A stretch of DNA of 64,000 bases from Amycolatopsis sulphurea (GTDB lineage: Bacteria > Actinomycetota > Actinomycetes > Mycobacteriales > Pseudonocardiaceae), in NCBI RefSeq assembly GCF_002564045.1, contig NZ_PDJK01000001.1, positions 744,001-808,000 of the forward strand. The letters are read 5' to 3'. Positions 1 to 64,000 of the stretch are shown one piece after another. The notes beneath the pieces were generated by a model. That model did not search any database and had not been told where the DNA came from. It worked only from the letters and a program-made list of their open reading frames with translations. The translations under genes were made by a program, and so were the position numbers. The first letter of the stretch is position 1. Each line of letters starts with the position of its first letter.

Positions 1-447
1 CTTGCAGATCAGCAGAAAATGCTGAGGGCTGGTGGTGGACAGCCCCGCCTAGGCCTAGGCACGTTCGCCTTTCGCGCCGGTCACCGAGCAGATCTGCCAC
101 CTCCGCAGATGCTTCCGCTTGGCCAGATGCGCGGCCACGGCGGCATCGGCGCGTATCCGCCGGCCGGGTGAAACCTCGGCGACGAGGGCACACCCGACAC
201 GCATCACGTACCCGGTCCCGTTGTCCTCAAGGAAAGAACGGAGCTTTCCGGACCGGCCGTAGACCTCATCGCCGGCGATCCACGGCGGAATCGTCGCGTC
301 GGCAATCATGTCGGCGAGCATGTCCTGCGCCAGCTGCGGTTTGGTCCTGAACTCCACACCAGCGGGGATACCGAGCACGGCGCGGTCCTCGGTGCCGGCG
401 AATTGCTCTTCCGGGGCATAGCTCACCGCTCTCCGAATCCGCCCCAC
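1..447 (-). pseudogene. IS701-like DDE transposase remnant, with two in-frame TAG codons
   Basis: The open part (447 down to 55) reads as the middle and end of an IS701-type transposase. It has the segment FRTKPQLAQDML, the GDEVYGRSGKLR stretch around a catalytic Asp, and GYVMRVG. At 49-57 the expected continuation after TGAKGERA (normally YAWAW in this family, from memory) reads A-stop-A-stop. Past the stops the frame continues in family style (SPQHFLLICK) to the window edge. The tandem TAG codons and the missing N-terminal half show a dead copy. The upstream 5' part is not recognisable beyond about 447. The family assignment rests on motif memory. Confidence 0.7.
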
Positions 448-1609
448 CGCAAACCTCCGCTCCGGTATCCGTACGCCCCGCTATCGAGGCGGGCCTGCCA
501 GCGTTACCGAGACCGGTTCGGAACCTGCCGGAGCGCAAGGGTGCCCCGGCGGGCGCGCATTCCTTCTGCTGATACGCCGTGGCCGGGGATCGACTGATCA
601 TCATGGTGTCGGCACGGGGACAAGCTCGCCGGTGATGGGGTGGTGTCGGCTGACGGGTCCCAGCCAACCCGCAGATGGGGAGTGCGCGTTGGATCTGGTC
701 TCGAACAGGAAGTCGGAGCGACAGGCCCCGGGCCTCCGGTCGGAGAATGCCGAGCGTTTGGCAACGGCAGCGGAATGCTGACCTCGAGGTCCGATAGCGG
801 TGGACGGATGGCCCTGGCGAGCAGAAGAGAGAAGCTTCGTGCCGAGCTTGTGGTCGGCGGTGCAAAGCCGCGGCCGCGAATATCCACAGGAGACGGTGCT
901 GAGACGGGAAATAGCGACAGTGCAACGAAGACTGCGGAGCGGGGAAGCCGTTCTCGCGACTCCGGGTAGCCCAGGGCTCGGTGGCGTTCGACGTGAATTG
1001 CGGCCACAGTACTGCAGCGGGATTGAGAATATTGTTGCGGGGAAAGGACTTCGGCAACGCCCACGACGGAACCGGCTGTGCGGATGGTGCAGGCGAGCAA
1101 CTGGCGGGTCGAGGTTCTCGCGGCCGTCGGTGATTTGGCGCTATCACGTGCCGGTCACGGACGCATGCTCCCACGGCCAGTCCAGTGCAGTCCGGAACGC
1201 CATTGTCGCCGGGTGAGTGGCCACGTTGTCGCGGCCGGCGGTCAAGGCGGTGCCCTGGACGCTGGAGCAACGCTCGCGGGGAGATGGTCGCGGTGAACGC
1301 CTCTCCGTGTACCGCGGAGGGCGGTGTCACCCGGTCGGCGGTGTGGCTGATGCGGTCGCTGTGCAGGGCACATTGATGCAGCGACCTGCTGCTTGTACTT
1401 CTCCGGACGTGGTCTGGACAAGTATGACATAGGTCTCATTTTCGGGGGTAACGATCGAATGGGACGACACGATGATGTCTTCGCAGACCGGAGGATCGGA
1501 AGATTTCCGGGTGTCCCGGCCCGCGGGTGGCCGGAGTCGTGCGGTGCTGTCAGTGCCGTGCTTTCGGGTTGGTGCGAGCCGGTCTCGCGTTCGGGGGAGG
1601 GACACCGTC
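448..1609. other. No supported gene
   Basis: Open frames cross this stretch on both strands, but none shows family motifs, a good ribosome site or consistent third-position GC. I read it as decayed insertion-element DNA plus the upstream region of the RHS toxin gene. No clear promoter pair was recognised. Confidence 0.4.
1593..1600 (+). promoter_or_regulatory. Ribosome binding site that sets the RHS gene start
   Basis: GGGGGAGG ends nine bases before the GTG at 1610. That GTG is followed at once by a good signal peptide, so it is preferred over the upstream in-frame ATG at 1472, which would add 46 residues of non-signal sequence. Confidence 0.7.
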
Positions 1610-4600
1610 GTGCGCCGGTTGTCGCATGCTGCTTCGGGCAGTGTGGTCAGAGCGGTTCTGGCCCTGGTGATTGCGGTGTTGCTGGCGGGCAGCACGGAGG
1701 CGGTGGCCGCGCCGGCGAAGCCGCCGGAGCCGCCGGCGCGGGTTGATCCGCACGATGTTCCGTTGTTGCCGTCGGTTCCGCCGCGGGTTCCGCAGCCGGA
1801 GAAGCCGTCAACGGCGGATTTCTCGGGTGTGTCGCGTTTGGACGGTGGGGCGGGGACGCATTTCAATCCGCAGCGGTCGAAGCCGGTGGCGCGGTCGATG
1901 TTCGTCACGGAGTACGAAAATCCGGATGGGACTCGTTCGGTGCGCCAGTCGAGTCAGCCGCTGAACGTCCAGGACGCCAAGGGTGCGTGGCTGCCGGTCG
2001 ACACGACGTTGAAGCCGGACCCGGCGACGAAGCGGCCGGAGACGGCGCAGCATCCGCTGAGTCCGTCGCTGGCGGAGAAGGCGAACGATCCGGCGGTGCT
2101 GCAGGTCGAAACGGCCGGGCACACCGCGAGCCTCGCGCTGGATCAGGCGGCCCCGGCGCAGGCGGCGGTGAAGGGCGACTCGGTGACGTATTCCGAGGTC
2201 GCGGCCGGGACGGACCTGGAGTACGAGGTCACCCCGGGTGCGGTGAAGGAGACGGTCAAGCTCAAGCGCCCGCCCGCGGATGGCCGGTCGAGCTGGCGGT
2301 TCAAGCTGAACACCGGTGGCCTGACACCCAAACTGGAAGCCAACGGGTCGGTAACACTGGCCGACGAGGCAGGCAAAGCGAAACTGGTCCTGCCGCCGGT
2401 GGAGACCTGGGACTCGGCCGGGCATGGGGACACCGCGCCGGCGATGACCGGCGGCACCTACCGGCTCGAGCAGGCCGGTACCGACTGGTGGCTGACGGTC
2501 GCGGTGGATCCGGGGTGGCTGACGGACCCCAAGCGTGTGTACCCGGTCTCGATCGACCCGACGTTCACCTACGGCGTGCAGTATTCGTTCGCCTACCGCT
2601 CCGATGGCACCGACTGCTCGAACTGTGGCTTGCGGATCGGGAACAGCCAGGGCAACGGCGACACCTACAACCGGTCGGTCGCGCATTTCGACTATTCGCC
2701 GCTGTGGGGCAAGACGGTCGTGGGCGCCACGATGGAGCTGACCCGCAACACGAGTGTGGTGGGGTCGGTCAAGACCTGGAATGCGAACCTCTATCACGCC
2801 TCGAACAACGACTTCAACGGTGTCGGGCCGTTCCTGGCCGGCGGGCTGATCGGTGACGTCGGCTCGTTCGCGAGCCCCGGGTTGACGACTTTCCTGCGGG
2901 ACCGGGTCAACGCCCACGACGTCAACATCTCGTTCATGATGATCGGTGCGGAGAATCCGGGTGTCTGGACGTACAAGAACCTGAACGCGACGCTGACGGT
3001 GGACACGGGCAGCCCGGCTCCGGCGACGACGTTGGTGGCGCCTGTGGACAAGTCGGTGGTCACGACGTTGACGCCGACGTTGTCGGTACAGCCGGTGACC
3101 GATCCCGATGGGGAGGCGGTGAAGTACTGCTTCCGGGTCGCGACCGGGTCGGATGCGAAGTCGGGGGTGGTGATCGAGTCCGGGTGCCTGCCGACACCGA
3201 CGTGGGCTGTTCCGGCGGGGGTGTTGCAGGACGGGGTCGCCTACACGTGGCAGGCGATGACGTTCAGCGGCAGCACCACGATCACCCCGGCCTGGGTGGG
3301 GCATCTGAAGGTGGATCAGCGGATCGGTGACCATGGCCCGTCGCCGACGGATGACGCGGGTCCGGTGACGGTGAACCTGGCCAACGGCAACGCATCCCTG
3401 GGGCAGCAGACACCGTCGTTCACCACGGTCGGCGGTAACGCCGGGCTGAACTTCACGTTCAATTCCCAGCAGCGGGAACCCAAGGGGCTGAAGGCGTCCT
3501 ACTTTGTCGACCTGTCGCACAACGGGTTGATCAGTGATCCGCAGCAGCCGGTGCTGGTGCGCACCGAGCCGCAGGTGAATGTCGATTGGGGGACGGATTC
3601 ACCGTTCCCGCCGGCGTTGCCCGCGGATTGGTTCGTCACGCGGTGGGAAGGGTTCTTCCAAGCACCAGTTGCCGGGACGTACCAGTTCGCCGGGGTGCAT
3701 GACGACGGCGCGGTGGTGTGGGTCAACGGCGCGAAGGTGTATGACGTCGGGACGCCGAGTGATGTGAACTGGACCGAGTCGACGAATGTGACATTGACCG
3801 CAGGGCAGCGGGTGCCGATCAAGGTCGAGAACGCCGAGGCCACGGGCGCGGCGCGGATGCGCCTGTTCGTGCGGACGAGCGACAACACGACGGTGGCGCC
3901 GCAGATCGTCCCCGCGGATTGGCTGTTCACCAACGATCTCCCCGCGTTGCCGCAGGGCTGGACGCTCTCGGCTGATCTGGACGGTGATGGCACCAGCTAC
4001 ACCGAGTCCAAGGTGACTGATCAGAACATCGTGCTGACCGATGCGACCGGCGCGAAGCACACGTGGACGAAGAAGAGCACCGGCGGTTATACCGCACCGG
4101 ACAACGAGGACGGTGTCCTGGCCCTCGACACCGGCGGGCGGGTCACATTGCACGACGGCGGGGACGTGTTCACCTTCCGCACCGATGGGAAGCTCGACAC
4201 CCAGGCCTCGGCGGTGGATTCGCGGAAACCTGCTGCGCTGCAGAACATCTACACCGGTACGCCGTCGCGGTTGAGCCAGATCAAGGATCCGGTGTCCGGG
4301 CGGGTGCACACGTTGCATTACCAGCGTGCGGGCGATGATTGTTATGGCAGTACGAGTGTCCCGCCGGGTGCGGATGCGGTGCCGCCGTCGCAGATGCTGT
4401 GCCGGGTCACGTATTGGGACGGGTCACAGACGGCGTTGTGGTATGTGCAGGGCCGGCTGGCGCGGATCGAGGACCCGGGTGCGGAAAACAACGACTACCT
4501 CTACGACGAGGGCGGCCGGGTCACGGGGGTGCGCAGCCCGCTGGCCACCGACTGGGTCGCAGCGGATCCGGCGTCGCGGAACCTGATCGATTACTACACG

Positions 4601-7600
4601 ACGATCGGGTATGCCGGCCAGAACGGGAAAACGCAGGTCACGAACGTCACCGAGGCAGCGCCCGGTCCGGGACAGCCGCGGCCGAAGACGACCTACCGGT
4701 ACGACCCGGGCACCCACACCAGCTACACCGACACGGCGGGGTTGAGTTCGGCGACGGGGTTCGCGAGCAAGGTCACTTACGACGACGCGGACCGGACACT
4801 GTCCACCACGGACGCGGCGGGCAAAACCTCGATGCAGGAGTGGGCGCCCAAGGACCTGCCGCTGTCGACCACGGACGCGGCCGGGCGGAAGACAACCACG
4901 GTCTACGACTACGCCGACCGGCCCACCGATTCCTACGGTCTTGCCCCGGCATCCTGTTTTGCCGGGCAGGTGCCGAATGGTACGTGCGGGATGTCGCACG
5001 GGCACACCGGGTATGACGAGAGCATCAACGGCCTGGCCGCGGCGTTCTATGACAACCCGACGCTGTCGGGGGTGCCGAAGGTGCAGCGCACCGGGATCGG
5101 CCCGGCGGATAGCACCGTCAAGAGCCCGTGGGAGTACAGCAACGACGTCGTGCCCGGGATGAGCGCGGACGCGTTCTCCCTGCGGCTGACCGGTGATCTC
5201 GTCTTCCCGGCCGCGGGGGACTACAAGCTGCGGGCCAATGTGGACGACGGTATCCGGATGTGGGTCGATGACCAGCTGGTGATGGATTACTGGCAGGTCA
5301 GCAACCCGGCCTGGCGCGAAGCCACCGTCCACGCCGATGCCGCGGGGCAGGCGAAGCGCATCCGCATCGACTACTACGACAACGGCGGCTACGCCAAACT
5401 TGACCTCGACTGGATCGCCCCCGGCAAACCCGAGGAACTCATCCCCGGCAGCGCACTGCGGCCACGCTATGGGCTGACGACGTCCACGACCGCGGTCGAA
5501 TCGGATGGTGTGCCGGACAAAGTCGGCACCACCCGGTTCGACGAAAACGGGATAGACCCCGTCTATGGCTTGGCGACCTCCGGACAGGGCAACCCGTCAG
5601 GGTTGAAGATCAACGGTTCGGTCGCCTACGAGACCCCGGGTACCAGGTACTTGCGTAAGACGAGCAAAACCATGGCGACCGGTGCCACAACCACCTACGC
5701 CTACTACGGGGACACCGAAACCCGAGCCAACCCCTGCGTCCCAGGCTCGGTCGTGGCCCAGGGCGGCCTGCCGAAACTGGTCACCTCGACCACCCCCGCG
5801 GCCGGGCCTGCGCGCGTTGATGAACAGGTCTACGACGCGTCCGGCCGGGTGATCGCCGAAGCCACCGGCGGCGACTGGACCTGCACCACCTACGACAACC
5901 GCGACCGGCCCATCGAAGAACGCGTCCCCGCGTCGGCGACCTCGCCAGCGCGAACCGTGACGCACACCTATGCCGTCGGCGGCGACCCGCTCACGTCGTC
6001 GGTCTCCGATGACAAGGGCACCATCACCACCACCGCTGACCTGCTCGGCCGGGTGGTCGCCTACACCGACGTCAACGGTGTACGCACCACCACCAGTTAT
6101 GACCAGGTCGGGCGGGTCACCTCGAGCACCATCACCCCGCCCAACAGTGCCGACCTGCCGAGGACGCTGAGCTTCACCTACGACGATGCCGGACGCGTCC
6201 AGACCCAGAAACTGGACAGCACGGTCCTGGCCAGTGTCGCCTATGACAACGCCGGTGAGCTCGCCTCGGTCACCTACGCCAACGGCAGCAGCCTCAGCGC
6301 CGTGGGCAAGGACAACGCCGCCCGCCTGCTGTCGCTGGACTGGAAAACCAGCGACAACCAGCACGTCGTGTCCCAGGTCGGTCGCACCAGCGCCGGCACG
6401 ATCATCGACGAAACCCTCGCCGGCACCGATGCCCGCCCGAATGCGCCGAACTATGTGTATGACGGCGCGGGCCGCTTGACCGAGGCCTACGTCACCGGGC
6501 ATCACTACACCTACGACTACACCGCCACCGCGTCCGCGACCTGTCCCGCCGGGACCCAAGCCAACGCGGGACTGAACACCAACCGGATGCGGCTGCTCGA
6601 CCACACCGCGTCTGGTACCGCGGAAACCCGCTACTGCTACGACGCCGCCGACCGGCTCCTGGCCACCGAAGGCGCCACCACACTGACCGGATTCACCTAC
6701 GACACCAACGGCAACACCACCAACTGGACCGGCTCCGACGGGGGCACCACAACCCTGACCTGGGACGGCTCCGACCGCAACACCGGCGCCCGCACCACCG
6801 GCCTCACGCCCGCACTCAACGCGGACATCGCCTACACGCGCGACGCCACGGACCGCATCATCCGCCGGGATCCCCGCGACTGCGACAACAACACCGTCAC
6901 TCGCTACAGCTTCACCAGCGACGGCGACAGCCCCGACCTGACCCTCAACACCGACAACCGCCTCACCTCCCTCTCCGTCTCCCTACCCGGCGGGGCCCTC
7001 TACACCAGCCGCCTCGGCACCGACGGCACCTTCACCCCCACCTACGACCACCCCTCCATCCGTGGCGACCTCGTTCTCACCACCGACACCGCTGGACACC
7101 AGGCCGGAGCATTGCGCTCCTACGACCCCTACGGCCAGCCCCTCGCTCCGTCGGGCACGGTGGATACGCAGAACGTGCCCGACAACTCACCGGGCTCCAT
7201 GGACTACGGCTGGCTCGGCCAGCACCAGCGACCCTACGAACACACCGGCGCACTCTCGCTCGTGCAGATGGGCGCCCGCCCCTACAGTCCTCTGCTGGGC
7301 CGGTTCCTCTCCGTCGACCCCGACGAGGGCGGCTCCGCCAACGACTACGACTACGTCGCCGGCGACCCCATCAACGCTGTCGACCTCGACGGACACGGGT
7401 TCTGGGGCTCCCTCTGGAACGGAATCAAATCAGTCGCGCGGGTCGTCACGCCGATCGCTGAGTGGGCTTCTATCGTCCCCGGGCCGATCGGCGCCATCGC
7501 AAGCGGCGTGGCTGCAGCCGGCAACGCCATCCAGGGAAACTGGGGAAAGGTCGCCCTCTTTGCCGCGGGCGCAGTCACATGGGGCGCTGCGACTACCGCA

Positions 7601-7891
7601 TACAAGGCTGCGCGGATCGTCCGAGCGGCAGGTAAGACGGTGAAGATGGGTGGCGGCATCCGTGCGTCACGCCTGACGTCACGAGTAGCGGGCCGGGTCT
7701 GGGTGGGGAAGGGAGCGAGCCGTGTAGGCCCAGGCGGTCGCTATCGCTTATCGAACGACAAGCTACGGCAGTACCGGCCACCGAGCTATAAGGCGAAGCA
7801 CCGTACATGGCAGTCCAACTTCGAGCGCCGGACCAAACCTAAAGGTCCATGGAAGCACAACTACCATGTCCGTCATAGAAGGTTTTGGTGA
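1610..7891 (+). CDS. Secreted PA14/RHS-repeat polymorphic toxin
   Basis: 2093 aa from a GTG start. Order of parts: signal peptide with hydrophobic core AVLALVIAVLLAG (residues about 1-35); a cell-wall type beta region resembling DNRLRE around 314-464; a first PA14 domain around 626-760 (GTYQFAGVHDDGAVVWVNGA); many YD/RHS repeats from about 940; a second PA14 domain inserted in them around 1138-1274 (DYKLRANVDDGIRMWVDD); and the RHS core end (RFLSVDPDEGGSANDYDYVA) near 1898-1920. The last 160 residues differ: a glycine/alanine-rich hydrophobic stretch, then a strongly basic tail ending HNYHVRHRRFW. In this family that tail is the releasable toxin. I do not recognise the toxin class; its basic charge and His content would suit a nuclease (inference). 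A candidate immunity gene starts 7 bp downstream. Confidence 0.9.
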   Translation: MRRLSHAASGSVVRAVLALVIAVLLAGSTEAVAAPAKPPEPPARVDPHDVPLLPSVPPRVPQPEKPSTADFSGVSRLDGGAGTHFNPQRSKPVARSMFVTEYENPDGTRSVRQSSQPLNVQDAKGAWLPVDTTLKPDPATKRPETAQHPLSPSLAEKANDPAVLQVETAGHTASLALDQAAPAQAAVKGDSVTYSEVAAGTDLEYEVTPGAVKETVKLKRPPADGRSSWRFKLNTGGLTPKLEANGSVTLADEAGKAKLVLPPVETWDSAGHGDTAPAMTGGTYRLEQAGTDWWLTVAVDPGWLTDPKRVYPVSIDPTFTYGVQYSFAYRSDGTDCSNCGLRIGNSQGNGDTYNRSVAHFDYSPLWGKTVVGATMELTRNTSVVGSVKTWNANLYHASNNDFNGVGPFLAGGLIGDVGSFASPGLTTFLRDRVNAHDVNISFMMIGAENPGVWTYKNLNATLTVDTGSPAPATTLVAPVDKSVVTTLTPTLSVQPVTDPDGEAVKYCFRVATGSDAKSGVVIESGCLPTPTWAVPAGVLQDGVAYTWQAMTFSGSTTITPAWVGHLKVDQRIGDHGPSPTDDAGPVTVNLANGNASLGQQTPSFTTVGGNAGLNFTFNSQQREPKGLKASYFVDLSHNGLISDPQQPVLVRTEPQVNVDWGTDSPFPPALPADWFVTRWEGFFQAPVAGTYQFAGVHDDGAVVWVNGAKVYDVGTPSDVNWTESTNVTLTAGQRVPIKVENAEATGAARMRLFVRTSDNTTVAPQIVPADWLFTNDLPALPQGWTLSADLDGDGTSYTESKVTDQNIVLTDATGAKHTWTKKSTGGYTAPDNEDGVLALDTGGRVTLHDGGDVFTFRTDGKLDTQASAVDSRKPAALQNIYTGTPSRLSQIKDPVSGRVHTLHYQRAGDDCYGSTSVPPGADAVPPSQMLCRVTYWDGSQTALWYVQGRLARIEDPGAENNDYLYDEGGRVTGVRSPLATDWVAADPASRNLIDYYTTIGYAGQNGKTQVTNVTEAAPGPGQPRPKTTYRYDPGTHTSYTDTAGLSSATGFASKVTYDDADRTLSTTDAAGKTSMQEWAPKDLPLSTTDAAGRKTTTVYDYADRPTDSYGLAPASCFAGQVPNGTCGMSHGHTGYDESINGLAAAFYDNPTLSGVPKVQRTGIGPADSTVKSPWEYSNDVVPGMSADAFSLRLTGDLVFPAAGDYKLRANVDDGIRMWVDDQLVMDYWQVSNPAWREATVHADAAGQAKRIRIDYYDNGGYAKLDLDWIAPGKPEELIPGSALRPRYGLTTSTTAVESDGVPDKVGTTRFDENGIDPVYGLATSGQGNPSGLKINGSVAYETPGTRYLRKTSKTMATGATTTYAYYGDTETRANPCVPGSVVAQGGLPKLVTSTTPAAGPARVDEQVYDASGRVIAEATGGDWTCTTYDNRDRPIEERVPASATSPARTVTHTYAVGGDPLTSSVSDDKGTITTTADLLGRVVAYTDVNGVRTTTSYDQVGRVTSSTITPPNSADLPRTLSFTYDDAGRVQTQKLDSTVLASVAYDNAGELASVTYANGSSLSAVGKDNAARLLSLDWKTSDNQHVVSQVGRTSAGTIIDETLAGTDARPNAPNYVYDGAGRLTEAYVTGHHYTYDYTATASATCPAGTQANAGLNTNRMRLLDHTASGTAETRYCYDAADRLLATEGATTLTGFTYDTNGNTTNWTGSDGGTTTLTWDGSDRNTGARTTGLTPALNADIAYTRDATDRIIRRDPRDCDNNTVTRYSFTSDGDSPDLTLNTDNRLTSLSVSLPGGALYTSRLGTDGTFTPTYDHPSIRGDLVLTTDTAGHQAGALRSYDPYGQPLAPSGTVDTQNVPDNSPGSMDYGWLGQHQRPYEHTGALSLVQMGARPYSPLLGRFLSVDPDEGGSANDYDYVAGDPINAVDLDGHGFWGSLWNGIKSVARVVTPIAEWASIVPGPIGAIASGVAAAGNAIQGNWGKVALFAAGAVTWGAATTAYKAARIVRAAGKTVKMGGGIRASRLTSRVAGRVWVGKGASRVGPGGRYRLSNDKLRQYRPPSYKAKHRTWQSNFERRTKPKGPWKHNYHVRHRRFW

Positions 7892-7897
7892 CCGTGA

Positions 7898-8305
7898 ATG
7901 GAGCTGATGATGGAGGCCTGGGATTTCAATGGTCGTGTGGCATCAATGCGCCAAGGTACTGACATGCGTGGCTACCTCTTCGTGACCGTCGCCGAGTCGA
8001 CCGCTCACGAGCCTCGCCCGCACGTCTTGCTCGAGTTTCTTCGTTCGTCCGACGCCAACCAGCACACATGGTTCTACAGCGACCGGGCCGATCCCACAGA
8101 CTATGACACGGCGGCCGAACTTTCGTCCTTGGAGATCGACTGGTATGGAACACGCTACTCCGCGCGTTGGCTGGCCGACGATCAGGCGACCGAGATCAAG
8201 AAATACTTCTATCATCAGGAGTCTGTGGGCAAAAAAATTGTTAACGCGTTTCTTAATCGAAAGAGTGGATCTCAGGTGAACGTATTGCCGGACCACGGCA
8301 ACTAG
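7898..8305 (+). CDS. Candidate immunity protein for the RHS toxin
   Basis: 135 aa, ATG start 7 bp after the toxin stop, so co-transcribed and probably translationally coupled. There is no signal peptide or membrane segment, as expected for a cytosolic antitoxin. The first half is acidic, and the tail (KKYFYHQESVGKKIVNAFLNRK) is basic and coded by visibly AT-richer DNA than its neighbours, typical of horizontally exchanged toxin-immunity cassettes. No family recognised. The role is inferred from position alone. A second ATG (codon 4 or 5) is an equally possible start. Confidence 0.65.
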   Translation: MELMMEAWDFNGRVASMRQGTDMRGYLFVTVAESTAHEPRPHVLLEFLRSSDANQHTWFYSDRADPTDYDTAAELSSLEIDWYGTRYSARWLADDQATEIKKYFYHQESVGKKIVNAFLNRKSGSQVNVLPDHGN

Positions 8306-8440
8306 AATGGCAGCCTCGCAGGGGTGATCTGCGGTGCTCTAAGCCTGGATCCGCCGATGGATTGTCGTCTGGGGCGGCGTGTAATAGGTGAAGTGCCTTC
8401 TGGCCTGCGATAGTGAGAGTCTCTGAGGTTCTCAAGTCGC

Positions 8441-9030
8441 ATGTGGCGGAAGGCATTTTCAGTGAGATTGTGGCATAGGTGGTCGCGGGTGTCCGTCCGG
8501 TTCGATGAGGAGAATCTCGTGTCGTGCGCGGGGTTGGTGCCGGTGATGGCGCTGGCCGAGCGGGCAGGGATGTCGCAACTGGTCGCGGAGAAGGTGGAGA
8601 TCACGAACGCGCCGATCCCGTCGACCGGAGCGAATCCGGCCGGGAAGATCGCCGCGATCGTGGCCGGGATGGTGGCGGGCGCGGACTGTATCGATGATCT
8701 GGATGTGATCCGCCACGGCGGGATGAAACGGCTGTTCAGCGGGGTGTACGCGCCCTCGACGCTGGGATCGTTTCTGCGGTCGTTCACCCACGGGCACGTC
8801 CTGCAGTTGACCGCGGTCCTGCGTGCGATGCTGGCCACGCTCGCCATGACGACGCCGGTGCTCGCAGGCGCGGAGCAGATGACCTATGTGGACATTGATT
8901 CACTGCTGCGGCGTGTGTACGGCAAGAAGAAACGGGGCGCGCGGTTCGGGCCGGCGAAGGTCGGTGGCTACTCGCTGCTGTTACGCGGATTGTCGCCGCT
9001 GGTGGCGACCACGGCAACCGATGCCGCACC
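8441..9030 (+). pseudogene. IS1380-family transposase, 3'-truncated
   Basis: The N-terminal roughly 190 residues match an IS1380-type transposase: the open FDEENLVSCAGLVPVMALAE, the helical TGANPAGKIAAIVAGMVAGAD, DLDVIRHGGM, and the catalytic region YVDIDSLLRRVYGKKKRGARFG with its Asp. The likely start is GTG 8489. After GGYSLLLRGLSPLVATTAT the homology stops near 9030, where the sequence changes into the reversed C-terminal part of an espG-like gene. The insertion or a later deletion therefore removed the transposase C-terminus and the espG 3' end together. Confidence 0.8.
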
Positions 9031-9033
9031 GCG

Positions 9034-9600
9034 CTACGTGGCGCAGCCATCAACGCGCGGAGCTGCGCCGCGCTGTCCGGCGCTGTGTAGTCGCTGGTCA
9101 TGTCCAGGTCGTAGGACTCGGAGGTAGGCCCTGTCCCGTATGCCGACCGGGGCACCCGGATCTCGCCGATACCGGCCTGGGCGAAGCTCGGGGAGGGTGT
9201 CCACCACCGCGCGGCACAACCGGTCGGCCGGAATCCGCACCAACGTCGCTTGGTCATCGTCCACTGTGATCAGTAGCGCGGAGCGTCCAGTAAGGACAGC
9301 CAGCGAAGCCGACCTACGTTCGTCGCGTCGGCTGGAAATGCGGTAGCACTCCGCATCAGCGGTGGAGATGCCCCACAGCACATCCCGGAAGTCCCCGGTC
9401 AGCCGCCGCCGACGCAGGTCGTAGAAGCCGGGCTCGGCGAGTGCCTGCCGCATCAGTTCGTCGAACGAGGCGGCCACGTCCTCTTCGAGCCACCATTCCA
9501 TCACCCCCACCACAGGGTGCGCCGGACCGATCCGTTCGGAGTCCCACGCCCAGGCAAGAGCGACCCGCGGCACCGTCACTGGTGCGTCGATAACCATCAC
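9034..9600 (-). pseudogene. EspG-family ESX secretion-associated protein, frameshifted and truncated
   Basis: Starts at GTG 9600 or ATG 9597, just after the PPE stop (last gene of the operon). The N-terminal part (VPRVALAWAWDSERIGPAH, then FDELMRQALAEPGFYDLRRRR) looks like an EspG chaperone, which binds PE/PPE-type substrates of type VII secretion. Around 9165-9195 the family sequence changes frame: from LPELRPG in this frame to IGEIRVPRSAYGTG in the next. The second frame then runs into the IS1380 remnant at about 9030. It therefore carries both a single-base frameshift and loss of the C-terminus. Probably non-functional. Confidence 0.7.
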
Positions 9601-9603
9601 CGG

Positions 9604-10860
9604 CTATGTGCCGATCACTGGCGGCACGGCCTTGCCGTCGTAGCCGAACAGCGCGTTCGGGTCCGGTTCCAGTAAGTAGGAGGCGGCCTTCTTCTCCTTG
9701 TCCTCTTCCTTATTGCCCTTCCCACCGGCGGCGCCCATCGGCATACCGTTCGCGCCCCGGGCGCCGGCCGCGCCTGTCCCGCTCCCGCCTCGTGTTACCG
9801 GCACTTCGACACCACCGCCGACCCTGCCACCCGAACCGGTCGACCGTCCCGGCCCGCCGAGACCACCCGCGCGTGAACCTGCTCCGGGTGCCGACGTCCC
9901 CCCGCCGGTTCCCGACCCTCCTGGACCGGACACGCCGGGGGCGAAACCGCCACTGAATCCAGAACCGGCCCCCGGACTGTGGGAAGACGACCCGCCGCCG
10001 CCTGGACTGATCGGGCTGAACCTTGTTGGGTCACCACCCCACCGGCCACCCGGACCGGACTCCGAGGGTGGGACGAAGCTGGAGGTCCGTGTTCCGTCGC
10101 CACCATTCCCTTGCGCGGCAGGCAACTGTGCGTTCCCTGCCGACCCGCTGCCGACGTTTCCCGGGTGATACTGCCCGAGCGGCGAGCCGAACGAGCCGTC
10201 CTGCCCGTGGCCCGGGTTGGACGAGTGCGGCGAAAATGTGGAGTGCCCGGCATTCGCGGTCTGCTGATTCGGTGCGGCAGAAGGATTCCCGATCGAGAAG
10301 TCACCCTGCGCGTCGGGCATCTGCCCGTACTCGATGGGCATCGTCTGCGCGTGCCCATCACTGGTCGAGGTGAAGCCCTCGTAGATCTGCTTGTTCTGCT
10401 GAATGGCCGCGTTGTTCTTGTTGATCTGGTCCTCAGTGTCGGTATCCCACACCGTCAGCACATCAACGGCATTGCGCTCCGGCGGAGAGTCGGACACCTC
10501 CTGCAGAGAGTCCCGAGTGGACTGGAACGCATGCGACTGATCCGTCAAGGTGTTCTGGCCCGTACCCAGCGCTGTTGACGCCGAAGTCGCCGCCTCCGCC
10601 AGCGGCTGCAACCCGCCGCGAGCCGCGTCACCGCTCTGCCCGGACCATGCAGCTTCCAGCCGGGCTACGATCGCCCGCGTGTCCGATTCGATCCCCTGCT
10701 GTTCGGACGCCTAGGACATGCTCACATGCTGGGCTTCTCCGAGACTGCCCGGACCTGGGCCGTTCTTCGCCCGCTGCACCAGTTCCCCGGGGAGGAGCAG
10801 TTTGCCTTCCTTCTGCTGCAACTGCATCCACACTCTCACCGCGTAAGCCGGGCCGGACAT
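9604..10860 (-). pseudogene. PPE-like ESX substrate gene with an in-frame amber codon
   Basis: Read from ATG 10860, the N-terminus (VWMQLQQKEGKLLLPGEL) and the WxG-bearing helix (LEAAWSGQSGDAARGG) are those of actinobacterial PPE-like proteins. The domain continues to about residue 170, followed by a long Gly/Pro/Ser-rich tail and a conserved C-terminus (SYLLEPDPNALFGYDGKAVPPVIG). Codon 50 is TAG (10711-10713), inside the first helical hairpin. The frame is otherwise open on both sides. The only re-start seen is a TTG at 10611, which would lose 83 residues including the WxG motif. The gene overlaps the upstream lipoprotein gene by ATGA and leads into espG, so it sits in a normal ESX cassette. 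Confidence 0.8.
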
Positions 10861-11474
10861 CACGCGCCCCCCTTCAACGTCGTGAGAGCCAGATCCGCAA
10901 CCTTCCGCGCGTCCTCACACGGATCACCCGTACCTACTGCGGACCTAGCAAACGTTGCGTCAGCCTCAAAAGCGGCGTCATTGGCAATCCCCACCGCGAC
11001 ACTGCACATCCCCCGTGAGCGTTCGTCGCGAGGACCGTATGCCACCACCGGATAGCCTTGGGCTGGGGCTAGCACTTTGAAAAACCCGCCCCGGCCCTGA
11101 GTTGCGTATACGTCGGTAAGGCCACGCTTCCACGCGTACACAAACTGGATACCGACGAGAGAACCGCGATCGTCGTCACCCCAGGAACACGATTTCGCTA
11201 CCCCGGTGTCTTTCGCTGCTGGGCTACGTGTCGGCGTGTTCGTGAATAGGCCGCCGATCTGCGCATCGGTGAGCGCCTTGCAGGGATCACCTCGGACCAG
11301 CGACGCGGGCAACGGATTGGCAATCGTAGGGACTGGGAGGCCGCTGCTCGATGCGACGGGTGCGGAGCTAGGTCCAGGTGTCGCCGTACCCGCCGTAGTT
11401 CCCGAGCACGCCGCAAGCACGGACATCAAGACCAGACCGGTCACGATGCCACCAAACCTCGACGCAAGAGCCAT
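10860..11474 (-). CDS. DUF3558-type lipoprotein
   Basis: 204 aa. The signal peptide (IVTGLVLMSVLAACSG) carries a lipobox with the acylated Cys near residue 23, then a Ser/Pro/Thr-rich linker and a globular domain with two conserved Cys environments (RGDPCKALTDAQIGGLF, SCSWGD, DPCEDARKVADLAL), the pattern of DUF3558 proteins common in Pseudonocardiaceae. It overlaps the genes on both sides through ATGA, in the order unknown partner - lipoprotein - PPE - EspG. It presumably sits on the outer membrane face near a type VII substrate; its biochemical role is unknown. Intact, unlike the two genes after it. Confidence 0.85.
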   Translation of the reverse strand: MALASRFGGIVTGLVLMSVLAACSGTTAGTATPGPSSAPVASSSGLPVPTIANPLPASLVRGDPCKALTDAQIGGLFTNTPTRSPAAKDTGVAKSCSWGDDDRGSLVGIQFVYAWKRGLTDVYATQGRGGFFKVLAPAQGYPVVAYGPRDERSRGMCSVAVGIANDAAFEADATFARSAVGTGDPCEDARKVADLALTTLKGGA

Positions 11475-11878
11475 CAGAAGCGACCCCCGTCGCTCTTGGT
11501 GTCGACAGTCTGTGCGGCCTGCTCATCATTCGCTTCGTGTATCCCCAGCGCCGTCTCGATTTTTGCGATGAATACGCCCACAAAATCGCGCTGACGAGTA
11601 AGAGTGTCACGGTAGGCAAGGCCAGACTTGTTACTGGCGTCTGTGTTGCGCAGCGACGCCGGATCGTTCCCTGGAGACTGAATCGACCACATCGCCACTG
11701 CCCCATTAAGCTGATCTGCGATTCGCCGCTGCAGCTTTTTGAGGTTGTCGAGTTCGGTGGTCATGGCGTCCCGGTCGAGCGTGAACGCTCCGCCGGTCGA
11801 ACCGCTGGAGACGCCGCCGGCTCCCTCGCCGGCCACCACGAACTTGGCGGCGTTCAACGCCTGTTCCTGCCCTGCCAC
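11474..11878 (-). CDS. ESX-cassette helical partner protein
   Basis: 134 aa from GTG 11878, chosen because GGGGAGG lies six bases upstream; the longer frame from 11962 has no such signal. The protein begins VAGQEQALNAAKF and has a helical centre (TTELDNLKKLQRRIADQLNGA). The C-terminal half contains LAYRDTLTRQRDFVGVFIAKIETAL. There is no signal peptide. It is first in the four-gene ESX-accessory operon and overlaps the lipoprotein gene by ATGA. I recognise it only as the usual first gene of this Amycolatopsis-type cassette; possibly a WXG100-like or chaperone-like helical hairpin protein. Confidence 0.7.
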   Translation of the reverse strand: MAGQEQALNAAKFVVAGEGAGGVSSGSTGGAFTLDRDAMTTELDNLKKLQRRIADQLNGAVAMWSIQSPGNDPASLRNTDASNKSGLAYRDTLTRQRDFVGVFIAKIETALGIHEANDEQAAQTVDTKSDGGRF

Positions 11879-11884
11879 TTGCAG

Positions 11885-11891
11885 CCTCCCC
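11885..11891 (-). promoter_or_regulatory. Ribosome binding site for the gene starting at 11878
   Basis: GGGGAGG on the minus strand, six bases before GTG 11878. It decides between this start and the longer upstream frame. Confidence 0.7.
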
Positions 11892-12097
11892 TTTGTCCCA
11901 CCGTGGGCATCCATGCCTCGCACCGATAGTAGCCAATCGGCAACAACCTGTCCGCAGAACACCGGAGATCACCCCTGTGAGCGTCCACACCCCGCTGACC
12001 TGGCCATATAGTCGCGCGTCGACACTAGGCCAGGAGTGTTTGACGTCGGTCGGATGGACGTGCCACGGACGTTGACAGCCCCGTAGGGGTGCTGTGC

Positions 12098-12425
12098 GTG
12101 ACTGACGAGTATGGAGCATGGAAGACCTTTGGTGAGCGGACTGTTTACGACAACAAGTGGGTCCGGCTCGGCCTGGCTGACGTGCAAGCGCCGAACGGCG
12201 AACGGTGGGAGTACCACGTGGTGCACCTGGCTTGAATCGCGATCGGCCTGATTGTGGACGACTGGGACCGGGTGTTGATGCTCTGGCGCTACCGGTTCGC
12301 CACTGACCAGTGGGGCTACGAACTGCTCGGGGGCTGGTTGAGGAGGGCGAGGAGCTGGCGGCCACGGCTGCCCGTGAGATCAGGGAAGAGAGTGGCTATC
12401 AGCCGATCGGCGAGGCTGAACACCT
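12098..12425 (+). pseudogene. Nudix hydrolase remnant (nonsense, frameshift, 3' loss)
   Basis: From GTG 12098 the reading is TDEYGAWKTFGERTVYDNKW, a common N-terminus of actinobacterial Nudix proteins. Codon 46 (12233-12235) is TGA where CGA is expected (LAR-IAIGLIVDDWDRVLML). After WGYELLGG a one-base loss shifts the frame; the shifted frame contains an intact Nudix box, with REIREESGY preceded by the glycine and glutamate at the correct spacing. Family homology ends near 12425 at GEAEHL, where the sequence becomes the reversed XRE gene. Three independent lesions make this a pseudogene. Confidence 0.85.
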
Positions 12426-12594
12426 GACTGACAGCTTCGTGCCCGTTCTCCCAGCGCGACAACTTGACCTTGAGGCTTGTTGCCGACATGACGGACACGC
12501 CGAGTTCGTCAGCTCGGCGAAACAGCATCCGGATGACCTCGTCCGCCTTGTAGCCGAGCTGTCTCCGGACGGCTTGAAGGCGGGTCTCAGCCAT
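12426..12594 (-). pseudogene. XRE-family regulator, N-terminal remnant
   Basis: Reads MAETRLQAVRRQLGYKADEV and LKVKLSRWENGHEAVSQ, the helix-turn-helix N-terminus of a common actinobacterial XRE regulator. From memory this type is usually encoded close to a Nudix gene. GAGGA lies about eight bases before the ATG. The C-terminal part is missing: after NGHEAV the strand runs straight into the Nudix remnant in opposite orientation, so a deletion or inversion has fused the two. Confidence 0.75.
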
Positions 12595-12631
12595 CGGGCG
12601 AATCCTCGCGATAACCGGGCTGACCTGCGAA

Positions 12632-12662
12632 GTTAATTGCGGTTAATGGTGCGGCTGTTAAC
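12632..12662. promoter_or_regulatory. Triple GTTAA(T/C) motif upstream of the XRE remnant
   Basis: GTTAAT at 12632, GTTAAT at 12642 and GTTAAC at 12657 lie 40-70 bp upstream of the XRE start in an otherwise GC-rich region. The spacing of 10 and 15 bp and the position suggest the old operator/promoter of the regulator. Inference only. Confidence 0.4.
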
Positions 12663-12776
12663 CTCAGTCACCTGCGAAAAGGCGCGCCCGTGCCGTTTCC
12701 TGGAGGCATGAAGGAATTCGAACACCCGCCAGTGGTCCAGCCGCAGAAGCGCGGCGCGCCGCTGAACATCTGCCCC

Positions 12777-12949
12777 CTACTGCTTGTCCCGGTTGCCCAG
12801 CGCCGCGCCGAGGTCGGCTCTCAGCTCGGTGAGTTGTTCGGTGATCTCGGAGAGCCGGAGCTCAATCACCGCAAGCCGCGCGGACACCGCGTCCTCCATG
12901 TCCTCCATGTCCTCCCGGGGCTGGCGCGGTGCCGGCGGAATCCGGCCGC
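12777..12949 (-). pseudogene. Coiled-coil C-terminal fragment of an unknown gene
   Basis: The minus-strand frame ends RLAVIELRLSEITEQLTELR, then ADLGAALGNRDKQ and TAG at 12777. The heptad pattern is clear over about 30 residues. Upstream it fuses to an IS256 remnant near 12949. It could also be a complete 43-aa ORF from the ATG within the repeated GGACATGGAGGACATG, but spacing to a ribosome site is poor. No family recognised. Confidence 0.35.
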
Positions 12950-13329
12950 GCAACACAGGCCGTGCAGGTGGAGCAGGGGTAGCACCTCGGCGATCTTCGG
13001 GTCTTGCGCGCCCACGGCGGCAGGATCGCCGAGGCGAACCGCTGCCGCTCGCCGGTGTCGGGGTCGACGCGCTTGTCGTTGACCCGCGGCATCGTCACCT
13101 GGACCGGGCCGGCGGTGGTTGTCACCTCCCTCGGCTGGTGGTAGCCGTTGCGCACCACCAGCCGGTGACCTTGCTCGTCGAGCTCCTCCCGGAACCGGGC
13201 GGTGCAGGCATCCACCTCGGCCTGCACTGCCTCGGCCAGCATCCGCTGGGCACCCTCGCGCACCAACTCGTCGATCAACGAACCGGACGAACCCGGACGG
13301 TCATCGCCTGCTGCCGGGTCGGGCACCAC
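12950..13329 (-). pseudogene. IS256-family transposase remnant
   Basis: The N-terminal segment SLIDELVREGAQRMLAEAVQ, then HRLVVRNGYHQPREVTT, APRVNDKR-like PRVNDKRVDPDTGERQRF and SAILPPWARKT, is typical of IS256 transposases. Right after ARKT the family continuation (KTPKIAEVLPLL) is found in the neighbouring frame, so one base is missing. Homology ends near 12950. Only about 120 of the usual 400 residues remain. Confidence 0.8.
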
Positions 13330-13511
13330 GCGAGCATGGGCCGTACCTTCTCGACCGACGCACCAACGTCGGCCTGCCTGAGAACCTTCACTCGATCACT
13401 GGGAAGGTACGCCCCTTACCAGCCGATCGACAGGTTTCAAGGCATTGCTCTGACAGACCCGGTGGGGGAGGTGGTGGTTTGGGGAGGCTGATCCGGGTCG
13501 GGTGAGTGTCG

Positions 13512-13537
13512 TCGACCCCCGCTCGCGCGGGGAGTGC
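13512..13537 (+). repeat. Solitary degenerate type I-E CRISPR repeat
   Basis: CGACCCCCGCTCGCGCGGGG followed by AGTGC matches the array repeat at 21754-22297 (core CCCCCGCACGCGCGGGGAG) in the same orientation, with changes in the loop and the last bases. A partial second copy of the 3' half (TCGCGCGGGGAGTGG) follows at 13538. There is no second full repeat at 61-bp spacing. Confidence 0.5.
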
Positions 13538-13662
13538 TCGCGCGGGGAGTGGAGGTGGCCTGAGCTAGGATTACTCCTGGTCCGCGACCGTCGACGGTCG
13601 CGGGTAGAAGCGGGAAGCCGCGACGAAGCTGATCACCCAGCCATGTGCGACTTCCCGCTTGG

Positions 13663-13794
13663 TCATACCAGCTGGCGAATCGTCAATACGATTACCAGCA
13701 TGATGGCCAGCGGCCCGATCACTGTCGAGGTGATCGGGCCGCTCACTCGCACTGTGACGTGGAACCAGGCGTGATGTTTCTTCCCACGTTTCAT
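13663..13794 (-). CDS. 43-aa small membrane protein
   Basis: ATG 13794 is preceded by GGGAGGGAGGTGAGCAC, one of the strongest ribosome sites in the window. The peptide has a basic N-terminus (MKRGKKHHAWFH) and one hydrophobic segment (VIGPLAIMLVIVLTIRQLV) reaching the C-terminus, so it should insert with the N-terminus inside. A perfect 12-bp-arm inverted repeat (CGGCCCGATCAC / GTGATCGGGCCG) lies within its coding sequence at about 13711-13741. It stands alone between the IS256 remnant and the CRISPR-Cas locus. Function unknown. It is shorter than the usual 60-codon cut-off and easily missed. Confidence 0.6.
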   Translation of the reverse strand: MKRGKKHHAWFHVTVRVSGPITSTVIGPLAIMLVIVLTIRQLV

Positions 13795-14361
13795 GTGCTC
13801 ACCTCCCTCCCGCGGCCAGCTGGTCCGCGAAGGGAGGCGATGGTGGAAGCCTAGCGTGTCTCAGAGAGGGTCACCCCAGTGGCTTTTGGAAAGCAAGCTG
13901 CAGTAGGTTTTTGTGGGGTTAAGCTCCACTAGGTGGGTGGTACATCAAGGGCAATCAGACGTGACGGTCTCAGTGGAGCCGTCGGCCTTGCCTGCTGTGC
14001 TTGCCGCAAGGCATGTGCCTTTTCTCAGTGAAGACTGAGGTGACCCGCTCCAGTAGGTTTGTGGTAACAGCGTCCCCGCGAGTGCGGGGGAGGAGATTGT
14101 TGATGTTCCGCCGTCGCTTCGCTTTGCTGCATATATGAAGACGTGCTTGCCGACGGCCGGGTGGGCCGTGTACCGCTTTGCCGCGAAGGCCGGAGCAGCA
14201 CTCCCTGAGTTCAAGACTGCTGCCGAGTGCTGGAAACAGCCACTCAGGGTAATTCAACACCCACCAGTTCTGCCACTGGCAGGTCCCGTGAATCGCCATT
14301 GGCGCGCCAGGTAGGGTTCCCAGCCTTGTCCCTTTCATGATCGAGAAGTCGGCGAGGCCGC
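13795..14361. other. Upstream region of the cas operon with leader-like repeats
   Basis: No gene seen. It contains two similar stretches, CTGCAGTAGGTTTTTGTGG near 13899 and CTCCAGTAGGTTTGTGG near 14049. The second is followed directly by a degenerate CRISPR repeat at 14067-14095. This looks like an old CRISPR leader and a single leftover repeat. No certain cas3 promoter was identified. Confidence 0.4.
14067..14095 (+). repeat. Solitary degenerate CRISPR repeat, opposite orientation
   Basis: CAGCGTCCCCGCGAGTGCGG continuing GGGAGGAG. On the minus strand it reads CTCCTCCCCCGCACTCGCGG, close to the array repeat start (GGACCACCCCCGCAC). It lies inverted relative to the array and 270 bp upstream of cas3. 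No second copy 60 bp away. Confidence 0.55.
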
Positions 14362-16737
14362 ATGAAAGCAGAGCACGACCACGACCCGCGAGTGGTCGAG
14401 CCGTGGGGAAAGTCGGCGTTCCCCGACAGCTGTCATCCGTTGGTGTGCCATGCGATCGACACCTTCGCGGTCGCACTGCGGCTGGGGCCGAAGCTGCTGC
14501 GCGGAAGGCTGCGCACGGCGCTGGAGGAGTCCTTCGGGCCACTGGAGAATACGCAGTCCTGGGTGGCCTTTTTCTGCGGATTGCATGATCTGGGGAAGTA
14601 CTCGCCGGCGTTTCAGTCGTTGAATCTTTCGCTGGCGAAGGCGCGGATCGGTCCGTGGGGTAGCGGCGCGGTCGCGTTCGTGGCGAAACCGGTGGGCTTG
14701 ACCGGACGGGTTGATGCGCCGCACGGCATTCTCACCGCATTTCATCTTCGGAATCTGCTGTCGGAGTGGGGTGCGACGGAGGAAACCGCGATCGATCTCG
14801 CGGCGGTGCTCGGTGGGCATCATGGGTGTTTTCCGTCGGGCCAGGATGTGCAGCAGATCAGGTCGGAGCGCAACAGCCATGGGGAACAGCCGTGGGCGGC
14901 GGCGAGGACGGAGCTGGTGATGCGGCTGGCCGCCCTGTGCGGGCTGCCCGACCCACGGACGTTGCCGTGGGGCGAGGTCCGCCTGTCCCGTCCGGCTGCG
15001 GTGGGGCTGGCGGCGGTGACGACGGTGAGCGATTGGGTGGCGTCGGACAAGGCGAACTTCCAGGCGCCACCTGCGGAATTCGACCTCGAAGCCTATGCGA
15101 CGGAAGCGCACGCCCGAGCCGAAAAGGCGGTCGCGCGACTGGGGCTGACTCCGTGGGTGCCGCCGCCGGATCCGGGATTCAGGGTGTTGTTCGGGGAGGA
15201 TCCGCGCCCGGTGCAGAAGGTCGTCGAGGAGGTCGTCGGCGCGTTGCGGGAGCCGGCGTTGATAGTGGTCGAGGCTCCGACGGGCGAGGGCAAGACGAAG
15301 GCGGTGCTGCAGGCGGGGGCGAAGCTGGTGCAACGTCTGGACCTGGCGGGGATCTACATCGGGTTGCCGACGCAGGCGTCGAGCATGCAGACCCGCACCG
15401 TCGTCTGCGAGATGCTGGAGCATCTGGGAGACGAGACCGGCGTGAGCCTGGTGCACGCGGGTGCGCGTGAGGTCCTCGAAGAGCTGGCGAAGCTGTCGGA
15501 GATCGGCATCGACGAGGGCGATTCCGCGGCGACGGCGAGGGCATGGTTCACGAGGAAGCGGAGCCTGCTCGCGGTCCTGGGCAGCGGAACGATCGACCAG
15601 CTGTTGAAGGCCGCGTTCCGCGGTGGCCACGTGTTCGTCCGGCTGGCGGGCCTGGCCGGGAAAGTCGTGGTGATCGACGAGGTCCACGCGTACGACACGT
15701 ACATGTCGACGCTGCTGCAGCGGGTTCTGGTGTGGCTCGGCGCACTGGGCGTTCCGGTGGTGCTGCTCTCGGCGACGCTGCCGGCCGGACGTCGGCACGC
15801 TCTCGTTTCTGCGTGGCAGGCGGGTGCGCGGGGTTGCCGATCGGAGGCGATCCCGGTGACTCCGTCGACCGAGGGGTATCCGCGGGTGACGGTTGCCGGA
15901 GCGCACGGCGCCCCGCGCGAATACGGGGCCGGGTTGACGAAGTTGAACCGCGAACGCCTCGTGCACCTCAAGCAGGTCGCGGACGATGAGGTCGTGGACT
16001 GGCTGCTGGGCGAAGCCGCGAAGGACCGCTGTGTCGCCGTCGTGCATAACATGGTCTACCGGGCGATCGATACCTTCGAGAAGCTGGAGCGGCGGATCGC
16101 GGAACTGCCCGAGGCGGAGCGGCCGTTGCTGCTGGCGATCAATGGGTCGCTTCCGCGAGCGGAACGGTTGAAGGTCGACAATGCGCTGCGTGAGAGCTTC
16201 GGCGCGGGGGTGACTCGCCCGCGGCGGGCGATCGTGGTGGGCACGCAGGTGCTGGAGCAGAGCCTCGATCTCGACTTCGACGGGTTGCTGACCGACTTGG
16301 CGCCGATCGACGCGCTGTTTCAGCGCTTGGGCCGCGTACACCGGCACCTCCGGAATGTGCCGCGAGGAGACCTGGTTCTGGCGATCACGGGCGTGACCGA
16401 CACGTCTGCCGGGCCTGAGTTTCCGCGCTATCTGCACAGCGTGTACGCGCGGAGCGTGCTGATGCGCACTTGGGCGGCGGTGAAGGATCTGGAGTCGATC
16501 GATTCGTGGCCGAAGATGGCCGAGTTGGTGGACAAGGTGTACGAGGATCGTGTCCCGTGCCCGGCGGGGTGGGAGAGCGGCTGGTCCAGCGCCGCGCAAC
16601 GGCTGGAAGCCGCCCGTGACAACGACCAGAAGGCAGCCGAGCACGCGTGTCTTCCGTTTCCGCACCGGGTGTCGAAGCTGGAAGAACTGACCGAACGGCC
16701 GGGGCAGGCCCGCACGCGCAAGGGCAGGCGCCGGTGA
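14362..16737 (+). CDS. cas3: CRISPR-associated helicase/nuclease Cas3 (type I-E)
   Basis: 791 aa, ATG start. The N-terminal HD nuclease carries His25/His30 (CHPLVCH) and the HD pair in CGLHDLGKYSPAF (His75-Asp76). The superfamily 2 helicase follows: Walker A APTGEGKT at 305-312, DEVH box IDEVHAYDTYM at 439-442, motif III LLSATLPAGR, and motif VI QRLGRVHRH near 654. All catalytic motifs are intact. Cas3 is recruited by target-bound Cascade, unwinds and degrades the DNA. First gene of the operon; its stop overlaps the next start as GTGA. Confidence 0.95.
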   Translation: MKAEHDHDPRVVEPWGKSAFPDSCHPLVCHAIDTFAVALRLGPKLLRGRLRTALEESFGPLENTQSWVAFFCGLHDLGKYSPAFQSLNLSLAKARIGPWGSGAVAFVAKPVGLTGRVDAPHGILTAFHLRNLLSEWGATEETAIDLAAVLGGHHGCFPSGQDVQQIRSERNSHGEQPWAAARTELVMRLAALCGLPDPRTLPWGEVRLSRPAAVGLAAVTTVSDWVASDKANFQAPPAEFDLEAYATEAHARAEKAVARLGLTPWVPPPDPGFRVLFGEDPRPVQKVVEEVVGALREPALIVVEAPTGEGKTKAVLQAGAKLVQRLDLAGIYIGLPTQASSMQTRTVVCEMLEHLGDETGVSLVHAGAREVLEELAKLSEIGIDEGDSAATARAWFTRKRSLLAVLGSGTIDQLLKAAFRGGHVFVRLAGLAGKVVVIDEVHAYDTYMSTLLQRVLVWLGALGVPVVLLSATLPAGRRHALVSAWQAGARGCRSEAIPVTPSTEGYPRVTVAGAHGAPREYGAGLTKLNRERLVHLKQVADDEVVDWLLGEAAKDRCVAVVHNMVYRAIDTFEKLERRIAELPEAERPLLLAINGSLPRAERLKVDNALRESFGAGVTRPRRAIVVGTQVLEQSLDLDFDGLLTDLAPIDALFQRLGRVHRHLRNVPRGDLVLAITGVTDTSAGPEFPRYLHSVYARSVLMRTWAAVKDLESIDSWPKMAELVDKVYEDRVPCPAGWESGWSSAAQRLEAARDNDQKAAEHACLPFPHRVSKLEELTERPGQARTRKGRRR

Positions 16738-17051
16738 ACGACGAGAACAGTACCGAGGAGCTGTCGGTCCGCGTGGTGCTCTACCGCAGCGGCCCGGGCG
16801 GCGAGCGGACGCTGATCTGCCCGGACAGCGAGGACGTGCTGGACTCCTCGACCGTGCTGATCGCGCCGGCCGCGGTGCCCGTGGCGGTGGTGCGGGCGCT
16901 GCTGGCGTCGGAGGTGCCGGCGGAGTTCGCGCAGGATCCCTGGCTCGACCGCCATCGCGCGCTGGTCTTCGTCGACGGCCGTTGCCGCGTCGGGCGTCAC
17001 GAACTGCGGTATCACGAGAAGTTCGGCGTTTACGGGAGCGAGGAGCCGTGA
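16734..17051 (+). CDS. Small unknown protein between cas3 and cse1
   Basis: 105 aa from GTG 16734, which overlaps the cas3 stop (GTGA); its own stop overlaps the cse1 GTG (GTGA). It is thus locked into the operon by translational coupling on both sides. Sequence features: a beta-like start (LSVRVVLYRSGPGGERTLIC), a hydrophobic centre (VLIAPAAVPVAVVRALLAS) and an aromatic end (HELRYHEKFGVYGSEEP). No transmembrane helix, zinc motif or recognised domain. The canonical I-E operon has no gene here. I infer a cas-associated accessory protein (perhaps a Cas3/Cascade adaptor) without assigning function. Confidence 0.75.
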   Translation: MNDENSTEELSVRVVLYRSGPGGERTLICPDSEDVLDSSTVLIAPAAVPVAVVRALLASEVPAEFAQDPWLDRHRALVFVDGRCRVGRHELRYHEKFGVYGSEEP

Positions 17052-18634
17052 CGGCGCCGTTCGATCTGATCACGCAACGCTGGATTCCGGTGGTGCGCCT
17101 CGGCGGTGGCGAAGACGAGGTCGGTCTGGCCGAGCTGTTCGCCGAGGCGCACAAGATCCGCCGGATCGCGGGGGAGACGCCGCCGATGACCGCCGCGCTG
17201 TACCGGCTGGTGCTGGCGTTCCTGCACCGTGCGTACGGGCCGGAGTACGACGCGGACTGGGGCGACTTGTGGAAGGCGGAGTCGTTCGACGCGGATGCTG
17301 TCGGCAGGTACGTGAACACGTCGGGCGCTTCGTTCGACCTCTTCGATGCTGAGCGGCCGTTCCTGCAGTGCCCCGAGCTGCCCGAGGCCAAGCGGTCGAC
17401 GGTCGCGAAGCTGATTCCGGATCGGGCGGTCGGCAACAACGTGACGCTGTTCGACCACACGGTCGCCGGTGATCGTGTGGAGCTGGCGCCGAGCACCGCG
17501 GCACGCTGGCTGGTCACCGCGCACGCCTACGACCCGGGTGGCATGAAAACCCCGGCCACGAAGGTCAAATCCTCGAAACGCGCTCCGTGCAACGGGTTCG
17601 CGGTCGTGCTCGTGGAGGGTCGCACGCTGAAGGAGACGCTGTTGCTCAACGCGTCGCTGCACGATCCCGAGGATCCCGGAGATCGCGCGGCGTGGGAGCG
17701 GCCCGTGCCGGGCGCGGAACCGGACAAGCGCCGCAGCGGCGGGTGGACGGACGTGCTGACGTGGCCGTCGCGCCGCGTCCGGCTCTTTCCGACGGTGCGC
17801 GCGGGAAAAACCGTGGTGGCGGAGGCGGTACTGAGCCCGGGCACGGAACTCGTCGGCGAGCTGCCCGGCCTGGAGAAGATGGCGGCCTACCGGACGCCGC
17901 TGACCCCGGCCGGGCGGCCGAAACCGGGCGCCCCGATGCTGCCGGTCCGGCTCCGCCCGGTCCGGGGCGCGTGGCGGCACAGCGTCGAACTGCTGCTGGT
18001 GGATCCGTGGAACGAGGAACGGACCAGGCAGCGCCCGGTAGCGCTGAAAGAGCTGGCGACGCACACCGACCGTGGCCGCATCCCGGACGAGACCGTCTAC
18101 ACACTGCGGATGTTCGGGCAGCAGCTCGACAAGAACGCCAGCGTCGTCGAAGCCTATTTCGAGGAGGCGGTCCCGGCTCCGGTCGCGTTGATCCGCGCCC
18201 AGAACGATACTGACGACGAGAATCCGGTGGCCAAACTCGTCGGATGCGCGATCGAGCTGGCCGACGAGGCCGGTGCTGCGCTGCGCACGATGCAGCGGGA
18301 GTACCACAAGGAATTCCACGCGATGCCGGGCGAGTCGATCGATCTCCCGTACTGGCCGGTGTTGCCGCGCCCGTTCGGCCGGTTCCTGCGCGACCTCAAC
18401 GCCGCGCGAGCGGCCGGGCGCAGCGAGCGGCGCGTCATGGACGAGTGGCAGCGGACCGTCGGATCGACAGCCCGCCGGGTGGCGGACGACTGGGCGGCCG
18501 CAGTCGCCGTGTCCGGCCGGAGCCTCAGCGCACTCGGCAAGCACCAGGCGGCTCTGCACAAGAGACTGCGTTCCTTCTCGGCGCGGTTCGAGGGGCAGAT
18601 CGTCAAGTACCTCACGAAGGATGATGCCGAGTGA
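17048..18634 (+). CDS. casA: Cascade large subunit Cse1/Cas8e
   Basis: 528 aa from GTG 17048. The start is typical (FDLITQRWIPVVRLGG), followed by the ETPPMTAALYRLVLAFLHRA segment seen in Cse1. The middle has ERPFLQCPELPEAKRS and a loop region rich in basic residues. The C-terminal four-helix bundle region contains LRTMQREYHKEFHAMPG. Cse1 recognises the PAM and recruits Cas3. The length is normal for the family. The longer frame from 16982 would overlap the preceding gene; the GTGA coupling and the family start favour 17048. Confidence 0.93.
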   Translation: MTAPFDLITQRWIPVVRLGGGEDEVGLAELFAEAHKIRRIAGETPPMTAALYRLVLAFLHRAYGPEYDADWGDLWKAESFDADAVGRYVNTSGASFDLFDAERPFLQCPELPEAKRSTVAKLIPDRAVGNNVTLFDHTVAGDRVELAPSTAARWLVTAHAYDPGGMKTPATKVKSSKRAPCNGFAVVLVEGRTLKETLLLNASLHDPEDPGDRAAWERPVPGAEPDKRRSGGWTDVLTWPSRRVRLFPTVRAGKTVVAEAVLSPGTELVGELPGLEKMAAYRTPLTPAGRPKPGAPMLPVRLRPVRGAWRHSVELLLVDPWNEERTRQRPVALKELATHTDRGRIPDETVYTLRMFGQQLDKNASVVEAYFEEAVPAPVALIRAQNDTDDENPVAKLVGCAIELADEAGAALRTMQREYHKEFHAMPGESIDLPYWPVLPRPFGRFLRDLNAARAAGRSERRVMDEWQRTVGSTARRVADDWAAAVAVSGRSLSALGKHQAALHKRLRSFSARFEGQIVKYLTKDDAE

Positions 18635-19224
18635 CCGTACCCCTCGACGAACGCCGCGCGGCGTTCGTGAAAAGCCTCTACGGGCTCCAGGCCGGGCTCG
18701 ATTCGCGGAACACGGCACTTCGCGCCGCATGCCGGCGGACGCTGGCGGGCCTGCGTCGCGGCCTGACCGGACAGCCGGGGATCGGCGCACAGGACATCGT
18801 GTTCCGCCACGATCCGCCCGAAGGGGAACTGGACGCCTGGCTGCTGGTCGCCGGGCTGTTCGCGACCCACCCGAACGGCGTCGGCGGTCGCCGTTCCCTT
18901 GGCGCCTCGATGTTTGCGCTGCGGGAGAAGCGCAAGGACTCGGCGACGCGGCGCTTCGAGCAGCTGCTGCTGCGCGACCGCGGCGGCCTTCCGCACCATC
19001 TGCGGCAGGTGATCCGGTTGCTGGCCTCGGACGGCATCGCGGTCAACTACGCCGGCCTGCTCGACGACCTCGTGATCCTGCTCGGCGACGGCTACCGAGG
19101 CGAGAGCGCGCACCGTGTCCGGCTGCGGTGGGCACGCGACTTCCACACCGGCGGCCGGGCCGTTTCGGCCGAACGGCCATCCGCCACTGTGACGACTGAA
19201 CGACCTTCCGAGGAGACACCGTGA
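18631..19224 (+). CDS. casB: Cascade small subunit Cse2/Cas11
   Basis: 197 aa, GTG start overlapping the cse1 stop. All-helical, basic: RRAAFVKSLYGLQAGL, SRNTALRAACRRTLAGLRRG, and RRSLGASMFALREKRKDSAT-RRFEQLLLRDR, the conserved Cse2 core. The C-terminal segment VRLRWARDFH precedes a short disordered Thr/Glu/Pro tail. It forms the belly dimer that stabilises the R-loop. The stop overlaps the cas7e start. Confidence 0.92.
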   Translation: MTVPLDERRAAFVKSLYGLQAGLDSRNTALRAACRRTLAGLRRGLTGQPGIGAQDIVFRHDPPEGELDAWLLVAGLFATHPNGVGGRRSLGASMFALREKRKDSATRRFEQLLLRDRGGLPHHLRQVIRLLASDGIAVNYAGLLDDLVILLGDGYRGESAHRVRLRWARDFHTGGRAVSAERPSATVTTERPSEETP

Positions 19225-20351
19225 TCATCGAGCTGCATCTGCTGCAGTCCTTCCCCGTCAGCAACCTCAACCGCGACGACGTCGGCCAGCCCAAGACCGC
19301 GACATTCGGCGGTGTCTCGCGCGCCCGGATCTCCAGCCAGAGTCTCAAACGCGCCGCGCGCCTGCTGTTCGCCGAGCACGGCCTGGAGAAACGCGAGACC
19401 GCGACCCGCACGAAACGCCTGTGCGACAGCGCGGCCGACGTGCTGCGCGGCCAGGGCAAGGACGCCGCCGACGCGCGTAAGGTCGTCATCGCCGGGCTGG
19501 AGTCGCTCGGGTTCGGCGTCGACCAGGTCACCGGTCTCACCGAATACCTCCTGTTCGTCGGCGGCGACGCCATCGAGTACCTGGCCGGCTATTGCGGCGA
19601 ACGCTGGGACGCGCTGCTCGCGGTGGCCGCGGCGAAGAACGGCACCAAGAAGCCGGCCAAGATCAAGCCGGACGCCGCTGCGCGCGCCCAGGCCGCGCGT
19701 CTGCTGGATGCGACCCGGGCTGCGGACATCGCGTTGTTCGGCCGCATGATCGCCGACAACAAGGACTTCAACGTCGACGCCGCCTCCCAGGTCGCGCATG
19801 CGCTGTCGACCCACGCCGTGGCCACCGAATTCGACTTCTACACCGCGGTCGACGACCTCAAGCCGAACGGCGAATCGGGCGCCGACATGCTGGGCACCGT
19901 CGATTTCAACGCCGCCTGCTACTACCGCTACGCGAATCTGGACCTTGAACAGCTGCACACCAACCTCGGCGGCGACGCGGACCTTGCCGCGCGAGCTGTG
20001 AAAGCCTGGCTCGGCGCGTTCGTGCACGCCGTTCCCGGCGGCATGCAGAACACGACCGCGGCCCGCACGATGCCGGGCAGTTTCCTTGGCGTCGTACGGG
20101 AACGAGGCGCCTGGAACCTCGCCAACGCGTTCCTCTCCCCGGTGGTCGCGGACGACCTGATGGCCGCGTCCACTGCTTGTCTCCTCAAGCATTTCGGCGG
20201 ACTCCGCCGTTTCTACGGCAGCGACGGTATCCACACCGCGGTGGCGGCCTCGGCGACCGGAGACGTCCCGGAGACCGACGGCGTCGACACCGCCGACACG
20301 CTCGACGCCTTCACCACACGCCTGCTCGCCCCGGCGATGGCCGACGCGTGA
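19221..20351 (+). CDS. casC: Cascade backbone Cas7e (Cse4/CasC)
   Basis: 376 aa. The opening IIELHLLQSFPVSNLNRDDV and KTATFGGVSRARISSQSLKR are diagnostic for Cas7e. The RNA-binding thumb region and the C-terminal LLKHFGGLRRFYGSDGI are also present. It polymerises along the crRNA in six copies. Intact and of usual length. Coupled to the genes on both sides by four-base overlaps. Confidence 0.95.
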   Translation: MIIELHLLQSFPVSNLNRDDVGQPKTATFGGVSRARISSQSLKRAARLLFAEHGLEKRETATRTKRLCDSAADVLRGQGKDAADARKVVIAGLESLGFGVDQVTGLTEYLLFVGGDAIEYLAGYCGERWDALLAVAAAKNGTKKPAKIKPDAAARAQAARLLDATRAADIALFGRMIADNKDFNVDAASQVAHALSTHAVATEFDFYTAVDDLKPNGESGADMLGTVDFNAACYYRYANLDLEQLHTNLGGDADLAARAVKAWLGAFVHAVPGGMQNTTAARTMPGSFLGVVRERGAWNLANAFLSPVVADDLMAASTACLLKHFGGLRRFYGSDGIHTAVAASATGDVPETDGVDTADTLDAFTTRLLAPAMADA

Positions 20352-21055
20352 GCCACACGCTCGCGCTCTGTATCGACGCCCCGATGCAGTCCTGGGGACT
20401 GCGCTCGCGCGGCGTCGTGCGCGACACTGCGATGGAACCCACCAAGTCCGGGATCGTGGGACTCCTGGCCGCCGCTTCCGGTGTCGCGCGCGACGACTCG
20501 AAACGGATCGCCGCTCTGGCGGCGCTGCGGCTTGGCGTCCGCGTCGACCGTGAAGGACTGCTCGAACGCGATTTCCAGACGACCCAGAACGTCCCGACCA
20601 CGGCGGGCACCGGCCACCGCACCGTCGTCAGCGAACGCTACTACCTTGCCGACGCCCTGTTTCTCGTCCTGATGGAAGGCCCCCGGGACGTGCTCGCCGG
20701 TCTGGCCAGCGCCGTCGCTGCTCCACGATGGCCGCTGTTTTTCGGGCGGCGCGCGTTCGTGCCCGCTCAGCCGCTGTTCAAGACGCTCGCCTCGACGAGC
20801 CTCGACGAAATGGTGCGAGAGTACCCATGGCTCGAACATTCCCAACGCGCCGCGTCCGCGGCCGGGGACCAGCAGCGGGTCGAGCTGCGCACCGTGATCG
20901 ATTGCCCGGCCGACGATCCTCGCGCCGAACCGCGGCACGACGTTCCGCTCTCCTTCTCCGACGGCGCCCGCCGTTACGGCCAGCGCACCGTGGCCGTCGA
21001 CGAGGTGCCGCTGACCGCCACGATGATCCCGGCCGAGGAATCCCGATGTTCCTGA
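20348..21055 (+). CDS. casD: Cascade subunit Cas5e (CasD)
   Basis: 235 aa from GTG 20348 (SHTLALCIDAPMQSWGLRSR), the standard Cas5e opening, overlapping the cas7e stop. Further marks: the glycine-rich EPTKSGIVGLLAAASGVARD and FQTTQNVPTTAG, then the PLFFGRRAFVPAQPLF segment. It caps the 5' handle of the crRNA. Its end overlaps cas6e by 10 bp. Confidence 0.94.
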   Translation: MSHTLALCIDAPMQSWGLRSRGVVRDTAMEPTKSGIVGLLAAASGVARDDSKRIAALAALRLGVRVDREGLLERDFQTTQNVPTTAGTGHRTVVSERYYLADALFLVLMEGPRDVLAGLASAVAAPRWPLFFGRRAFVPAQPLFKTLASTSLDEMVREYPWLEHSQRAASAAGDQQRVELRTVIDCPADDPRAEPRHDVPLSFSDGARRYGQRTVAVDEVPLTATMIPAEESRCS

Positions 21056-21693
21056 GCAGACTCACCGTCAACACCCAATCGCGCACCTTCCGCCGCGACT
21101 ACGCGAACGTGCACGACATGCACCGCACCCTCATGTCCGCCTATCCCGAACTCCCGCAAGGCGAGGGAGTCCGGCAGGCACACGGCGTCCTCTGGCGGCT
21201 CGACAGCTTTCGCGGCGGTTTCGTGCAGTACGTGCAGAGCCACACCGAGCCCGACTGGAACACCCTCGCCGGTGGTCACCTCGTCAAGCCGGCCGAGACC
21301 CGTTCCCTGCAACCGGTCCTGGACGCCGTGACCGCCGGCCGGTGCCTGACGTTCCGGATGGTCGCGAACCCGACCCGGTGTGACGGGCAGACACGCAAGC
21401 ACATCCCGTACCGGCAGCCGGATGACCAGCTCGATTGGCTGGTCCGGAAAGGCGAACGGCATGGTTTCGTGATTCCGGGCGCGGCCGGTGGCCGGCCGGA
21501 CGTGGCGGTGACGGTGGTGCCGACGATCACCGGGCGGAAGAACGCGAAGACGAAGATCACGGTGGAGGCGGTGCGGTTTGATGGGCGATTGGTGGTCACT
21601 GATGTGGGCGCGTTCACGGCAGCGCTGGTGAATGGTGTGGGGCGGGCGAAGGCGTATGGGTGTGGGTTGATCAGTGTGGCGCCTGCTCGGTGA
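21046..21693 (+). CDS. casE: CRISPR endoribonuclease Cas6e (CasE)
   Basis: 215 aa, ATG start. Opening FLSRLTVNTQSRTFRRDYAN, then VHDMHRTLMSAYPE with the conserved His/Met region, and the C-terminal glycine-rich loop GVGRAKAYGCGLISVAPAR that binds the repeat hairpin. It cuts the array transcript at the base of the repeat stem. This is the last cas gene. The array begins 60 bp downstream with no cas1 or cas2 between. Confidence 0.94.
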   Translation: MFLSRLTVNTQSRTFRRDYANVHDMHRTLMSAYPELPQGEGVRQAHGVLWRLDSFRGGFVQYVQSHTEPDWNTLAGGHLVKPAETRSLQPVLDAVTAGRCLTFRMVANPTRCDGQTRKHIPYRQPDDQLDWLVRKGERHGFVIPGAAGGRPDVAVTVVPTITGRKNAKTKITVEAVRFDGRLVVTDVGAFTAALVNGVGRAKAYGCGLISVAPAR

Positions 21694-21753
21694 GGTGGTG
21701 AGGGTTGGGGCTGGGAGAATCAGCGGCTGGCGGTGTTCGGCGGCGGATTCACG

Positions 21754-22297
21754 GGACCATCCCCGCTTGCGCGGGGAGAACATCAGCCCGATCGGGTTGG
21801 CAGCCATCGCCGCGGGGCCACCCCCGCATGTGCGGGGCGAACGGGAATAGCCATGCCCGATCTCTCGCGACACCCCGGCGAAAGGCTGTGAAGGGGCCCT
21901 TCACAGCCTCAGAGTCCGTGAAGGGCCCCTTCACGGACTCCCGGCTGGACGGGCAGCGCGGCGGGACGTTCACGGCGCGGTTCGTGGCGGTCAAGCCCGC
22001 CGAGGCGGCGGGCGAGCATCGTGCGGACCATCCCCGCATGCGCCGGGGAGAACGGTCTTTGATACTCGCTCGTTGTGACTGGTATGGGACCACCCCCGCA
22101 CGCGCGGGGAGAACAAATGGTCAGGGTTCAACCCTGGTTTTTCAGGGGGACCACCCCCGCACGCGCGGGGAGAACTCGCGGTCGAACCCGGCGGAGGGCC
22201 TGGGGAACGGACCACCCCCGCACGCGCGGGGAGAACTCTTGCGGCCACTGCGCAGCGCTGTAGGCCTGGGGACCACCCCCACACGCGCGGGGAGAAC
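21754..22297 (-). CRISPR. Type I-E CRISPR array, seven repeats, one interval invaded
   Basis: Repeats on the plus strand begin GGACCACCCCCG and end CGCGGGGAGAAC, 28 bp, at 21754, 21815, 22025 (29 bp, one extra C), 22087, 22148, 22209 and 22270. Five of the six intervals are exactly 33 bp. The interval 21843-22024 is 182 bp and contains a palindromic repeat. The plus-strand reverse complement (GTTCTCCCCGCGCG...) resembles other I-E repeats in crRNA sense, so transcription probably runs on the minus strand from a leader at the right. Repeats at the left end are the most diverged, consistent with old leader-distal units; the right-most has one change. Confidence 0.93.
21885..21940. repeat. VKGPFT-type palindrome inside the CRISPR array
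   Basis: Two hairpins: GCTGTGAAGGGGCCCTTCAC-AGC (21885-21907) and TCCGTGAAGGGCCCCTTCAC-GGA (21915-21937), joined by CTCAGAG. The same element occurs at 30488-30540 and 40307-40357 and inside each of the 265-bp elements. Here it sits between the second and third CRISPR repeats. Confidence 0.9.
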
Positions 22298-22470
22298 ACT
22301 TCCTGACCTCGGCTTTTACGCCCCGGGTGGCAGGTTTTCCTTCAGTTTGCTCAGCGGTCTCCGGTCAGCATACGGGGTTCGGCGTTTGCGGGGTCGCAAG
22401 CGGGCTGAGATGCTCGACGGCCACGACGAGAGGATTCGTCGGAGGCGGCAGCCTGCGTACCCGGACGCCA
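22298..22470. other. Region right of the array, probable leader side
   Basis: No gene. On the minus strand the last bases before the right-most repeat are AAAAGCCGAGGTCAGGAAGT, preceded by GAAGGAAAACCTGCC. If the array is read on the minus strand this is the leader. It is not notably AT-rich. It also holds the 3' flank of the MFS gene. Confidence 0.4.
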
Positions 22471-23670
22471 TCACACCTCCGACGACGGTAGCGGCCGTTC
22501 CCGCCCCGGCAGGACCCGCCCGGCGAGCACGATCGGCACGGTCATCAACGCGATGGCCATCCAAGGCAGCGCGCCGGGAGCCGTGTCGAGCAGGATTCCG
22601 CCGGACAGGGCTCCGCCGGCGACAGCGGCGTTCCAGCTTGCGATGGTCAGGGATTGCGCGGTGTCGGCGCGGCGGCCGGCCAGCCGTGCTGTGATGGCCT
22701 GGAAAGACGTCGGCGCGCCGCCGAAAGCCAGCCCCCACAAGGTGCTTGCGGCGAGGAGCGGGACGGTTGCCCGGCCGCCGACGGTCAGGACGAGCAGGCA
22801 GCAGGCGGCGACCGCGGCGCAGCACAGGAGGACGGCGCGGGGGTGCCGGTCGAGGGTGAGCCCGACCAGCCACAGACCGGCGACGGTGGCGGCGCCGAAC
22901 AGGAGGAGGCCGGTGCTCAGTAGCGCGGCGTGGCCGTGGTCGGCGTAGAACGGGCCTAAATAGGTGTAGAAAATGTTGTGTGCCAAGGAGAATGTGACTA
23001 CGAGGAGGAGCAGCGGGCGGAGCCCGGGGGTACGCAGCACGGTGCGTAGCGGCGTCCGCGTGCCGGGTTCCTCGCCGGGCAGGGGTGGGACGACCGTGGT
23101 TATCCACCACAGAAGTGGCAGCGCGGTGAACGCCATTCCGGCGAACACCCAGCGCCAGCCGACGAGTTCCCCGAGCGCGGATCCGATGGGTACGCCGAGC
23201 GCGAAACCCACGGGCGTACCGGCCATCGCGATGGCGAGCGCGCGGCCGGACCGTTCCGCCGGGACGAGCCGCATCGCGTAGTTCGCGACGAGCGACCACA
23301 GGATTCCGGTCAGGGCACCGGAAACGACCCGAGCCACGAGCACGAGCGCGAACCACGGCGACAGCGCGACGACCAGATTGGTCACCACGAACCCGGCGAC
23401 CAGCACGAGCAACAGCTTCCGCCGTGGCATCCGCGCCGACATCGTGGTCAGGGGGAGCGCGGTCACGGCGGTCGTGATCGCGTACACGGTCACGAGCTGA
23501 CCGGCCGCCGCGGGCGAAACGCCGAGATCGGCCGCGGCGGGAAGCAGGATCCCAGCCGGGACGACCTCGGTCAGGCAGCCGAGGAACACCGCGGTGGCCA
23601 GTGCGAGAAGCGCCGGCAGGACCCGTGGCGGGAGCCCGGTGGTACGGCCGGGCGGAGTTGTGACGTCCAT
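22471..23670 (-). CDS. MFS transporter, DHA1-like exporter
   Basis: 399 aa from ATG 23670. Twelve hydrophobic segments can be counted. TM1 starts LPALLALATAVFLGCLTEVV, and the loop 2-3 motif is TTMSARMPRRKLLLVL. The motif FALGVPIGSALGELVGWRWV in TM5 is the motif C pattern of drug-proton antiporters (AraJ/YdhP-like group). No signal for a substrate. It stands alone between the CRISPR array and a low-complexity stretch. The longer frame to 24117 is proline/threonine-rich low complexity and was rejected. Confidence 0.88.
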   Translation of the reverse strand: MDVTTPPGRTTGLPPRVLPALLALATAVFLGCLTEVVPAGILLPAAADLGVSPAAAGQLVTVYAITTAVTALPLTTMSARMPRRKLLLVLVAGFVVTNLVVALSPWFALVLVARVVSGALTGILWSLVANYAMRLVPAERSGRALAIAMAGTPVGFALGVPIGSALGELVGWRWVFAGMAFTALPLLWWITTVVPPLPGEEPGTRTPLRTVLRTPGLRPLLLLVVTFSLAHNIFYTYLGPFYADHGHAALLSTGLLLFGAATVAGLWLVGLTLDRHPRAVLLCCAAVAACCLLVLTVGGRATVPLLAASTLWGLAFGGAPTSFQAITARLAGRRADTAQSLTIASWNAAVAGGALSGGILLDTAPGALPWMAIALMTVPIVLAGRVLPGRERPLPSSEV

Positions 23671-24274
23671 GGTCGAGTCTCCACAGTCGTGGCGGCCGGG
23701 GCGGGGCGGGTGCGGTCGGGAGTGGTCCGATGGTTCGCCCGGGGGCAGCGGGGTGTTGTCGGCAGGTGGTGTGGGGGTCGGGTAGCAGGTGAGGGTGAGG
23801 GCGGCGGAGGTGCTGTCCGCAGGTGGTGTGTGAGGTCGCCGCAGCCACCGGGCGGTTCGCCGGGGGCTGAGGATCTGGCTGCAGGTCGTGGCCTGGGCTG
23901 CAGGTGTGTTGCTGCAGGTGGTGGTTGGGGGGAGCCGCAGCCGCCTGGCGGCGGGCGGGCCGGAGGTTGTGCCTCGGACCGCTGGCCGCGTGTTGGGTGT
24001 CGTGGCCGGGACAGGTTGGTAGCGACCGTGGTAGTTCACCGTGCTGTGGGTAGAAGGTTGTGCCCAGGACCGCAGGTGAGCAGACCGGTAATGGCCGCTC
24101 CGGCCCCGGCGGCTCACCAGGTGTCCAGCGAGTCAGGCAGAAGCCCTCGAACCGCGGCGGCGCAGCAGCAACTCCACTGCAAACGCCGGCGTCACCAACC
24201 GCGCCAAGGACCCGTACCCCGGCCTACCGCAGCAGGTGCGGCGGCCAGACGCCCCAGCCGCCGCACCCCACCGA
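23671..24274. other. 600-bp G/T-rich low-complexity intergenic stretch
   Basis: No gene supported. The plus strand is strongly G/T biased and has repeated CTGCAGGT and (G/C)GCAGGTGGTGTG units at about 23760-23920. This is imperfect tandem-like duplication without constant period. It contains the MFS upstream region and the protease 3' flank. Confidence 0.5.
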
Positions 24275-25477
24275 TTACGCGGTGTGCAGCAGGAGGTTGT
24301 GCGATCCCTCGCCCGCGTCCGCGATCTTGTCCTTCGTCGCGGCCGAGGTCAGGGCGGTGGTCAGGGCCTCGGGGGTGGCGTCGGGGTGGGTGGACAGGTA
24401 CATCGCGGCGACGCCGGCGGCTTCGGCGGATGCGATGGACGTGCCGGAGACCGTGGTGGACGCCGTGTCGTCGCTGCTGTCGGCTGTGTGGATGTCCTTG
24501 CCGGGGGCGTAGAGGTCCACGCAGCTGCCGAAGTTCGACGACGGTAGCCGATGGTCCGAATCGTCCGTGGCGCCGACGGTGATGCCGGTGGTCTGCCTCG
24601 CCGGGGTGGTGTCGCAGGCGTTGACGCCGGTATTGCCGTCGCCGTTGCCTGCGGCTGTCGTGTACGCCAGGCCCGACTGGGTCATCTTGTACAGCTGGAT
24701 GTCGACGACCGAGCCGCCCGGACCGGCGAAGCTGAGGTTCAGCAGGGCCGGGCGCTGGGCGTGGAGGTTCACCCAGTCCAGCGCGGTGAGAATGTGCTCG
24801 GTGGTGCCTTTGCCGTCACAGCCCAGTGTCCGCACCGATTCGATCGACGCTTCCTTCGCGACGCCGTACTGCTTGCCCGCGATGGCCGAGGCGACGCGGG
24901 TGCCGTGGCCGTTGCAGTCCTCGCCGCCGGGGGTCGCGCCGGGGTCGACGGCATCGAAGGCCGCGTGTGCGCGTCCGCCGAAGTCTTCGTGGCTGGTGCG
25001 TACTCCGGTGTCGAGGACGTAGACCTGCACGTTCGAGGCCGTGTTCGGGTAGGTGTAGCTGTGATCGAGCGGGAGATCGGCCTGGTCGATCCGGTCTTGT
25101 CCCCACGACGGCGGGTCCGCCTGGGTCCCGGCCGTGGTGTAGACCTGGTTGGCCCCGATGGAGCTGACCGCCGCGTCGGTGAGGTACTTCGTGCGCTGTT
25201 CTTGCTTCAGTGAGACGGAAAACGCCTGGGACACGGAGTAGTAGACGCGGCGCAGCGTGCCGCCGTACTTGGCGATCATCGCGTTCGCGACGTCGGTGAC
25301 CTTGGCCTTGTCCGCGGCCATCGGCTTGAGCCGCACGATGTACACCGCCTCGTCCGGCTGCTGCGCGGCGGACGGAGGGGGACCAGGGGTGGCGGCGGAG
25401 GCGGGCACCGTCGGCAGGATTCCGGCCGCGGTGGCGAGCAGAGCCACCAGGACGGCGGATTTCGGCTGGTGTTTCAT
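24275..25477 (-). CDS. Secreted subtilisin-like serine protease (S8)
   Basis: 400 aa from ATG 25477, which begins a clean signal peptide ([20 protein letters not shown]). An I9-type propeptide follows ([20 protein letters not shown]). The catalytic triad is visible: Asp in [18 protein letters not shown], His in [15 protein letters not shown], Ser in [20 protein letters not shown]. The oxyanion region reads [16 protein letters not shown]. The usual PHVAG after the Ser is replaced by AEAAG, a mild variation. Downstream partner of the secreted thioredoxin; 61 bp separate them. Confidence 0.9.
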
Positions 25478-25538
25478 GGCAGATCCTTCGAGAAGGGAAA
25501 GCCGCCGGGGCACGTGGCCCCGGCGGCGATCGGTCGCG

Positions 25539-25997
25539 TCAGAGGTTGTTCAGCCAGGTACGCAGGTCCTCGGCACCGCCGTCGTCGAAGCCGACGACGC
25601 GGCTGCCCTTCTCCTGCCCCTTGTCGATGTTCACCAGCGTGGGGATGTACTCGACGTTGTACTTGTCCGCGATGTCCTTGTTCTGCCCCTGCCCGCTCAT
25701 GTCGACCTTCGCCCAGATCCACTTGTCCTGGTCGGCGGCGTGGTACTTCTCCAGGTACGGAGCCATCTTCTGGCAGGGCCCGCACCAGGAGGCCAAGAAG
25801 TCGAGCACCACGTGCTTGGTCTTGGACATCTCCATGACCTGGTCGTAGTTCGCCGAGGTCACGTCGATGACGCCGCCTTCCTGCGGCGCGACCGAGGACG
25901 GCGCCTGGGTGGCGAGCGCCGGGGTGACCGCGACGCCGCCGAGCAGTCCCGCCGCCATCGCGACCGCGGCCGCCGCCGAGCGAATCCTGGTTCCCAT
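25539..25997 (-). CDS. Secreted thioredoxin-fold protein
   Basis: 152 aa. Signal peptide ALAT at about 27-30 after a hydrophobic stretch, then a thioredoxin domain with the active site [12 protein letters not shown] (Cys72, Cys75), the cis-Pro in [12 protein letters not shown] and the terminal helix. It is an extracytoplasmic thiol-disulphide protein. It lies 10 bp downstream of the permease-rhodanese gene, so probably in the same transcript as the cyclodipeptide synthase. Confidence 0.9.
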
Positions 25998-26007
25998 TCT
26001 CTCTCCT

Positions 26008-27696
26008 TTACTCGGTGTGGTTGACCGGAACCGGCGCGGGTGGCGCCGGGTGCTGGTGGCCGGACTCGGTGGCGTGCCCGGCGGCCACCCAGTCCTCGAT
26101 CCCCTCGCGGTACTTCCGGACGTCGGTGTAACCGAGTTCGATCAGCCGGGCGCCGACGAACTCGCTGTTGCGGCACGGGGTGTTGGCGCAGTAGACGACG
26201 ATCGTGGCGGCCTTGTCCGGGACCACGGCCGGCGCGTGCTCGTCGGTGAATTCCGCCGCCCGTTCGTACGGGAAGCCCGGGATGTTGCGGGCGCCGGGCA
26301 GGTGTTCGCGTGCGTAGTAGTCGACCGGCATCGTGTCGACCACGACGACCGTGCCCTCGTCCATCGCGCGTTTGAGTTCTTCGCGGCCGATCAGTGGCAC
26401 CATGTCCGTTCCTTCCGGAGTCCGGCGGCGGGCCCGCAGGAGCAGGCTCGCCGCGAGGTAGCTGGCGAACGCCACGACCACCGAATTGATCGTGGGAATC
26501 CCGAAATCGAGGAAATGCCCGCACGCCGAGCCCAGTCCCCAGCTGACCAGCGCCGCCGAGGCCCAGTCCGGTTGCCGTCCGGGCACGGCACGGCCGGCAC
26601 GCAGTGCGTCGAAGGCCGGACGGCAGGTGCGGAGGACGAAGTACTCCGCGATGAGCACCCCGGCGACCGGCGGCGTGAGCACACCGACGGTGGTGAGGAA
26701 ACCCTCGAAGTCATCGGCTATGCCGAGCGCGGACGCGGCGGTGCCGAGCGCGCCGAGCAGCAGCACGACCCGCACCCGGCTGACCTTCCGGCCGAACAGC
26801 ACGTCGACGGCGTTGACCAGGCCCAGCGACGACGAGTACAGGTTCCAGTCGTTGATCTTGAGGATCGCGGTGGCCAGCACCAGTGTGCCCAGCACCCCCG
26901 AGGAGGAGGTGATGATGCCGACGATGTCGGAAGTCGCCGTGGCGTGCGCGAGCAGGACGCCGATCAGCCCGATCAGATACTCGCCGAGCGTCACGCTGAT
27001 CAGCGTCTGCTTGACCACGTCGCCGGTCGTGCGGTTGAACCGGGTCATGTCCGGGGTCATCAGCGCGCCGAGGATGAACGCCCCGGACACCAGCGTGGTC
27101 GCCGCGCCGAGGGAGAGCGGCGGGCCGGGCGGCGGGGTGGACACCAGGTCGCCGAGTGCGTGGCTGCTCAGCGTGTCGATCACGGAATACCCGGCCAGCA
27201 CAAGGAAAGCGGGCACGGTCAGGTAGGCCGTCCAGGCCATGAGCCGGAAGCCGTAGACGGTGATCGCGGTGATCACGACGCCGCCCAGCACCGCCCACAC
27301 CCACTCCGGCACACCGCCGCCCAGGGCGTGCATGCCGTGCGCGAAAACGCCGTTCTGCACGCCGAACCAGCCCGCGAGACTCACCGCCACCAGCAGGCCG
27401 ACGAGGGCGGAGCCCTTGCGGCCGAAGCCCGCCCACCGCGCGAGCACCGAGGTCGACAGGCCTTCGCGCACCCCGGCGATGCCGAGCAGCACGGTGATCG
27501 CCTCCAGCAGCACTGAACCGATCGTGATGGCCAGGACGGCCTGCCCGAACGGCATGCCGTAGCCGAGCAGGGCGCCGACGATGAACTGCTGGAAGGAGGA
27601 GACCTGGCCGAACCGCTGGATCGCGACCGAGGGCCAGGACCGGCGGGCGGCTTCGGGGACCCGGGTCAGGGAATAATCGTCGTGACGATCGGTCAT
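26008..27696 (-). CDS. CodB-like nucleobase permease fused to a rhodanese domain
   Basis: 562 aa from ATG 27696, overlapping the CDPS stop by four bases. Residues about 1-430 are an NCS1 permease: VPEAARRSWPSVAIQRFGQV, then VSLAGWFGVQNGVFAHGM, SGAFILGALMTPDMTRFNR, ILKINDWNLYSSSLGLVN and TPPVAGVLIAEYFVLR align by eye with cytosine permease CodB. Residues about 435-562 are a rhodanese-like domain with active-site loop VVYCANTPCRNSEFVGAR (catalytic Cys). A ribosome-like GGAAGGA lies 6 bp before an internal ATG (start of MVPLIGREELKRAMDEG, 26403), so the rhodanese may also be made alone. I know of no described permease of this group with such a tail. Confidence 0.85.
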   Translation of the reverse strand: MTDRHDDYSLTRVPEAARRSWPSVAIQRFGQVSSFQQFIVGALLGYGMPFGQAVLAITIGSVLLEAITVLLGIAGVREGLSTSVLARWAGFGRKGSALVGLLVAVSLAGWFGVQNGVFAHGMHALGGGVPEWVWAVLGGVVITAITVYGFRLMAWTAYLTVPAFLVLAGYSVIDTLSSHALGDLVSTPPPGPPLSLGAATTLVSGAFILGALMTPDMTRFNRTTGDVVKQTLISVTLGEYLIGLIGVLLAHATATSDIVGIITSSSGVLGTLVLATAILKINDWNLYSSSLGLVNAVDVLFGRKVSRVRVVLLLGALGTAASALGIADDFEGFLTTVGVLTPPVAGVLIAEYFVLRTCRPAFDALRAGRAVPGRQPDWASAALVSWGLGSACGHFLDFGIPTINSVVVAFASYLAASLLLRARRRTPEGTDMVPLIGREELKRAMDEGTVVVVDTMPVDYYAREHLPGARNIPGFPYERAAEFTDEHAPAVVPDKAATIVVYCANTPCRNSEFVGARLIELGYTDVRKYREGIEDWVAAGHATESGHQHPAPPAPVPVNHTE

Positions 27697-28376
27697 GACC
27701 CGGCCACTTCCAGCGCGCTTTCCCGCACGACGAGAAAGCCCTGGCCAGGATCGGGCCGGAGCGCGAATTCCCGATCGAAGAAATTCTCCAGAAACGGTAC
27801 CCGCTGGTGGTAGGCGAACATCGAGCGGGAGTTCCCGGTGATCGCCCCGGAGGCGGCGAACAACGGCAGTTCGGCGAGGAAGTACCGGACCGCGAGCCGC
27901 AGTGCGTCGTCGCCGGGCGGATTTCCGACTTTGTTCTGCAGAACCCAGGTGGACGCGCCGTAACAGGCGGACCGGAAAGCGACGTCGGTGTCGAACAGCC
28001 GCTCCGCTTCCCGGGCGACGCGGCGGTAGGCGGGCAGCTCCCGCAACCGTGCCATGCCGAGGATCCGGGTCGCCGGGTCGGGCACGCCGGCGGCGGTCAG
28101 CGCGGCGGCGATCTTGTTGTGCACGTGGCAGGACTGACGATGGGCCTTCTGTTTCGCCCGTGCGGGCGGATAACCCAGCGCTTCGAGGGTGTAGGCCGTG
28201 ACGTCGTCGGGGACGAAGAAGTGGAAGTCGGCGAAATGCTCCACGGTCCACTCGGCGAGCCGGATCAGCCGCTCGGCGGTGAAATACCCGTTGAACGGGC
28301 TCACGCCGATGCAGACGTGCGGCACGCCGGGATACAGCCGGGCACAGCCGGACGACAGCGGAGTCGCGTCGAACAT
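27693..28376 (-). CDS. tRNA-dependent cyclodipeptide synthase (NYH subfamily)
   Basis: 227 aa. Recognised from the CDPS signature: GVSPFNGYFTAERLIRL (Ser26 = the AlbC nucleophile Ser37; Asn29 = Asn40), LAVRYFLAELPLF (Tyr165, Glu169 = Tyr178, Glu182) and MFAYHQRVP (Tyr189-His190 = Tyr202-His203). The spacings 26-29, 165-169 and 169-189 equal those of AlbC. The family condenses two aminoacyl-tRNAs into a cyclic dipeptide. Residue specificity cannot be read by eye. The stop overlaps the permease start (ATGA), and two LysR genes are divergent. No albAB-type oxidase or P450 is adjacent. Confidence 0.93.
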   Translation of the reverse strand: MFDATPLSSGCARLYPGVPHVCIGVSPFNGYFTAERLIRLAEWTVEHFADFHFFVPDDVTAYTLEALGYPPARAKQKAHRQSCHVHNKIAAALTAAGVPDPATRILGMARLRELPAYRRVAREAERLFDTDVAFRSACYGASTWVLQNKVGNPPGDDALRLAVRYFLAELPLFAASGAITGNSRSMFAYHQRVPFLENFFDREFALRPDPGQGFLVVRESALEVAGS

Positions 28377-28597
28377 GAAAGCGCCCCTTTCTGGGGTCTC
28401 GCTTCGGTGATTTCCGCCGACGGTGGTGCAGTGGTGGCATCACTGTGCCCAGGGGCCGCGGAGGCCGGTAATGCCAGTGGGTTATGCCGTGGCACGGGAA
28501 CCGGTGCGCACCGGGGACGGCGAGTCTTTCCTACTTTGGTCGGGTGCTTGTCCCACTTTCGTCCGGTGCAGGTACACCCGGAATTGCCTTACCGTGC
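28377..28597. promoter_or_regulatory. Divergent promoter region, CDPS operon / LysR
   Basis: 220 bp between head-to-head genes, the usual site for LysR binding. Near 28537-28590 the motif CGGGTGCTTGTCCC is followed by CCGGTGCAGGTACACCCGG, and GGTGCAGGTACACC is an imperfect inverted repeat. No certain -10/-35 pair. Confidence 0.45.
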
Positions 28598-29545
28598 ATG
28601 ATCATGGAGCTGGAACTGAAGCATCTGCGCCACCTCCAGGTGATCGCCAGGGCCGGCAGCCTCAACCGCGCGGCCGCCGAACTGGTGCTGCCGCAGCCCG
28701 CGCTCAGCCGTGAGCTGCGCAGGATCGAGGAGTCGCTCGGCCGGTCGCTGTTCGACCGGGACCGCACCGGTGTCCGTGTCACGCCGTTCGGGCGGCTGAT
28801 CCTCGACTACGCGGACGGCATCCTCGCGCGCACGGCGCGCATCGGCGCGGATCTCTCGCACCTGCGCGCCCAGCGGGACGGCGCCCTGCGCGTCGGCTGG
28901 TCGGAAACCACGCTGTCCGGCCATTTGCTGGACGCGCTGGAGGTCACCGGCTTCGGCGACCGGGCCGAGATCCGGACCGCGGGCTCCACCGCCGAGATGC
29001 TCTGCTGGTTCGGCCGCGGGGAACTCGACCTCGCGGTGCTGTCCGAGCAGTGCCCGGTGCCGCTGCCGGCCAACACCGGCCGGATCGACCTCGCCGAGGA
29101 TCCGCTGGCGGTGATGCTGCCGCAGTGGCATCCGCTCGCCGCGCTGCCCTCGGTGCGTTTCGCCGAGCTGGAACACGAGCGCTGGATCTCCTCGACCGGG
29201 CCCGATCGCTGCCGCGAGTTCCTCGCCAGGGTGTGCGGTTCGTTCGGCTTCTCGCCGGTGATCGCCCACCATGTGCCGGTCTCCGGCCCGCGTGACGAAA
29301 TCGTTCGCTACCAAGGCGACATCACGCTCATCCAGTCGACGCGTCCGCTCGCGCCGGGCGTCGTGCACCGGCCCCTCCCGGAGCTGCTGGTCCGGACCAG
29401 TCACTTCCTGCTCTACCGCGAGGACAGCCGCATCGCCCCCGGCGTCGGGCGGCTGGCCGAGGTGATCGGCGAGGCCTGCCGGCCGCGTGGCGGCCGGCGC
29501 GTGGCCGGGGAAAGCCGGCCGCGGCTGGCCGCCCGGACGAGCTGA
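28598..29545 (+). CDS. LysR-family transcriptional regulator 1
   Basis: 315 aa from ATG 28598 (ATG 28604 equally possible). N-terminal winged helix: LKHLRHLQVIARAGSLNRAA and LPQPALSRELRRIEESLGRS, then a substrate-binding domain (LRVGWSETTLSGHLLDALEV, LDLAVLSEQCPV, PLAVMLPQWHPLA). Divergent from the CDPS operon, which it probably controls, with a diketopiperazine or precursor as plausible ligand (inference). The C-terminal 25 residues are Arg-rich and disordered. Confidence 0.88.
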   Translation: MIMELELKHLRHLQVIARAGSLNRAAAELVLPQPALSRELRRIEESLGRSLFDRDRTGVRVTPFGRLILDYADGILARTARIGADLSHLRAQRDGALRVGWSETTLSGHLLDALEVTGFGDRAEIRTAGSTAEMLCWFGRGELDLAVLSEQCPVPLPANTGRIDLAEDPLAVMLPQWHPLAALPSVRFAELEHERWISSTGPDRCREFLARVCGSFGFSPVIAHHVPVSGPRDEIVRYQGDITLIQSTRPLAPGVVHRPLPELLVRTSHFLLYREDSRIAPGVGRLAEVIGEACRPRGGRRVAGESRPRLAARTS

Positions 29546-29562
29546 CGAGCACCGGGTCCACA

Positions 29563-30474
29563 GTGGACATCGAGCTGCGGCAGCTGCGGATCCTCGTCGC
29601 GGTCGCCGATGCCGGGAGCGTGCCCGCGGCGGCGGCCGTGCTCGGCATCACCCCGGCGACGCTGCGGCAGCGGATTCACCGCCTGGAAAGAGCGGTCGGC
29701 TCCGTGCTGCTGACCGACGGCACGGCCGGGAACCTGTTCACCGAAACCGGTGAGCGGCTGCTGGAACACGCCGCGGTCGCGGTGCCGCAGTTCGACCGGA
29801 TGCTCGCCGCAGCGCAGGCGAGCGCCGAAGCGGCATCGGACCTGATCCGGATCGGCGCGGTCGCCACCCCGGTGCTGCCCCGGCTGGTGCGGGAGGTCCA
29901 TGTCCGCAAGCCCGGTGCCGACCTGTCCGTGCGGGTCGCCGAACCGGGTACCGAGCTGATCGAGGCACTGCTGCGCGACGAGCTGGATCTGGTGGTGCTG
30001 CGGCAGAACGGTTCGGGCGACGCCGTCATTCCCGGCACCTTCACTTCAGCACCGGTGGCCACCGAGCCGCTGGTCGTCGGTATCCCGCCGGGACACGCAC
30101 TCGGCGTTACCGACACACTGACGCCTTCGATGCTGTCCGGGCACCGATGCGTCCTGCTCGACCAGACCGTGCAACCGATGACGAGGACCGTGCTCGCCGC
30201 TTTCTCCGATGCCGGCGCCGATCCGCGATTCTGTTACGCGGACAGCGAATGGGCGGCGCTGAGCCTGGGCCACGGCGCCGGGATCCTCACCGTGACCACT
30301 CTGCCGACCGCGCCCGTCCGCGGCACTGCCTACCGTCCGTTGCGCTGCCCGGCGACGATCTCGACGCTGGTCCTCGCCTGGTCTCCCGAAGGTCCGCTCG
30401 CCGGCTGCGTGCCCTCCGTGCGCGAGGCGACGGCGCAGGCCCACGCCGCGCATCTGTCCGCACTCGTCAGCTGA
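29563..30474 (+). CDS. LysR-family transcriptional regulator 2
   Basis: 303 aa from GTG 29563, 17 bp after LysR 1. The helix-turn-helix reads LRQLRILVAVADAGSVPAAA and ITPATLRQRIHRLERAVGS. The sensor domain has LIRIGAVATPVLPRLVREVH and TEPLVVGIPPGHAL. Two LysR genes in tandem next to one operon suggests a two-signal control or one regulator for the tandem itself. A palindromic terminator-like repeat follows 14 bp after the stop. Confidence 0.88.
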   Translation: MDIELRQLRILVAVADAGSVPAAAAVLGITPATLRQRIHRLERAVGSVLLTDGTAGNLFTETGERLLEHAAVAVPQFDRMLAAAQASAEAASDLIRIGAVATPVLPRLVREVHVRKPGADLSVRVAEPGTELIEALLRDELDLVVLRQNGSGDAVIPGTFTSAPVATEPLVVGIPPGHALGVTDTLTPSMLSGHRCVLLDQTVQPMTRTVLAAFSDAGADPRFCYADSEWAALSLGHGAGILTVTTLPTAPVRGTAYRPLRCPATISTLVLAWSPEGPLAGCVPSVREATAQAHAAHLSALVS

Positions 30475-30487
30475 CCGGTCAGGTGGC

Positions 30488-30540
30488 GCTGTGAAGGGCC
30501 CCTTCACGGACTCAGAGTCCGTGAAGGGACCCTTCACAGC
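30488..30540. terminator. VKGPFT palindrome downstream of LysR 2
   Basis: A 53-bp sequence that is itself palindromic (GCTGTGAAGGG ... CCCTTCACAGC) and made of two smaller hairpins around GGACTCAGAGTCC. It lies 14 bp after the gene, so it can act as an intrinsic transcription stop although it has no T-run. The same repeat lies in the gap between the convergent genes at 40.3 kb. Confidence 0.6.
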
Positions 30541-30549
30541 CCGAGAGTC

Positions 30550-30819
30550 CAGGGTCCCGGCAAAGTTGGTCGAGGACTCGTGATCAGCAGAGTGCCGTGG
30601 CGGCCGCGTCGTCATCGATGGCGCTTGCCGTCTTCGTCGATTTCGCCCGGCAGCGGGCGAAGCAGTGGTGTTCGAGATACGCGACCACCTGGTGGTGTGC
30701 GCCGGACCTGTCTCGGGTCGGTGAAGGGGCCCTTCACGGACCTTCACGGGCCTCCGCGGACCTTCACGAACCTCCGTGGTCGGCGCAGGGCCCCTCACGC
30801 CGACTTTGCCGACATCCTG
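30550..30819 (+). mobile_element. 265-bp inverted-end element, copy A
   Basis: Left end CAGGGTCCCGGCAAAGTTGG; right end CCGACTTTGCCGACATCCTG (diverged from the consensus GGGACCCTG). The internal part matches copies B, C and E over most of its length, including GTGATCAGCAG, a CGATTTCGCCCGGCAGCGGG-like stretch and GGTGTGCGCCGGACCTGTCT. It encodes nothing, so it is a MITE-like passenger moved by a transposase elsewhere. A half palindrome (TCCGTGAAGGGCCCCTTCGC) follows at 30827. Confidence 0.8.
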
Positions 30820-31046
30820 GACTCAGAGTCCGTGAAGGGCCCCTTCGCAGCCTTCCGGGGTGTGGCGGCAGAGGTTAGCCGCGGAGCGGGTGGCTTGGCA
30901 TGGTCTTGACCTTTCGACGCCCAGAATGTGCCTCTTGGGGCACAGTCTTTTTCGTGAGCTTGCTTATGTGCCCCGCGCAATTTAGTAACCGTTGTCAGCG
31001 CGCGTGATTTCATTTTTTCAGAATTTAAGTTCCGTGGCCAGGAGTG

Positions 31047-31076
31047 TTGACGTGCTCTTAGCGGTGCTCGTAGGCT
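31047..31076 (+). promoter_or_regulatory. Putative sigma-70-type promoter of the terpenoid operon
   Basis: TTGACG (31047-31052), 18 bp, TAGGCT (31071-31076), then 30 bp to the GTG start at 31107 with GGGAAGG at 31092. This fits actinobacterial housekeeping promoters. An AT-rich stretch (TTTCATTTTTTCAGAATTTA) lies just upstream. Confidence 0.55.
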
Positions 31077-31106
31077 CGGTGCCCCGCTGTCGGGAAGGTT
31101 CGCAGA

Positions 31107-32120
31107 GTGAGTCGAATTACTCATCAATTGTCGTTGAACGAGAATCATTGGCCTATGCTGCCGGGGGTCCGGGAGGCCCTGGAAGGCTCGCTCGCCGCGG
31201 TCAACGTGACCGGTGACGCGCTGGCCGCGCGCCTGGAACGGCGGCTGGCCACCGAACTCGGCACGGTGGCCGGCCGGGTCGTCGCCGGGGCCGGTTCCGC
31301 GGCATTGCTCCAGCAGTTCCTGTCCGCGCACTGTGCACCCGGGTCGACCGTGGTGCACGCGTGGCCGTCGTTCGACCTCTACCCGCTGCTGATCCGGAAT
31401 GCGGGGGCCGAGCCGGTCGCGGTGCCCGGCGACGCCGACGACCGGCAGGATCTCGCTGCTCTTGCCGCGGCGGTCACCGAGCGGACCCGCGTCGTGCTGG
31501 TGTGCAACCCGAACAATCCCACCGGGGAAGTGCTCGGCGTGTCGTGGCTGGAATCCTTGCTCGACGCCCTGCCGCCGCATGTGCTCCTGCTGGTCGACGA
31601 GGCGTATCGGGAGTTCGCCGACCCGGCTGCGATCGGCGACGTGACAACGTTGTCCGATCCGCGTCTGGCGGTGGTACGGACCTTCTCCAAGTCGCACGGC
31701 TTGATCGGCCTGCGCGTCGGCTATGTCACCGGAGCGGAAGAGGTGGTGGGGCCGCTGCGTCGGACGACGCCGTTCTACCGTGTGCCCACCGTCGCCCAAG
31801 CGGCAGCGCTGGCGGCGCTCGACGCCGGCGAGCGTATGCGTGCGCAATGCCTTGAGGTGGCTGAAGAACGGGACCGGGTCCACGCGGGGCTGGTCGCTCT
31901 CGGCTTCGATGTCCCGCCCAGCGGCGGGAACTACGTGTGGGTGCGCCTGGGGCCGCGCAATCAGGAGTTCATCGCCCATCTCGCCGCGAGCGGGGTGATC
32001 GTGCGGGAGGTCGCCGGTGGCGTCCGCGTGAGCACCGGTCTGCCGGAGGCCAACGACGCGGTGCTCGCTGCGGCCCGCGTGTTCGCCGGAAGACCGCTGG
32101 TCCAGGAGGTCGGGCAGTGA
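31107..32120 (+). CDS. HisC-like PLP aminotransferase
   Basis: 337 aa, GTG start. Fold type I aminotransferase of the histidinol-phosphate group: VVLVCNPNNPTGEVLG, LLVDEAYREFADP and the PLP-lysine motif TFSKSHGLIGLRVGY. The start ITHQLSLNENHWPMLPGV keeps the LNEN motif. No other histidine biosynthesis genes are nearby, and it is the first gene of the terpenoid operon, overlapping the prenyl synthase (GTGA). It therefore more likely transaminates an intermediate or supplies an amine/keto-acid precursor (inference). Confidence 0.85.
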   Translation: MSRITHQLSLNENHWPMLPGVREALEGSLAAVNVTGDALAARLERRLATELGTVAGRVVAGAGSAALLQQFLSAHCAPGSTVVHAWPSFDLYPLLIRNAGAEPVAVPGDADDRQDLAALAAAVTERTRVVLVCNPNNPTGEVLGVSWLESLLDALPPHVLLLVDEAYREFADPAAIGDVTTLSDPRLAVVRTFSKSHGLIGLRVGYVTGAEEVVGPLRRTTPFYRVPTVAQAAALAALDAGERMRAQCLEVAEERDRVHAGLVALGFDVPPSGGNYVWVRLGPRNQEFIAHLAASGVIVREVAGGVRVSTGLPEANDAVLAAARVFAGRPLVQEVGQ

Positions 32121-33118
32121 CCGGCATGATGAGCGAGGCGCTGCAGGCCGGCGACCGCTCGGAGGTGATCCGCGGCGCCTTGGTCCGCCGGCGTTCCCCG
32201 TCCGGAGACCGGTTCGGCGAGCTGACCCACTACGCCATGGCCATGCCGGGCAAGCTGTTGCGCCCGTTGATGCTGGTCACGTCGGCGGAGGCGGTCGGCG
32301 GAGTCGCCGAGACGGCGCTTCCCGCGGCGGTGGCGGTCGAGCACCTGCACGTGGCGTCGCTGGTGCACGACGACATCATCGACGGCGACGAGCTGCGCCG
32401 CGGCCGTCCCTCGGTGCAGGCGCGCTACGGCGTGGCAGACGCGATCGTGACCGGCGACGCACTGCTGTTCGACCTGTTCGCGGCGGTCGCCGAATGTCCC
32501 GCACCGGCCGAGGTCGTGGTGGCGGTCGTCGACGAGTTCGCCCGCGCGGGCGGCGATCTGTGCCGGGGACAGGTGCTGGAGTCGTTGATGACGCCGCCGT
32601 CCGCCGCCGGGCCGGGCAGCCGGCTGGAGGACTATCTCGACGTCGCCGCGTTGAAGACGGCGGCGCTGTTCCGCGCCGCTTGCCGGGCGGGAGCGCTGCT
32701 CGGCGGCGGCTCCGCCGAGCAGGCCGACCTGCTCGGCGACTACGGCCACCACATCGGCGTGGCCTTTCAGATGTACGACGATCTCCTGCCGTACCTGGAC
32801 TCCGGCGAGTCCGGCAAGCCCGATGTCAGCGACGCGGCCAATCTCCGGCCGACCTGGCCGGTGCTGATCGCGCACCGCGACGGCCGCAGGGAACACCGGG
32901 AAGCCGTCGAGATCGCGCTTTCCGGCACGCTCGACCCGGTCGAGACGCTGGAGTCGCTGCGGCGCGCGGTGGTCGGCAGCGGTGCGCTGAGCACCGCTCG
33001 CAGCCTCGCGCGCGAGCGCTCCCGCATCGCGGTGGCCCGCCTGCCGGAGTTGCCGGGAACCGTTGCCGCAGAACGGCTTTCACGGATCGCCGAGATCACC
33101 GTCGACCGTGACCACTGA
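32117..33118 (+). CDS. Polyprenyl diphosphate synthase
   Basis: 333 aa from GTG 32117. The first Asp-rich motif is VHDDIIDGDELRRGRPSVQA. The second region is FQMYDDLLPYLDSGESGKPD, where the last Asp of DDxxD is replaced (DDLLP). KLLRPLMLVTSAEA gives the IPP-binding Lys/Arg. The residues four and five before the first motif are small (Ser, Ala), which in this family allows chains of C20 or longer; C25 cannot be excluded. It supplies the prenyl chain for the two downstream terpenoid enzymes. Confidence 0.88.
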   Translation: MTGMMSEALQAGDRSEVIRGALVRRRSPSGDRFGELTHYAMAMPGKLLRPLMLVTSAEAVGGVAETALPAAVAVEHLHVASLVHDDIIDGDELRRGRPSVQARYGVADAIVTGDALLFDLFAAVAECPAPAEVVVAVVDEFARAGGDLCRGQVLESLMTPPSAAGPGSRLEDYLDVAALKTAALFRAACRAGALLGGGSAEQADLLGDYGHHIGVAFQMYDDLLPYLDSGESGKPDVSDAANLRPTWPVLIAHRDGRREHREAVEIALSGTLDPVETLESLRRAVVGSGALSTARSLARERSRIAVARLPELPGTVAAERLSRIAEITVDRDH

Positions 33119-34100
33119 GGCGCGCGCGCCCGGGGTCACCCGCCGGAGGGTGGCGGCGCACTGGGAGACCTGGCGGCCGTACACGACGTGCTACCCGGCC
33201 CTGCTCGGGCTCGCCGGTGTGCTGGTCGCCGGGGGCAGACGGCCGGTCGAGATCGCGGTCGCGGTGCTGACCCCGGTGCTGGGCTGGCTCTCCGGGCACT
33301 ACCTCGGCGACCACCTCGACCGGCACCTGGACGCGATCGCGAAGCCACAGCGGCCGATTCCGTCCGGCCGGATGCCGCCTTCCGTGGCGCTGGCCGCGGG
33401 AATCGGCTGCGCGGTGGCGTCCTTGGCCATCGCGGTCGTGCTGAACTGGCGCATCCTGCCGATCTTCGCGGTGGCGATGAGCGGCATCGTCGCCTACAGC
33501 GCGGTGTTCAAACGCCTGGGGCTGAGCGGAAACCTCAGCCGGGGGGTGTTGTCGGCGCTGGCGCTGGCGATCGGCGCGATGACCGCCGTGGCCTGGCCGC
33601 CGCTGGAGCTGCTCCCCGTGGCCATGGGTTTTCTGTTGCACGACACCGCGTCCAACCTGATCGGCACGGTGCGGGACGTCGACGGCGACCGGGCAGGCGG
33701 GTACCGGTCGGTCCCGGTGCGTCACGGCGTCACGGCGGCGGTCCGGCTCGCTGCCGTGCTGTGGGTGGCAGGAACGGCTGCGGTCGGTGCCGGTGCGCTG
33801 GTCGCCGCGCAGCCCGATGCACAGCTCACGCTGGCAGCCGTTGCCGTGGTGATCGGCGGCTGCGCGCTGTCGGTGGCGCGGCCCGCATCCTTGACCGCCA
33901 GACGGGCTCTCCGCTCGCACGAGCTGCTGGTCGCGGAACGGCTGGTGCTCACTTCTGCCGTGGTGGCCGGCGCGGCCGGTCTCGGCGTGGCCCTGCTGGT
34001 GCTGGTGCCGGCGCTGGTCTTCTCACTCGTCCTGCAGGGCCGGATGCGGTCACGGCACGAATTCCCGGATGACACACCGAACAAGGGGGAGAGGCCATGA
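33108..34100 (+). CDS. UbiA-family prenyltransferase or cyclase
   Basis: 330 aa from GTG 33108, overlapping the synthase gene by 11 bp. About eight or nine membrane helices. First Asp motif HYLGDHLDRHLDAIAKPQRP (Asn of NDxxD replaced by Gly), second DVDGDRAGGYRS. By the KPQRPIPSG sequence it is nearest to geranylgeranylglyceryl-type transferases. UbiA proteins in bacterial terpenoid clusters can also act as terpene cyclases (somaliensene type, from memory). Which role applies cannot be decided here. Its ATGA overlap ties it to the cyclase gene. Confidence 0.85.
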   Translation: MTTEARAPGVTRRRVAAHWETWRPYTTCYPALLGLAGVLVAGGRRPVEIAVAVLTPVLGWLSGHYLGDHLDRHLDAIAKPQRPIPSGRMPPSVALAAGIGCAVASLAIAVVLNWRILPIFAVAMSGIVAYSAVFKRLGLSGNLSRGVLSALALAIGAMTAVAWPPLELLPVAMGFLLHDTASNLIGTVRDVDGDRAGGYRSVPVRHGVTAAVRLAAVLWVAGTAAVGAGALVAAQPDAQLTLAAVAVVIGGCALSVARPASLTARRALRSHELLVAERLVLTSAVVAGAAGLGVALLVLVPALVFSLVLQGRMRSRHEFPDDTPNKGERP

Positions 34101-35764
34101 CCTCGGTCCACACCGGCACGGTGGAGGAGCTGGACGCCGCCATCTCCGCAGGGGCGCGGGCACTGTTCGAGGCCCAGCGTCCGGACGGGGTGTTCGACTA
34201 CGGGGCGAGCAGCCTGCGCTCGACGCTCGCCACGGCGGGTGCGATCACCGCGCTGCACTTCGCGGACCCCGGCGGCGCCGCGGACCTGATCGCGGCGGGC
34301 GTGGACCGGTTGCGCCGCACGCGCAACGAGGACGGCGGCTGGGCGCTGGTGCCCGGGCTGCCGAGCGAACCGGGCACGACCGCGGTGTCGGCGGCGGCGT
34401 TGCACCTGATCGACCCGGAGGGCAACGCCTCGGAGGTCGCCGCCGGGCAGAAGTGGATGGCGGACTATGGCGGCCTGGAGGCGATCCCGCATCCGGAGGT
34501 CGTGATGTGGTGCCGCCAGTTCTACGGCTTCGCCGGCTGGCTCTCCCCGCAGCAGATGCGCCGGTTTCCGCTGGAACTGGCGCTGGTACCGGGCTTGTAC
34601 CGGCGGCTTTTCGACGTGCGGCTGCCGATGGCCTCGGCACTCGGGCTCGCGCAGACCCGGCACCGGCCGCTGACCCGGGTGCAGCGGATACTGGCCCGCC
34701 GGGCGGAGCCGAACGCGCTGCGGGTCATCCGGCAGGCCTTCGAGCACGAGGGCGCCGCCGGCTCCTGGTCGGAGGACGCCTGGGTGACCGGGCTCGTCTG
34801 CATCGGCCTCGCACGAGCCGGGCTGGGGCAGGACATGGTCGACGCGGCCGTGCAGTGGTTCCGGCGCACCATGCATCCGGACGGCTCGTGGGCGACGACC
34901 CCGCTGGACGGCGCCTGGACGATGTACTCGGTGCGCGGCCTGATCGAGGCGGGCTATCGCGATGACCCCCGGCTGGAGCTGTCCAGGGACCTGTTCGTGC
35001 GCCTGCAACAGCGTCGGCCGTTCCTCGCTTTCGCTTGCCCACCGGGGTTCTGGGGCTGGTCGGGGGCACACGGCTGGCCAGCGGTGCTGGAGACCGGCGA
35101 GATCGTCTCCGTGCTGGCGAAGCTGCCGGGCAGTGGACAGGACAAGGCCGTGCGCGTCGGTGCGGCTTGGCTCGGCAATCGCCAGGACAGCCGCGGTTCG
35201 TGGGGACTCTGCGTACGCAACACCAAGGTCGCCAACAGCGGTCCGTGCCCGATGACGACGGCACAAGCCGTCGGCGCTCTGCTCGACGCGGGAGTGCCCG
35301 TCGGCGACCAGCGAATTCGCCGGGCATTGCGGTGGCTGGGCCGGGCGCAGCGGCCCGATGGCAGCTACGAGTCGGTCTGGTATCGCGAACACACGATGGG
35401 CACCGCGGCGGTGCTGGAGATCCTCGCCCGCTGCGGCAAAGCAGGGGACCCGGTGGCGCGCCGGGCACGGTCGTGGCTGATCAGGGCGCGCAACGACGAC
35501 GGATCGTGGGGCGACGGTCACGGCGCCGCAGGCACCGCCGAGGAGACGGGCTGGGCGGTGTCGGCGCTGCTGGCGGCGGGGGAGAAGCCTGCCGAGGTGG
35601 CGTCCGGCGTGTGCTGGCTGCTCGACACCCGCGTCGCCGAGGGCGGGTGGACTCCCGCGCCGGTGCACGAGTACGTCCGGTGGGTCAGCCGTTACGCCAA
35701 TCCAGGCTTCACGAACGGGATGGCGTTGCGTGCGCTGGGACGCTATCGGGCGGTGGCCCGATGA
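34097..35764 (+). CDS. Squalene-hopene-cyclase-like class II terpene cyclase, lacking DxDD
   Basis: 555 aa. An alpha-barrel protein with QW-type repeats (RNEDGGWALVPGL, MHPDGSWATTPLDG, SRGSWGLCVRN, NDDGSWGDGHG, VAEGGWTPAPVHEYVRW). At the place where hopene cyclases carry the catalytic DVDDTA, this one reads WPAVLETGEIVSVLAKL, so the acid pair is Glu-x-x-Glu. Shorter than SHC (about 630) but full across both domains. It may protonate an epoxide or olefin with a Glu, or be a redeployed fold. Lies between ubiA and the FAD monooxygenase with ATGA overlaps on both sides. Confidence 0.85.
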   Translation: MTSVHTGTVEELDAAISAGARALFEAQRPDGVFDYGASSLRSTLATAGAITALHFADPGGAADLIAAGVDRLRRTRNEDGGWALVPGLPSEPGTTAVSAAALHLIDPEGNASEVAAGQKWMADYGGLEAIPHPEVVMWCRQFYGFAGWLSPQQMRRFPLELALVPGLYRRLFDVRLPMASALGLAQTRHRPLTRVQRILARRAEPNALRVIRQAFEHEGAAGSWSEDAWVTGLVCIGLARAGLGQDMVDAAVQWFRRTMHPDGSWATTPLDGAWTMYSVRGLIEAGYRDDPRLELSRDLFVRLQQRRPFLAFACPPGFWGWSGAHGWPAVLETGEIVSVLAKLPGSGQDKAVRVGAAWLGNRQDSRGSWGLCVRNTKVANSGPCPMTTAQAVGALLDAGVPVGDQRIRRALRWLGRAQRPDGSYESVWYREHTMGTAAVLEILARCGKAGDPVARRARSWLIRARNDDGSWGDGHGAAGTAEETGWAVSALLAAGEKPAEVASGVCWLLDTRVAEGGWTPAPVHEYVRWVSRYANPGFTNGMALRALGRYRAVAR

Positions 35765-37029
35765 GCCGGCCGGACGTCGTCGTCTGCGGTGCCGGGGTCG
35801 CGGGCCTCGCCGCCGCCTGCGCGCTGGGCCGGTTGGGCCAGCGGGTTCTGGTGCTGGAGAAGCAATCCGTGCCTGCGCCGGTGGCCAAGGGCGAGGTGCT
35901 GCAGCCGGGCTCGCTGGCGATCCTGGACGAATGGGGCGTGACCGAGCGACTCGAAGCAGCCGGTGCGATGCGACTGTCGCGCCTGGTCGCCCGTGACTCG
36001 GACGGCTCGCCGCGTATGGTGCTCGACTACAGTCGGCTCCCGGCCGCGCAGCCGTGGCTGCTTGCCCACGACTATCAGGCGATTCTCGATGCGCTGACCG
36101 ACGCGCTCCCTCCCGGTGTCGAGGTGCGCCGGGGCGTGCGCGTCCGGGAACCGCTGCGGTCCGGTGGCCGGGTGACCGGCGTGCGGTGCGACGACGGCGA
36201 CATCCCCGCGGCGCTCCTCGTGGCCGCGGACGGCGTCTCCTCCCGCCTGCGCACGGCGGCCGGGCTGAGCGCCGAGCGCCACGACTACCCACATCGCCTG
36301 GCGGCGTTCGAGCTGCACGACGTCGACGAGATCGAGCCGGACTTCTCGGCCTACGTCGCCGACGACGGGTTGAGGCTGCACTATCCGTTGCCGGGCCGTC
36401 GGGTCCGGCTCTACGTCCAGGTCGCGCCGGACGAGTTGCGCGGGGTCGGCCAGGACGGCCTGGGCGCGTGGGCGGACCGGGTGCTCGACGGATGCGCCGG
36501 CCTGGCACCGCTGGCCGCGGCGTTTCGGGCGGGGCTCGCGCGCCGGCAGGTGCTGCCGGTGTCCCGGTCGATGGCGAACACGTTGGTGGCGCCGGGAATC
36601 GCGCTGGTGGGCGAGAGCGGCCACTCCGTGCACCCGATGGCCGCGCAAGGCATGAACAGCGCGATCGCCGACGCGCACGGGCTGGCCACGATGGTGCGTC
36701 AAGGTGGAACGCTGGCCGCCGGTGTGCTCGACCACGCGTTGCGCCGCTACGACGAGGCACGCCGGGCCGATCTCGCGCACATCGGCCGGACCAGCCACAA
36801 TGCCGCGCGGATGATCACGACCCAGTCGTGGGCCGGCCGGCGCGCGCTGTCGGGCACGGGGGCCAACGACCGGATCCGGCACGAGGTCATGCACACGATG
36901 TCGGGGCTGGGGGTGCGCAAGCTGACCCCGCTGGACCGGCTGCACCAGATCGGGCTGGTGCCCGACCCGCGCGCCACCCGGCTGCCCTCGTGGGTGCGCC
37001 CCGCCGAGGCCCGGGAACCGGCTCGATGA
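35761..37029 (+). CDS. FAD-dependent monooxygenase/epoxidase
   Basis: 422 aa from ATG 35761. FAD motif VVVCGAGVAGLAAACALGRL, the DG motif VAADGVSSRLRTAAGL, and the second FAD motif IALVGESGHSVHPMAAQGMN, where the usual GD is GE. A group A flavin monooxygenase. In a cluster with a class II cyclase the natural guess is epoxidation of a prenyl double bond before cyclisation (inference). Last gene of the five-gene operon; a strong hairpin follows. Confidence 0.88.
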   Translation: MSRPDVVVCGAGVAGLAAACALGRLGQRVLVLEKQSVPAPVAKGEVLQPGSLAILDEWGVTERLEAAGAMRLSRLVARDSDGSPRMVLDYSRLPAAQPWLLAHDYQAILDALTDALPPGVEVRRGVRVREPLRSGGRVTGVRCDDGDIPAALLVAADGVSSRLRTAAGLSAERHDYPHRLAAFELHDVDEIEPDFSAYVADDGLRLHYPLPGRRVRLYVQVAPDELRGVGQDGLGAWADRVLDGCAGLAPLAAAFRAGLARRQVLPVSRSMANTLVAPGIALVGESGHSVHPMAAQGMNSAIADAHGLATMVRQGGTLAAGVLDHALRRYDEARRADLAHIGRTSHNAARMITTQSWAGRRALSGTGANDRIRHEVMHTMSGLGVRKLTPLDRLHQIGLVPDPRATRLPSWVRPAEAREPAR

Positions 37030-37067
37030 GTCCACTGTGGTCACTCCGGGCGGGAATCACCGCTTCG

Positions 37068-37107
37068 CCGTCCTGTTTCCCCGGAAAGTGCCGGGGAAAC
37101 AGGACGG
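37068..37107. terminator. Bidirectional hairpin between convergent genes
   Basis: A perfect 17-bp stem (CCGTCCTGTTTCCCCGG / CCGGGGAAACAGGACGG) with a six-base loop AAAGTG. It sits exactly between the monooxygenase stop (37029) and the methyltransferase stop (37113), so it serves both strands. Confidence 0.85.
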
Positions 37108-37112
37108 GCCGG

Positions 37113-38123
37113 TCACGCGCGGGCGTACTCCAGGACCACCAGGCCGTTCGCTCCGTCGATCCGTCCTCGCCGGACGAGACCGGCGGCCGCGGCGAGTCCG
37201 TCGAAGTCCTCCGGACGGCGCTCGCGACCGCCGAGCAGGGTCAGCGACTGCAGATCGAACGACGAGTTGTTCTTGGCGTGCTCGGCACCGGCGAGCACCT
37301 CCACCACGAGCACGCGTCCATCGCCGGCCGCCTCCGCGCACCGGGTCAGGATCCGGGTGGCGTCCGCATCGGGCCAGTCGGTCAGCACGCGCGAGACGAT
37401 CAGCACGTCGTGGCCGGTGGGCAGCGGGTCGAAGAAGCTGCCGCCGACGAACTTGGCCCGGCCGCCGAGCGTGGCGAGGAACTCCTCGGCCTCCGGCCGG
37501 ACCTCGGGCAGATCCAGCACCGTGCCGCTGAGGTGCGGGTGCGCCTTCAGCACCGCCTCCAGCAACGCCCCGGTGCCGCCGCCGACGTCGATCACGCTCG
37601 CCACGGCACTCCAGTCGTGGCGGGCGGCGACCTCCGGTCCGGTCTGCCAGGCGAACCCGGCCATCGTCGCACCGAAGAACGTCCGCAGGTCCTCGTCTTC
37701 GCGGTAATCCGACCAGAAGTCCTTGCCGTGCACGGCACCGTAGGCCGACCGGCCGGTGCGGACCGCGTGCAGCATCCCGCTGTAGGCCAAGTCCATCTTC
37801 CGGCCGGGGCCTTCGGCGTCGAGCCACGACCGCAGCAGCGCGTTGGATTCGTCCAGCAGCGCCCGGGAAACGCTGGTGAGCGCGTGCTCGCCCGGCGCGG
37901 GCTCGGCGAACAAGCCGACCGCGACGAGGTGGCGCAGCAGGCGGGCCAGCGCATCCGGATCGGTGCCGGATGCCCGCGCCAGCGCGCCGGTCGTGGTGTG
38001 CCCGTCGCGGATCAGTTCGGGCAGCTTCAGCGCGACCGCGGTCCGCACCGCGAACGGCGTGGCGAGGTCGACGAGCGCGGCGAGCGCCGCGGTTCCGGTG
38101 GTCTCACTGGTCTCGCTGGTCAA
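37113..38123 (-). CDS. SAM-dependent methyltransferase (O-methyltransferase family)
   Basis: 336 aa. The TTG start at 38123 is backed by AAAGGA five bases upstream. N-terminal dimerisation helices (LATPFAVRTAVALKLPEL), SAM motif VIDVGGGTGALLEAVLKAHP and VLDLPEVRPEA. Where this family normally has VLHDW with the catalytic His, it reads VSRVLTDWPDADATRI: the base is Thr. It may therefore methylate a more nucleophilic atom (C or N) or need no base. Divergent from the dioxygenase-P450 pair and probably a tailoring enzyme of the terpenoid cluster. Confidence 0.85.
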   Translation of the reverse strand: MTSETSETTGTAALAALVDLATPFAVRTAVALKLPELIRDGHTTTGALARASGTDPDALARLLRHLVAVGLFAEPAPGEHALTSVSRALLDESNALLRSWLDAEGPGRKMDLAYSGMLHAVRTGRSAYGAVHGKDFWSDYREDEDLRTFFGATMAGFAWQTGPEVAARHDWSAVASVIDVGGGTGALLEAVLKAHPHLSGTVLDLPEVRPEAEEFLATLGGRAKFVGGSFFDPLPTGHDVLIVSRVLTDWPDADATRILTRCAEAAGDGRVLVVEVLAGAEHAKNNSSFDLQSLTLLGGRERRPEDFDGLAAAAGLVRRGRIDGANGLVVLEYARA

Positions 38124-38267
38124 GGTGGTCCTTTCGGGAATGCCCCGGAGGTGGTGTCGGCAGTGCTCTGAAAGATGGCACGGAAAGCCGTCGTCGGCAA
38201 GGTTCAGGCCGTAGTCGCAGCATCCGTTCCGCGGTGTGCGGAATGGCTCTCAAGAATGGGTGAAAAA

Positions 38268-39098
38268 ATGAGTTCTCTGGAGGTTCGTCCCCTCACCGGG
38301 GCATTGGGGGCCGAGGTTCGCGGCATTGCCCTCGCCGACGTCGACGACGCCTTGTTCGGTCGGATCCACCACTTGCTGCTCGAACATCTGGTGCTGTTCT
38401 TCCGCGACGAGGCCGGGCTCACCCCCGCCGACCACAAGGCGTTCGGCAGCCGTTTCGGGCAGCTGGAGGTCCACCAGTTCCTGCCGAAGCTGCCCGAGCA
38501 CGAGGAGATAGTGGTCCTCGACTCCGACGCGGGGGCCAAGGCCGACGTGTGGCACACCGATGTCACCTACGCGCAGTCGCCGCCGATCGCCTCGGTCCTG
38601 CAGATCGTGCAGTCGCCGGAGGTCGGGGGCGACACGATGTGGAGCAACCAGTATCTGGCGTACGAGGCGCTGTCCGAGCCGATCCGGGAACTGGTCGACG
38701 GCCTCACCGCGCTTCATGGGTTCGCATACGGATCGTTCCGCAGTGAGGCCGAGCATCCCGTTGTGCGCGTGCACCCGGAAACCGGCAGGCGTTCGCTTTA
38801 CGTCAATCGCATGTTCACCCAGCGCATTCCGCAGCTGACGGCCGGGGAAAGCGAGGCGTTGCTGGCGCACCTGTTCACCGTGTCCGAAAGCCCGCAGCGG
38901 GTGTGCCGCTTCAGGTGGAACGAGGGCGCGGTCGCGGTCTGGGACAACCGCGCCACCCAGCACTACGCCGTCAACGACTATTCGGCGCGCCGGGTCGGCC
39001 GCCGGGTCACGGTGCTCGGCGACGAGCCCAAGGGCGACGACGCACGGTGGGCGCACCACCAGGGGCCGGGCATGAGCGCGACCGCGGTGAAGAAGTGA
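38268..39098 (+). CDS. TauD/TfdA-family Fe(II)/2-oxoglutarate dioxygenase
   Basis: 276 aa from ATG 38268 (SSLEVRPLTGALGAEVRGIA); an in-frame ATG at 38256 is possible. Iron ligands: HxD in DVWHTDVTYAQSPPIAS and the distal His in NRATQHYAVNDYSARR; the 2-oxoglutarate Arg lies in RRVGRRVTVLGDEP. Length and order are normal for the family. Four bases separate it from the P450. The two enzymes are oxidative tailoring candidates for the terpenoid. Confidence 0.9.
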   Translation: MSSLEVRPLTGALGAEVRGIALADVDDALFGRIHHLLLEHLVLFFRDEAGLTPADHKAFGSRFGQLEVHQFLPKLPEHEEIVVLDSDAGAKADVWHTDVTYAQSPPIASVLQIVQSPEVGGDTMWSNQYLAYEALSEPIRELVDGLTALHGFAYGSFRSEAEHPVVRVHPETGRRSLYVNRMFTQRIPQLTAGESEALLAHLFTVSESPQRVCRFRWNEGAVAVWDNRATQHYAVNDYSARRVGRRVTVLGDEPKGDDARWAHHQGPGMSATAVKK

Positions 39099-39102
39099 CC
39101 TC

Positions 39103-40284
39103 ATGAACGACACGGATTTCATGGAGCTGTACTGGCGGGACCCGCACCGCGCGCTGGAGTACGCCCGCGAGCACACTCCGGTGCGCGAGGTCACGTTCGA
39201 GGCGGGGCCGACCTGGCTCGTCACCCGCTACGCCGACGTGCGTGCCGGGCTCGCCGACCCGCGTCTGGCGAAGGACTACCGCGCCGCGCTGTCCGACGAG
39301 GAACGCGCACTGGCGCCGCCGGGGTTGCCCGCGCCCATGTCGCACATGCTCACCTCCCTCGACCCGCCCGATCACACGCGGCTGCGCCGGCTGGTCACCC
39401 GTGCGTTCACCGTCCGGCGGATCGCCGAGCTGCGTCCTCGCGTGGAGTCGATCGCCGCATCCCTGCTCGCCGAGCTGCCCACCGGCGAACCCGTGGACCT
39501 CGTGGCGCGCTATGCGATTCCGCTGCCGATGGAGGTGATCTCCGAGCTGATCGGCGTACCGGAACTGGACCGCGAGGACTTTGCCCACTGGTCGACGGTA
39601 CTGATCGACGAGTGCCCTGAACCCGAACTGATCCGCGCTTCGGCCCAGCTGGCGGACTATCTGAGCGGGCTCGTCGCGCTGCGCCGCAAGGATCCGGACG
39701 ACGCTCTGCTGTCCGGGCTCATCGAGGCCTCCGAGGGCGGTGAACACCTGTCCGACATCGAGATCGTCGCGATGGCGATGCTGTTGCTGATGGCCGGCCA
39801 CGAGACGTCGGCGGTGTTCATCACCAACTCCGTGCGGACCTTGCTGGCCGACTCCGCGGCGCTCGAGCGGCTGAAGCCGGACACGGCGGCGAACCTGATC
39901 GAGGAGCTGCTGCGCTGGATCTCACCCGCCCTCAACGCCTCGCTGCGGTTCGCCACCGAGGACCTGGAGATCGGCGGGGTGCGGATCCCGCGCGGCGCCT
40001 CGGTCACCCTCTCGACCGGAGCCGCCGACCGCGACCCCCGCCGGTTCCCCGATGCGTCCACTTTGGACCCGGATCGCGACACCACCGGACACCTCGCGTT
40101 CGGCCACGGCATCCACCGGTGCCTCGGCGCGGCACTCGTCCGGCTCGAGGCGGAGGTCGCCGTGCCGGCGCTGTTCGACCGCTTCCCGAACCTGCGGGCG
40201 GCTGCTCCGGACGAGGAGCTGACGTTCCGGCGCAGCGTGCACGTCCACGCGCCGAGGGCGTTTCCGGTGGTGCTGCGGCCGTAG
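39103..40284 (+). CDS. Cytochrome P450
   Basis: 393 aa. I-helix LLLMAGHETSAVFITNSV (the Glu-Thr proton relay), ExxR in LIEELLRWISPALNASLRF, and the heme loop HLAFGHGIHRCLGAALVRLE with the axial Cys. A soluble bacterial class I P450. Cotranscribed with the TauD gene. A palindromic repeat follows 23 bp after the stop. Confidence 0.93.
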   Translation: MNDTDFMELYWRDPHRALEYAREHTPVREVTFEAGPTWLVTRYADVRAGLADPRLAKDYRAALSDEERALAPPGLPAPMSHMLTSLDPPDHTRLRRLVTRAFTVRRIAELRPRVESIAASLLAELPTGEPVDLVARYAIPLPMEVISELIGVPELDREDFAHWSTVLIDECPEPELIRASAQLADYLSGLVALRRKDPDDALLSGLIEASEGGEHLSDIEIVAMAMLLLMAGHETSAVFITNSVRTLLADSAALERLKPDTAANLIEELLRWISPALNASLRFATEDLEIGGVRIPRGASVTLSTGAADRDPRRFPDASTLDPDRDTTGHLAFGHGIHRCLGAALVRLEAEVAVPALFDRFPNLRAAAPDEELTFRRSVHVHAPRAFPVVLRP

Positions 40285-40306
40285 TCGGCGCACCTTCGGG
40301 ACAGGA

Positions 40307-40357
40307 CTGTGAAGGGGCCCTTCACGGACTCAGAGTCCGTGAAGGGGTCCTTCACAG
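40307..40357. terminator. VKGPFT palindrome between convergent genes
   Basis: CTGTGAAGGGGCCCTTCACG, then GACTCAGAGTC, then the mirror half, 51 bp. It fills the gap between the P450 stop (40284) and the amine oxidase stop (40361). Together with 30488 this supports use as a transcription stop. Confidence 0.6.
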
Positions 40358-40360
40358 CTT

Positions 40361-42349
40361 TCAGCCGTGGTGTCCGGGGCGGGGGAGGTCGAGCGCGGGG
40401 TTCGCGGCGAAGAAGGCGACCGGCTTGAGGTGGAAGCCCACCTTGGACACCGGCATCACCGGCCAGTCCTCGGGTCGGGGGACGTGGTTCGTGCCGAACG
40501 TGTACCAGACGACGACATCGGTGTCAACGAGTGGCCGGTCGGCCTTGGCGTATTCGGCGAGGCCGTCGTCGCCGGGACGCTGGTTGGGGTATTCGCCGGA
40601 GGCATAGCGCTGCGCCGGATCGTAGGCGGTGACCCACAGATGCCGGTAGGCGAAGCCCGCGCGCCGGCTCGTCTGCGATCCGGTCTGCGCCAGGGGCAGG
40701 ACGTTCGTGCCCGGCATCAGCTGGTAGCCGACCGGGCGGCCGGTGTGGTGGCGCACCGACGGGTTCACGACTGTCCAATTGCGACCGGCGAGCGGATCGA
40801 CCAGCCGCTGCGCCTCGCTTTCCCGGGCGAGCAGTTTCGACTGTGCGGCAAAGGCATTGTGCTGCTCGGCGCCGGGCATGGCGACAGTGTCCACTTCGTA
40901 CACGCTGTTGTGTTCGCCGTCGACGGACATGTCCAGCCGCATGTTGAAGAAGTGCTGATGGTTCGGCGCGTACAGGCCCGGAGCCACCACCGTGCCGCAC
41001 ACCGGATCTTCGCCCTCGTACGCGCCGGTGGACACGATGCCGGTCAGCTTCACCTCGAACTCGATGGTGCCGTCGAGGTAGAAGTACCAGAAGAACCCGT
41101 AGTCGTAGTTGTTCGCGGTGGCCCAGCAGGAGACCACGAGCCGTCGCTGGCGGCGGGTCTCCGCGTGCCCGAGGTTGCCGTCCGTGTGCTTCCAGACGAG
41201 GTTGTCGTCCTCCTCGTGGATGCAGATGGCGTTCGGCAGCGTCACCGGATCGCCGTCGTCATCGCACATCACGACGTCCAGGTAGCGGATTTCGCCGAGG
41301 CAGTCGCAGCCCAGCGCGAGCGAGTTGAGCCACGGCCCGATGCCGCCTTCGCCGATGTCGAAGGCGTTCTTCACCCGCTGCGACGGATTCGGGTCGCCAT
41401 AGGGCACGTACAGCTCCGACATCGAGGCCCGGTACACGATCGGCCGCTCGCGTCCGCCGTCGTCGTAGCTGATCTGGTGCAGCACAAGGCCTTCACGCAT
41501 GGTGTAGCCGACGTTCAGGCGCCAGCGCTGCCAGCGCAGCTCGTTGCCGTCGATGGTGAAGCTCGGGCCGTCCGGCTGCGTGATCTCCAGCGGCCGCAGA
41601 TCGGACCGGGTCGAGCCGAAGGCCGGGACGTTGTCCGGGTAGCCGCCGATCTCGCCGGTGACCAGCTCCGGGATGTAGTTGCCGTGCCGGGGCGGGATGG
41701 GCACGACCCCGTGATCGACGAGTTCGGCGACCTCCATCCGATCGATGTCGACCAGGGCGGTCAGCCCTTCGACCGGGTGCGCGTACCGGTTGTCGAACTT
41801 GCCCTGCCGCACGTAGATCTGCGGGCGCATCAGGCGCCGGGCCGGGTCCTCGGCCGGGCCGGTGTGGCCGGCCGCCCACAGGTCGATCGCGACGGAGTCC
41901 AGGTCGGTGATCCCGCGGCGCCGCAACGCGTCCTGGAAACCGGGGTCGGCGCGCAGGACCGTGTCGCACTCGTCGAATTCGTCGCGGGAGAAGCCCGGCT
42001 GCGCGTGGGGCACCTCGCGCCACGACACGAGTTCGCCGCGGCTGATCGAGACGACGGCCTCGATGGTGGTGCGGCTGTCCCGGTCGCGCAGGACGACGAA
42101 CGCCTCGCGGCCGGCCGGTACACCGTCGAGCACGGACCGTTTGGCCGGTTCGTGCAGCTCGACGCTGATGAACCGCGTCATGGAGCCGAGTCCCTTGGCG
42201 CCCTTGAGGATCGCGGAGGTGGCCGCGATCTCTTCGGCGGTGAGCGGCGCCAGCGGATGCACGGTCGCCGGGGTCTCGCCCGGCTGCCCGTGGCAACATT
42301 TCGTTTCGTCCCGGGGGGCCGGCTGAGCGGCGTTTTCCCCTGCGGTCAT
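40361..42349 (-). CDS. Copper-containing primary amine oxidase
   Basis: 662 aa. Of the family it shows DIGEGGIGPWLNSLALGCDC, RYLDVVMCDDDGDPVTLPNA and the cofactor motif ATANNYDYGFFWYF, where the first Tyr of NYDY becomes topaquinone. Copper-binding His residues are seen in PNHQHFFNMRLD. No signal peptide. It oxidises a primary amine to an aldehyde with H2O2 and ammonia. Its start overlaps the stop of the ABC transporter gene (ATGA), making it the last gene of the lanthipeptide operon. That is unusual company for this enzyme; its substrate may be the peptide itself (inference). Confidence 0.88.
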   Translation of the reverse strand: MTAGENAAQPAPRDETKCCHGQPGETPATVHPLAPLTAEEIAATSAILKGAKGLGSMTRFISVELHEPAKRSVLDGVPAGREAFVVLRDRDSRTTIEAVVSISRGELVSWREVPHAQPGFSRDEFDECDTVLRADPGFQDALRRRGITDLDSVAIDLWAAGHTGPAEDPARRLMRPQIYVRQGKFDNRYAHPVEGLTALVDIDRMEVAELVDHGVVPIPPRHGNYIPELVTGEIGGYPDNVPAFGSTRSDLRPLEITQPDGPSFTIDGNELRWQRWRLNVGYTMREGLVLHQISYDDGGRERPIVYRASMSELYVPYGDPNPSQRVKNAFDIGEGGIGPWLNSLALGCDCLGEIRYLDVVMCDDDGDPVTLPNAICIHEEDDNLVWKHTDGNLGHAETRRQRRLVVSCWATANNYDYGFFWYFYLDGTIEFEVKLTGIVSTGAYEGEDPVCGTVVAPGLYAPNHQHFFNMRLDMSVDGEHNSVYEVDTVAMPGAEQHNAFAAQSKLLARESEAQRLVDPLAGRNWTVVNPSVRHHTGRPVGYQLMPGTNVLPLAQTGSQTSRRAGFAYRHLWVTAYDPAQRYASGEYPNQRPGDDGLAEYAKADRPLVDTDVVVWYTFGTNHVPRPEDWPVMPVSKVGFHLKPVAFFAANPALDLPRPGHHG

Positions 42350-44043
42350 GGCACTTCCTCCAGGCGGCGATCGGGGTTCCAGTGACCGAGCAGGTCCCGG
42401 TAGAGCGGAGAGGTCCCGACGAGCGTCCGGTGATCGCCGACGGCCGCGCCGGTGCCGTCGAGCACCAGCACGCGGCGGGCGCGCAACGCCGAGCTGATCC
42501 GGTGCGCGATCACGATCAGCGTACAGTCGCGCTGCGCGAACGCCTCCTCCGCCCGGCGTTCGGCAGCCGGGTCGAGATGGCAGGTCGACTCGTCGAGCAC
42601 GACCACCGCGGCCGGTGAGAGGTAGGCCCGCACCAGCGCGATCAGCTGACGCTCACCGGCCGACAACGCAGACGGCACGACCTCGTCGCCGAGCCGCGCC
42701 ACGAGTTCGTCCGCGCCGATCGCGGTGACCGCTTGCGCAACCTGTTCGGGAGCGGCGTCCGGGGCGAAGTAGGTCAGGTTGTCCCACACGGTGCCCGCGA
42801 AGACGTATGCCTCTTGCGGGATCAGCGTTCGAGCCTGAGCGAGCCGTTCGGGGGACAGCTCGGACACCGGGACGTCACCGAGCAGGACCGCGCCCGCATG
42901 GGGACGCAGCAGCCCGCAGAGCAGCCCCGCCAGAGTGGACTTGCCGATGCCGCTGGGTCCGACGATGGCGAGGTGGTCGCCCGGCTCGACGACGAGATCG
43001 AGCCCGCGCAGCACGGGCTCGGCGTGCGCTCCGTAGGCGAAAGTGAGGTCGCGGACAGTCAGTCCGCCACCTCGGCCGACTTCGGCACGGCGCTCTGGTT
43101 CGGCCGGCGGCTCGGCGGCGTCGAGGATGCGGCGGAGGGTGACGGTGTACCGCAGCCCGCTGCCGCCGATCGCGGCCATGAGGTTGCGCAGCACCGGCTG
43201 GAGTCCAATGAGGACGTACGTGAGCCCGCCCAGCACGGCCCCGGCGGTGAGCCCGCGGCTGACCAGCCACGGTCCGGCGACGAGCAGGACGACCAGCGGC
43301 ACCCAGCCGCCGACCGCCAGGCAGAGACTGCGGGCCGCCGTGACACCGGCGATCGCGCGCTCCGCGTCGGCCTGCGCCCGGATCGGCCCGGCGACCATGT
43401 CCGCCGCGTGCTCTTCGGCACCGGTCGCGGCGATGTCGCGGGTGCCGGCCAGCACGGCCCCGGCGGTCACGGCGAGCCGCTCGTCGGCGTGCACCGACCG
43501 GCGGAACCGTTCGGCCGCCATCCCGAGCGTGCCCAGGAAAAGGCCGAGGCCCAGCAGGAACGGCGGCAGCAGCAAGGCCACGATCACCGGGTCGACCGAC
43601 AGCATGCCGACCACGACGCCCACGACCGTGACGACGAACCCGCGCAGCACCACGATCAGCCCGGCGTAGGTGTCCCGGACGATCTCGACCTGGTGGGTCA
43701 GGCGCGCGATGGCCCCGTCGTCGGCGCGCCCGTGCACGGCGTGCCGCAGCGCGCCGCCGACGACCTTGCGCACGAGGGTGTCGCGAAACGGCTCGACCAG
43801 CGCGCCGAGCAGCCGATACACCTGCCGCGAGCCGAGGGCACCCAATCCGGCGGCGACGAGCAGCAGGCCGAGCCACGCGAGACCCACGCCGGGGCGATTC
43901 GCCAGGAAACCGGAGTCGACGGCGTTCGCGACCGCGACGCCGGAGAGTGCGGCGGGCAGCGCCTCGGGCACCGACCACAGCAGCAACGCCACCGCCGGCC
44001 CGCGCGGCATCGTCTTGATACCGAAGGCTATTTCGCGTTTCAC
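42346..44043 (-). CDS. ABC transporter, fused permease/ATPase (second half)
   Basis: 565 aa from GTG 44043 (GTGA overlap with the upstream half). Five to six membrane helices, then an ATPase: Walker A AIVGPSGIGKSTLAGLL, signature LSAGERQLIAL, Walker B VVVLDESTCHLDP (Glu replaced by Ser context: LDES), H-loop VIAHRISSAL. With the next upstream gene it forms a heterodimeric exporter in the position of RamA/RamB of morphogenetic lanthipeptide operons. Confidence 0.9.
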   Translation of the reverse strand: MKREIAFGIKTMPRGPAVALLLWSVPEALPAALSGVAVANAVDSGFLANRPGVGLAWLGLLLVAAGLGALGSRQVYRLLGALVEPFRDTLVRKVVGGALRHAVHGRADDGAIARLTHQVEIVRDTYAGLIVVLRGFVVTVVGVVVGMLSVDPVIVALLLPPFLLGLGLFLGTLGMAAERFRRSVHADERLAVTAGAVLAGTRDIAATGAEEHAADMVAGPIRAQADAERAIAGVTAARSLCLAVGGWVPLVVLLVAGPWLVSRGLTAGAVLGGLTYVLIGLQPVLRNLMAAIGGSGLRYTVTLRRILDAAEPPAEPERRAEVGRGGGLTVRDLTFAYGAHAEPVLRGLDLVVEPGDHLAIVGPSGIGKSTLAGLLCGLLRPHAGAVLLGDVPVSELSPERLAQARTLIPQEAYVFAGTVWDNLTYFAPDAAPEQVAQAVTAIGADELVARLGDEVVPSALSAGERQLIALVRAYLSPAAVVVLDESTCHLDPAAERRAEEAFAQRDCTLIVIAHRISSALRARRVLVLDGTGAAVGDHRTLVGTSPLYRDLLGHWNPDRRLEEVP

Positions 44044-45686
44044 CCGAACACCTCCCGGTAGCCGGGCCGCGCCCACAGCTGCTCGTGCGTCCCGGTCGCG
44101 GCCACCTTGCCCTTGTCCAGCCAGACCACGAGGTCGGCGCGGGCCGCGGTCGCCGCGCGGTGCGTGACGATCAGCCGGGTGCGCCCGCCGTGGTCCTCGG
44201 TGAGCGTGCGGGCGATCTGCATTTCGGTCACCATGTCCACACTGGACGTTGCGTCGTCGAGAACCAGCAGGCGGCGTGCGGGCCACGCACGGGCCAGACC
44301 GAGCCGCTGGTACTCGCCGCCGGACATCGGCGCCTCGGTCAGCGGCGTCGCATAGCCGTCGGGCAGCCGGTTGACGAACTCGTTCGCGTGCGTCGCGCGC
44401 GCCGACGCTCGCACGTCGACTTCGCGCCCGGCAGCCACGGCGTCCCCGATCGACGCACCGACGAGCACGGGCCGCTCGAACGCGCATCCGACCGCGGCCC
44501 GCAGCGCGTGATGATCCAGCGCGGCCAGCGCAACGCCGTCGAGCAGGACCTCTCCCTCATCCGGTGTACGCAGTCGCGCGGCGACCTCCGCGAGCACCGA
44601 CTTGCCCGCCCCGGACGCTCCGACCACGGCCACCGCGGCCCCTCCCGGGACGCGCAGAGTCACGTTCTCCAGCAGCACTGCATCATCCGCGCGCACGGTC
44701 ACACCACGGAATTCGAGGGTGCCGGGTCCGTCCGGCAACGGTTCGGCGCCGTAGGGGAGCGGTTCGGTGCCGAGCACCTCGCCGACCCGGTGCACTCCTG
44801 CCTTGGCTCGGGCGAGCCTGCTGAAGACCCCGGTCAACGCGCCGAGCCCGCCGCCGATCACCGCGTACTGGCTGGCGGCGAACAGCTCGCCCGGAGTGAT
44901 CCGGCCCCGCAGCAATTCGAGGCCGCCCGCCGCGAGCACGGCGACCAGCACGAGCGGGCCGACCAGAGTGGCCTGCGCGCTGGAGCGTGCCATGACCTTC
45001 CAGGTGCCGATGCCGTGCTCGTGCAGCTCGGGCAGCTCCGCCAGCACGCGGCGTTCCTCTGCACCGACCGTGCCGGCGGCGGCGATGGTCCGCGCCCCGC
45101 CGAGGGACTCGGCGAGCCGCGCCGCGATCGTGCCCTGCGTCCGCAGGTAGGCCAGCATCACCTCGGCGCTGCGCAAGGCGAACGTCCGCAGCACGACTAC
45201 CACCAGCGCCAGCCCGGCCAGCAAGGCGAGTGCGAGCCACAGGTCGATCCACGCCAGCAGCACGAGGCTGCCGATCGGCGGCAACGCGGCCGAGACCGTC
45301 GTGACGAGCGCCGGACCGGCCTGCGCGGCCTCGGTGGCGCTGCCCGACACCCGCGTGACCAGGTCGCCGGTCTCGAACCGGGCGGAACGGGCCGGGCCGA
45401 TCGCGAGCACGTGCCGCACGACGCGATCGCGCAGCCACGCCGTGGTCCCGGCGACGCAGGCGGTGCCCGCGTAGGCGTCGATCACGTCGAAGATGACGTT
45501 GGCGGCGATCAGGAGCCCGGCGGCGACCACCCAGAATGTGCTGCTGTGCCCGGTGATCAGTGCGTCGACCGCATTGCCCAGCACGGTGGGCAACGCGAGC
45601 GTGCTGAGGCTGCCGACGAGCCCGGCGAGCCCGATCAACGGCAGCCAGCCGCCCGCGCGCCGTGCCACGTCACCGAAGGTGATCAT
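44040..45686 (-). CDS. ABC transporter, fused permease/ATPase (first half)
   Basis: 548 aa from ATG 45686, overlapping the peptidase stop. N-terminal helices (LPLIGLAGLVGSLSTLALPT), Walker A AVVGASGAGKSVLAEVAARL, signature MSGGEYQRLGLARAWP, Walker B LLVLDDATSSVDMVTEM, H-loop LIVTHRAATAA. The Walker B catalytic residue is Asp rather than Glu, as in the degenerate site of heterodimeric exporters. No C39 peptidase domain, so leader removal falls to the neighbouring prolyl oligopeptidase. Confidence 0.9.
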   Translation of the reverse strand: MITFGDVARRAGGWLPLIGLAGLVGSLSTLALPTVLGNAVDALITGHSSTFWVVAAGLLIAANVIFDVIDAYAGTACVAGTTAWLRDRVVRHVLAIGPARSARFETGDLVTRVSGSATEAAQAGPALVTTVSAALPPIGSLVLLAWIDLWLALALLAGLALVVVVLRTFALRSAEVMLAYLRTQGTIAARLAESLGGARTIAAAGTVGAEERRVLAELPELHEHGIGTWKVMARSSAQATLVGPLVLVAVLAAGGLELLRGRITPGELFAASQYAVIGGGLGALTGVFSRLARAKAGVHRVGEVLGTEPLPYGAEPLPDGPGTLEFRGVTVRADDAVLLENVTLRVPGGAAVAVVGASGAGKSVLAEVAARLRTPDEGEVLLDGVALAALDHHALRAAVGCAFERPVLVGASIGDAVAAGREVDVRASARATHANEFVNRLPDGYATPLTEAPMSGGEYQRLGLARAWPARRLLVLDDATSSVDMVTEMQIARTLTEDHGGRTRLIVTHRAATAARADLVVWLDKGKVAATGTHEQLWARPGYREVFG

Positions 45687-47629
45687 GGGATGTCCAGTCC
45701 GGTGTGCGCGGCGAGGAACGCGAGCATGTCGCCGGCCAGCTGTATCGCCCGGGTAGCCGAGCTTGCGCCATGGCCGACGTCGGGCTCGTGGCGCAGCAGC
45801 ACCGGCCGCCCGCTCGTGGTCGCCCACTGGAGTGCCGCGCACATCTTGCGGGCATGCATCGGGTCCACCCGGGTGTCCCCGCCGAACGTCGTGAACAGCA
45901 CCGCAGGGTAGGCGACGCCCTCCCGAACCCGGTGGTACGGCGAATAGCCCAGCAACCACGCCAGGTGCTCGGGATCCTCGGCGGTGCCGTACTCCTCGCG
46001 CCACTGCGGTCCGAGGCCGAACTGCTCGTAGCGCACCATGTCGAGCAGCGGCGCCGAGCACACCGCGGCGGCGAACAGTTCCGGACGCTGGGTCAGCGCG
46101 CCCGCGACCAGCAACCCGCCGTTCGATTCACCGCAGATACCCAGCTGCGCCGGCGTGGTCCAGCCCTCGGCGATGAGGTGCTCGGCCACGGCGACGAAAT
46201 CGTCGAAGACGTTCTGCTTCCGGTCGAGCATGCCGTCCCGGTGCCATTGCTCGCCTTCTTCTCCACCACCTCGCACCTGGGCAGATGCGAAGACACCGCC
46301 CGCCTCCACCCACGCGAGGATGTAGCTGGAGTACGAAGGCGTCAGCGGAATGCCGAAACCGCCGTAGCCGTAGAGGATCGTGGGCCGCGGACCGCTGCCG
46401 GGCTTCGCGAGGACCACGACCCGGATCGGGGTGCCGTCCGGAGAAGTCGCGGTCACTTGCCGGCTGGTGACCTCGGGCACGGCGATGCCGGGCGGTCCCG
46501 CCCACAGCGTCGTCTGGTGTGTCTCGGCATCGTAGCGGTGGACCGCGCCCGGGGTCACGCTGTCGGTGTAGCTGAACCAGGCCTCACGCCCGCGGGTCGA
46601 CACCGATCCCAGCGATCCGGCACCAGGCACCGGCACCTCGGCGACCCGGTCGCCGGTGCCGAGGTCGTGCAGGCTCACCTCGCCGATCGCGTGGCGGATC
46701 CGGCTCACCACGAGCATCCCGTCAAGCACGGCCAGGCCGCTGATCACCGCAGCCGGGTCCTCGGGGATCAGCTCACGCCACTGCGAGGGCGCGGAGGGGT
46801 CGGCCACGCACACGCGGCCTCGCGGCGCGTCCTGGTCGGTGACGATGTACAGGAGATCCTTGTGCATCATGGCGGCCGCACGCCCGTCCGGTCCTTCGTG
46901 GACGGTCCGCAGCGCGCCGGTGCCGAGGTCGACGAGCCACAGGCCGGTGCCTTCGGAGAGGATCAGCCACCGGCCGCCCTCGTCGATTTCCAGGCCGAAC
47001 GATCCGGTCCGGCCGGTCACGGCGACGTCCTGACCGACCGGGGTGCCGACCCGGTGCAGCCACACCCGCTGCTCCCGCACGTAACAGAAGTCCCTGGCGC
47101 CGGGCAGCCACGCGACCGGCGTGGACCGGCAACCGCGGACCGGGCCGTCGAGTGGCTCGCCCGATTCGACGTCGAGCACGTGCAGTACCGAGTTTTCGGT
47201 TCCCCCGCGGGAAATCTGGAACGCCAGGCGGGCGCCGTCGTGGCTGGGATGCCACGCGTCGAGCACGACCAGGCCGTCGCTGTCCAGCGCCATCGGATCG
47301 AGGAGTACGCGCGGGGCACCGTCCGATTCGGACACATAAAGCACAGGGTGTTCCTGACCCGGTTCCTGCCGGAGGAAGAATTGCCGATCGCCGCGCCACC
47401 GCGGCGCGGTCACCACACCGGTCGCGCTCAGCCGCCGCACGTCCTGGTGCAGCCGCCGGCGTGCGGGCAGGGTGGCGGCGTGCGTGCGCCAGCGGCCGTC
47501 CTCGCCGTCGAGCCAGCTCCGCGTCTGCGTGCTGGCGCCGTCTTCGAGCCACCGGTAGGGATCGGGCACGCGGTGGCCGTGCAGATCGTCGACCAGGGGA
47601 AGACGTTCGGCGAGGTCGCGGACGGGCAC
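45683..47629 (-). CDS. Prolyl oligopeptidase (S9A)
   Basis: 648 aa from GTG 47629, chosen for AAAGGA six bases upstream. A seven-bladed propeller with the domain start VDDLHGHRVPDPYRWLEDGA, then the alpha/beta hydrolase: Ser in GICGESNGGLLVAGALTQRP, Asp in TTFGGDTRVDPMHARK, His in EPDVGHGASSATR. It cuts after proline. In flavipeptin biosynthesis (FlaP, Kribbella) such an enzyme trims the class III lanthipeptide leader. Here it follows the precursor gene in the same operon, and the precursor has a single leader proline (Pro12). Confidence 0.92.
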   Translation of the reverse strand: MPVRDLAERLPLVDDLHGHRVPDPYRWLEDGASTQTRSWLDGEDGRWRTHAATLPARRRLHQDVRRLSATGVVTAPRWRGDRQFFLRQEPGQEHPVLYVSESDGAPRVLLDPMALDSDGLVVLDAWHPSHDGARLAFQISRGGTENSVLHVLDVESGEPLDGPVRGCRSTPVAWLPGARDFCYVREQRVWLHRVGTPVGQDVAVTGRTGSFGLEIDEGGRWLILSEGTGLWLVDLGTGALRTVHEGPDGRAAAMMHKDLLYIVTDQDAPRGRVCVADPSAPSQWRELIPEDPAAVISGLAVLDGMLVVSRIRHAIGEVSLHDLGTGDRVAEVPVPGAGSLGSVSTRGREAWFSYTDSVTPGAVHRYDAETHQTTLWAGPPGIAVPEVTSRQVTATSPDGTPIRVVVLAKPGSGPRPTILYGYGGFGIPLTPSYSSYILAWVEAGGVFASAQVRGGGEEGEQWHRDGMLDRKQNVFDDFVAVAEHLIAEGWTTPAQLGICGESNGGLLVAGALTQRPELFAAAVCSAPLLDMVRYEQFGLGPQWREEYGTAEDPEHLAWLLGYSPYHRVREGVAYPAVLFTTFGGDTRVDPMHARKMCAALQWATTSGRPVLLRHEPDVGHGASSATRAIQLAGDMLAFLAAHTGLDIP

Positions 47630-47706
47630 GGCCGATCCTTTCACGAAGTGTGGGTCCTGGGCGGGGGACCAAGCCTCGCCCAGGACCCTTGTGCCACTGC
47701 GCAATG

Positions 47707-47835
47707 TCAGTGGCAGAGCAGCAGGCTCAGGTTGCTCGGCGTGTGGGACGCGCAGCCGAGAACGGTCAGCGTGGAACCGCCGCCGCCGCCCTTGCCGCCG
47801 GGAGCCTCCAGGCCCTGCATGTCGAGAAGTGCCAT
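47707..47835 (-). CDS. Class III lanthipeptide precursor (AmfS/SapB-like), 42 aa
   Basis: ATG 47835 to TGA 47707. Leader MALLDMQGLEAP holds the helical motif of class III leaders; Pro12 is its only proline. Lys15 sits in a glycine run (residues 13-20), followed by two labionin/lanthionine motifs of type Ser-x-x-Ser/Thr-x-x-x-Cys: Ser21-Thr24-Cys28 (STLTVLGC) and Ser34-Ser37-Cys41 (SNLSLLLC), ending in His42. This matches the SapB pattern. It lies between lanKC and the peptidase gene, with an excellent ribosome site. Too short for standard ORF calling. Confidence 0.93.
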   Translation of the reverse strand: MALLDMQGLEAPGGKGGGGGSTLTVLGCASHTPSNLSLLLCH

Positions 47836-47839
47836 TTTC

Positions 47840-50422
47840 TTACACCTCCTTCAGGTGCTCGTTACTTGACGAATGCCCAGTGGCATCCGGGTTCTGGGGG
47901 TCGGCCAGGAACGGGAGCCGCACGGGTTCGCCGTGCCGCACCGAACCGAGCGCGAACAGCACGCCCGCCGTTCCTGTGGCGAAGTCCATGGACAGGCGCA
48001 ACAACTGGTCGCCGGGGAAGGCGAGCCCGTCGGCGCAGGGCACCGCGTGCCAGCTCAGCCCGCGCACCAAGGTGTCCACTGCGGACGGTTCGGCGGCCAG
48101 GAGCATCCCGGCCCGGCCGGTGTAGAGGCCGGGCTGCACGTAGTAGGCACTCCGCGTCACCGCGCGCAGCCTGGTCAGCATTTCGGCGAGCTGGTCGTCC
48201 GGCCGGTGGTGCAGATACCGCTGCAGCACCAAGGCGATCCCGGCCGAGCCCTCGTCCAGGTAGGGCAGCGTCCGCCAGCCCTGGTCGACCTGCGCGGTGC
48301 CGTCATCGGCGCGGACGCACCGTCGAAGGTCCTGGCGCAGCGCGATTTCCGCGCGATCGAGCAGCGCTTGATCGCCGGTCTGTTCATAGGCGTGCAGGAA
48401 CAGCAGCGCCGGTCCGGCCGAACCGAACATGAGCCCGGCCCGGGGATGGTCGCCCCCGCTGATCTCGGGCACATCGGTCACCCCGCCGAGCCGGTCGGAG
48501 ACCTGGTCCACGATCGACAGCGCGGGCTCGATGCCGAGATCGTCCCGGAAGTGCAGGAGGTTGAGCCCGATGCCGGCCAGCCCGCCGTGCAGGCCGAGTT
48601 CGGTGGCGTCCACCGGCATCGCGAGACAGCGCTCGACGATTCTCAGCGCGTCGTGGCGATGACCCAGCTCGGCTAGCACGTACGCGACGCCGTGAAGTCC
48701 ATTGTAGAAGCCGGTGGTGGTGCCCTCGGCAGGCGTCAAGGCATGCTTGCGCAGCCAGTCCTCGTGTTCGGGGAAGCGTCCGGCACCTGTGGCGGCGAGG
48801 GCGTACAGCACACCCGACGCGCCGTGGGCGAGACTGATCCCGCCGCCGGGGGAGAACTGCGCGATGTCGCCGGGGAACAGGCGATCGTCGCGGTCGGGCG
48901 TGGCGGAGGCGAGGATCGAGGTCCGCAGCGCAGTCCGCACTTCGTCCCAAGTGGACACTCCGGGCAGCGGAAGGCCGGGCATCCGGGACGGCGCCGGTGC
49001 CGAGCCCTCGATGGTGCGCACAGCGTCGTCCAGCGCGCCCGGCGGCAGCGGGAAGACCTCGGCCGCGTACTCCGCGATCTGGCGGGCCTTACCGGAGTCG
49101 AACCGCGTGGTGATCGTGGCCTGCGGAGCGAACATGCCCAGGCACATGCAGGCGAGCGCGTACCGGTCCACTTCGATGCCGGCCCGGTCGGCGGGCGCGG
49201 AGAATGCCGGATGTGCCAGCGACGAGCGGGCCTCGTCGGAGACCAGGGTGGAGACCTCGAAATCGATCAGCACAATCCGGCCCTCGGCCGTGACCAGGAT
49301 GTTCTCCGGGTGCAGATCGCCGAACACGACGCCCCGGCCGTGCAGCGCGTCGACCGCGGCGGAGACCTTGGCCAGGATGCCCAGCGCCCACTCGACGTAT
49401 TCGGCCAGCTCGGCCGGCCCCGGATCGGGGTGGGTCAGCGGGTAACGGTGCACCAGCAGGCGCTGCAGCGGGCTGCCGTCGACGAACTCCTCGACGAGGA
49501 AGTGATGGCCGCCCAATTCGAAGGAGTCGAGCACCGCGGGCACCACGTCGAGCCCGGCGAGGCGAGTCAGCATTTCGCGCTCGTGCCCGATCCGGGTCAC
49601 CGCGTCGCGGCCGGTGGCGTCGAGGCCCGCGTACGGCCTGCCTTCCTTGAGCACGACCCGGTCGCCACTGCGATTCTCCCGGCCGAGGTAGACCCCGCCG
49701 CCATTGGAGAACTGCATCGCGCTTTCGATCGTGTAAGGCAGATCCGTCGTCGTCACCGCCGCGCGGGCGGCGAAATGCGGCTCCAGGAAGGACGGCAGGG
49801 AAATCCACGGCGGGAGTGCGAAGGTCGGGCCGCGAACGTCGGGCACCAGCACGCCTTCGGCATCCTCGATGGCGAGTACACGCTCACCATTGTCGGAGAC
49901 GCAGAAACGCTCGGTGAAACCGCCATACCGCACATACAGTGGGCCGTCACCGTAACGAAGATCACTGAGAATATAAGGGCCGGCGACGCCTTGGAGCAGG
50001 CCGTCCAGCTCAGCGAGCACAGCCTCGAACTGGGCGTCGGAAAACGGGTAGATGGTCACCAGTTTCCCGCTCGAGCCACGGAACGCTGATTTGGCGTTGA
50101 ACATAACCGCGACATTCCTGCTGCGCAGGAACTTGAAGGGGATACGTTTCTCCAGGCAGAAGTCCCACACGGTGTCAAGCACCCGTTCGGCGTCCGCCAG
50201 CCGGGAGGAGACGTGGATCTTCCAGCCCTGGGTCGGCACCACCGCACCGTCGGGCGCGTAGTACATCCAGGTGTCGCTCGGCTCGTGCGCCCAGTCCCGC
50301 GGAGTCGTCCGTGCGGTGACCGCGAAGTCGGTGTTCTCGCCGGCATGACGGGACGGCTGGTCGTAGAACAGCCGGTCGGCAAGGCAATAGACCTCATAGC
50401 TCGCCTCGTCGTTCACCGTCAT
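47840..50422 (-). CDS. lanKC: Class III lanthipeptide synthetase LanKC
   Basis: 860 aa from ATG 50422. Three parts: an N-terminal lyase-like region (WKIHVSSRLADAERVLDTVW, NAKSAFRGSSGKLVTIYP) to about 220; a Ser/Thr kinase around 230-500 with HRD-like VVFGDLHPENILVTAEG and DFG-like IVLIDFEVSTLVSD; and a LanC-like cyclase around 530-860 (SLAHGASGVLYALAATG, GLHGGLAGIGLNLLHF, MFGSAGPALLFLHAYE). The zinc ligands Cys-Cys/His of LanC are not evident (SWHAVPCADGLAFPG), as expected for class III. It phosphorylates, eliminates and cyclises the precursor encoded just downstream. First gene of the operon. Confidence 0.93.
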   Translation of the reverse strand: MTVNDEASYEVYCLADRLFYDQPSRHAGENTDFAVTARTTPRDWAHEPSDTWMYYAPDGAVVPTQGWKIHVSSRLADAERVLDTVWDFCLEKRIPFKFLRSRNVAVMFNAKSAFRGSSGKLVTIYPFSDAQFEAVLAELDGLLQGVAGPYILSDLRYGDGPLYVRYGGFTERFCVSDNGERVLAIEDAEGVLVPDVRGPTFALPPWISLPSFLEPHFAARAAVTTTDLPYTIESAMQFSNGGGVYLGRENRSGDRVVLKEGRPYAGLDATGRDAVTRIGHEREMLTRLAGLDVVPAVLDSFELGGHHFLVEEFVDGSPLQRLLVHRYPLTHPDPGPAELAEYVEWALGILAKVSAAVDALHGRGVVFGDLHPENILVTAEGRIVLIDFEVSTLVSDEARSSLAHPAFSAPADRAGIEVDRYALACMCLGMFAPQATITTRFDSGKARQIAEYAAEVFPLPPGALDDAVRTIEGSAPAPSRMPGLPLPGVSTWDEVRTALRTSILASATPDRDDRLFPGDIAQFSPGGGISLAHGASGVLYALAATGAGRFPEHEDWLRKHALTPAEGTTTGFYNGLHGVAYVLAELGHRHDALRIVERCLAMPVDATELGLHGGLAGIGLNLLHFRDDLGIEPALSIVDQVSDRLGGVTDVPEISGGDHPRAGLMFGSAGPALLFLHAYEQTGDQALLDRAEIALRQDLRRCVRADDGTAQVDQGWRTLPYLDEGSAGIALVLQRYLHHRPDDQLAEMLTRLRAVTRSAYYVQPGLYTGRAGMLLAAEPSAVDTLVRGLSWHAVPCADGLAFPGDQLLRLSMDFATGTAGVLFALGSVRHGEPVRLPFLADPQNPDATGHSSSNEHLKEV
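47844..47851 (-). promoter_or_regulatory. Ribosome binding site of the precursor, inside the lanKC end
   Basis: AAGGAGGT, a full anti-Shine-Dalgarno match, eight bases before ATG 47835. It is formed by the last lanKC codons (Lys-Glu-Val), whose stop TAA (47840-47842) is four bases before the precursor ATG. The precursor can thus be both coupled to lanKC and strongly initiated on its own. Confidence 0.85.
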
Positions 50423-51112
50423 CCGGTCCCATCTCTTCGGGCTGCACCTCGTGGACGGGGCGAAGGTTATGGAATGGGCGTTCTGACAGGCTTAGTGTTG
50501 TCTTAAAGGCATTCGGCGGCGTAGTCGCCGGGGCCGCACTGCTCCATCCGGAGCACGTCCCCCGACCGGAGCAACTTCGGCGGCCGTCGTAACAGATGAC
50601 CGTTTTCCACGACTGGAGGTTGACGGATCCGGCACTCACTCGGGGGAGGACGCGCATGAGTTTTCGGCGTACTCGCGGCTCCACCGGTTCGCCGCGCGAA
50701 GCGGTGGATCGGCGCCGGGTTTTCACCGTGATGGCGGTTGCCCATGCTTTCCGGGCGGCCCCCCATGCGGATATTCCCCGCCCGGTTCCGGCCGATGCTC
50801 GCGAAACCATGCGCTTACGGCATGCGTCCGGCCCGCGGTCATGGCAGCCGCGCGAATCCGCGCGCCGGGCAGGGTGCTGACCCGATGGCCGGCGGGCACT
50901 CCGGTACGGTACGAAGAGCGTTACCCGAGCGTCGGCCCGAGAATCCGTGGCCGAACCGGGTATCGCGGGCGCGGGCAGACGGCGAGCAGCCGCACCGCGC
51001 GACAATCGGGCAGACTGGGCTCAGTGCCGAGCTGGGTCGGCGGACGTGTGCGGTCACGTCCGGCAACGGCGAGCTGCCCGCACGGATTCGGTTCCACGAC
51101 GACGGAGGTACC
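50423..51112. promoter_or_regulatory. Intergenic region between lanKC and the BTAD regulator
   Basis: 690 bp between divergent genes; promoters of both must lie here. The 150 bp before lanKC are less GC-rich (TTTAAGACAACACTAAGCC on the minus strand). A 14-codon minus-strand frame (MEQCGPGDYAAECL) ends at about 50508 but has no ribosome site. No operator was recognised with confidence. Confidence 0.45.
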
Positions 51113-52372
51113 TTGCCGCAACTCCGGAGGCCGCACCCCGCCGTGCCGCAGCACCCGACCTCAGCCGTGGACGTCTACCGGGAGCCGAGCCCGTTCACGC
51201 GGCACGCTTCGCCCCGCTCGCACGGCTTTTCCCGCGCACACAGCCTTCCCCGCGTGCACAGCCTTCCGGCGTGGTCCCACGCGACCCGGACGCTGACCGG
51301 GTCGCTCGGCAGTGTCCTTTCGCGCCAGGTCTTTTCATGCCAGGCCCTTCCGCGGCAGGTCCAGCCGTGGCGGCCGCGTTTCACCCGATCGTCCGAGCAC
51401 GGCGGCGCGGCCGGCTCGTGCGTGCTGCACGAAGCCGTCGAGCCCTGGCAGGGAACGGACGACACCCCCGCCGGCCCGAGCGCGGCGATCGTCGCCATGC
51501 CCGGCCTCGCCCTCGACGAGGCGACGGCCATGATGCGCGCACGCAGCCTCGATCCGTCCGTCGAACCCGGCCCGCACTGGCGGCACGCGCCCACCGAAGC
51601 ACCGCGCACCGTCGAGATCCACGCGTTGGGCGTCTTCCGCGTGACCCGGAACGGGCTGGCCGTGCCCCGGACGGCATGGCAGTCGCGGAAAGCGCGTGAC
51701 CTGGTGAAGATCCTGGTGTCGCGCTGCCGGCCCGTCTCCCGGGACCAGCTGATGGAAATGCTGTGGCCCGATGTCGATCCCGGCAAATCCAGCAACCGGC
51801 TTTCGGTGCTGCTCAGCACCGTGCGCCAGGTCCTGCAGCCGGTCAAGGACGGCCCGCAGCCGTTGCTCACCGACGGCACGTCGGTCTGGCTGGACGCGAA
51901 CCTGGTGAGCATCGACGTCGCGGAGTTCCGCAAGATCGCCGCCCGCGCCGTCGAGGCATACCGCCGCGGCCGCCCCGACGCCGTGGACCGCATGTACCGC
52001 GCCGCCGGCCTCTACACGGGCGACTTCCTCGAAGACGACCCCTATGCCGATTGGGCACAGCACACCGTCGAAGAACTGCGCGCCCTGCACCAGGCGGTCC
52101 TGCGCGCCCTGATCCAGCACTGCCAGGCCTGCGGCGACGTCGACGAGGTCGTCCGCCACACCCTGCGCCTGTTCGCGGACGACCCCTACGACGAGCAGGC
52201 GCACCTCAACCTGATCAAGGTGCTGCTCACCGCCGGCCGTATCGGCGAAGCCCGCCGCCGCCACGACATCTACCGCCGCTACATGACCGAAATCGGCGTC
52301 GAGCCCCGGGCCATGCCCGCTTTCCGGCCGCGGTCGGTGACGGTGCCGGTTTACCGGCCGACGACGTCGTGA
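51113..52372 (+). CDS. BTAD/OmpR-like transcriptional activator
   Basis: Start uncertain: TTG 51113 has GGAGG four bases upstream and gives 419 aa; ATG 51497 (MPGLALDEATAMM) gives 291 aa and removes a His/Ser/Arg-rich stretch that looks unstructured. The conserved part is a winged helix (VEIHALGVFRVTRNGLAVPR, SRKARDLVKILVSRCRPVSR, LMEMLWPDVDPGKSSNRLSV) and a bacterial transcriptional activation domain (YTGDFLEDDPYADWAQHTVE), the SARP arrangement. Divergent from lanKC and probably its activator, in place of the RamR-type regulator of SapB clusters. Confidence 0.82.
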   Translation: MPQLRRPHPAVPQHPTSAVDVYREPSPFTRHASPRSHGFSRAHSLPRVHSLPAWSHATRTLTGSLGSVLSRQVFSCQALPRQVQPWRPRFTRSSEHGGAAGSCVLHEAVEPWQGTDDTPAGPSAAIVAMPGLALDEATAMMRARSLDPSVEPGPHWRHAPTEAPRTVEIHALGVFRVTRNGLAVPRTAWQSRKARDLVKILVSRCRPVSRDQLMEMLWPDVDPGKSSNRLSVLLSTVRQVLQPVKDGPQPLLTDGTSVWLDANLVSIDVAEFRKIAARAVEAYRRGRPDAVDRMYRAAGLYTGDFLEDDPYADWAQHTVEELRALHQAVLRALIQHCQACGDVDEVVRHTLRLFADDPYDEQAHLNLIKVLLTAGRIGEARRRHDIYRRYMTEIGVEPRAMPAFRPRSVTVPVYRPTTS

Positions 52373-52391
52373 TCCTGATCTCCGTCTGAGG

Positions 52392-52495
52392 TCACTTCGC
52401 CGGGAGCGGTTCGTGCACGAAGAGGATGGTGCACCCGGTTCGGCCGAAGGCCTGGTGGTCGACGGGGTAGGGGTAGCCGGCGAAGTCGCCGCGCC
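52392..52495 (-). pseudogene. C-terminal fragment of an unknown gene
   Basis: The minus-strand frame GDFAGYPYPVDHQAFGRTGC and then TILFVHEPLPAK ends at TGA 52392. It reads like real protein but begins abruptly where the CoA-transferase fragment starts on the other strand. No family assigned. Confidence 0.35.
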
Positions 52496-52930
52496 GTGGC
52501 GTTCGGCGACGATCTGCGGATCGCCAGTGCCGTCAGCGGAGTGGATATCGCGATCGGCCGGCCGCACAAGGCTCCGCTGCCTCTTCCCGCTGATCTGATC
52601 GCCTCGGTCACCGCGGTGAACGCAGTCGGGGCCGCGTTGGCCGCGCTGCTGTCCGCACCTGCACAGCGACCGAGCCGCGGCCGGGTCACCGCCTCCGGCG
52701 TCCTCGAATATTTCGCTGGCATCAAGGGAAAAATGTACGAGGGCTACCCGCGTCAACGGCTTCGCGAGGACGCCGCGCGGCCGGATCGTCCGGCCCCTAT
52801 CCTGCGGCGATCTTTCGGTGCCTGGACGGGCATGTGATGGTGATCGCGCGCTCGACCGGTGACCGGCCGGCCATCCTGAAAGCGATGGGCGACCCGGAAC
52901 GGTCCTTTCGCGACAACTACCGGGACCCTC
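52496..52930 (+). pseudogene. CaiB/BaiF-type CoA-transferase fragment, frameshifted
   Basis: The first frame gives LPLPADLIASVTAVNAVGAA and ASGVLEYFAGIKGKMYEGYP; near 52770-52800 the frame changes to IFRCLDGHVMVIARSTGDRP and ILKAMGDPE. Both pieces are of a family III CoA transferase type. N- and C-termini are missing. After about 52930 the frame continues into unrelated sequence. Confidence 0.55.
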
Positions 52931-53038
52931 TCTACGTCGGCCGCCACTACGCCGACGAGTACGTCGCTTCCTGGACTGGCGTGCACATTGCGGTTAGCGA
53001 CCGGGCCGGGAAGTTGGTGCCGCAAATGTGCCCATAAG

Positions 53039-53125
53039 GGCAAGCCGGTATCACCTTCGGCCGCACCTTCACCTTCGCCGACCCCGACGGCTACCACCTC
53101 ACTCTCCACAACCGCACCCGAGCGG
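53039..53125 (+). pseudogene. VOC (glyoxalase-fold) C-terminal fragment
   Basis: GITFGRTFTFADPDGYHLTL then HN is the typical last strand of a vicinal-oxygen-chelate protein (DPDGYHL). It is preceded in another frame (52900-53037) by DPLYVGRHYADEYVASWTGV and HIAVSD. Only a remnant, overlapped on the other strand by the oxidoreductase 3' flank. Confidence 0.5.
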
Positions 53126-53240
53126 TTCACCGGCGCGTCCGGCTGGTTTCAGCCTCGGTGCGAGCCGGGAAGACGTACCGGAACTCGCCCGGCAGTGGCC
53201 CTTGCCGATCCCGGCCGGGCCGCGAACCCGGACGTCGGCC

Positions 53241-54458
53241 TCAACGCCGATTCCGGCGCTGCCGCACCACCATCCGCAGGACTCGCCCGAGCTGGCGGCG
53301 GGAGGGCAGGTAAAAAGAGAAGAACGCGGCGCGGGAAAGCCACGCCGGCCGGCCGCGGAAGGGGATTCCCCAGGCGTCGAGTACCGCGTGCCCGGCGCCG
53401 AAGCCCGCGGTGACGCCCACGCTTTTCCAGGTGAACTTCTTCTGCTCACGGCCGGTTGCCGCGCGCACCACGTTCCGGCCGATCCAGCTGCCCTGCCCGA
53501 TCGCCCAGGCCGCGTCGATCGGGCAGGTTTCGCCGGAGGGCAAGGGAATGCTGGCCGCGTCGCCACCGGCCCAGATCCGGTCCCCCAGCCGCAGATACTC
53601 GTCGGTGCGCAGGCCGCCGCGGGCGTCGTGTTCCAGGTCGTCGAGGCCGGGCAGCGGGTGCGCCCGGTGCCCGACCGCGGCGATCGTGGTCGCGGCCGGG
53701 AGCCACGATCCGTCGTCCAGTTTGGCCCCGTTCTCCGCGACGGAAACGACCCTGGCCGGGCGGACGACCCGGACACCGTTGGCGGCCAGCTCCTCCCGGA
53801 CCCGGGCACGCAGTTTCGGGGACAGCTCCCCGCCGAGGTCGGCACCGGAGCCGACGAGTGTCACCTGGGCATCGCGAGTGCGCCGGGCCAGCCGTTGCGC
53901 CACGGCCACCGAAGCCTCGATCCCGGCGAGCCCGGCGCCGGCGACGACGACACCGAGCAATTCCGCGCGCTGCTCGGAGTCCGCGGTTCCGGCGGCGTCG
54001 ACGCACTCGTCCAGATGCGCGGCCAGCCGGCCCGCCCGCCCGGCCGCACGCAACGCGAAAGCGTGTTCACGCAACCCGGGGACGGAATCCAGTTCTTCCA
54101 CCGCTCCGATGCCCACGACCAGGTAGTCGTACCGCAGTTCCGCCGAGCCACCGGACACGAGGTCCACCGCGACGGTCCGGGCTTCCCGGTCCACGCCGCG
54201 CGCCCACCCGTGCACGTGCTTCGCCCTGGGCAGGGCCTCGGAAATGGGGCTCAGCTGGGCTTCCGGAGGAAGTTCCCCGCTGAGCACCTCACCGGTCCAG
54301 CCGTGAAAAGCATGGACCAGCTCGGGCGCGACGATGCTCACCCGCGCTTTCCGGCCCAGTCTCCGGGTCACGGCCCGGTACGCCCAGATACTGGCGTAAC
54401 CCGCGCCGAGCAGGACGACGTGCACGGGCTCGCTACCGGTGCCGGGGGTGGGGCGCAT
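53241..54458 (-). CDS. NAD(P)/FAD-dependent oxidoreductase (NDH-2-like)
   Basis: 405 aa from ATG 54458, with GAGGAG four bases upstream. First dinucleotide motif VHVVLLGAGYASIWAYRAVT, then YDYLVVGIGAVEELDSVPGL. The second nucleotide motif is LGVVVAGAGLAGIEASVAVA, and the FAD-contacting GD pair is in RIWAGGDAASIPLPSGE. Type II NADH dehydrogenases and carotenoid/quinone reductases share this plan. The C-terminal region (LSRAAFFSFYLPSRRQLGRV) is amphipathic and may bind the membrane. Stands alone among pseudogenes; no pathway partner in the window. Confidence 0.85.
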   Translation of the reverse strand: MRPTPGTGSEPVHVVLLGAGYASIWAYRAVTRRLGRKARVSIVAPELVHAFHGWTGEVLSGELPPEAQLSPISEALPRAKHVHGWARGVDREARTVAVDLVSGGSAELRYDYLVVGIGAVEELDSVPGLREHAFALRAAGRAGRLAAHLDECVDAAGTADSEQRAELLGVVVAGAGLAGIEASVAVAQRLARRTRDAQVTLVGSGADLGGELSPKLRARVREELAANGVRVVRPARVVSVAENGAKLDDGSWLPAATTIAAVGHRAHPLPGLDDLEHDARGGLRTDEYLRLGDRIWAGGDAASIPLPSGETCPIDAAWAIGQGSWIGRNVVRAATGREQKKFTWKSVGVTAGFGAGHAVLDAWGIPFRGRPAWLSRAAFFSFYLPSRRQLGRVLRMVVRQRRNRR

Positions 54459-54467
54459 CAAACTCCT

Positions 54468-54629
54468 CTATCCGGTGAGTCGGTCGTCTGCAGGGGCGGT
54501 GGCCGAGGCCAGTAAGGAGGAATCAGTGGACAACCGCACTCCGTCGGTCACCTGATAGCGGTCGCTGTTTGCCGACCAATCGAGATTTCCCCGCATCCAC
54601 GAACGCATACCGGCGGCGAAAGTATGCAT
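54468..54629 (-). CDS. Small hypothetical ORF upstream of the oxidoreductase
   Basis: 53 aa (MHTFAAGMRSWMRGNLDWSA, then SNDRYQVTDGV-like NSDRYQVTDGVRLSTDSSLL). It ends 10 bp before the oxidoreductase start. No ribosome site is clear, and the 5' side abuts mobile element copy B. It may be a genuine short leader gene or a fragment. Confidence 0.3.
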   Translation of the reverse strand: MHTFAAGMRSWMRGNLDWSANSDRYQVTDGVRLSTDSSLLASATAPADDRLTG

Positions 54630-54647
54630 CGCCGCCACCGTCGGCGG

Positions 54648-54881
54648 TCGGTGTGAGAGGCCCTGCGCAGACGGCGGGGGTCCGTGAAGGTCCGTGAAGG
54701 GCCCCTTCACGGACCCGAGACAGGTCTGGCGCACACCACGAGGTGGTCGCGCCTCGAACACCTCCGCATCGCCTGCTGCCGGACGCAATCGAGGAAGATG
54801 GCAGGCGCCGTCGATGATGACGCGGCAGCCACAGCTCGCTCTGCTGATCACGGGTCCTCGATCAACTTTGCCGGGACCCTG
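54648..54881 (-). mobile_element. 265-bp inverted-end element, copy B (left end lost)
   Basis: Opposite orientation to copy A. The right end is intact (CAACTTTGCCGGGACCCTG, ends 54881). At the left, only TCGGTGTGAGAGGCCCTGCG remains of the terminal region. Internal GGTCCGTGAAGGGCCCCTTC palindrome at about 54690. It abuts a cytochrome P450 fragment. Confidence 0.75.
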
Positions 54882-55000
54882 CGCAGGGTGGGCCGACAGG
54901 TGAGCGGGTCCCGGAAAATCTGCAGCGCGTTGCCCAGCAACGGCACCTGCCCCGGCGCATCGCCCCTCCGGTAATGGCGTTTTTCTTCCGCAACAGTCAT
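54882..55000 (-). pseudogene. Cytochrome P450 N-terminal fragment cut by copy B
   Basis: From ATG 55000 it reads MTVAEEKRHYRRGDAPGQVP, then LLGNALQIFRDPLTCRPTL, the proline-rich start of a P450 (PGQVPLLGN-x-L-x-F-RDPL). It ends at the terminal repeat of copy B, and nothing of the remaining 350 residues is found on the other side. Upstream (55001-55080) may be its old promoter. Confidence 0.6.
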
Positions 55001-55141
55001 CAGTGGCTCCCGTATCTCCGCGAGGAGGTGGCTGCGCCGCTCTTGCCGTGCCCGCCAGGACGGAGCTTTTCGACGAATTCAAAGATTGACAACAGAACGG
55101 AAATCATACAATTTTCACCCAGCCGGATCGGCGGCTTGGTC

Positions 55142-55202
55142 CGTGCAACTCATTTTCCTACCCCGCACGGTTCGTGTAACTCATTTCCTACCCCGCACGG
55201 TT
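55142..55202. repeat. Tandem 30/31-bp direct repeat
   Basis: Two copies of CGTG(C/T)AACTCATTT ... CCTACCCCGCACGGTT at 55142-55172 and 55173-55202, differing by one substitution and one T. Each unit starts CGTGC and ends GCACG, so each is framed by a small inverted repeat. No gene follows directly. Possibly a regulator site or the debris of an insertion end. Confidence 0.8.
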
Positions 55203-56262
55203 GGAGTCATGCCACTAGTCCGGCCCAGGCCTGCCCCCAACGGCAGGATTGAGTGCCGCTAGGGGCAGGCAGCGGCACGTGCCCGGGCAGCGTCCGGCGG
55301 AGGGGACTAGCGTCGTGGCACCTTCCCCGTGGAGGCCGACCCGATCCGCTGCCCGATGTCGAGCGCGCCTGGTCGCAACCGGCCGACAGTAGTAGGCGCA
55401 TCGTCCTGACCCAGCCCTGACTCCGGTGCGCGGGTCCCGGCAATCCCTTGGTGCGTAAGGGATAGGCTTGCCGCGGGTCAGGTCGTGGTGTGCTGGGGAC
55501 CCAGCGGCAGGCGTTGGATTGGGCGGCGGATTCCGGGCGGGCAGCCGCCCGGTCCAGGCGGGGCTGCCGTGCCATGCCGCGCCATCGCCACCTGCTACGA
55601 CAAGACCCGCCCTGTCCTACCGAGTCATGATGCTCGCGATGCCGGGTTGCCGCGCCAAGCGGTTACCGGGTACAAGTCCGGGCGTCTCCAACCGTGTGAT
55701 CGGCTTCGGGAAGCCGCCCAGCGGCTCGGGCGCGATGAAGCAGGCCTGAAACGCGGTGGCCCGCGGATCAGTGCGGGCCGGCGAGACTGCGCGGCAGCAG
55801 CATCACTCGCCCGTCCACGAGGAACATGAGTCCGGAAACGATCGTTTGCAGACCCATCTGCAGATTCCGCTGGGTCCCCGCAGAGTCCGCCGAACTCGGG
55901 CGATTTGCCTGATCAGCGGAGATGGTGGACGGTCCTAGGCAGCGGGGCTGTCAACATCGCGCTCGGATTCGGATGGTGGTCCTCAACATCTCGTCAGGCC
56001 TGCCTGGTCGGCATGGTGGATCAGTTTGTATGCGCCTACTCCAGATGGTGATGGCTGAGGACGGCGATGTACTTCCCAAAGCAGTGTCAGGACGGCGCGT
56101 GGCGGCACCTGGTGATCGGCAGCACCGCCGGTATCGGTGCGCTGTGCTCGGCGGGCCGCCTGGTCAACGAGCTTTGCCGCCCTGGCAGGCCAGCACAGCC
56201 GCTCATGGCGTTCGGTCGTTTCTCCGGTGCTCTGGCCCGGCCCACAGTGGCGGCGTGAGCGA
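55203..56262. other. Non-coding stretch with an IS5-type transposase tail
   Basis: No intact gene. At about 55575-55650 the plus strand reads RAIATCYDKT and, after a frame change, LSYRVMMLAM, the C-terminal signature of IS5-family transposases (ATRYDKTALSYRVM). The rest has no recognisable coding sequence. The last 150 bp form the upstream region of the next gene. Confidence 0.45.
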
Positions 56263-58575
56263 ATGGTCATGCACGCGGTCGATGATCTGCCTGATGCCGT
56301 CGCGGGCTGCTGGTTGGGCGCGATCGGCGCCGGCGATGATGCGGTGCGGCCTCGAGCACTTGCCGCCCGTCAGGATGTGGTGGTTGCGGCCGAGGCGCTG
56401 GAAGAGGAACTGCGCGTCGTGCTGCCGCCGCATGATGGGACCGCGCGGGACTGTGTGGTGCGGCTCGACGCGGTGCGTCGGCACTTCTGGGGCAGCACGC
56501 GCGTAACTCGCGACGACGACGCCGTCCTGGTACGCAGGCCTGAGCTCGGGCTCGCCAGGGCCGTCGGGGGAGTGTGGCGCCCGGCTCGCGGCTCGATCTT
56601 CGGGGTCGTCCGGCAGATACGCGGCCTGGGCTCCGGCGCGATGGCATTCGTGCTGACCAAAGTTCCCGGCGGTGAACCACACGGGGTCGCGCTGCGCAAC
56701 CACGGCGGAGTCGTGTTGTGGATAGAGACCCAGGCCCCCGTGGGTTCGCGTGTACGACCCCTGCCGCCGTTGCTGCTTGTCGACGCCCGTGTGCTCGTGG
56801 TCGCCCCGACGGGGCAGGCTGTGGCGCCGTCCGCGGCGCCAGCCGGTTCCGTGGACGGTCTGCTGCACCCCAGCACCGGCTCCCTCTATGGGTGGCATTT
56901 CCCGCGCTGGTCCGGGCGTCAACGGAGCTCCGACGTCGCCGAGCCAGTCAGCTCTGCCGGCTCGATGTTTTCCTCCCCGGCGCGGACCGTCCGCGCCACG
57001 GACCCGAACGGGCAGCCGATCACCGTGATGCTGCGCGACATCGTCTGCCAGGTCATGCCCGGCACCAAGCCCGGTGTCGCGTTCACGCGCGAGCACCGTT
57101 TCCGGCTCGCCGGCCGCCACCACATCGCGATCACGACACTGCCCGGCGAGACCGCGCGCGAGGTCCCGGAGCGCACCCACCGGCCCCGGCCACGACTGCG
57201 GCTGGACGGGGACTTCCACGTGCACGCCGAGGGTGGCCGCGACGGGTTCGTGGTGCCGCTGCGCGACGGCACTCAGGCGAACCTGCAGCCACGTGAGTTC
57301 GCCGCTTTGCTCTCCCACATCGAACGGTTGCGGGCGCTGAGTCAAGCCAAGCCCCTTCCCACCGTTGTGCTGCTGTCCGGCGGTGACCACGACGCGCAAA
57401 ACACCGGACGCTGCCTGTCAAGGGAGGGGATGACCGTGTCCGTGCTGACCAACAACGGCGCGGTCTTCCAGCGGGCCGACGGAAGTCTTGGCGTCGGCGA
57501 CAACCTGGGCTGGAGCCTCCACACGCCCGGACCGGCACCGTGGGGCTGGCACCGGCCACGGCACCGGCGGCTCGGCGTCTACTCAGAGGGCAACATCAAC
57601 AACATCACCTTCTTCGAGACACATCTGCCGCAGGCCCAGTACATCCCCGACGCCGAACCCGGCGCCGAGGTCCCGCTGCAAGGCAAGGACAGGTACGGAA
57701 AGGTGGTCAACTTTTCTCCGTACGAGGTCGCCCGTGTGGGCCTGCCGAGCACCAGCACCGGGCATACGCGCATCGGCGGTCTCGACCTCACCGGCGACCA
57801 CGACGAGCTCGTGCGGCGCATGGTGGCCCACCTCGACCGGATGACCGAGGTCGTGCGAACCTTTCCCGGCGAGACCTCGTCCCGTCACATCCCCCGCTCC
57901 GAGTGGAAGAGGCTGCTCGTCCACGACCCGAACCGCCGGCTCGTGGAAGTACCGTGGCAGCCGGTCACCACCATCCCAGTGCCAGGCACGCCCAGTGCTG
58001 ATCACGTCGGCCCCAACGTGATCATCGCGCACGGGCACTCGCGTGCCGTGCGGATCACGATCGAGCGGGGTGGCAACGAGAAACGTCTCAGCATCAGCGG
58101 CGACACCCTCATCGGCTTGCTGGTACAGCTGCCGCAGTTCCAGCAGATGTACGCCGCCAACCCCAGCGGCCCAGTGCTCCTGCTCATCTGTGGCACCGCC
58201 CAGGACACGGCGCCCGTGCTCACGATGGCGGTGAAAGCGGCCCGATACCTCACCCTGCCCAACACCCTCATCGGCGCCCGCAACGACATCGTCGTGTACA
58301 ACCACAGGAATGGGCCGTTGCTGTCGGTCACTGACAACGCGGGTTTCACGATCAGCTCACACGTTCACGGTCACGAGGTCACCACGATCCACGGCCGTTA
58401 CCGCGAGCCGGGGTCAGATCCGGCCGAGGACGCCTCAAGTCCGAGGCCTCGACCCGGACCGTCTCGCAACGAGCGCTTCACACAGGAGCTTCTCGCCCTC
58501 GTGAACGCCTCCGGCCAGGGCGTCACCCGCGCCACGCCCGGCAGCTTGCTGCGGGGAGCTTCAGGGGCGCCGTAG
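56263..58575 (+). CDS. Large protein with caspase-like His/Cys region ('lonely Cys' type)
   Basis: 770 aa from ATG 56263; the ribosome site is weak, so the start is uncertain. The N-terminus (DAVAGCWLGAI; DCVVRLDAVRRHFWG) resembles short Cys-bearing repeats of giant actinobacterial toxins. The second half contains PTVVLLSGGDHDAQNTGRCL, then NVIIAHGHSRAVRITIERGG and, 50 residues later, PVLLLICGTAQDTAPVLTM. A His-Gly followed by a hydrophobic strand and Cys is the layout of caspase/CHAT-fold proteases. I recall such domains at the ends of very large toxin-like proteins. No signal peptide, and no immunity gene follows. It may be a toxin C-terminal piece lacking its N-terminal carrier. Confidence 0.6.
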   Translation: MVMHAVDDLPDAVAGCWLGAIGAGDDAVRPRALAARQDVVVAAEALEEELRVVLPPHDGTARDCVVRLDAVRRHFWGSTRVTRDDDAVLVRRPELGLARAVGGVWRPARGSIFGVVRQIRGLGSGAMAFVLTKVPGGEPHGVALRNHGGVVLWIETQAPVGSRVRPLPPLLLVDARVLVVAPTGQAVAPSAAPAGSVDGLLHPSTGSLYGWHFPRWSGRQRSSDVAEPVSSAGSMFSSPARTVRATDPNGQPITVMLRDIVCQVMPGTKPGVAFTREHRFRLAGRHHIAITTLPGETAREVPERTHRPRPRLRLDGDFHVHAEGGRDGFVVPLRDGTQANLQPREFAALLSHIERLRALSQAKPLPTVVLLSGGDHDAQNTGRCLSREGMTVSVLTNNGAVFQRADGSLGVGDNLGWSLHTPGPAPWGWHRPRHRRLGVYSEGNINNITFFETHLPQAQYIPDAEPGAEVPLQGKDRYGKVVNFSPYEVARVGLPSTSTGHTRIGGLDLTGDHDELVRRMVAHLDRMTEVVRTFPGETSSRHIPRSEWKRLLVHDPNRRLVEVPWQPVTTIPVPGTPSADHVGPNVIIAHGHSRAVRITIERGGNEKRLSISGDTLIGLLVQLPQFQQMYAANPSGPVLLLICGTAQDTAPVLTMAVKAARYLTLPNTLIGARNDIVVYNHRNGPLLSVTDNAGFTISSHVHGHEVTTIHGRYREPGSDPAEDASSPRPRPGPSRNERFTQELLALVNASGQGVTRATPGSLLRGASGAP

Positions 58576-58589
58576 CAGTGTGGTTGGCG

Positions 58590-58788
58590 GTGCCTGCGCT
58601 CTTCATCGGTTTCGTCCGGTAGTGGGCGATGCGGTTGTGTTTGGGGTGCGCGGCCACCTCGTGGTCTGTGCCGGACCTGTTTCGGGTCTGTGAAGGGTCC
58701 CTTCACGGACTCAGAGTCCGTGAAGGGACCCTTCACGGACCTCCGTGGTCTGTGCAGGGCCCTTCACACCGACTTTGCCGACGCCCTG
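58590..58788 (+). mobile_element. 265-bp inverted-end element, copy C (left end lost)
   Basis: Same orientation as copy A. The internal GGTGCCTGCGCTCTTCATCG and GGCCACCTCGTGGTCTGTGC match, the full palindrome with ACTCAGAGT is at 58687-58739, and the right end is CCGACTTTGCCGACGCCCTG at 58788. It lies 15 bp after the stop of the preceding gene. Confidence 0.75.
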
Positions 58789-58795
58789 CGGGGTC

Positions 58796-59690
58796 CGGTG
58801 AACCGGCCCATGCCCGAGCGTCGGCTGCGCGCCATGACCTACCCGGAGATCCAGCCGGAGTGCGGACCGTCATCGTCCTATGTGGAGCGATCGAGCAGCA
58901 CGGGCCGCGCCTGCCGCTTCGGTGGATGCCGACCACGCGGGCGCGCTCGCGGTGCGGGTGGCCGCGCGGCTCGATGCCCTTGTCGCGCCCACGCTCGGAA
59001 TCGGGTGCTCCGAGCATCACATGGCGTTCGCCGGCAACCTCTCGATCAGCCCCCTCGGCGCTCTTCCTCGATTGTTGCCGAAGCCTTGCGCGGCACGCAG
59101 GGCCACGGCAAAGTTGATCGAGGGCCCGTGATCAGCAGACAGAGCCGTGGCTGCCGACCGGTTTCGGGTCCGTGAAGGGGCCCTTCACCGCCCTTCACCG
59201 CCCTCCGCAGCTGCGCAGGGCCCTCCACACCGACTTTGCCGAAGCCTTGCGCGGCACGGGTTCGAGCGCATCCTCATCTTTTCGGCGCACATGGGGAACT
59301 TCGAGGCCCTGGCCGCGATGGCCCCGCGCCTCGATGCGTCCCTCCCGCCAGGGTCGGCGTCGTCGTTTTCGCCGACCGCGGTCGCTTCCTCGCACGTGGA
59401 CCGAGGTCGTCGAGCAGCACTGCGGTCGCGGCGATGCGGTCGGCGGGCACGCGGATATCGCCGAAACTTCGGTGATGCTCGCCCCGATCCCACGTCGGTG
59501 CGAACGGACGCCGTGGCCCCGGTCCGGATCCCGCGATGCTCGCTGCCGTCTCCCGCGAAGGCCGAGCGAGAACGGCGTCTTGGGCGATCCGGCCGGCGCC
59601 TCGGCCGAGCTTGGGTGGCTCTGCATGGACGCTGTCACGGAGGTACTGGTCGACTACTTCTCCAGCGCGGCCAACGGTAACGTCGGCGCC
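58796..59690 (+). pseudogene. Creatininase-family amidohydrolase, frameshifted and interrupted
   Basis: Pieces in several frames line up as one creatininase/MftE-type protein: RTVIVLCGAIEQHGP (58861), DADHAGALAVRVAARLDAL, APTLGIGCSEHHMAFAGNLS and the IVAEALRGT segment; then, after a 152-bp insertion (copy D), ALRGTGFERILIFSAHMGNF, EALAAMAPRLDASLPPG, GGHADIAETSVMLA, VLGDPAGASAELGWLCMDAV. At least four frame changes. The family binds two metal ions through Glu/His/Asp (EQHG, DADHA, ADIAETS). No active product expected. Confidence 0.7.
59098..59249 (+). mobile_element. 265-bp inverted-end element, copy D (internally deleted, 152 bp)
   Basis: Left end CAGGGCCACGGCAAAGTTGA, right part CCGACTTTGCCGAAGCCTTG. 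The centre keeps the GGTCCGTGAAGGGGCCCTTC half palindrome. It interrupts the creatininase pseudogene. The 23 bp TTGCCGAAGCCTTGCGCGGC-ACG occur on both sides (59074 and 59236), and the host protein sequence resumes through the right copy. Confidence 0.8.
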
Positions 59691-59869
59691 TGGGCGACCG
59701 GCAGCATCCACAGATCGTCCGGAGACGGCTCCCGGACCTCGTCGGCCGGACCGATCGCTGGGGTCGTAGGTCATGCGGGGGACGCTGTGTCTTTGTGTCG
59801 CCAATCAACCCCGTCGACCCCGGCGGTGCGTTACGCTGAGCGTCTGGACGGCTACGCAGAGGAGGGCTC

Positions 59870-60952
59870 GTGGGTTTCGCTGTCGATACTTTTCAGCTCG
59901 GCGTGTACGCGGGGATCGTCAAGAACCATCAGCAGGACGTGGCGGCCGCGGAGAAATTCGCGGACCGGAACCTCAAGATAGGCGCACAACCCGGCTTGAT
60001 CGCCGACCTGGTCGGCAGCCATGAGCAAGCGAAGGCAGAGATCCTTACCGCGCTGCGTAGCCTGGAGAAGGTCTGCGAGGCGAGCGCGGCCGAGCTGGAT
60101 CGCGCTTGGCAGATGTACGACCGGAACGACCACGCATCGGCCGGACGGCTGGACCAGACCTATCCCGATCCCGGCGGCCCGCCGCCGATGCCGCCGCTGC
60201 CCGGAATCCCCGCCCCTCGGGGACCGGAGGCCGTCCAGCAGACCACGTTTCCGGTCGGCCGGCTCACCGAGCCCAAGGCCGACGGGTTCACCAACCCCCT
60301 TCAGCTCCTCAACGATCTGGGCAATCTCCTCAGCCCGGGGTATTGGAGCCAGAAGGTCCTCGAAAGCACGATCGGGGTGAACCCGGCTCAGGAGTTCTCC
60401 GGCTGGGTGGCCGGCGATTGGGAACAGTTCGCCAAAGCGTCGGATGCGCTGAACTCCCTGTCGTTCTTCTGCTCCGATGCAGGACAGGATCTCAAGGCCA
60501 CGGTCAACGCATTGCTGACCTCCTGGAGCGGCAACGCGGCCAATGAGGCCTTCCAGTATTTCACCAGGCTCGGCGAGGTGGTCAATGACTACAGCCGTGG
60601 TCTGGCGGATCTGCGAGACAAGTACCGCGAGGCCGCCCAGGGAGTATGGGAGTTCTCGGAGTCGATCAACGACTTGATTCAGAGCATCTTCGACAATGTC
60701 TTCTGGGCCGCGATAGAGGTCGCTGCCGGAGCCGCGTTGTCCGAGACGGTGGTCGGCGCGGCCGCGTTCTGGGGGCTGGCGGCGCTGGAGTGCAAGGGCA
60801 TCGTCGACGACTGGAAACAGATGACCAATCTGCTGATGAACATCCAGAACACCATCCGGATCATTCACGGCGGAATTCTCGATGTCGCCGGTGCCAGTGG
60901 CACATTTCAAGCGCACCCGCTGCCCGCAGGCTACGATCACCCCGGCGCGTGA
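59870..60952 (+). CDS. WXG100-like ESX-type secreted protein
   Basis: 360 aa from GTG 59870, AGGAGGG just upstream. The N-terminal helical part (VDTFQLGVYAGIVKNHQQDV) is followed by a Pro/Gly linker (GGPPPMPPLPGIPAPRG), then a WXG100-like domain: GQDLKATVNALLTSWSGNAA and NEAFQYF (the W-x-G turn), and a helical C-terminus with a hydrophobic stretch (AAIEVAAGAALSETVVGAAA). No Sec signal, as usual for type VII substrates. Coupled by GTGA to the next gene. Role unknown; probably an exported effector or a structural ESX partner. Confidence 0.72.
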   Translation: MGFAVDTFQLGVYAGIVKNHQQDVAAAEKFADRNLKIGAQPGLIADLVGSHEQAKAEILTALRSLEKVCEASAAELDRAWQMYDRNDHASAGRLDQTYPDPGGPPPMPPLPGIPAPRGPEAVQQTTFPVGRLTEPKADGFTNPLQLLNDLGNLLSPGYWSQKVLESTIGVNPAQEFSGWVAGDWEQFAKASDALNSLSFFCSDAGQDLKATVNALLTSWSGNAANEAFQYFTRLGEVVNDYSRGLADLRDKYREAAQGVWEFSESINDLIQSIFDNVFWAAIEVAAGAALSETVVGAAAFWGLAALECKGIVDDWKQMTNLLMNIQNTIRIIHGGILDVAGASGTFQAHPLPAGYDHPGA

Positions 60953-61359
60953 CCATGACCGGGAATCAGCCACAGTTCTCCGGCGATCCGGTCCAGGATC
61001 GTGCCCGGCGCGCAGTGCTGGTCAAGCTGGCGGCGAGCGCGGACAATCCGGTCATGGCGGAACTCGCCCGCGAACTGCTGGCCGGCAACGTGACGCCGAG
61101 GCGGGCCGTCGAGTCTCAGCTCTACGCCGGCGTTCTGGAAGCACCTGCCGGCGACCTCGCCGCCTGGTATGGCAGCTTGTCCGAGTCCGAGAAGGACGCG
61201 GAGGCAGCCAAAGGCGAAAGCGCACTCCGTGCGCTGGCGGACGAGCATGCAGAGGAACCGTCGCCCGCGCCGGCGCAAAAGCCGGCCGCTTCGCGGCACC
61301 AGGTCGAAAACGACGAGTATATCGAAGATTTTTCCGAACGGGACTGGCTGGATGAGTAG
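60949..61359 (+). CDS. Small acidic partner of the WXG protein
   Basis: 136 aa from GTG 60949 overlapping the preceding stop; ATG 60955 is possible. The helical N-terminal half (VQDRARRAVLVKLAASADNP, VMAELARELLAGNVTPRRAV) is followed by an acidic disordered tail with Pro/Ala and a final DEYIEDFSERDWLDE. No signal peptide. Such small soluble proteins often accompany ESX substrates as chaperones (inference). Confidence 0.65.
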   Translation: MTMTGNQPQFSGDPVQDRARRAVLVKLAASADNPVMAELARELLAGNVTPRRAVESQLYAGVLEAPAGDLAAWYGSLSESEKDAEAAKGESALRALADEHAEEPSPAPAQKPAASRHQVENDEYIEDFSERDWLDE

Positions 61360-61672
61360 CAATGGTCGATCCTCGGACGAGGACGCAGTGCCGGTGTACT
61401 GGCAGAGCGCGATCCTCCGGCAAGCGTTTTTCAGCGCGCTGCTGATAAGCGTGGCCCTGGCGGCGCTCGCGGTGCTGGGCCTGTTCGCCCGGCCGCACGG
61501 GTTGTGGGCGGTGCCGATCGTCTGCACCCTGCTGAGCTTGGTTCTCGCACTGCGCCTTCGCCTCGCGACGACCTACGGCATGGTCGCCATCCTGAGCATG
61601 GCCGTGCTGGTCCTCGTCGTCGCGGCCGGGTCGCTCGAAGCGCTCGCCGTGCACCTCACGCACCGAACCTGA
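61352..61672 (+). CDS. Small membrane protein of the WXG operon
   Basis: 106 aa, ATG overlapping the preceding stop by 8 bp. Three hydrophobic segments: AFFSALLISVALAALAVLGL, GLWAVPIVCTLLSLVLALRL, MVAILSMAVLVLVVAAGSLE. A short acidic cytoplasmic N-terminus. Third gene of the operon; function unknown. Confidence 0.7.
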   Translation: MSSNGRSSDEDAVPVYWQSAILRQAFFSALLISVALAALAVLGLFARPHGLWAVPIVCTLLSLVLALRLRLATTYGMVAILSMAVLVLVVAAGSLEALAVHLTHRT

Positions 61673-61810
61673 GCGGGCATCGACGCATCCCGCGAGGCCA
61701 CCCGAACGGATCCGCTTGCAGGAGAACGACTTTCGCTCCGCACGGGCAACGATTCCGGTGGACAGCCTGACCCTCGATGCCGATCTGAACCATTCGTTTC
61801 ACCGGGTGAA

Positions 61811-62075
61811 CAGGGTCCCGGCAAAGTCGGTGTGAGGGCCCTGCGCAGACGGCGGAGGTCCGTGAAGGGGCCCTTCACGGACTCTGAGTCTGTGAAGGGC
61901 CCCTTCACAGACCCGAGACAGGTCTGGCGCACAGCGCGAGGTGGTCGCGCCTCGAACACCTCCGCTTCGCCCGCCGCCGGGCGAAATCGACGACGATGGC
62001 AGGCACCGTCGACGATGCGCGGCAGCCACGGCACTCTGCTGATCACGGGTCCCGGCCAACTTTGCCGGGACCCTG
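61811..62075 (-). mobile_element. 265-bp inverted-end element, copy E (complete, with target duplication)
   Basis: Both ends are intact: left CAGGGTCCCGGCAAAGTCGG, right the complement of CAGGGTCCCGGCAAAGTTGG (19 of 20 identical). It is flanked by the direct repeat GGGTGAA (61804-61810 and 62076-62082), a 7-bp target site duplication. Inside lies the GTCCGTGAAGGGGCCCTTCA palindrome pair with ACTCTGAGT. There is no ORF of note. This is the reference copy for the family. Confidence 0.92.
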
Positions 62076-62233
62076 GGGTGAACGTTCGGTACCGTGACCG
62101 GGTCACCGTATTCCACCAGTACTGCGGAGTGCTCGTCGGCAGGCTCCCGGTGAGAGTGAAGGCCTCTTTGCGCACGGCGCCAAGGAGGCCTTCACCCGTC
62201 CACAAGGGACTCAGGAGCCTGCTCGGCTCTGCC

Positions 62234-62995
62234 TCAACGGCATTTCGTGGCACCGTCGGTGATCGCCACCCCGCCGACGGCACCAGCGGCTGTGGGCGTG
62301 AACTCGAAGCGCCAGCCCGGGTTTTCCGCGATGGGCAGCTCGAACCGCCCGGCCGTGCCGGGCTTCAGGCCCCGTGCGTCGTACGCCTTGTGCAGGTCGG
62401 CCAGCGAGGATCCGACGCCGATGCCCTCCGCGGTCTTGCCCTCGGGCGGGGCGCCCAGCCCATGCAAGCCGTTTTTGCCGAACGAGGCACCACCGGCCGC
62501 GGCGAACGCCTTGTCACGCTCTTCTCGTTTGGTTGCCAGGTCGGCACTCGCCAGCGCGGCGTCTGCCGCCAGCATGGCCGTCTCCGCATCCTCGGCGGCA
62601 GCTTTGGCCGCCGCCGAGGCGGACTTACCCGTAGTCTGCTTGCCGGCCTGGTCGGCCGCGTCCGCCTTGGCGTTGAGGTCTTCGGCCTTCCGATCCGCCT
62701 CGGCCTCGGCCGCCAGCCGGGCCCGGTCCGGCGCAGGTCCGCCTTGCCAGCTCAGGACCGTACAGCCGTCCAGCTCGGACACCGGGGCGTTGGCGAGTTT
62801 CCCGGTGGCGAGAGCTGCCTCCTTGGCCATCCCCGGGACGATGCCGCGATAACCGGCCACCCCGAAGACCTCGGCGCGGGCCGTGGCGGTTTCCGACTGG
62901 CCGCCGGTGGCTTCCGACGAACACGCCGCCGGCGTGGTGACCGCGGCGATCACCACGGCCGAACGGCCGACGGACAGGACAAAACCCTTGTGCAT
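62234..62995 (-). CDS. Putative exported/lipoprotein of unknown function
   Basis: 253 aa from ATG 62995, with GAGGGGA five to six bases upstream. Signal-like start (HKGFVLSVGRSAVVIAAVTT) and Cys25 in PAACSSE; the lipobox is imperfect. A long Ala/Lys/Glu-rich helical stretch (RARLAAEAEADRKAEDLNAK onward, about 65-150) is probably a coiled coil. The C-terminal domain has GIGVGSSLADLHKAYDARGL and GWRFEFTPTAAGAVGGVAIT, a small beta fold seen in other actinobacterial envelope proteins. Function unknown. Confidence 0.7.
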   Translation of the reverse strand: MHKGFVLSVGRSAVVIAAVTTPAACSSEATGGQSETATARAEVFGVAGYRGIVPGMAKEAALATGKLANAPVSELDGCTVLSWQGGPAPDRARLAAEAEADRKAEDLNAKADAADQAGKQTTGKSASAAAKAAAEDAETAMLAADAALASADLATKREERDKAFAAAGGASFGKNGLHGLGAPPEGKTAEGIGVGSSLADLHKAYDARGLKPGTAGRFELPIAENPGWRFEFTPTAAGAVGGVAITDGATKCR

Positions 62996-63151
62996 CTGAT
63001 TCCCCTCGAACTGGACCCATCTCACGGGTCGTCGTTCCCGGCGCACCGAGACATCGGGCAACCTACCCGAATTGCGGCGCGTCCCCAATCGATTGCCGAA
63101 CGTTGGGGGGTGCACTTGGCCGGTTCGCGGACAGGACCGCCCGGCTCACCT

Positions 63152-64000
63152 TCATGGCCTTGTTTTTACGCCTCGGGTTCCTTTCGCGCGGTCCGTTGCC
63201 GAACCTGTCGAGTCCCCGCCGCCGTCATCTGCCACTGCTGATTTCTCGGTACCGGTTTCCCGTTCGCGGAGCTTGCGCTTGAGGATCTTGCCGGTGGCTC
63301 CCAGCGGCAGCGACTTCAGCAGCCGGATCTGCCGAGGGCATTTGTAGGCTGCGAGGCGTTCGCGGCAGTGCTGCTGCACCGCGGTGGCGTCGAGTGATAC
63401 GCCGGGGGCGGCGGCGACGAAGGCGACGATCTCCTCGCCGAGGCGATCGTCGGCCCGCCCGATCACGGCGGCTTGTGCCACACCGGGGATCTCGTACAGA
63501 ACCTCCTCGATCTCGCGGGGATAGACGTTGTACCCGCCTCGGATGATCAAGTCCTTGAGCCGGTCCACCACGTAGAAGTAGCCGTCCGCGTCCCGGTACC
63601 CGAGATCGCCGGTGTGGAACCACCCCTCGCGGATCGCCGAGGCCGTTGCCTCCGGGCGGCGGTAGTAGCCCTTCATCACATTGTGGCCGCGGACGACGAT
63701 TTCACCCACGTGGTCCGGTCCGGGGCCGATCGGCCGGTCATCCTGGTCGACGATCGCGACTTCGACACCCCAGATCGGCCGGCCGATCGAGCCGAACCTG
63801 CGCTCGGCCGGGCTGACGTTGAACGTCGTGGTGCTGGCGGTTTCGGACAACCCGTACCCTTCGAGCACCGTCGTCCCCGGGAACGCCGCCTCGAAGCTGC
63901 GGATGACCTCTGCGGGCATCGAGGCGCCACCGGAGATGGCGGTGCGGACGCGGCCGAGGCCGCGCCGGCCCTCGCCGGCGTGGAGCAGGGCGGAGAACAT
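63152..64000 (-). CDS. Acyl-CoA synthetase / AMP-dependent ligase (partial, runs off the window)
   Basis: 282 aa of the C-terminal half; the start lies beyond base 64000. Adenylation motifs: RTAISGGASMPAEVIRSFEA, TVLEGYGLSETASTTTFN, EGWFHTGDLGYRDADGYFYV, VDRLKDLIIRGGYNVYPREI, and the A10 lysine in LPLGATGKILKRKLRE. Of the long-chain fatty-acid CoA ligase type. The C-terminal 30 residues are polar and unstructured. Confidence 0.9.
   Translation of the reverse strand: MFSALLHAGEGRRGLGRVRTAISGGASMPAEVIRSFEAAFPGTTVLEGYGLSETASTTTFNVSPAERRFGSIGRPIWGVEVAIVDQDDRPIGPGPDHVGEIVVRGHNVMKGYYRRPEATASAIREGWFHTGDLGYRDADGYFYVVDRLKDLIIRGGYNVYPREIEEVLYEIPGVAQAAVIGRADDRLGEEIVAFVAAAPGVSLDATAVQQHCRERLAAYKCPRQIRLLKSLPLGATGKILKRKLRERETGTEKSAVADDGGGDSTGSATDRAKGTRGVKTRP

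Follow-up and report, generated by a model that had tools for sequence, protein, structure and literature searches.

A Copper Amine Oxidase Gene Closes a Flavipeptin-Like Class III Lanthipeptide Operon in Amycolatopsis sulphurea

On the minus strand of a 64,000-nucleotide stretch of the Amycolatopsis sulphurea genome (hereafter the window), positions 40361–50422 hold one operon. It consists of lanKC and a gene for a 42-residue precursor, followed by genes for a prolyl oligopeptidase, a pair of ABC exporters, and, last, a copper amine oxidase (CAO). The oxidase is inherited together with the precursor among the genomes of the bacterial family, and it carries a glycine at an amine-channel position that is aromatic in most of its homologs. 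We lean, by a narrow preference, toward a role in which the CAO would oxidize the single lysine of the precursor, Lys15, to allysine after the peptidase has cut behind Pro12.

Gene Content of the Operon

The lanKC gene (47840..50422, minus strand) encodes an 860 aa class III lanthionine synthetase with the Pfam domains RamC_N, Pkinase, and LANC_like that scores 1058 bits against the NCBIfam LanKC model NF038151 (cut-off 575). Next to it, the precursor gene (47707..47835, minus strand) encodes a 42 aa flavipeptin-like peptide of the SapB/AmfS family (MALLDMQGLEAPGGKGGGGGSTLTVLGCASHTPSNLSLLLCH) that scores 56.5 bits against NF033212 (cut-off 25). Its leader carries the class III motif in the form LLDMQ (LLDLQ in three relatives) and its core carries two Sxx(S/T)x3C ring motifs, so that synthetase, with its RamC_N, kinase, and cyclase domains, and precursor, with its leader and Sxx(S/T)x3C core, are both of the class III kind. 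The remaining genes, likewise on the minus strand, encode a prolyl oligopeptidase of family S9 (45683..47629; 648 aa from an inferred GTG start; Pfam Peptidase_S9_N and Peptidase_S9), ABC exporter half 1 (44040..45686; 548 aa; Pfam ABC_membrane and ABC_tran), ABC exporter half 2 (42346..44043; 565 aa; Pfam ABC_tran), and an AGAO-like TPQ copper amine oxidase (40361..42349; 662 aa; Pfam PF01179, e value 4.6e-153).

The initial annotation of this DNA had described a class III operon on the minus strand that encodes a prolyl oligopeptidase, both ABC halves, and a CAO and has four-base overlaps from the peptidase gene onward; it had also noted an intact NYDY cofactor motif in the oxidase and a single leader proline in the precursor. 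Every gene proved to be in its place, and three four-base overlaps link peptidase to exporter half 1 (45683–45686), half 1 to half 2 (44040–44043), and half 2 to CAO (42346–42349). The cofactor motif is present as NNYDYG with Tyr415 as the TPQ tyrosine, and Pro12 is the sole leader proline, just as Lys15 is the sole lysine of the precursor. Two features were absent from that annotation. A long, terminator-like hairpin lies on the minus strand directly 3′ of the CAO stop codon (40306..40358; −41.8 kcal/mol, z = −7.2), and a SARP/AfsR-type regulator gene runs divergently from the operon on the plus strand (about 51497..52372, start inferred; Pfam BTAD, 4.5e-18); DNA comparison found similarity to this regulator kept with the block in all three relatives described later.

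The hairpin is one pair from a dispersed palindrome family (GAAGGGNCCCTTC), the members of which are often paired and match 14 times between positions 21890 and 61906 of the window against 0.13 expected. Up to the hairpin, the plus strand (35035–40284) encodes an FAD monooxygenase-like protein, a TauD-type dioxygenase, and a cytochrome P450, none with DNA similarity to the fetched flanks of the three relatives. Elsewhere in the same genome lies a second LanKC gene, 45% identical to the first (G000:C2:1898970-1901498).

Relation to Flavipeptin and Other Class III Lanthipeptides

The window cluster resembles SapB/AmfS-type class III lanthipeptide clusters in that both LanKC and precursor score above the NCBIfam cut-offs and the precursor has two Sxx(S/T)x3C motifs; we know of neither a peptidase nor an oxidase within clusters of that type. 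The prolyl oligopeptidase encoded inside the window cluster is a feature of the flavipeptin type. In the protein database, the nearest precursors belong to the SapB/AmfS family and come from Kribbella, Streptosporangium, Actinocorallia, and Pseudonocardiaceae; one of these, Kfla_2467 of Kribbella flavida (P0212), is 84% identical to the window precursor. Flavipeptin comes from K. flavida, and we take Kfla_2467 to be its precursor, FlaA. The two systems are thus alike in being class III, in their near-identical precursor family, and in an in-cluster prolyl oligopeptidase that cuts, or in the window cluster is predicted to cut, after a leader proline. For flavipeptin, this enzyme is FlaP, which cleaves the modified peptide after Pro(−12) of the leader (Voller et al. 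2013, as described in a passage of PMC10885120). According to the same passage, the route by which the residues between the FlaP cut and the core are removed was unclear at the time, and later work points to metalloproteases (PMC10885120).

Peptidases of seven related clusters are 56.8–61.7% identical to that of the window. Three of these clusters, from three genomes of another family (L221, L222, and L225), have the gene order lanKC, precursor, peptidase, ABC, ABC, and in the other four (L220, L223, L224, and L227) the peptidase is placed after the exporters; no oxidase was found in the stretches fetched for any of the seven. On the basis of gene content, set against these clusters that have the peptidase and lack the oxidase, we classify the window cluster as a class III lanthipeptide cluster of flavipeptin-like type that additionally encodes a CAO. 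It differs from the flavipeptin type by adding the CAO and a lysine three residues after the leader proline (Pro+3), the comparison set being the seven related peptidase clusters and not the cluster of flavipeptin itself.

Co-Inheritance of Oxidase and Precursor

The initial annotation had proposed that a lack of co-conservation would speak against a link between oxidase and lanthipeptide genes. Co-conservation is what we find: among 390 genomes of the family, the precursor occurs in four (the window's own, G000, and G764, G011, and G128), the same four encode an oxidase at least 87% identical to the window CAO, and in all four the two genes lie in the same operon with the oxidase as its last gene. 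The next oxidase among the 390 genomes is 68% identical (G232), and the other matches listed are at most 60% identical. Amycolatopsis circi, its genus mate G011, and Labedaea rhizosphaerae all retain the same block of six genes, which is therefore more than a chance arrangement.

An alternative reading is that the CAO is a neighboring catabolic gene hitch-hiking with the cluster. Oxidases of the broad family are indeed common, being present in 53 of 100 relatives, and none of the other genes of the operon was found on the 12.3-kb contig that carries the 68% relative of G232. However, in every comparison DNA similarity between the window and its relatives stops at base 40361, the oxidase stop codon. 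Within the stretches fetched, the window shares no DNA with its relatives downstream of the oxidase; a downstream flank is common to A. circi and G011, and the flanks of Labedaea and the window are unrelated. Since the flanks of the window, the A. circi/G011 pair, and Labedaea are unrelated, we place the four operons, as judged from these alignments, at three genomic locations, with the oxidase last each time. The same similarity end point thus recurs at three locations, and the four-base overlap between oxidase and exporter genes is present in three of the four genomes (oxidase starts inferred). The oxidase is also under purifying selection as strong as that on its operon neighbors: its dN/dS is 0.096–0.163 (six pairs from the four genomes), compared with 0.169–0.202 for lanKC, 0.184–0.239 for the peptidase, and 0.099–0.186 for the exporters, at dS similar to that of the oxidase. 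Co-inheritance, a common end point of similarity at all three locations, and the selection data together speak against the hitch-hiking gene, which we regard as very improbable.

Two side observations concern these loci. In Labedaea (L163), a 47-codon open frame (MTTDLVDPVHEVEIL...) that is absent from the other three genomes lies between the second ABC gene and the oxidase gene. In G232 (L172, contig 248), the stretch 5615–11980 has the oxidase gene between those of a 1111 aa SARP/TPR regulator and a methyltransferase.

Beyond the four genomes, no other lanKC with a nearby oxidase was seen by eye among the matches listed for 297 genomes (oxidase cut-off 1e-200). Likewise, no oxidase was found in the stretches fetched for 29 LanKC-related loci, which comprise 17 (L164–L171, L173, L174, and L180–L186; shortened by contig ends in L164, L173, and L174) and a further 12 (L220–L231).

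The Oxidase and Its Amine Channel

The CAO has the residues expected of a TPQ copper amine oxidase: besides the TPQ tyrosine Tyr415, these are the copper ligands His464, His466, and His622, the catalytic base Asp331, and the partner tyrosine Tyr317. It matches AGAO (1av4) with 522 bits over residues 27–657, and its single-chain AlphaFold model (pLDDT 83.8) overlays AGAO structures with TM scores of 0.88/0.94 at 42% identity; no obvious signal peptide was seen by eye. The window CAO therefore shares with AGAO and other TPQ copper amine oxidases the fold and all catalytic residues. It differs from AGAO in the channel, where the alignment pairs Gly335, Leu157, and Trp340 with AGAO Tyr302, Pro136, and Tyr307, the last of which presumably lines the amine channel.

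A passage of PMC3382800 describes few positions in the amine channel of TPQ oxidases as conserved, and it gives an aromatic residue at HPAO-1 position 323, Pro or Ser at 155, and a bulky residue at 156. It further describes two family members with channels broad enough for whole peptides, and broad-channel members that accept peptides as substrates (PMC3382800). Gly335 of the CAO corresponds to HPAO-1 position 323 and AGAO Tyr302; position 323 lies four residues past the base aspartate 319, as does Tyr302 past its own. We compared this position among the best 120 of 7998 oxidase homologs. It is glycine in the 17 nearest listed group members (P0003–P0018 and P0044), Trp in 19 and Gly in none of the next 23 (P0019–P0041), and Tyr in 78 and Gly in none of the 80 further homologs; in a set of 78 distant oxidases, Tyr occurs in 64 and Gly in one. 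The group was chosen by the Gly motif itself, so that 17 of 17 is its definition, and what the analysis adds is a single branch for these sequences and the rarity of the residue outside it. Their grouping has support of 99/91 in a tree of 59 rows from which the fragment P0044 was left out, and of 0.53 in an earlier quick tree. From sequence and tree, then, we assign the CAO to a clade whose aromatic channel residue became glycine.

Trp340 stands where ordinary relatives mostly have Leu, and its side chain may take up some of the room that Gly335 opens. Positions 340 and 157 are special less strictly than 335, and Leu157 occurs also in 10 of the 23 next homologs. Three other differences from AGAO (Y296A, W168Y, and L137W) were considered as clade evidence and dropped because ordinary relatives share changes of this kind.

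The closest solved relative, AGAO, is named a phenylethylamine oxidase, and this fits an alternative in which the CAO turns a small free amine into an aldehyde that is coupled to the peptide or used as a signal or source of H2O2, the peptide itself not being a substrate. If the aldehyde were coupled through an imine, a dedicated coupling enzyme would be unnecessary. On the other hand, within this bacterial family the oxidase is strictly co-inherited with a single precursor family, and its channel residue is specific to the clade; both facts point to a special substrate, and we consider a small-amine substrate unlikely.

To see whether other clade members keep similar company, contig sizes can be compared, with the best 120 matches listed per search and with the proviso that equal size is not proof of the same contig. 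Six of the 17 Gly335 oxidases are on a contig equal in size to that of a listed relative of exporter half 2, compared with one of the 103 others (Fisher p 2e-5); sources overlap in all six pairs and differ in the single match among the 103. Two of these six pairs correspond to the A. circi and Labedaea clusters already described. The remaining four contigs (6853, 9607, 16625, and 9153 bases) come from both sides of the deepest split in the Gly335 group, and their equal sizes suggest that further clade members adjoin relatives of the exporter of the operon. Equal size can arise by chance: a precursor (P0129) and an exporter (P0271) of one source each lie on a contig of 2645 bases, a length that would not accommodate the genes in their usual order, and this match is probably due to chance. 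The exporter relatives P0264 and P0294, on the 9153- and 9607-base contigs and apparently accompanied by Gly335 oxidases, are proteins of 860–868 aa with carboxypeptidase-regulatory-like domains. Exporter half 2 of the window shares 97% identity with a protein from Amycolatopsis panacis (P0243).

The Leader Lysine and a Proposed Modification

The segment PGGKGGGGG is unchanged in all four operons, with Pro12, Gly13, and Lys15 invariant, and places Lys15 three residues past the predicted cut site behind Pro12. Among related precursors (the best 120 of 131), the linker from proline to core contains a lysine in 25 sequences, and in all 25 at Pro+3; in one of them (P0234) a second lysine follows directly. 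Kinship may explain part of this constancy. Nor does the lysine strictly mark the oxidase. In L221 and L222, a PGRK linker, and hence a lysine at Pro+3, occurs together with the peptidase, and no oxidase was found in either cluster. None was found at 1e-100 anywhere in the genome of L221 (G494), and that of L222 (G586) has only a 46% relative located elsewhere. A strict one-to-one pairing was thus not found, and the Pro+3 lysine is present in four of four clusters with the oxidase versus two of seven without it, a weak contrast. In a further pair on 9201-base contigs (P0145/P0246), an exporter 89% identical to that of the window is size-matched with a lysine-free precursor (PGGGGC...); this match would count against the link between oxidase and lysine if that contig bears an oxidase.

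We infer the following sequence of chemical steps from the gene-level observations. LanKC would form rings in STLTVLGC and SNLSLLLC, and the prolyl oligopeptidase would cut the modified peptide behind Pro12, freeing Gly13-Gly14-Lys15-Gly5-core. The CAO, with a channel putatively reshaped for a flexible, Gly-rich peptide, would convert the ε-amine of Lys15 with O2 to an aldehyde (allysine), releasing NH3 and H2O2. The aldehyde could then condense with the Gly13 amine to a cyclic imine in a 12-membered ring, which would shield the N-terminus from aminopeptidases, and the ABC pair would export the product. For residues 13–42 with four dehydrations, the calculated mass is 2721.35 Da with an intact lysine, 2720.32 Da with allysine, and 2702.31 Da with the cyclic imine, the last being 1.03 Da away from the 2703.34 Da expected of the unoxidized peptide after a fifth dehydration.

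Gly13 offers a second amine at the new N-terminus, and the CAO might instead act on its α-amine to give a glyoxylyl group that blocks aminopeptidase trimming, Lys15 serving for recognition. The invariance of Gly13 in the four operons agrees with this, as does the occurrence of the Pro+3 lysine without an oxidase, which is expected of a recognition residue. However, five of the seven oxidase-free peptidase clusters also encode one or more precursors with a glycine directly after the proline. Moreover, broad-channel copper amine oxidases are known to accept peptidyl lysine, whereas we know of no case of N-terminal glycine oxidation by this family. That such members do use peptides (passage of PMC3382800) likewise favors the lysine, and we think oxidation of Gly13 rather improbable. 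A point against the oxidation of Lys15 is that, once the peptidase has cut, further trimming may eliminate the linker, by analogy with the removal of the corresponding flavipeptin residues described in the passage of PMC10885120.

Allysine formation at Lys15 remains the reading that we slightly prefer. A more far-reaching version, which we put forward tentatively and hold to be somewhat less probable than its opposite, is that the whole CAO clade was recruited as a peptidyl-lysine oxidase, so that a position-locked leader lysine would become allysine, close a 12-membered imine, and provide an aldehyde or imine warhead together with a third macrocycle.

Relation to Known Systems and Significance

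Chains named lysyl oxidase, which we take to be Pichia pastoris lysyl oxidase (PPLO), are distant from the window CAO in sequence (about 88 bits). The activity of PPLO is the one proposed here for the window CAO, and PPLO is likewise a TPQ enzyme, with a peptide-wide channel according to the passage of PMC3382800. Searches of the open-access literature, judged by title and listed abstract, brought up no lanthipeptide with a copper amine oxidase, oxidative deamination, or allysine, in agreement with the earlier claim that none with such oxidative deamination is known. Amine oxidases are not named, by term search, in the main text of a large lanthipeptide survey (PMC7268733). The pairing of a copper amine oxidase with a RiPP is not wholly new because, as a passage of PMC13097080 reports, a copper amine oxidase also accompanies graspetides of group 41. 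Group 41 resembles the present system in this co-occurrence and differs in being another RiPP class with large precursors; the passage assigns the oxidase no role (PMC13097080).

The idea is open to direct test because related clusters occur both with the oxidase and without it. If true, oxidative deamination by a quinone-copper enzyme would join the tailoring chemistry of lanthipeptides and would amount to a bacterial version of lysyl-oxidase chemistry acting on a ribosomal peptide; an enzyme able to install an aldehyde at a defined lysine would also be a useful handle for peptide engineering.
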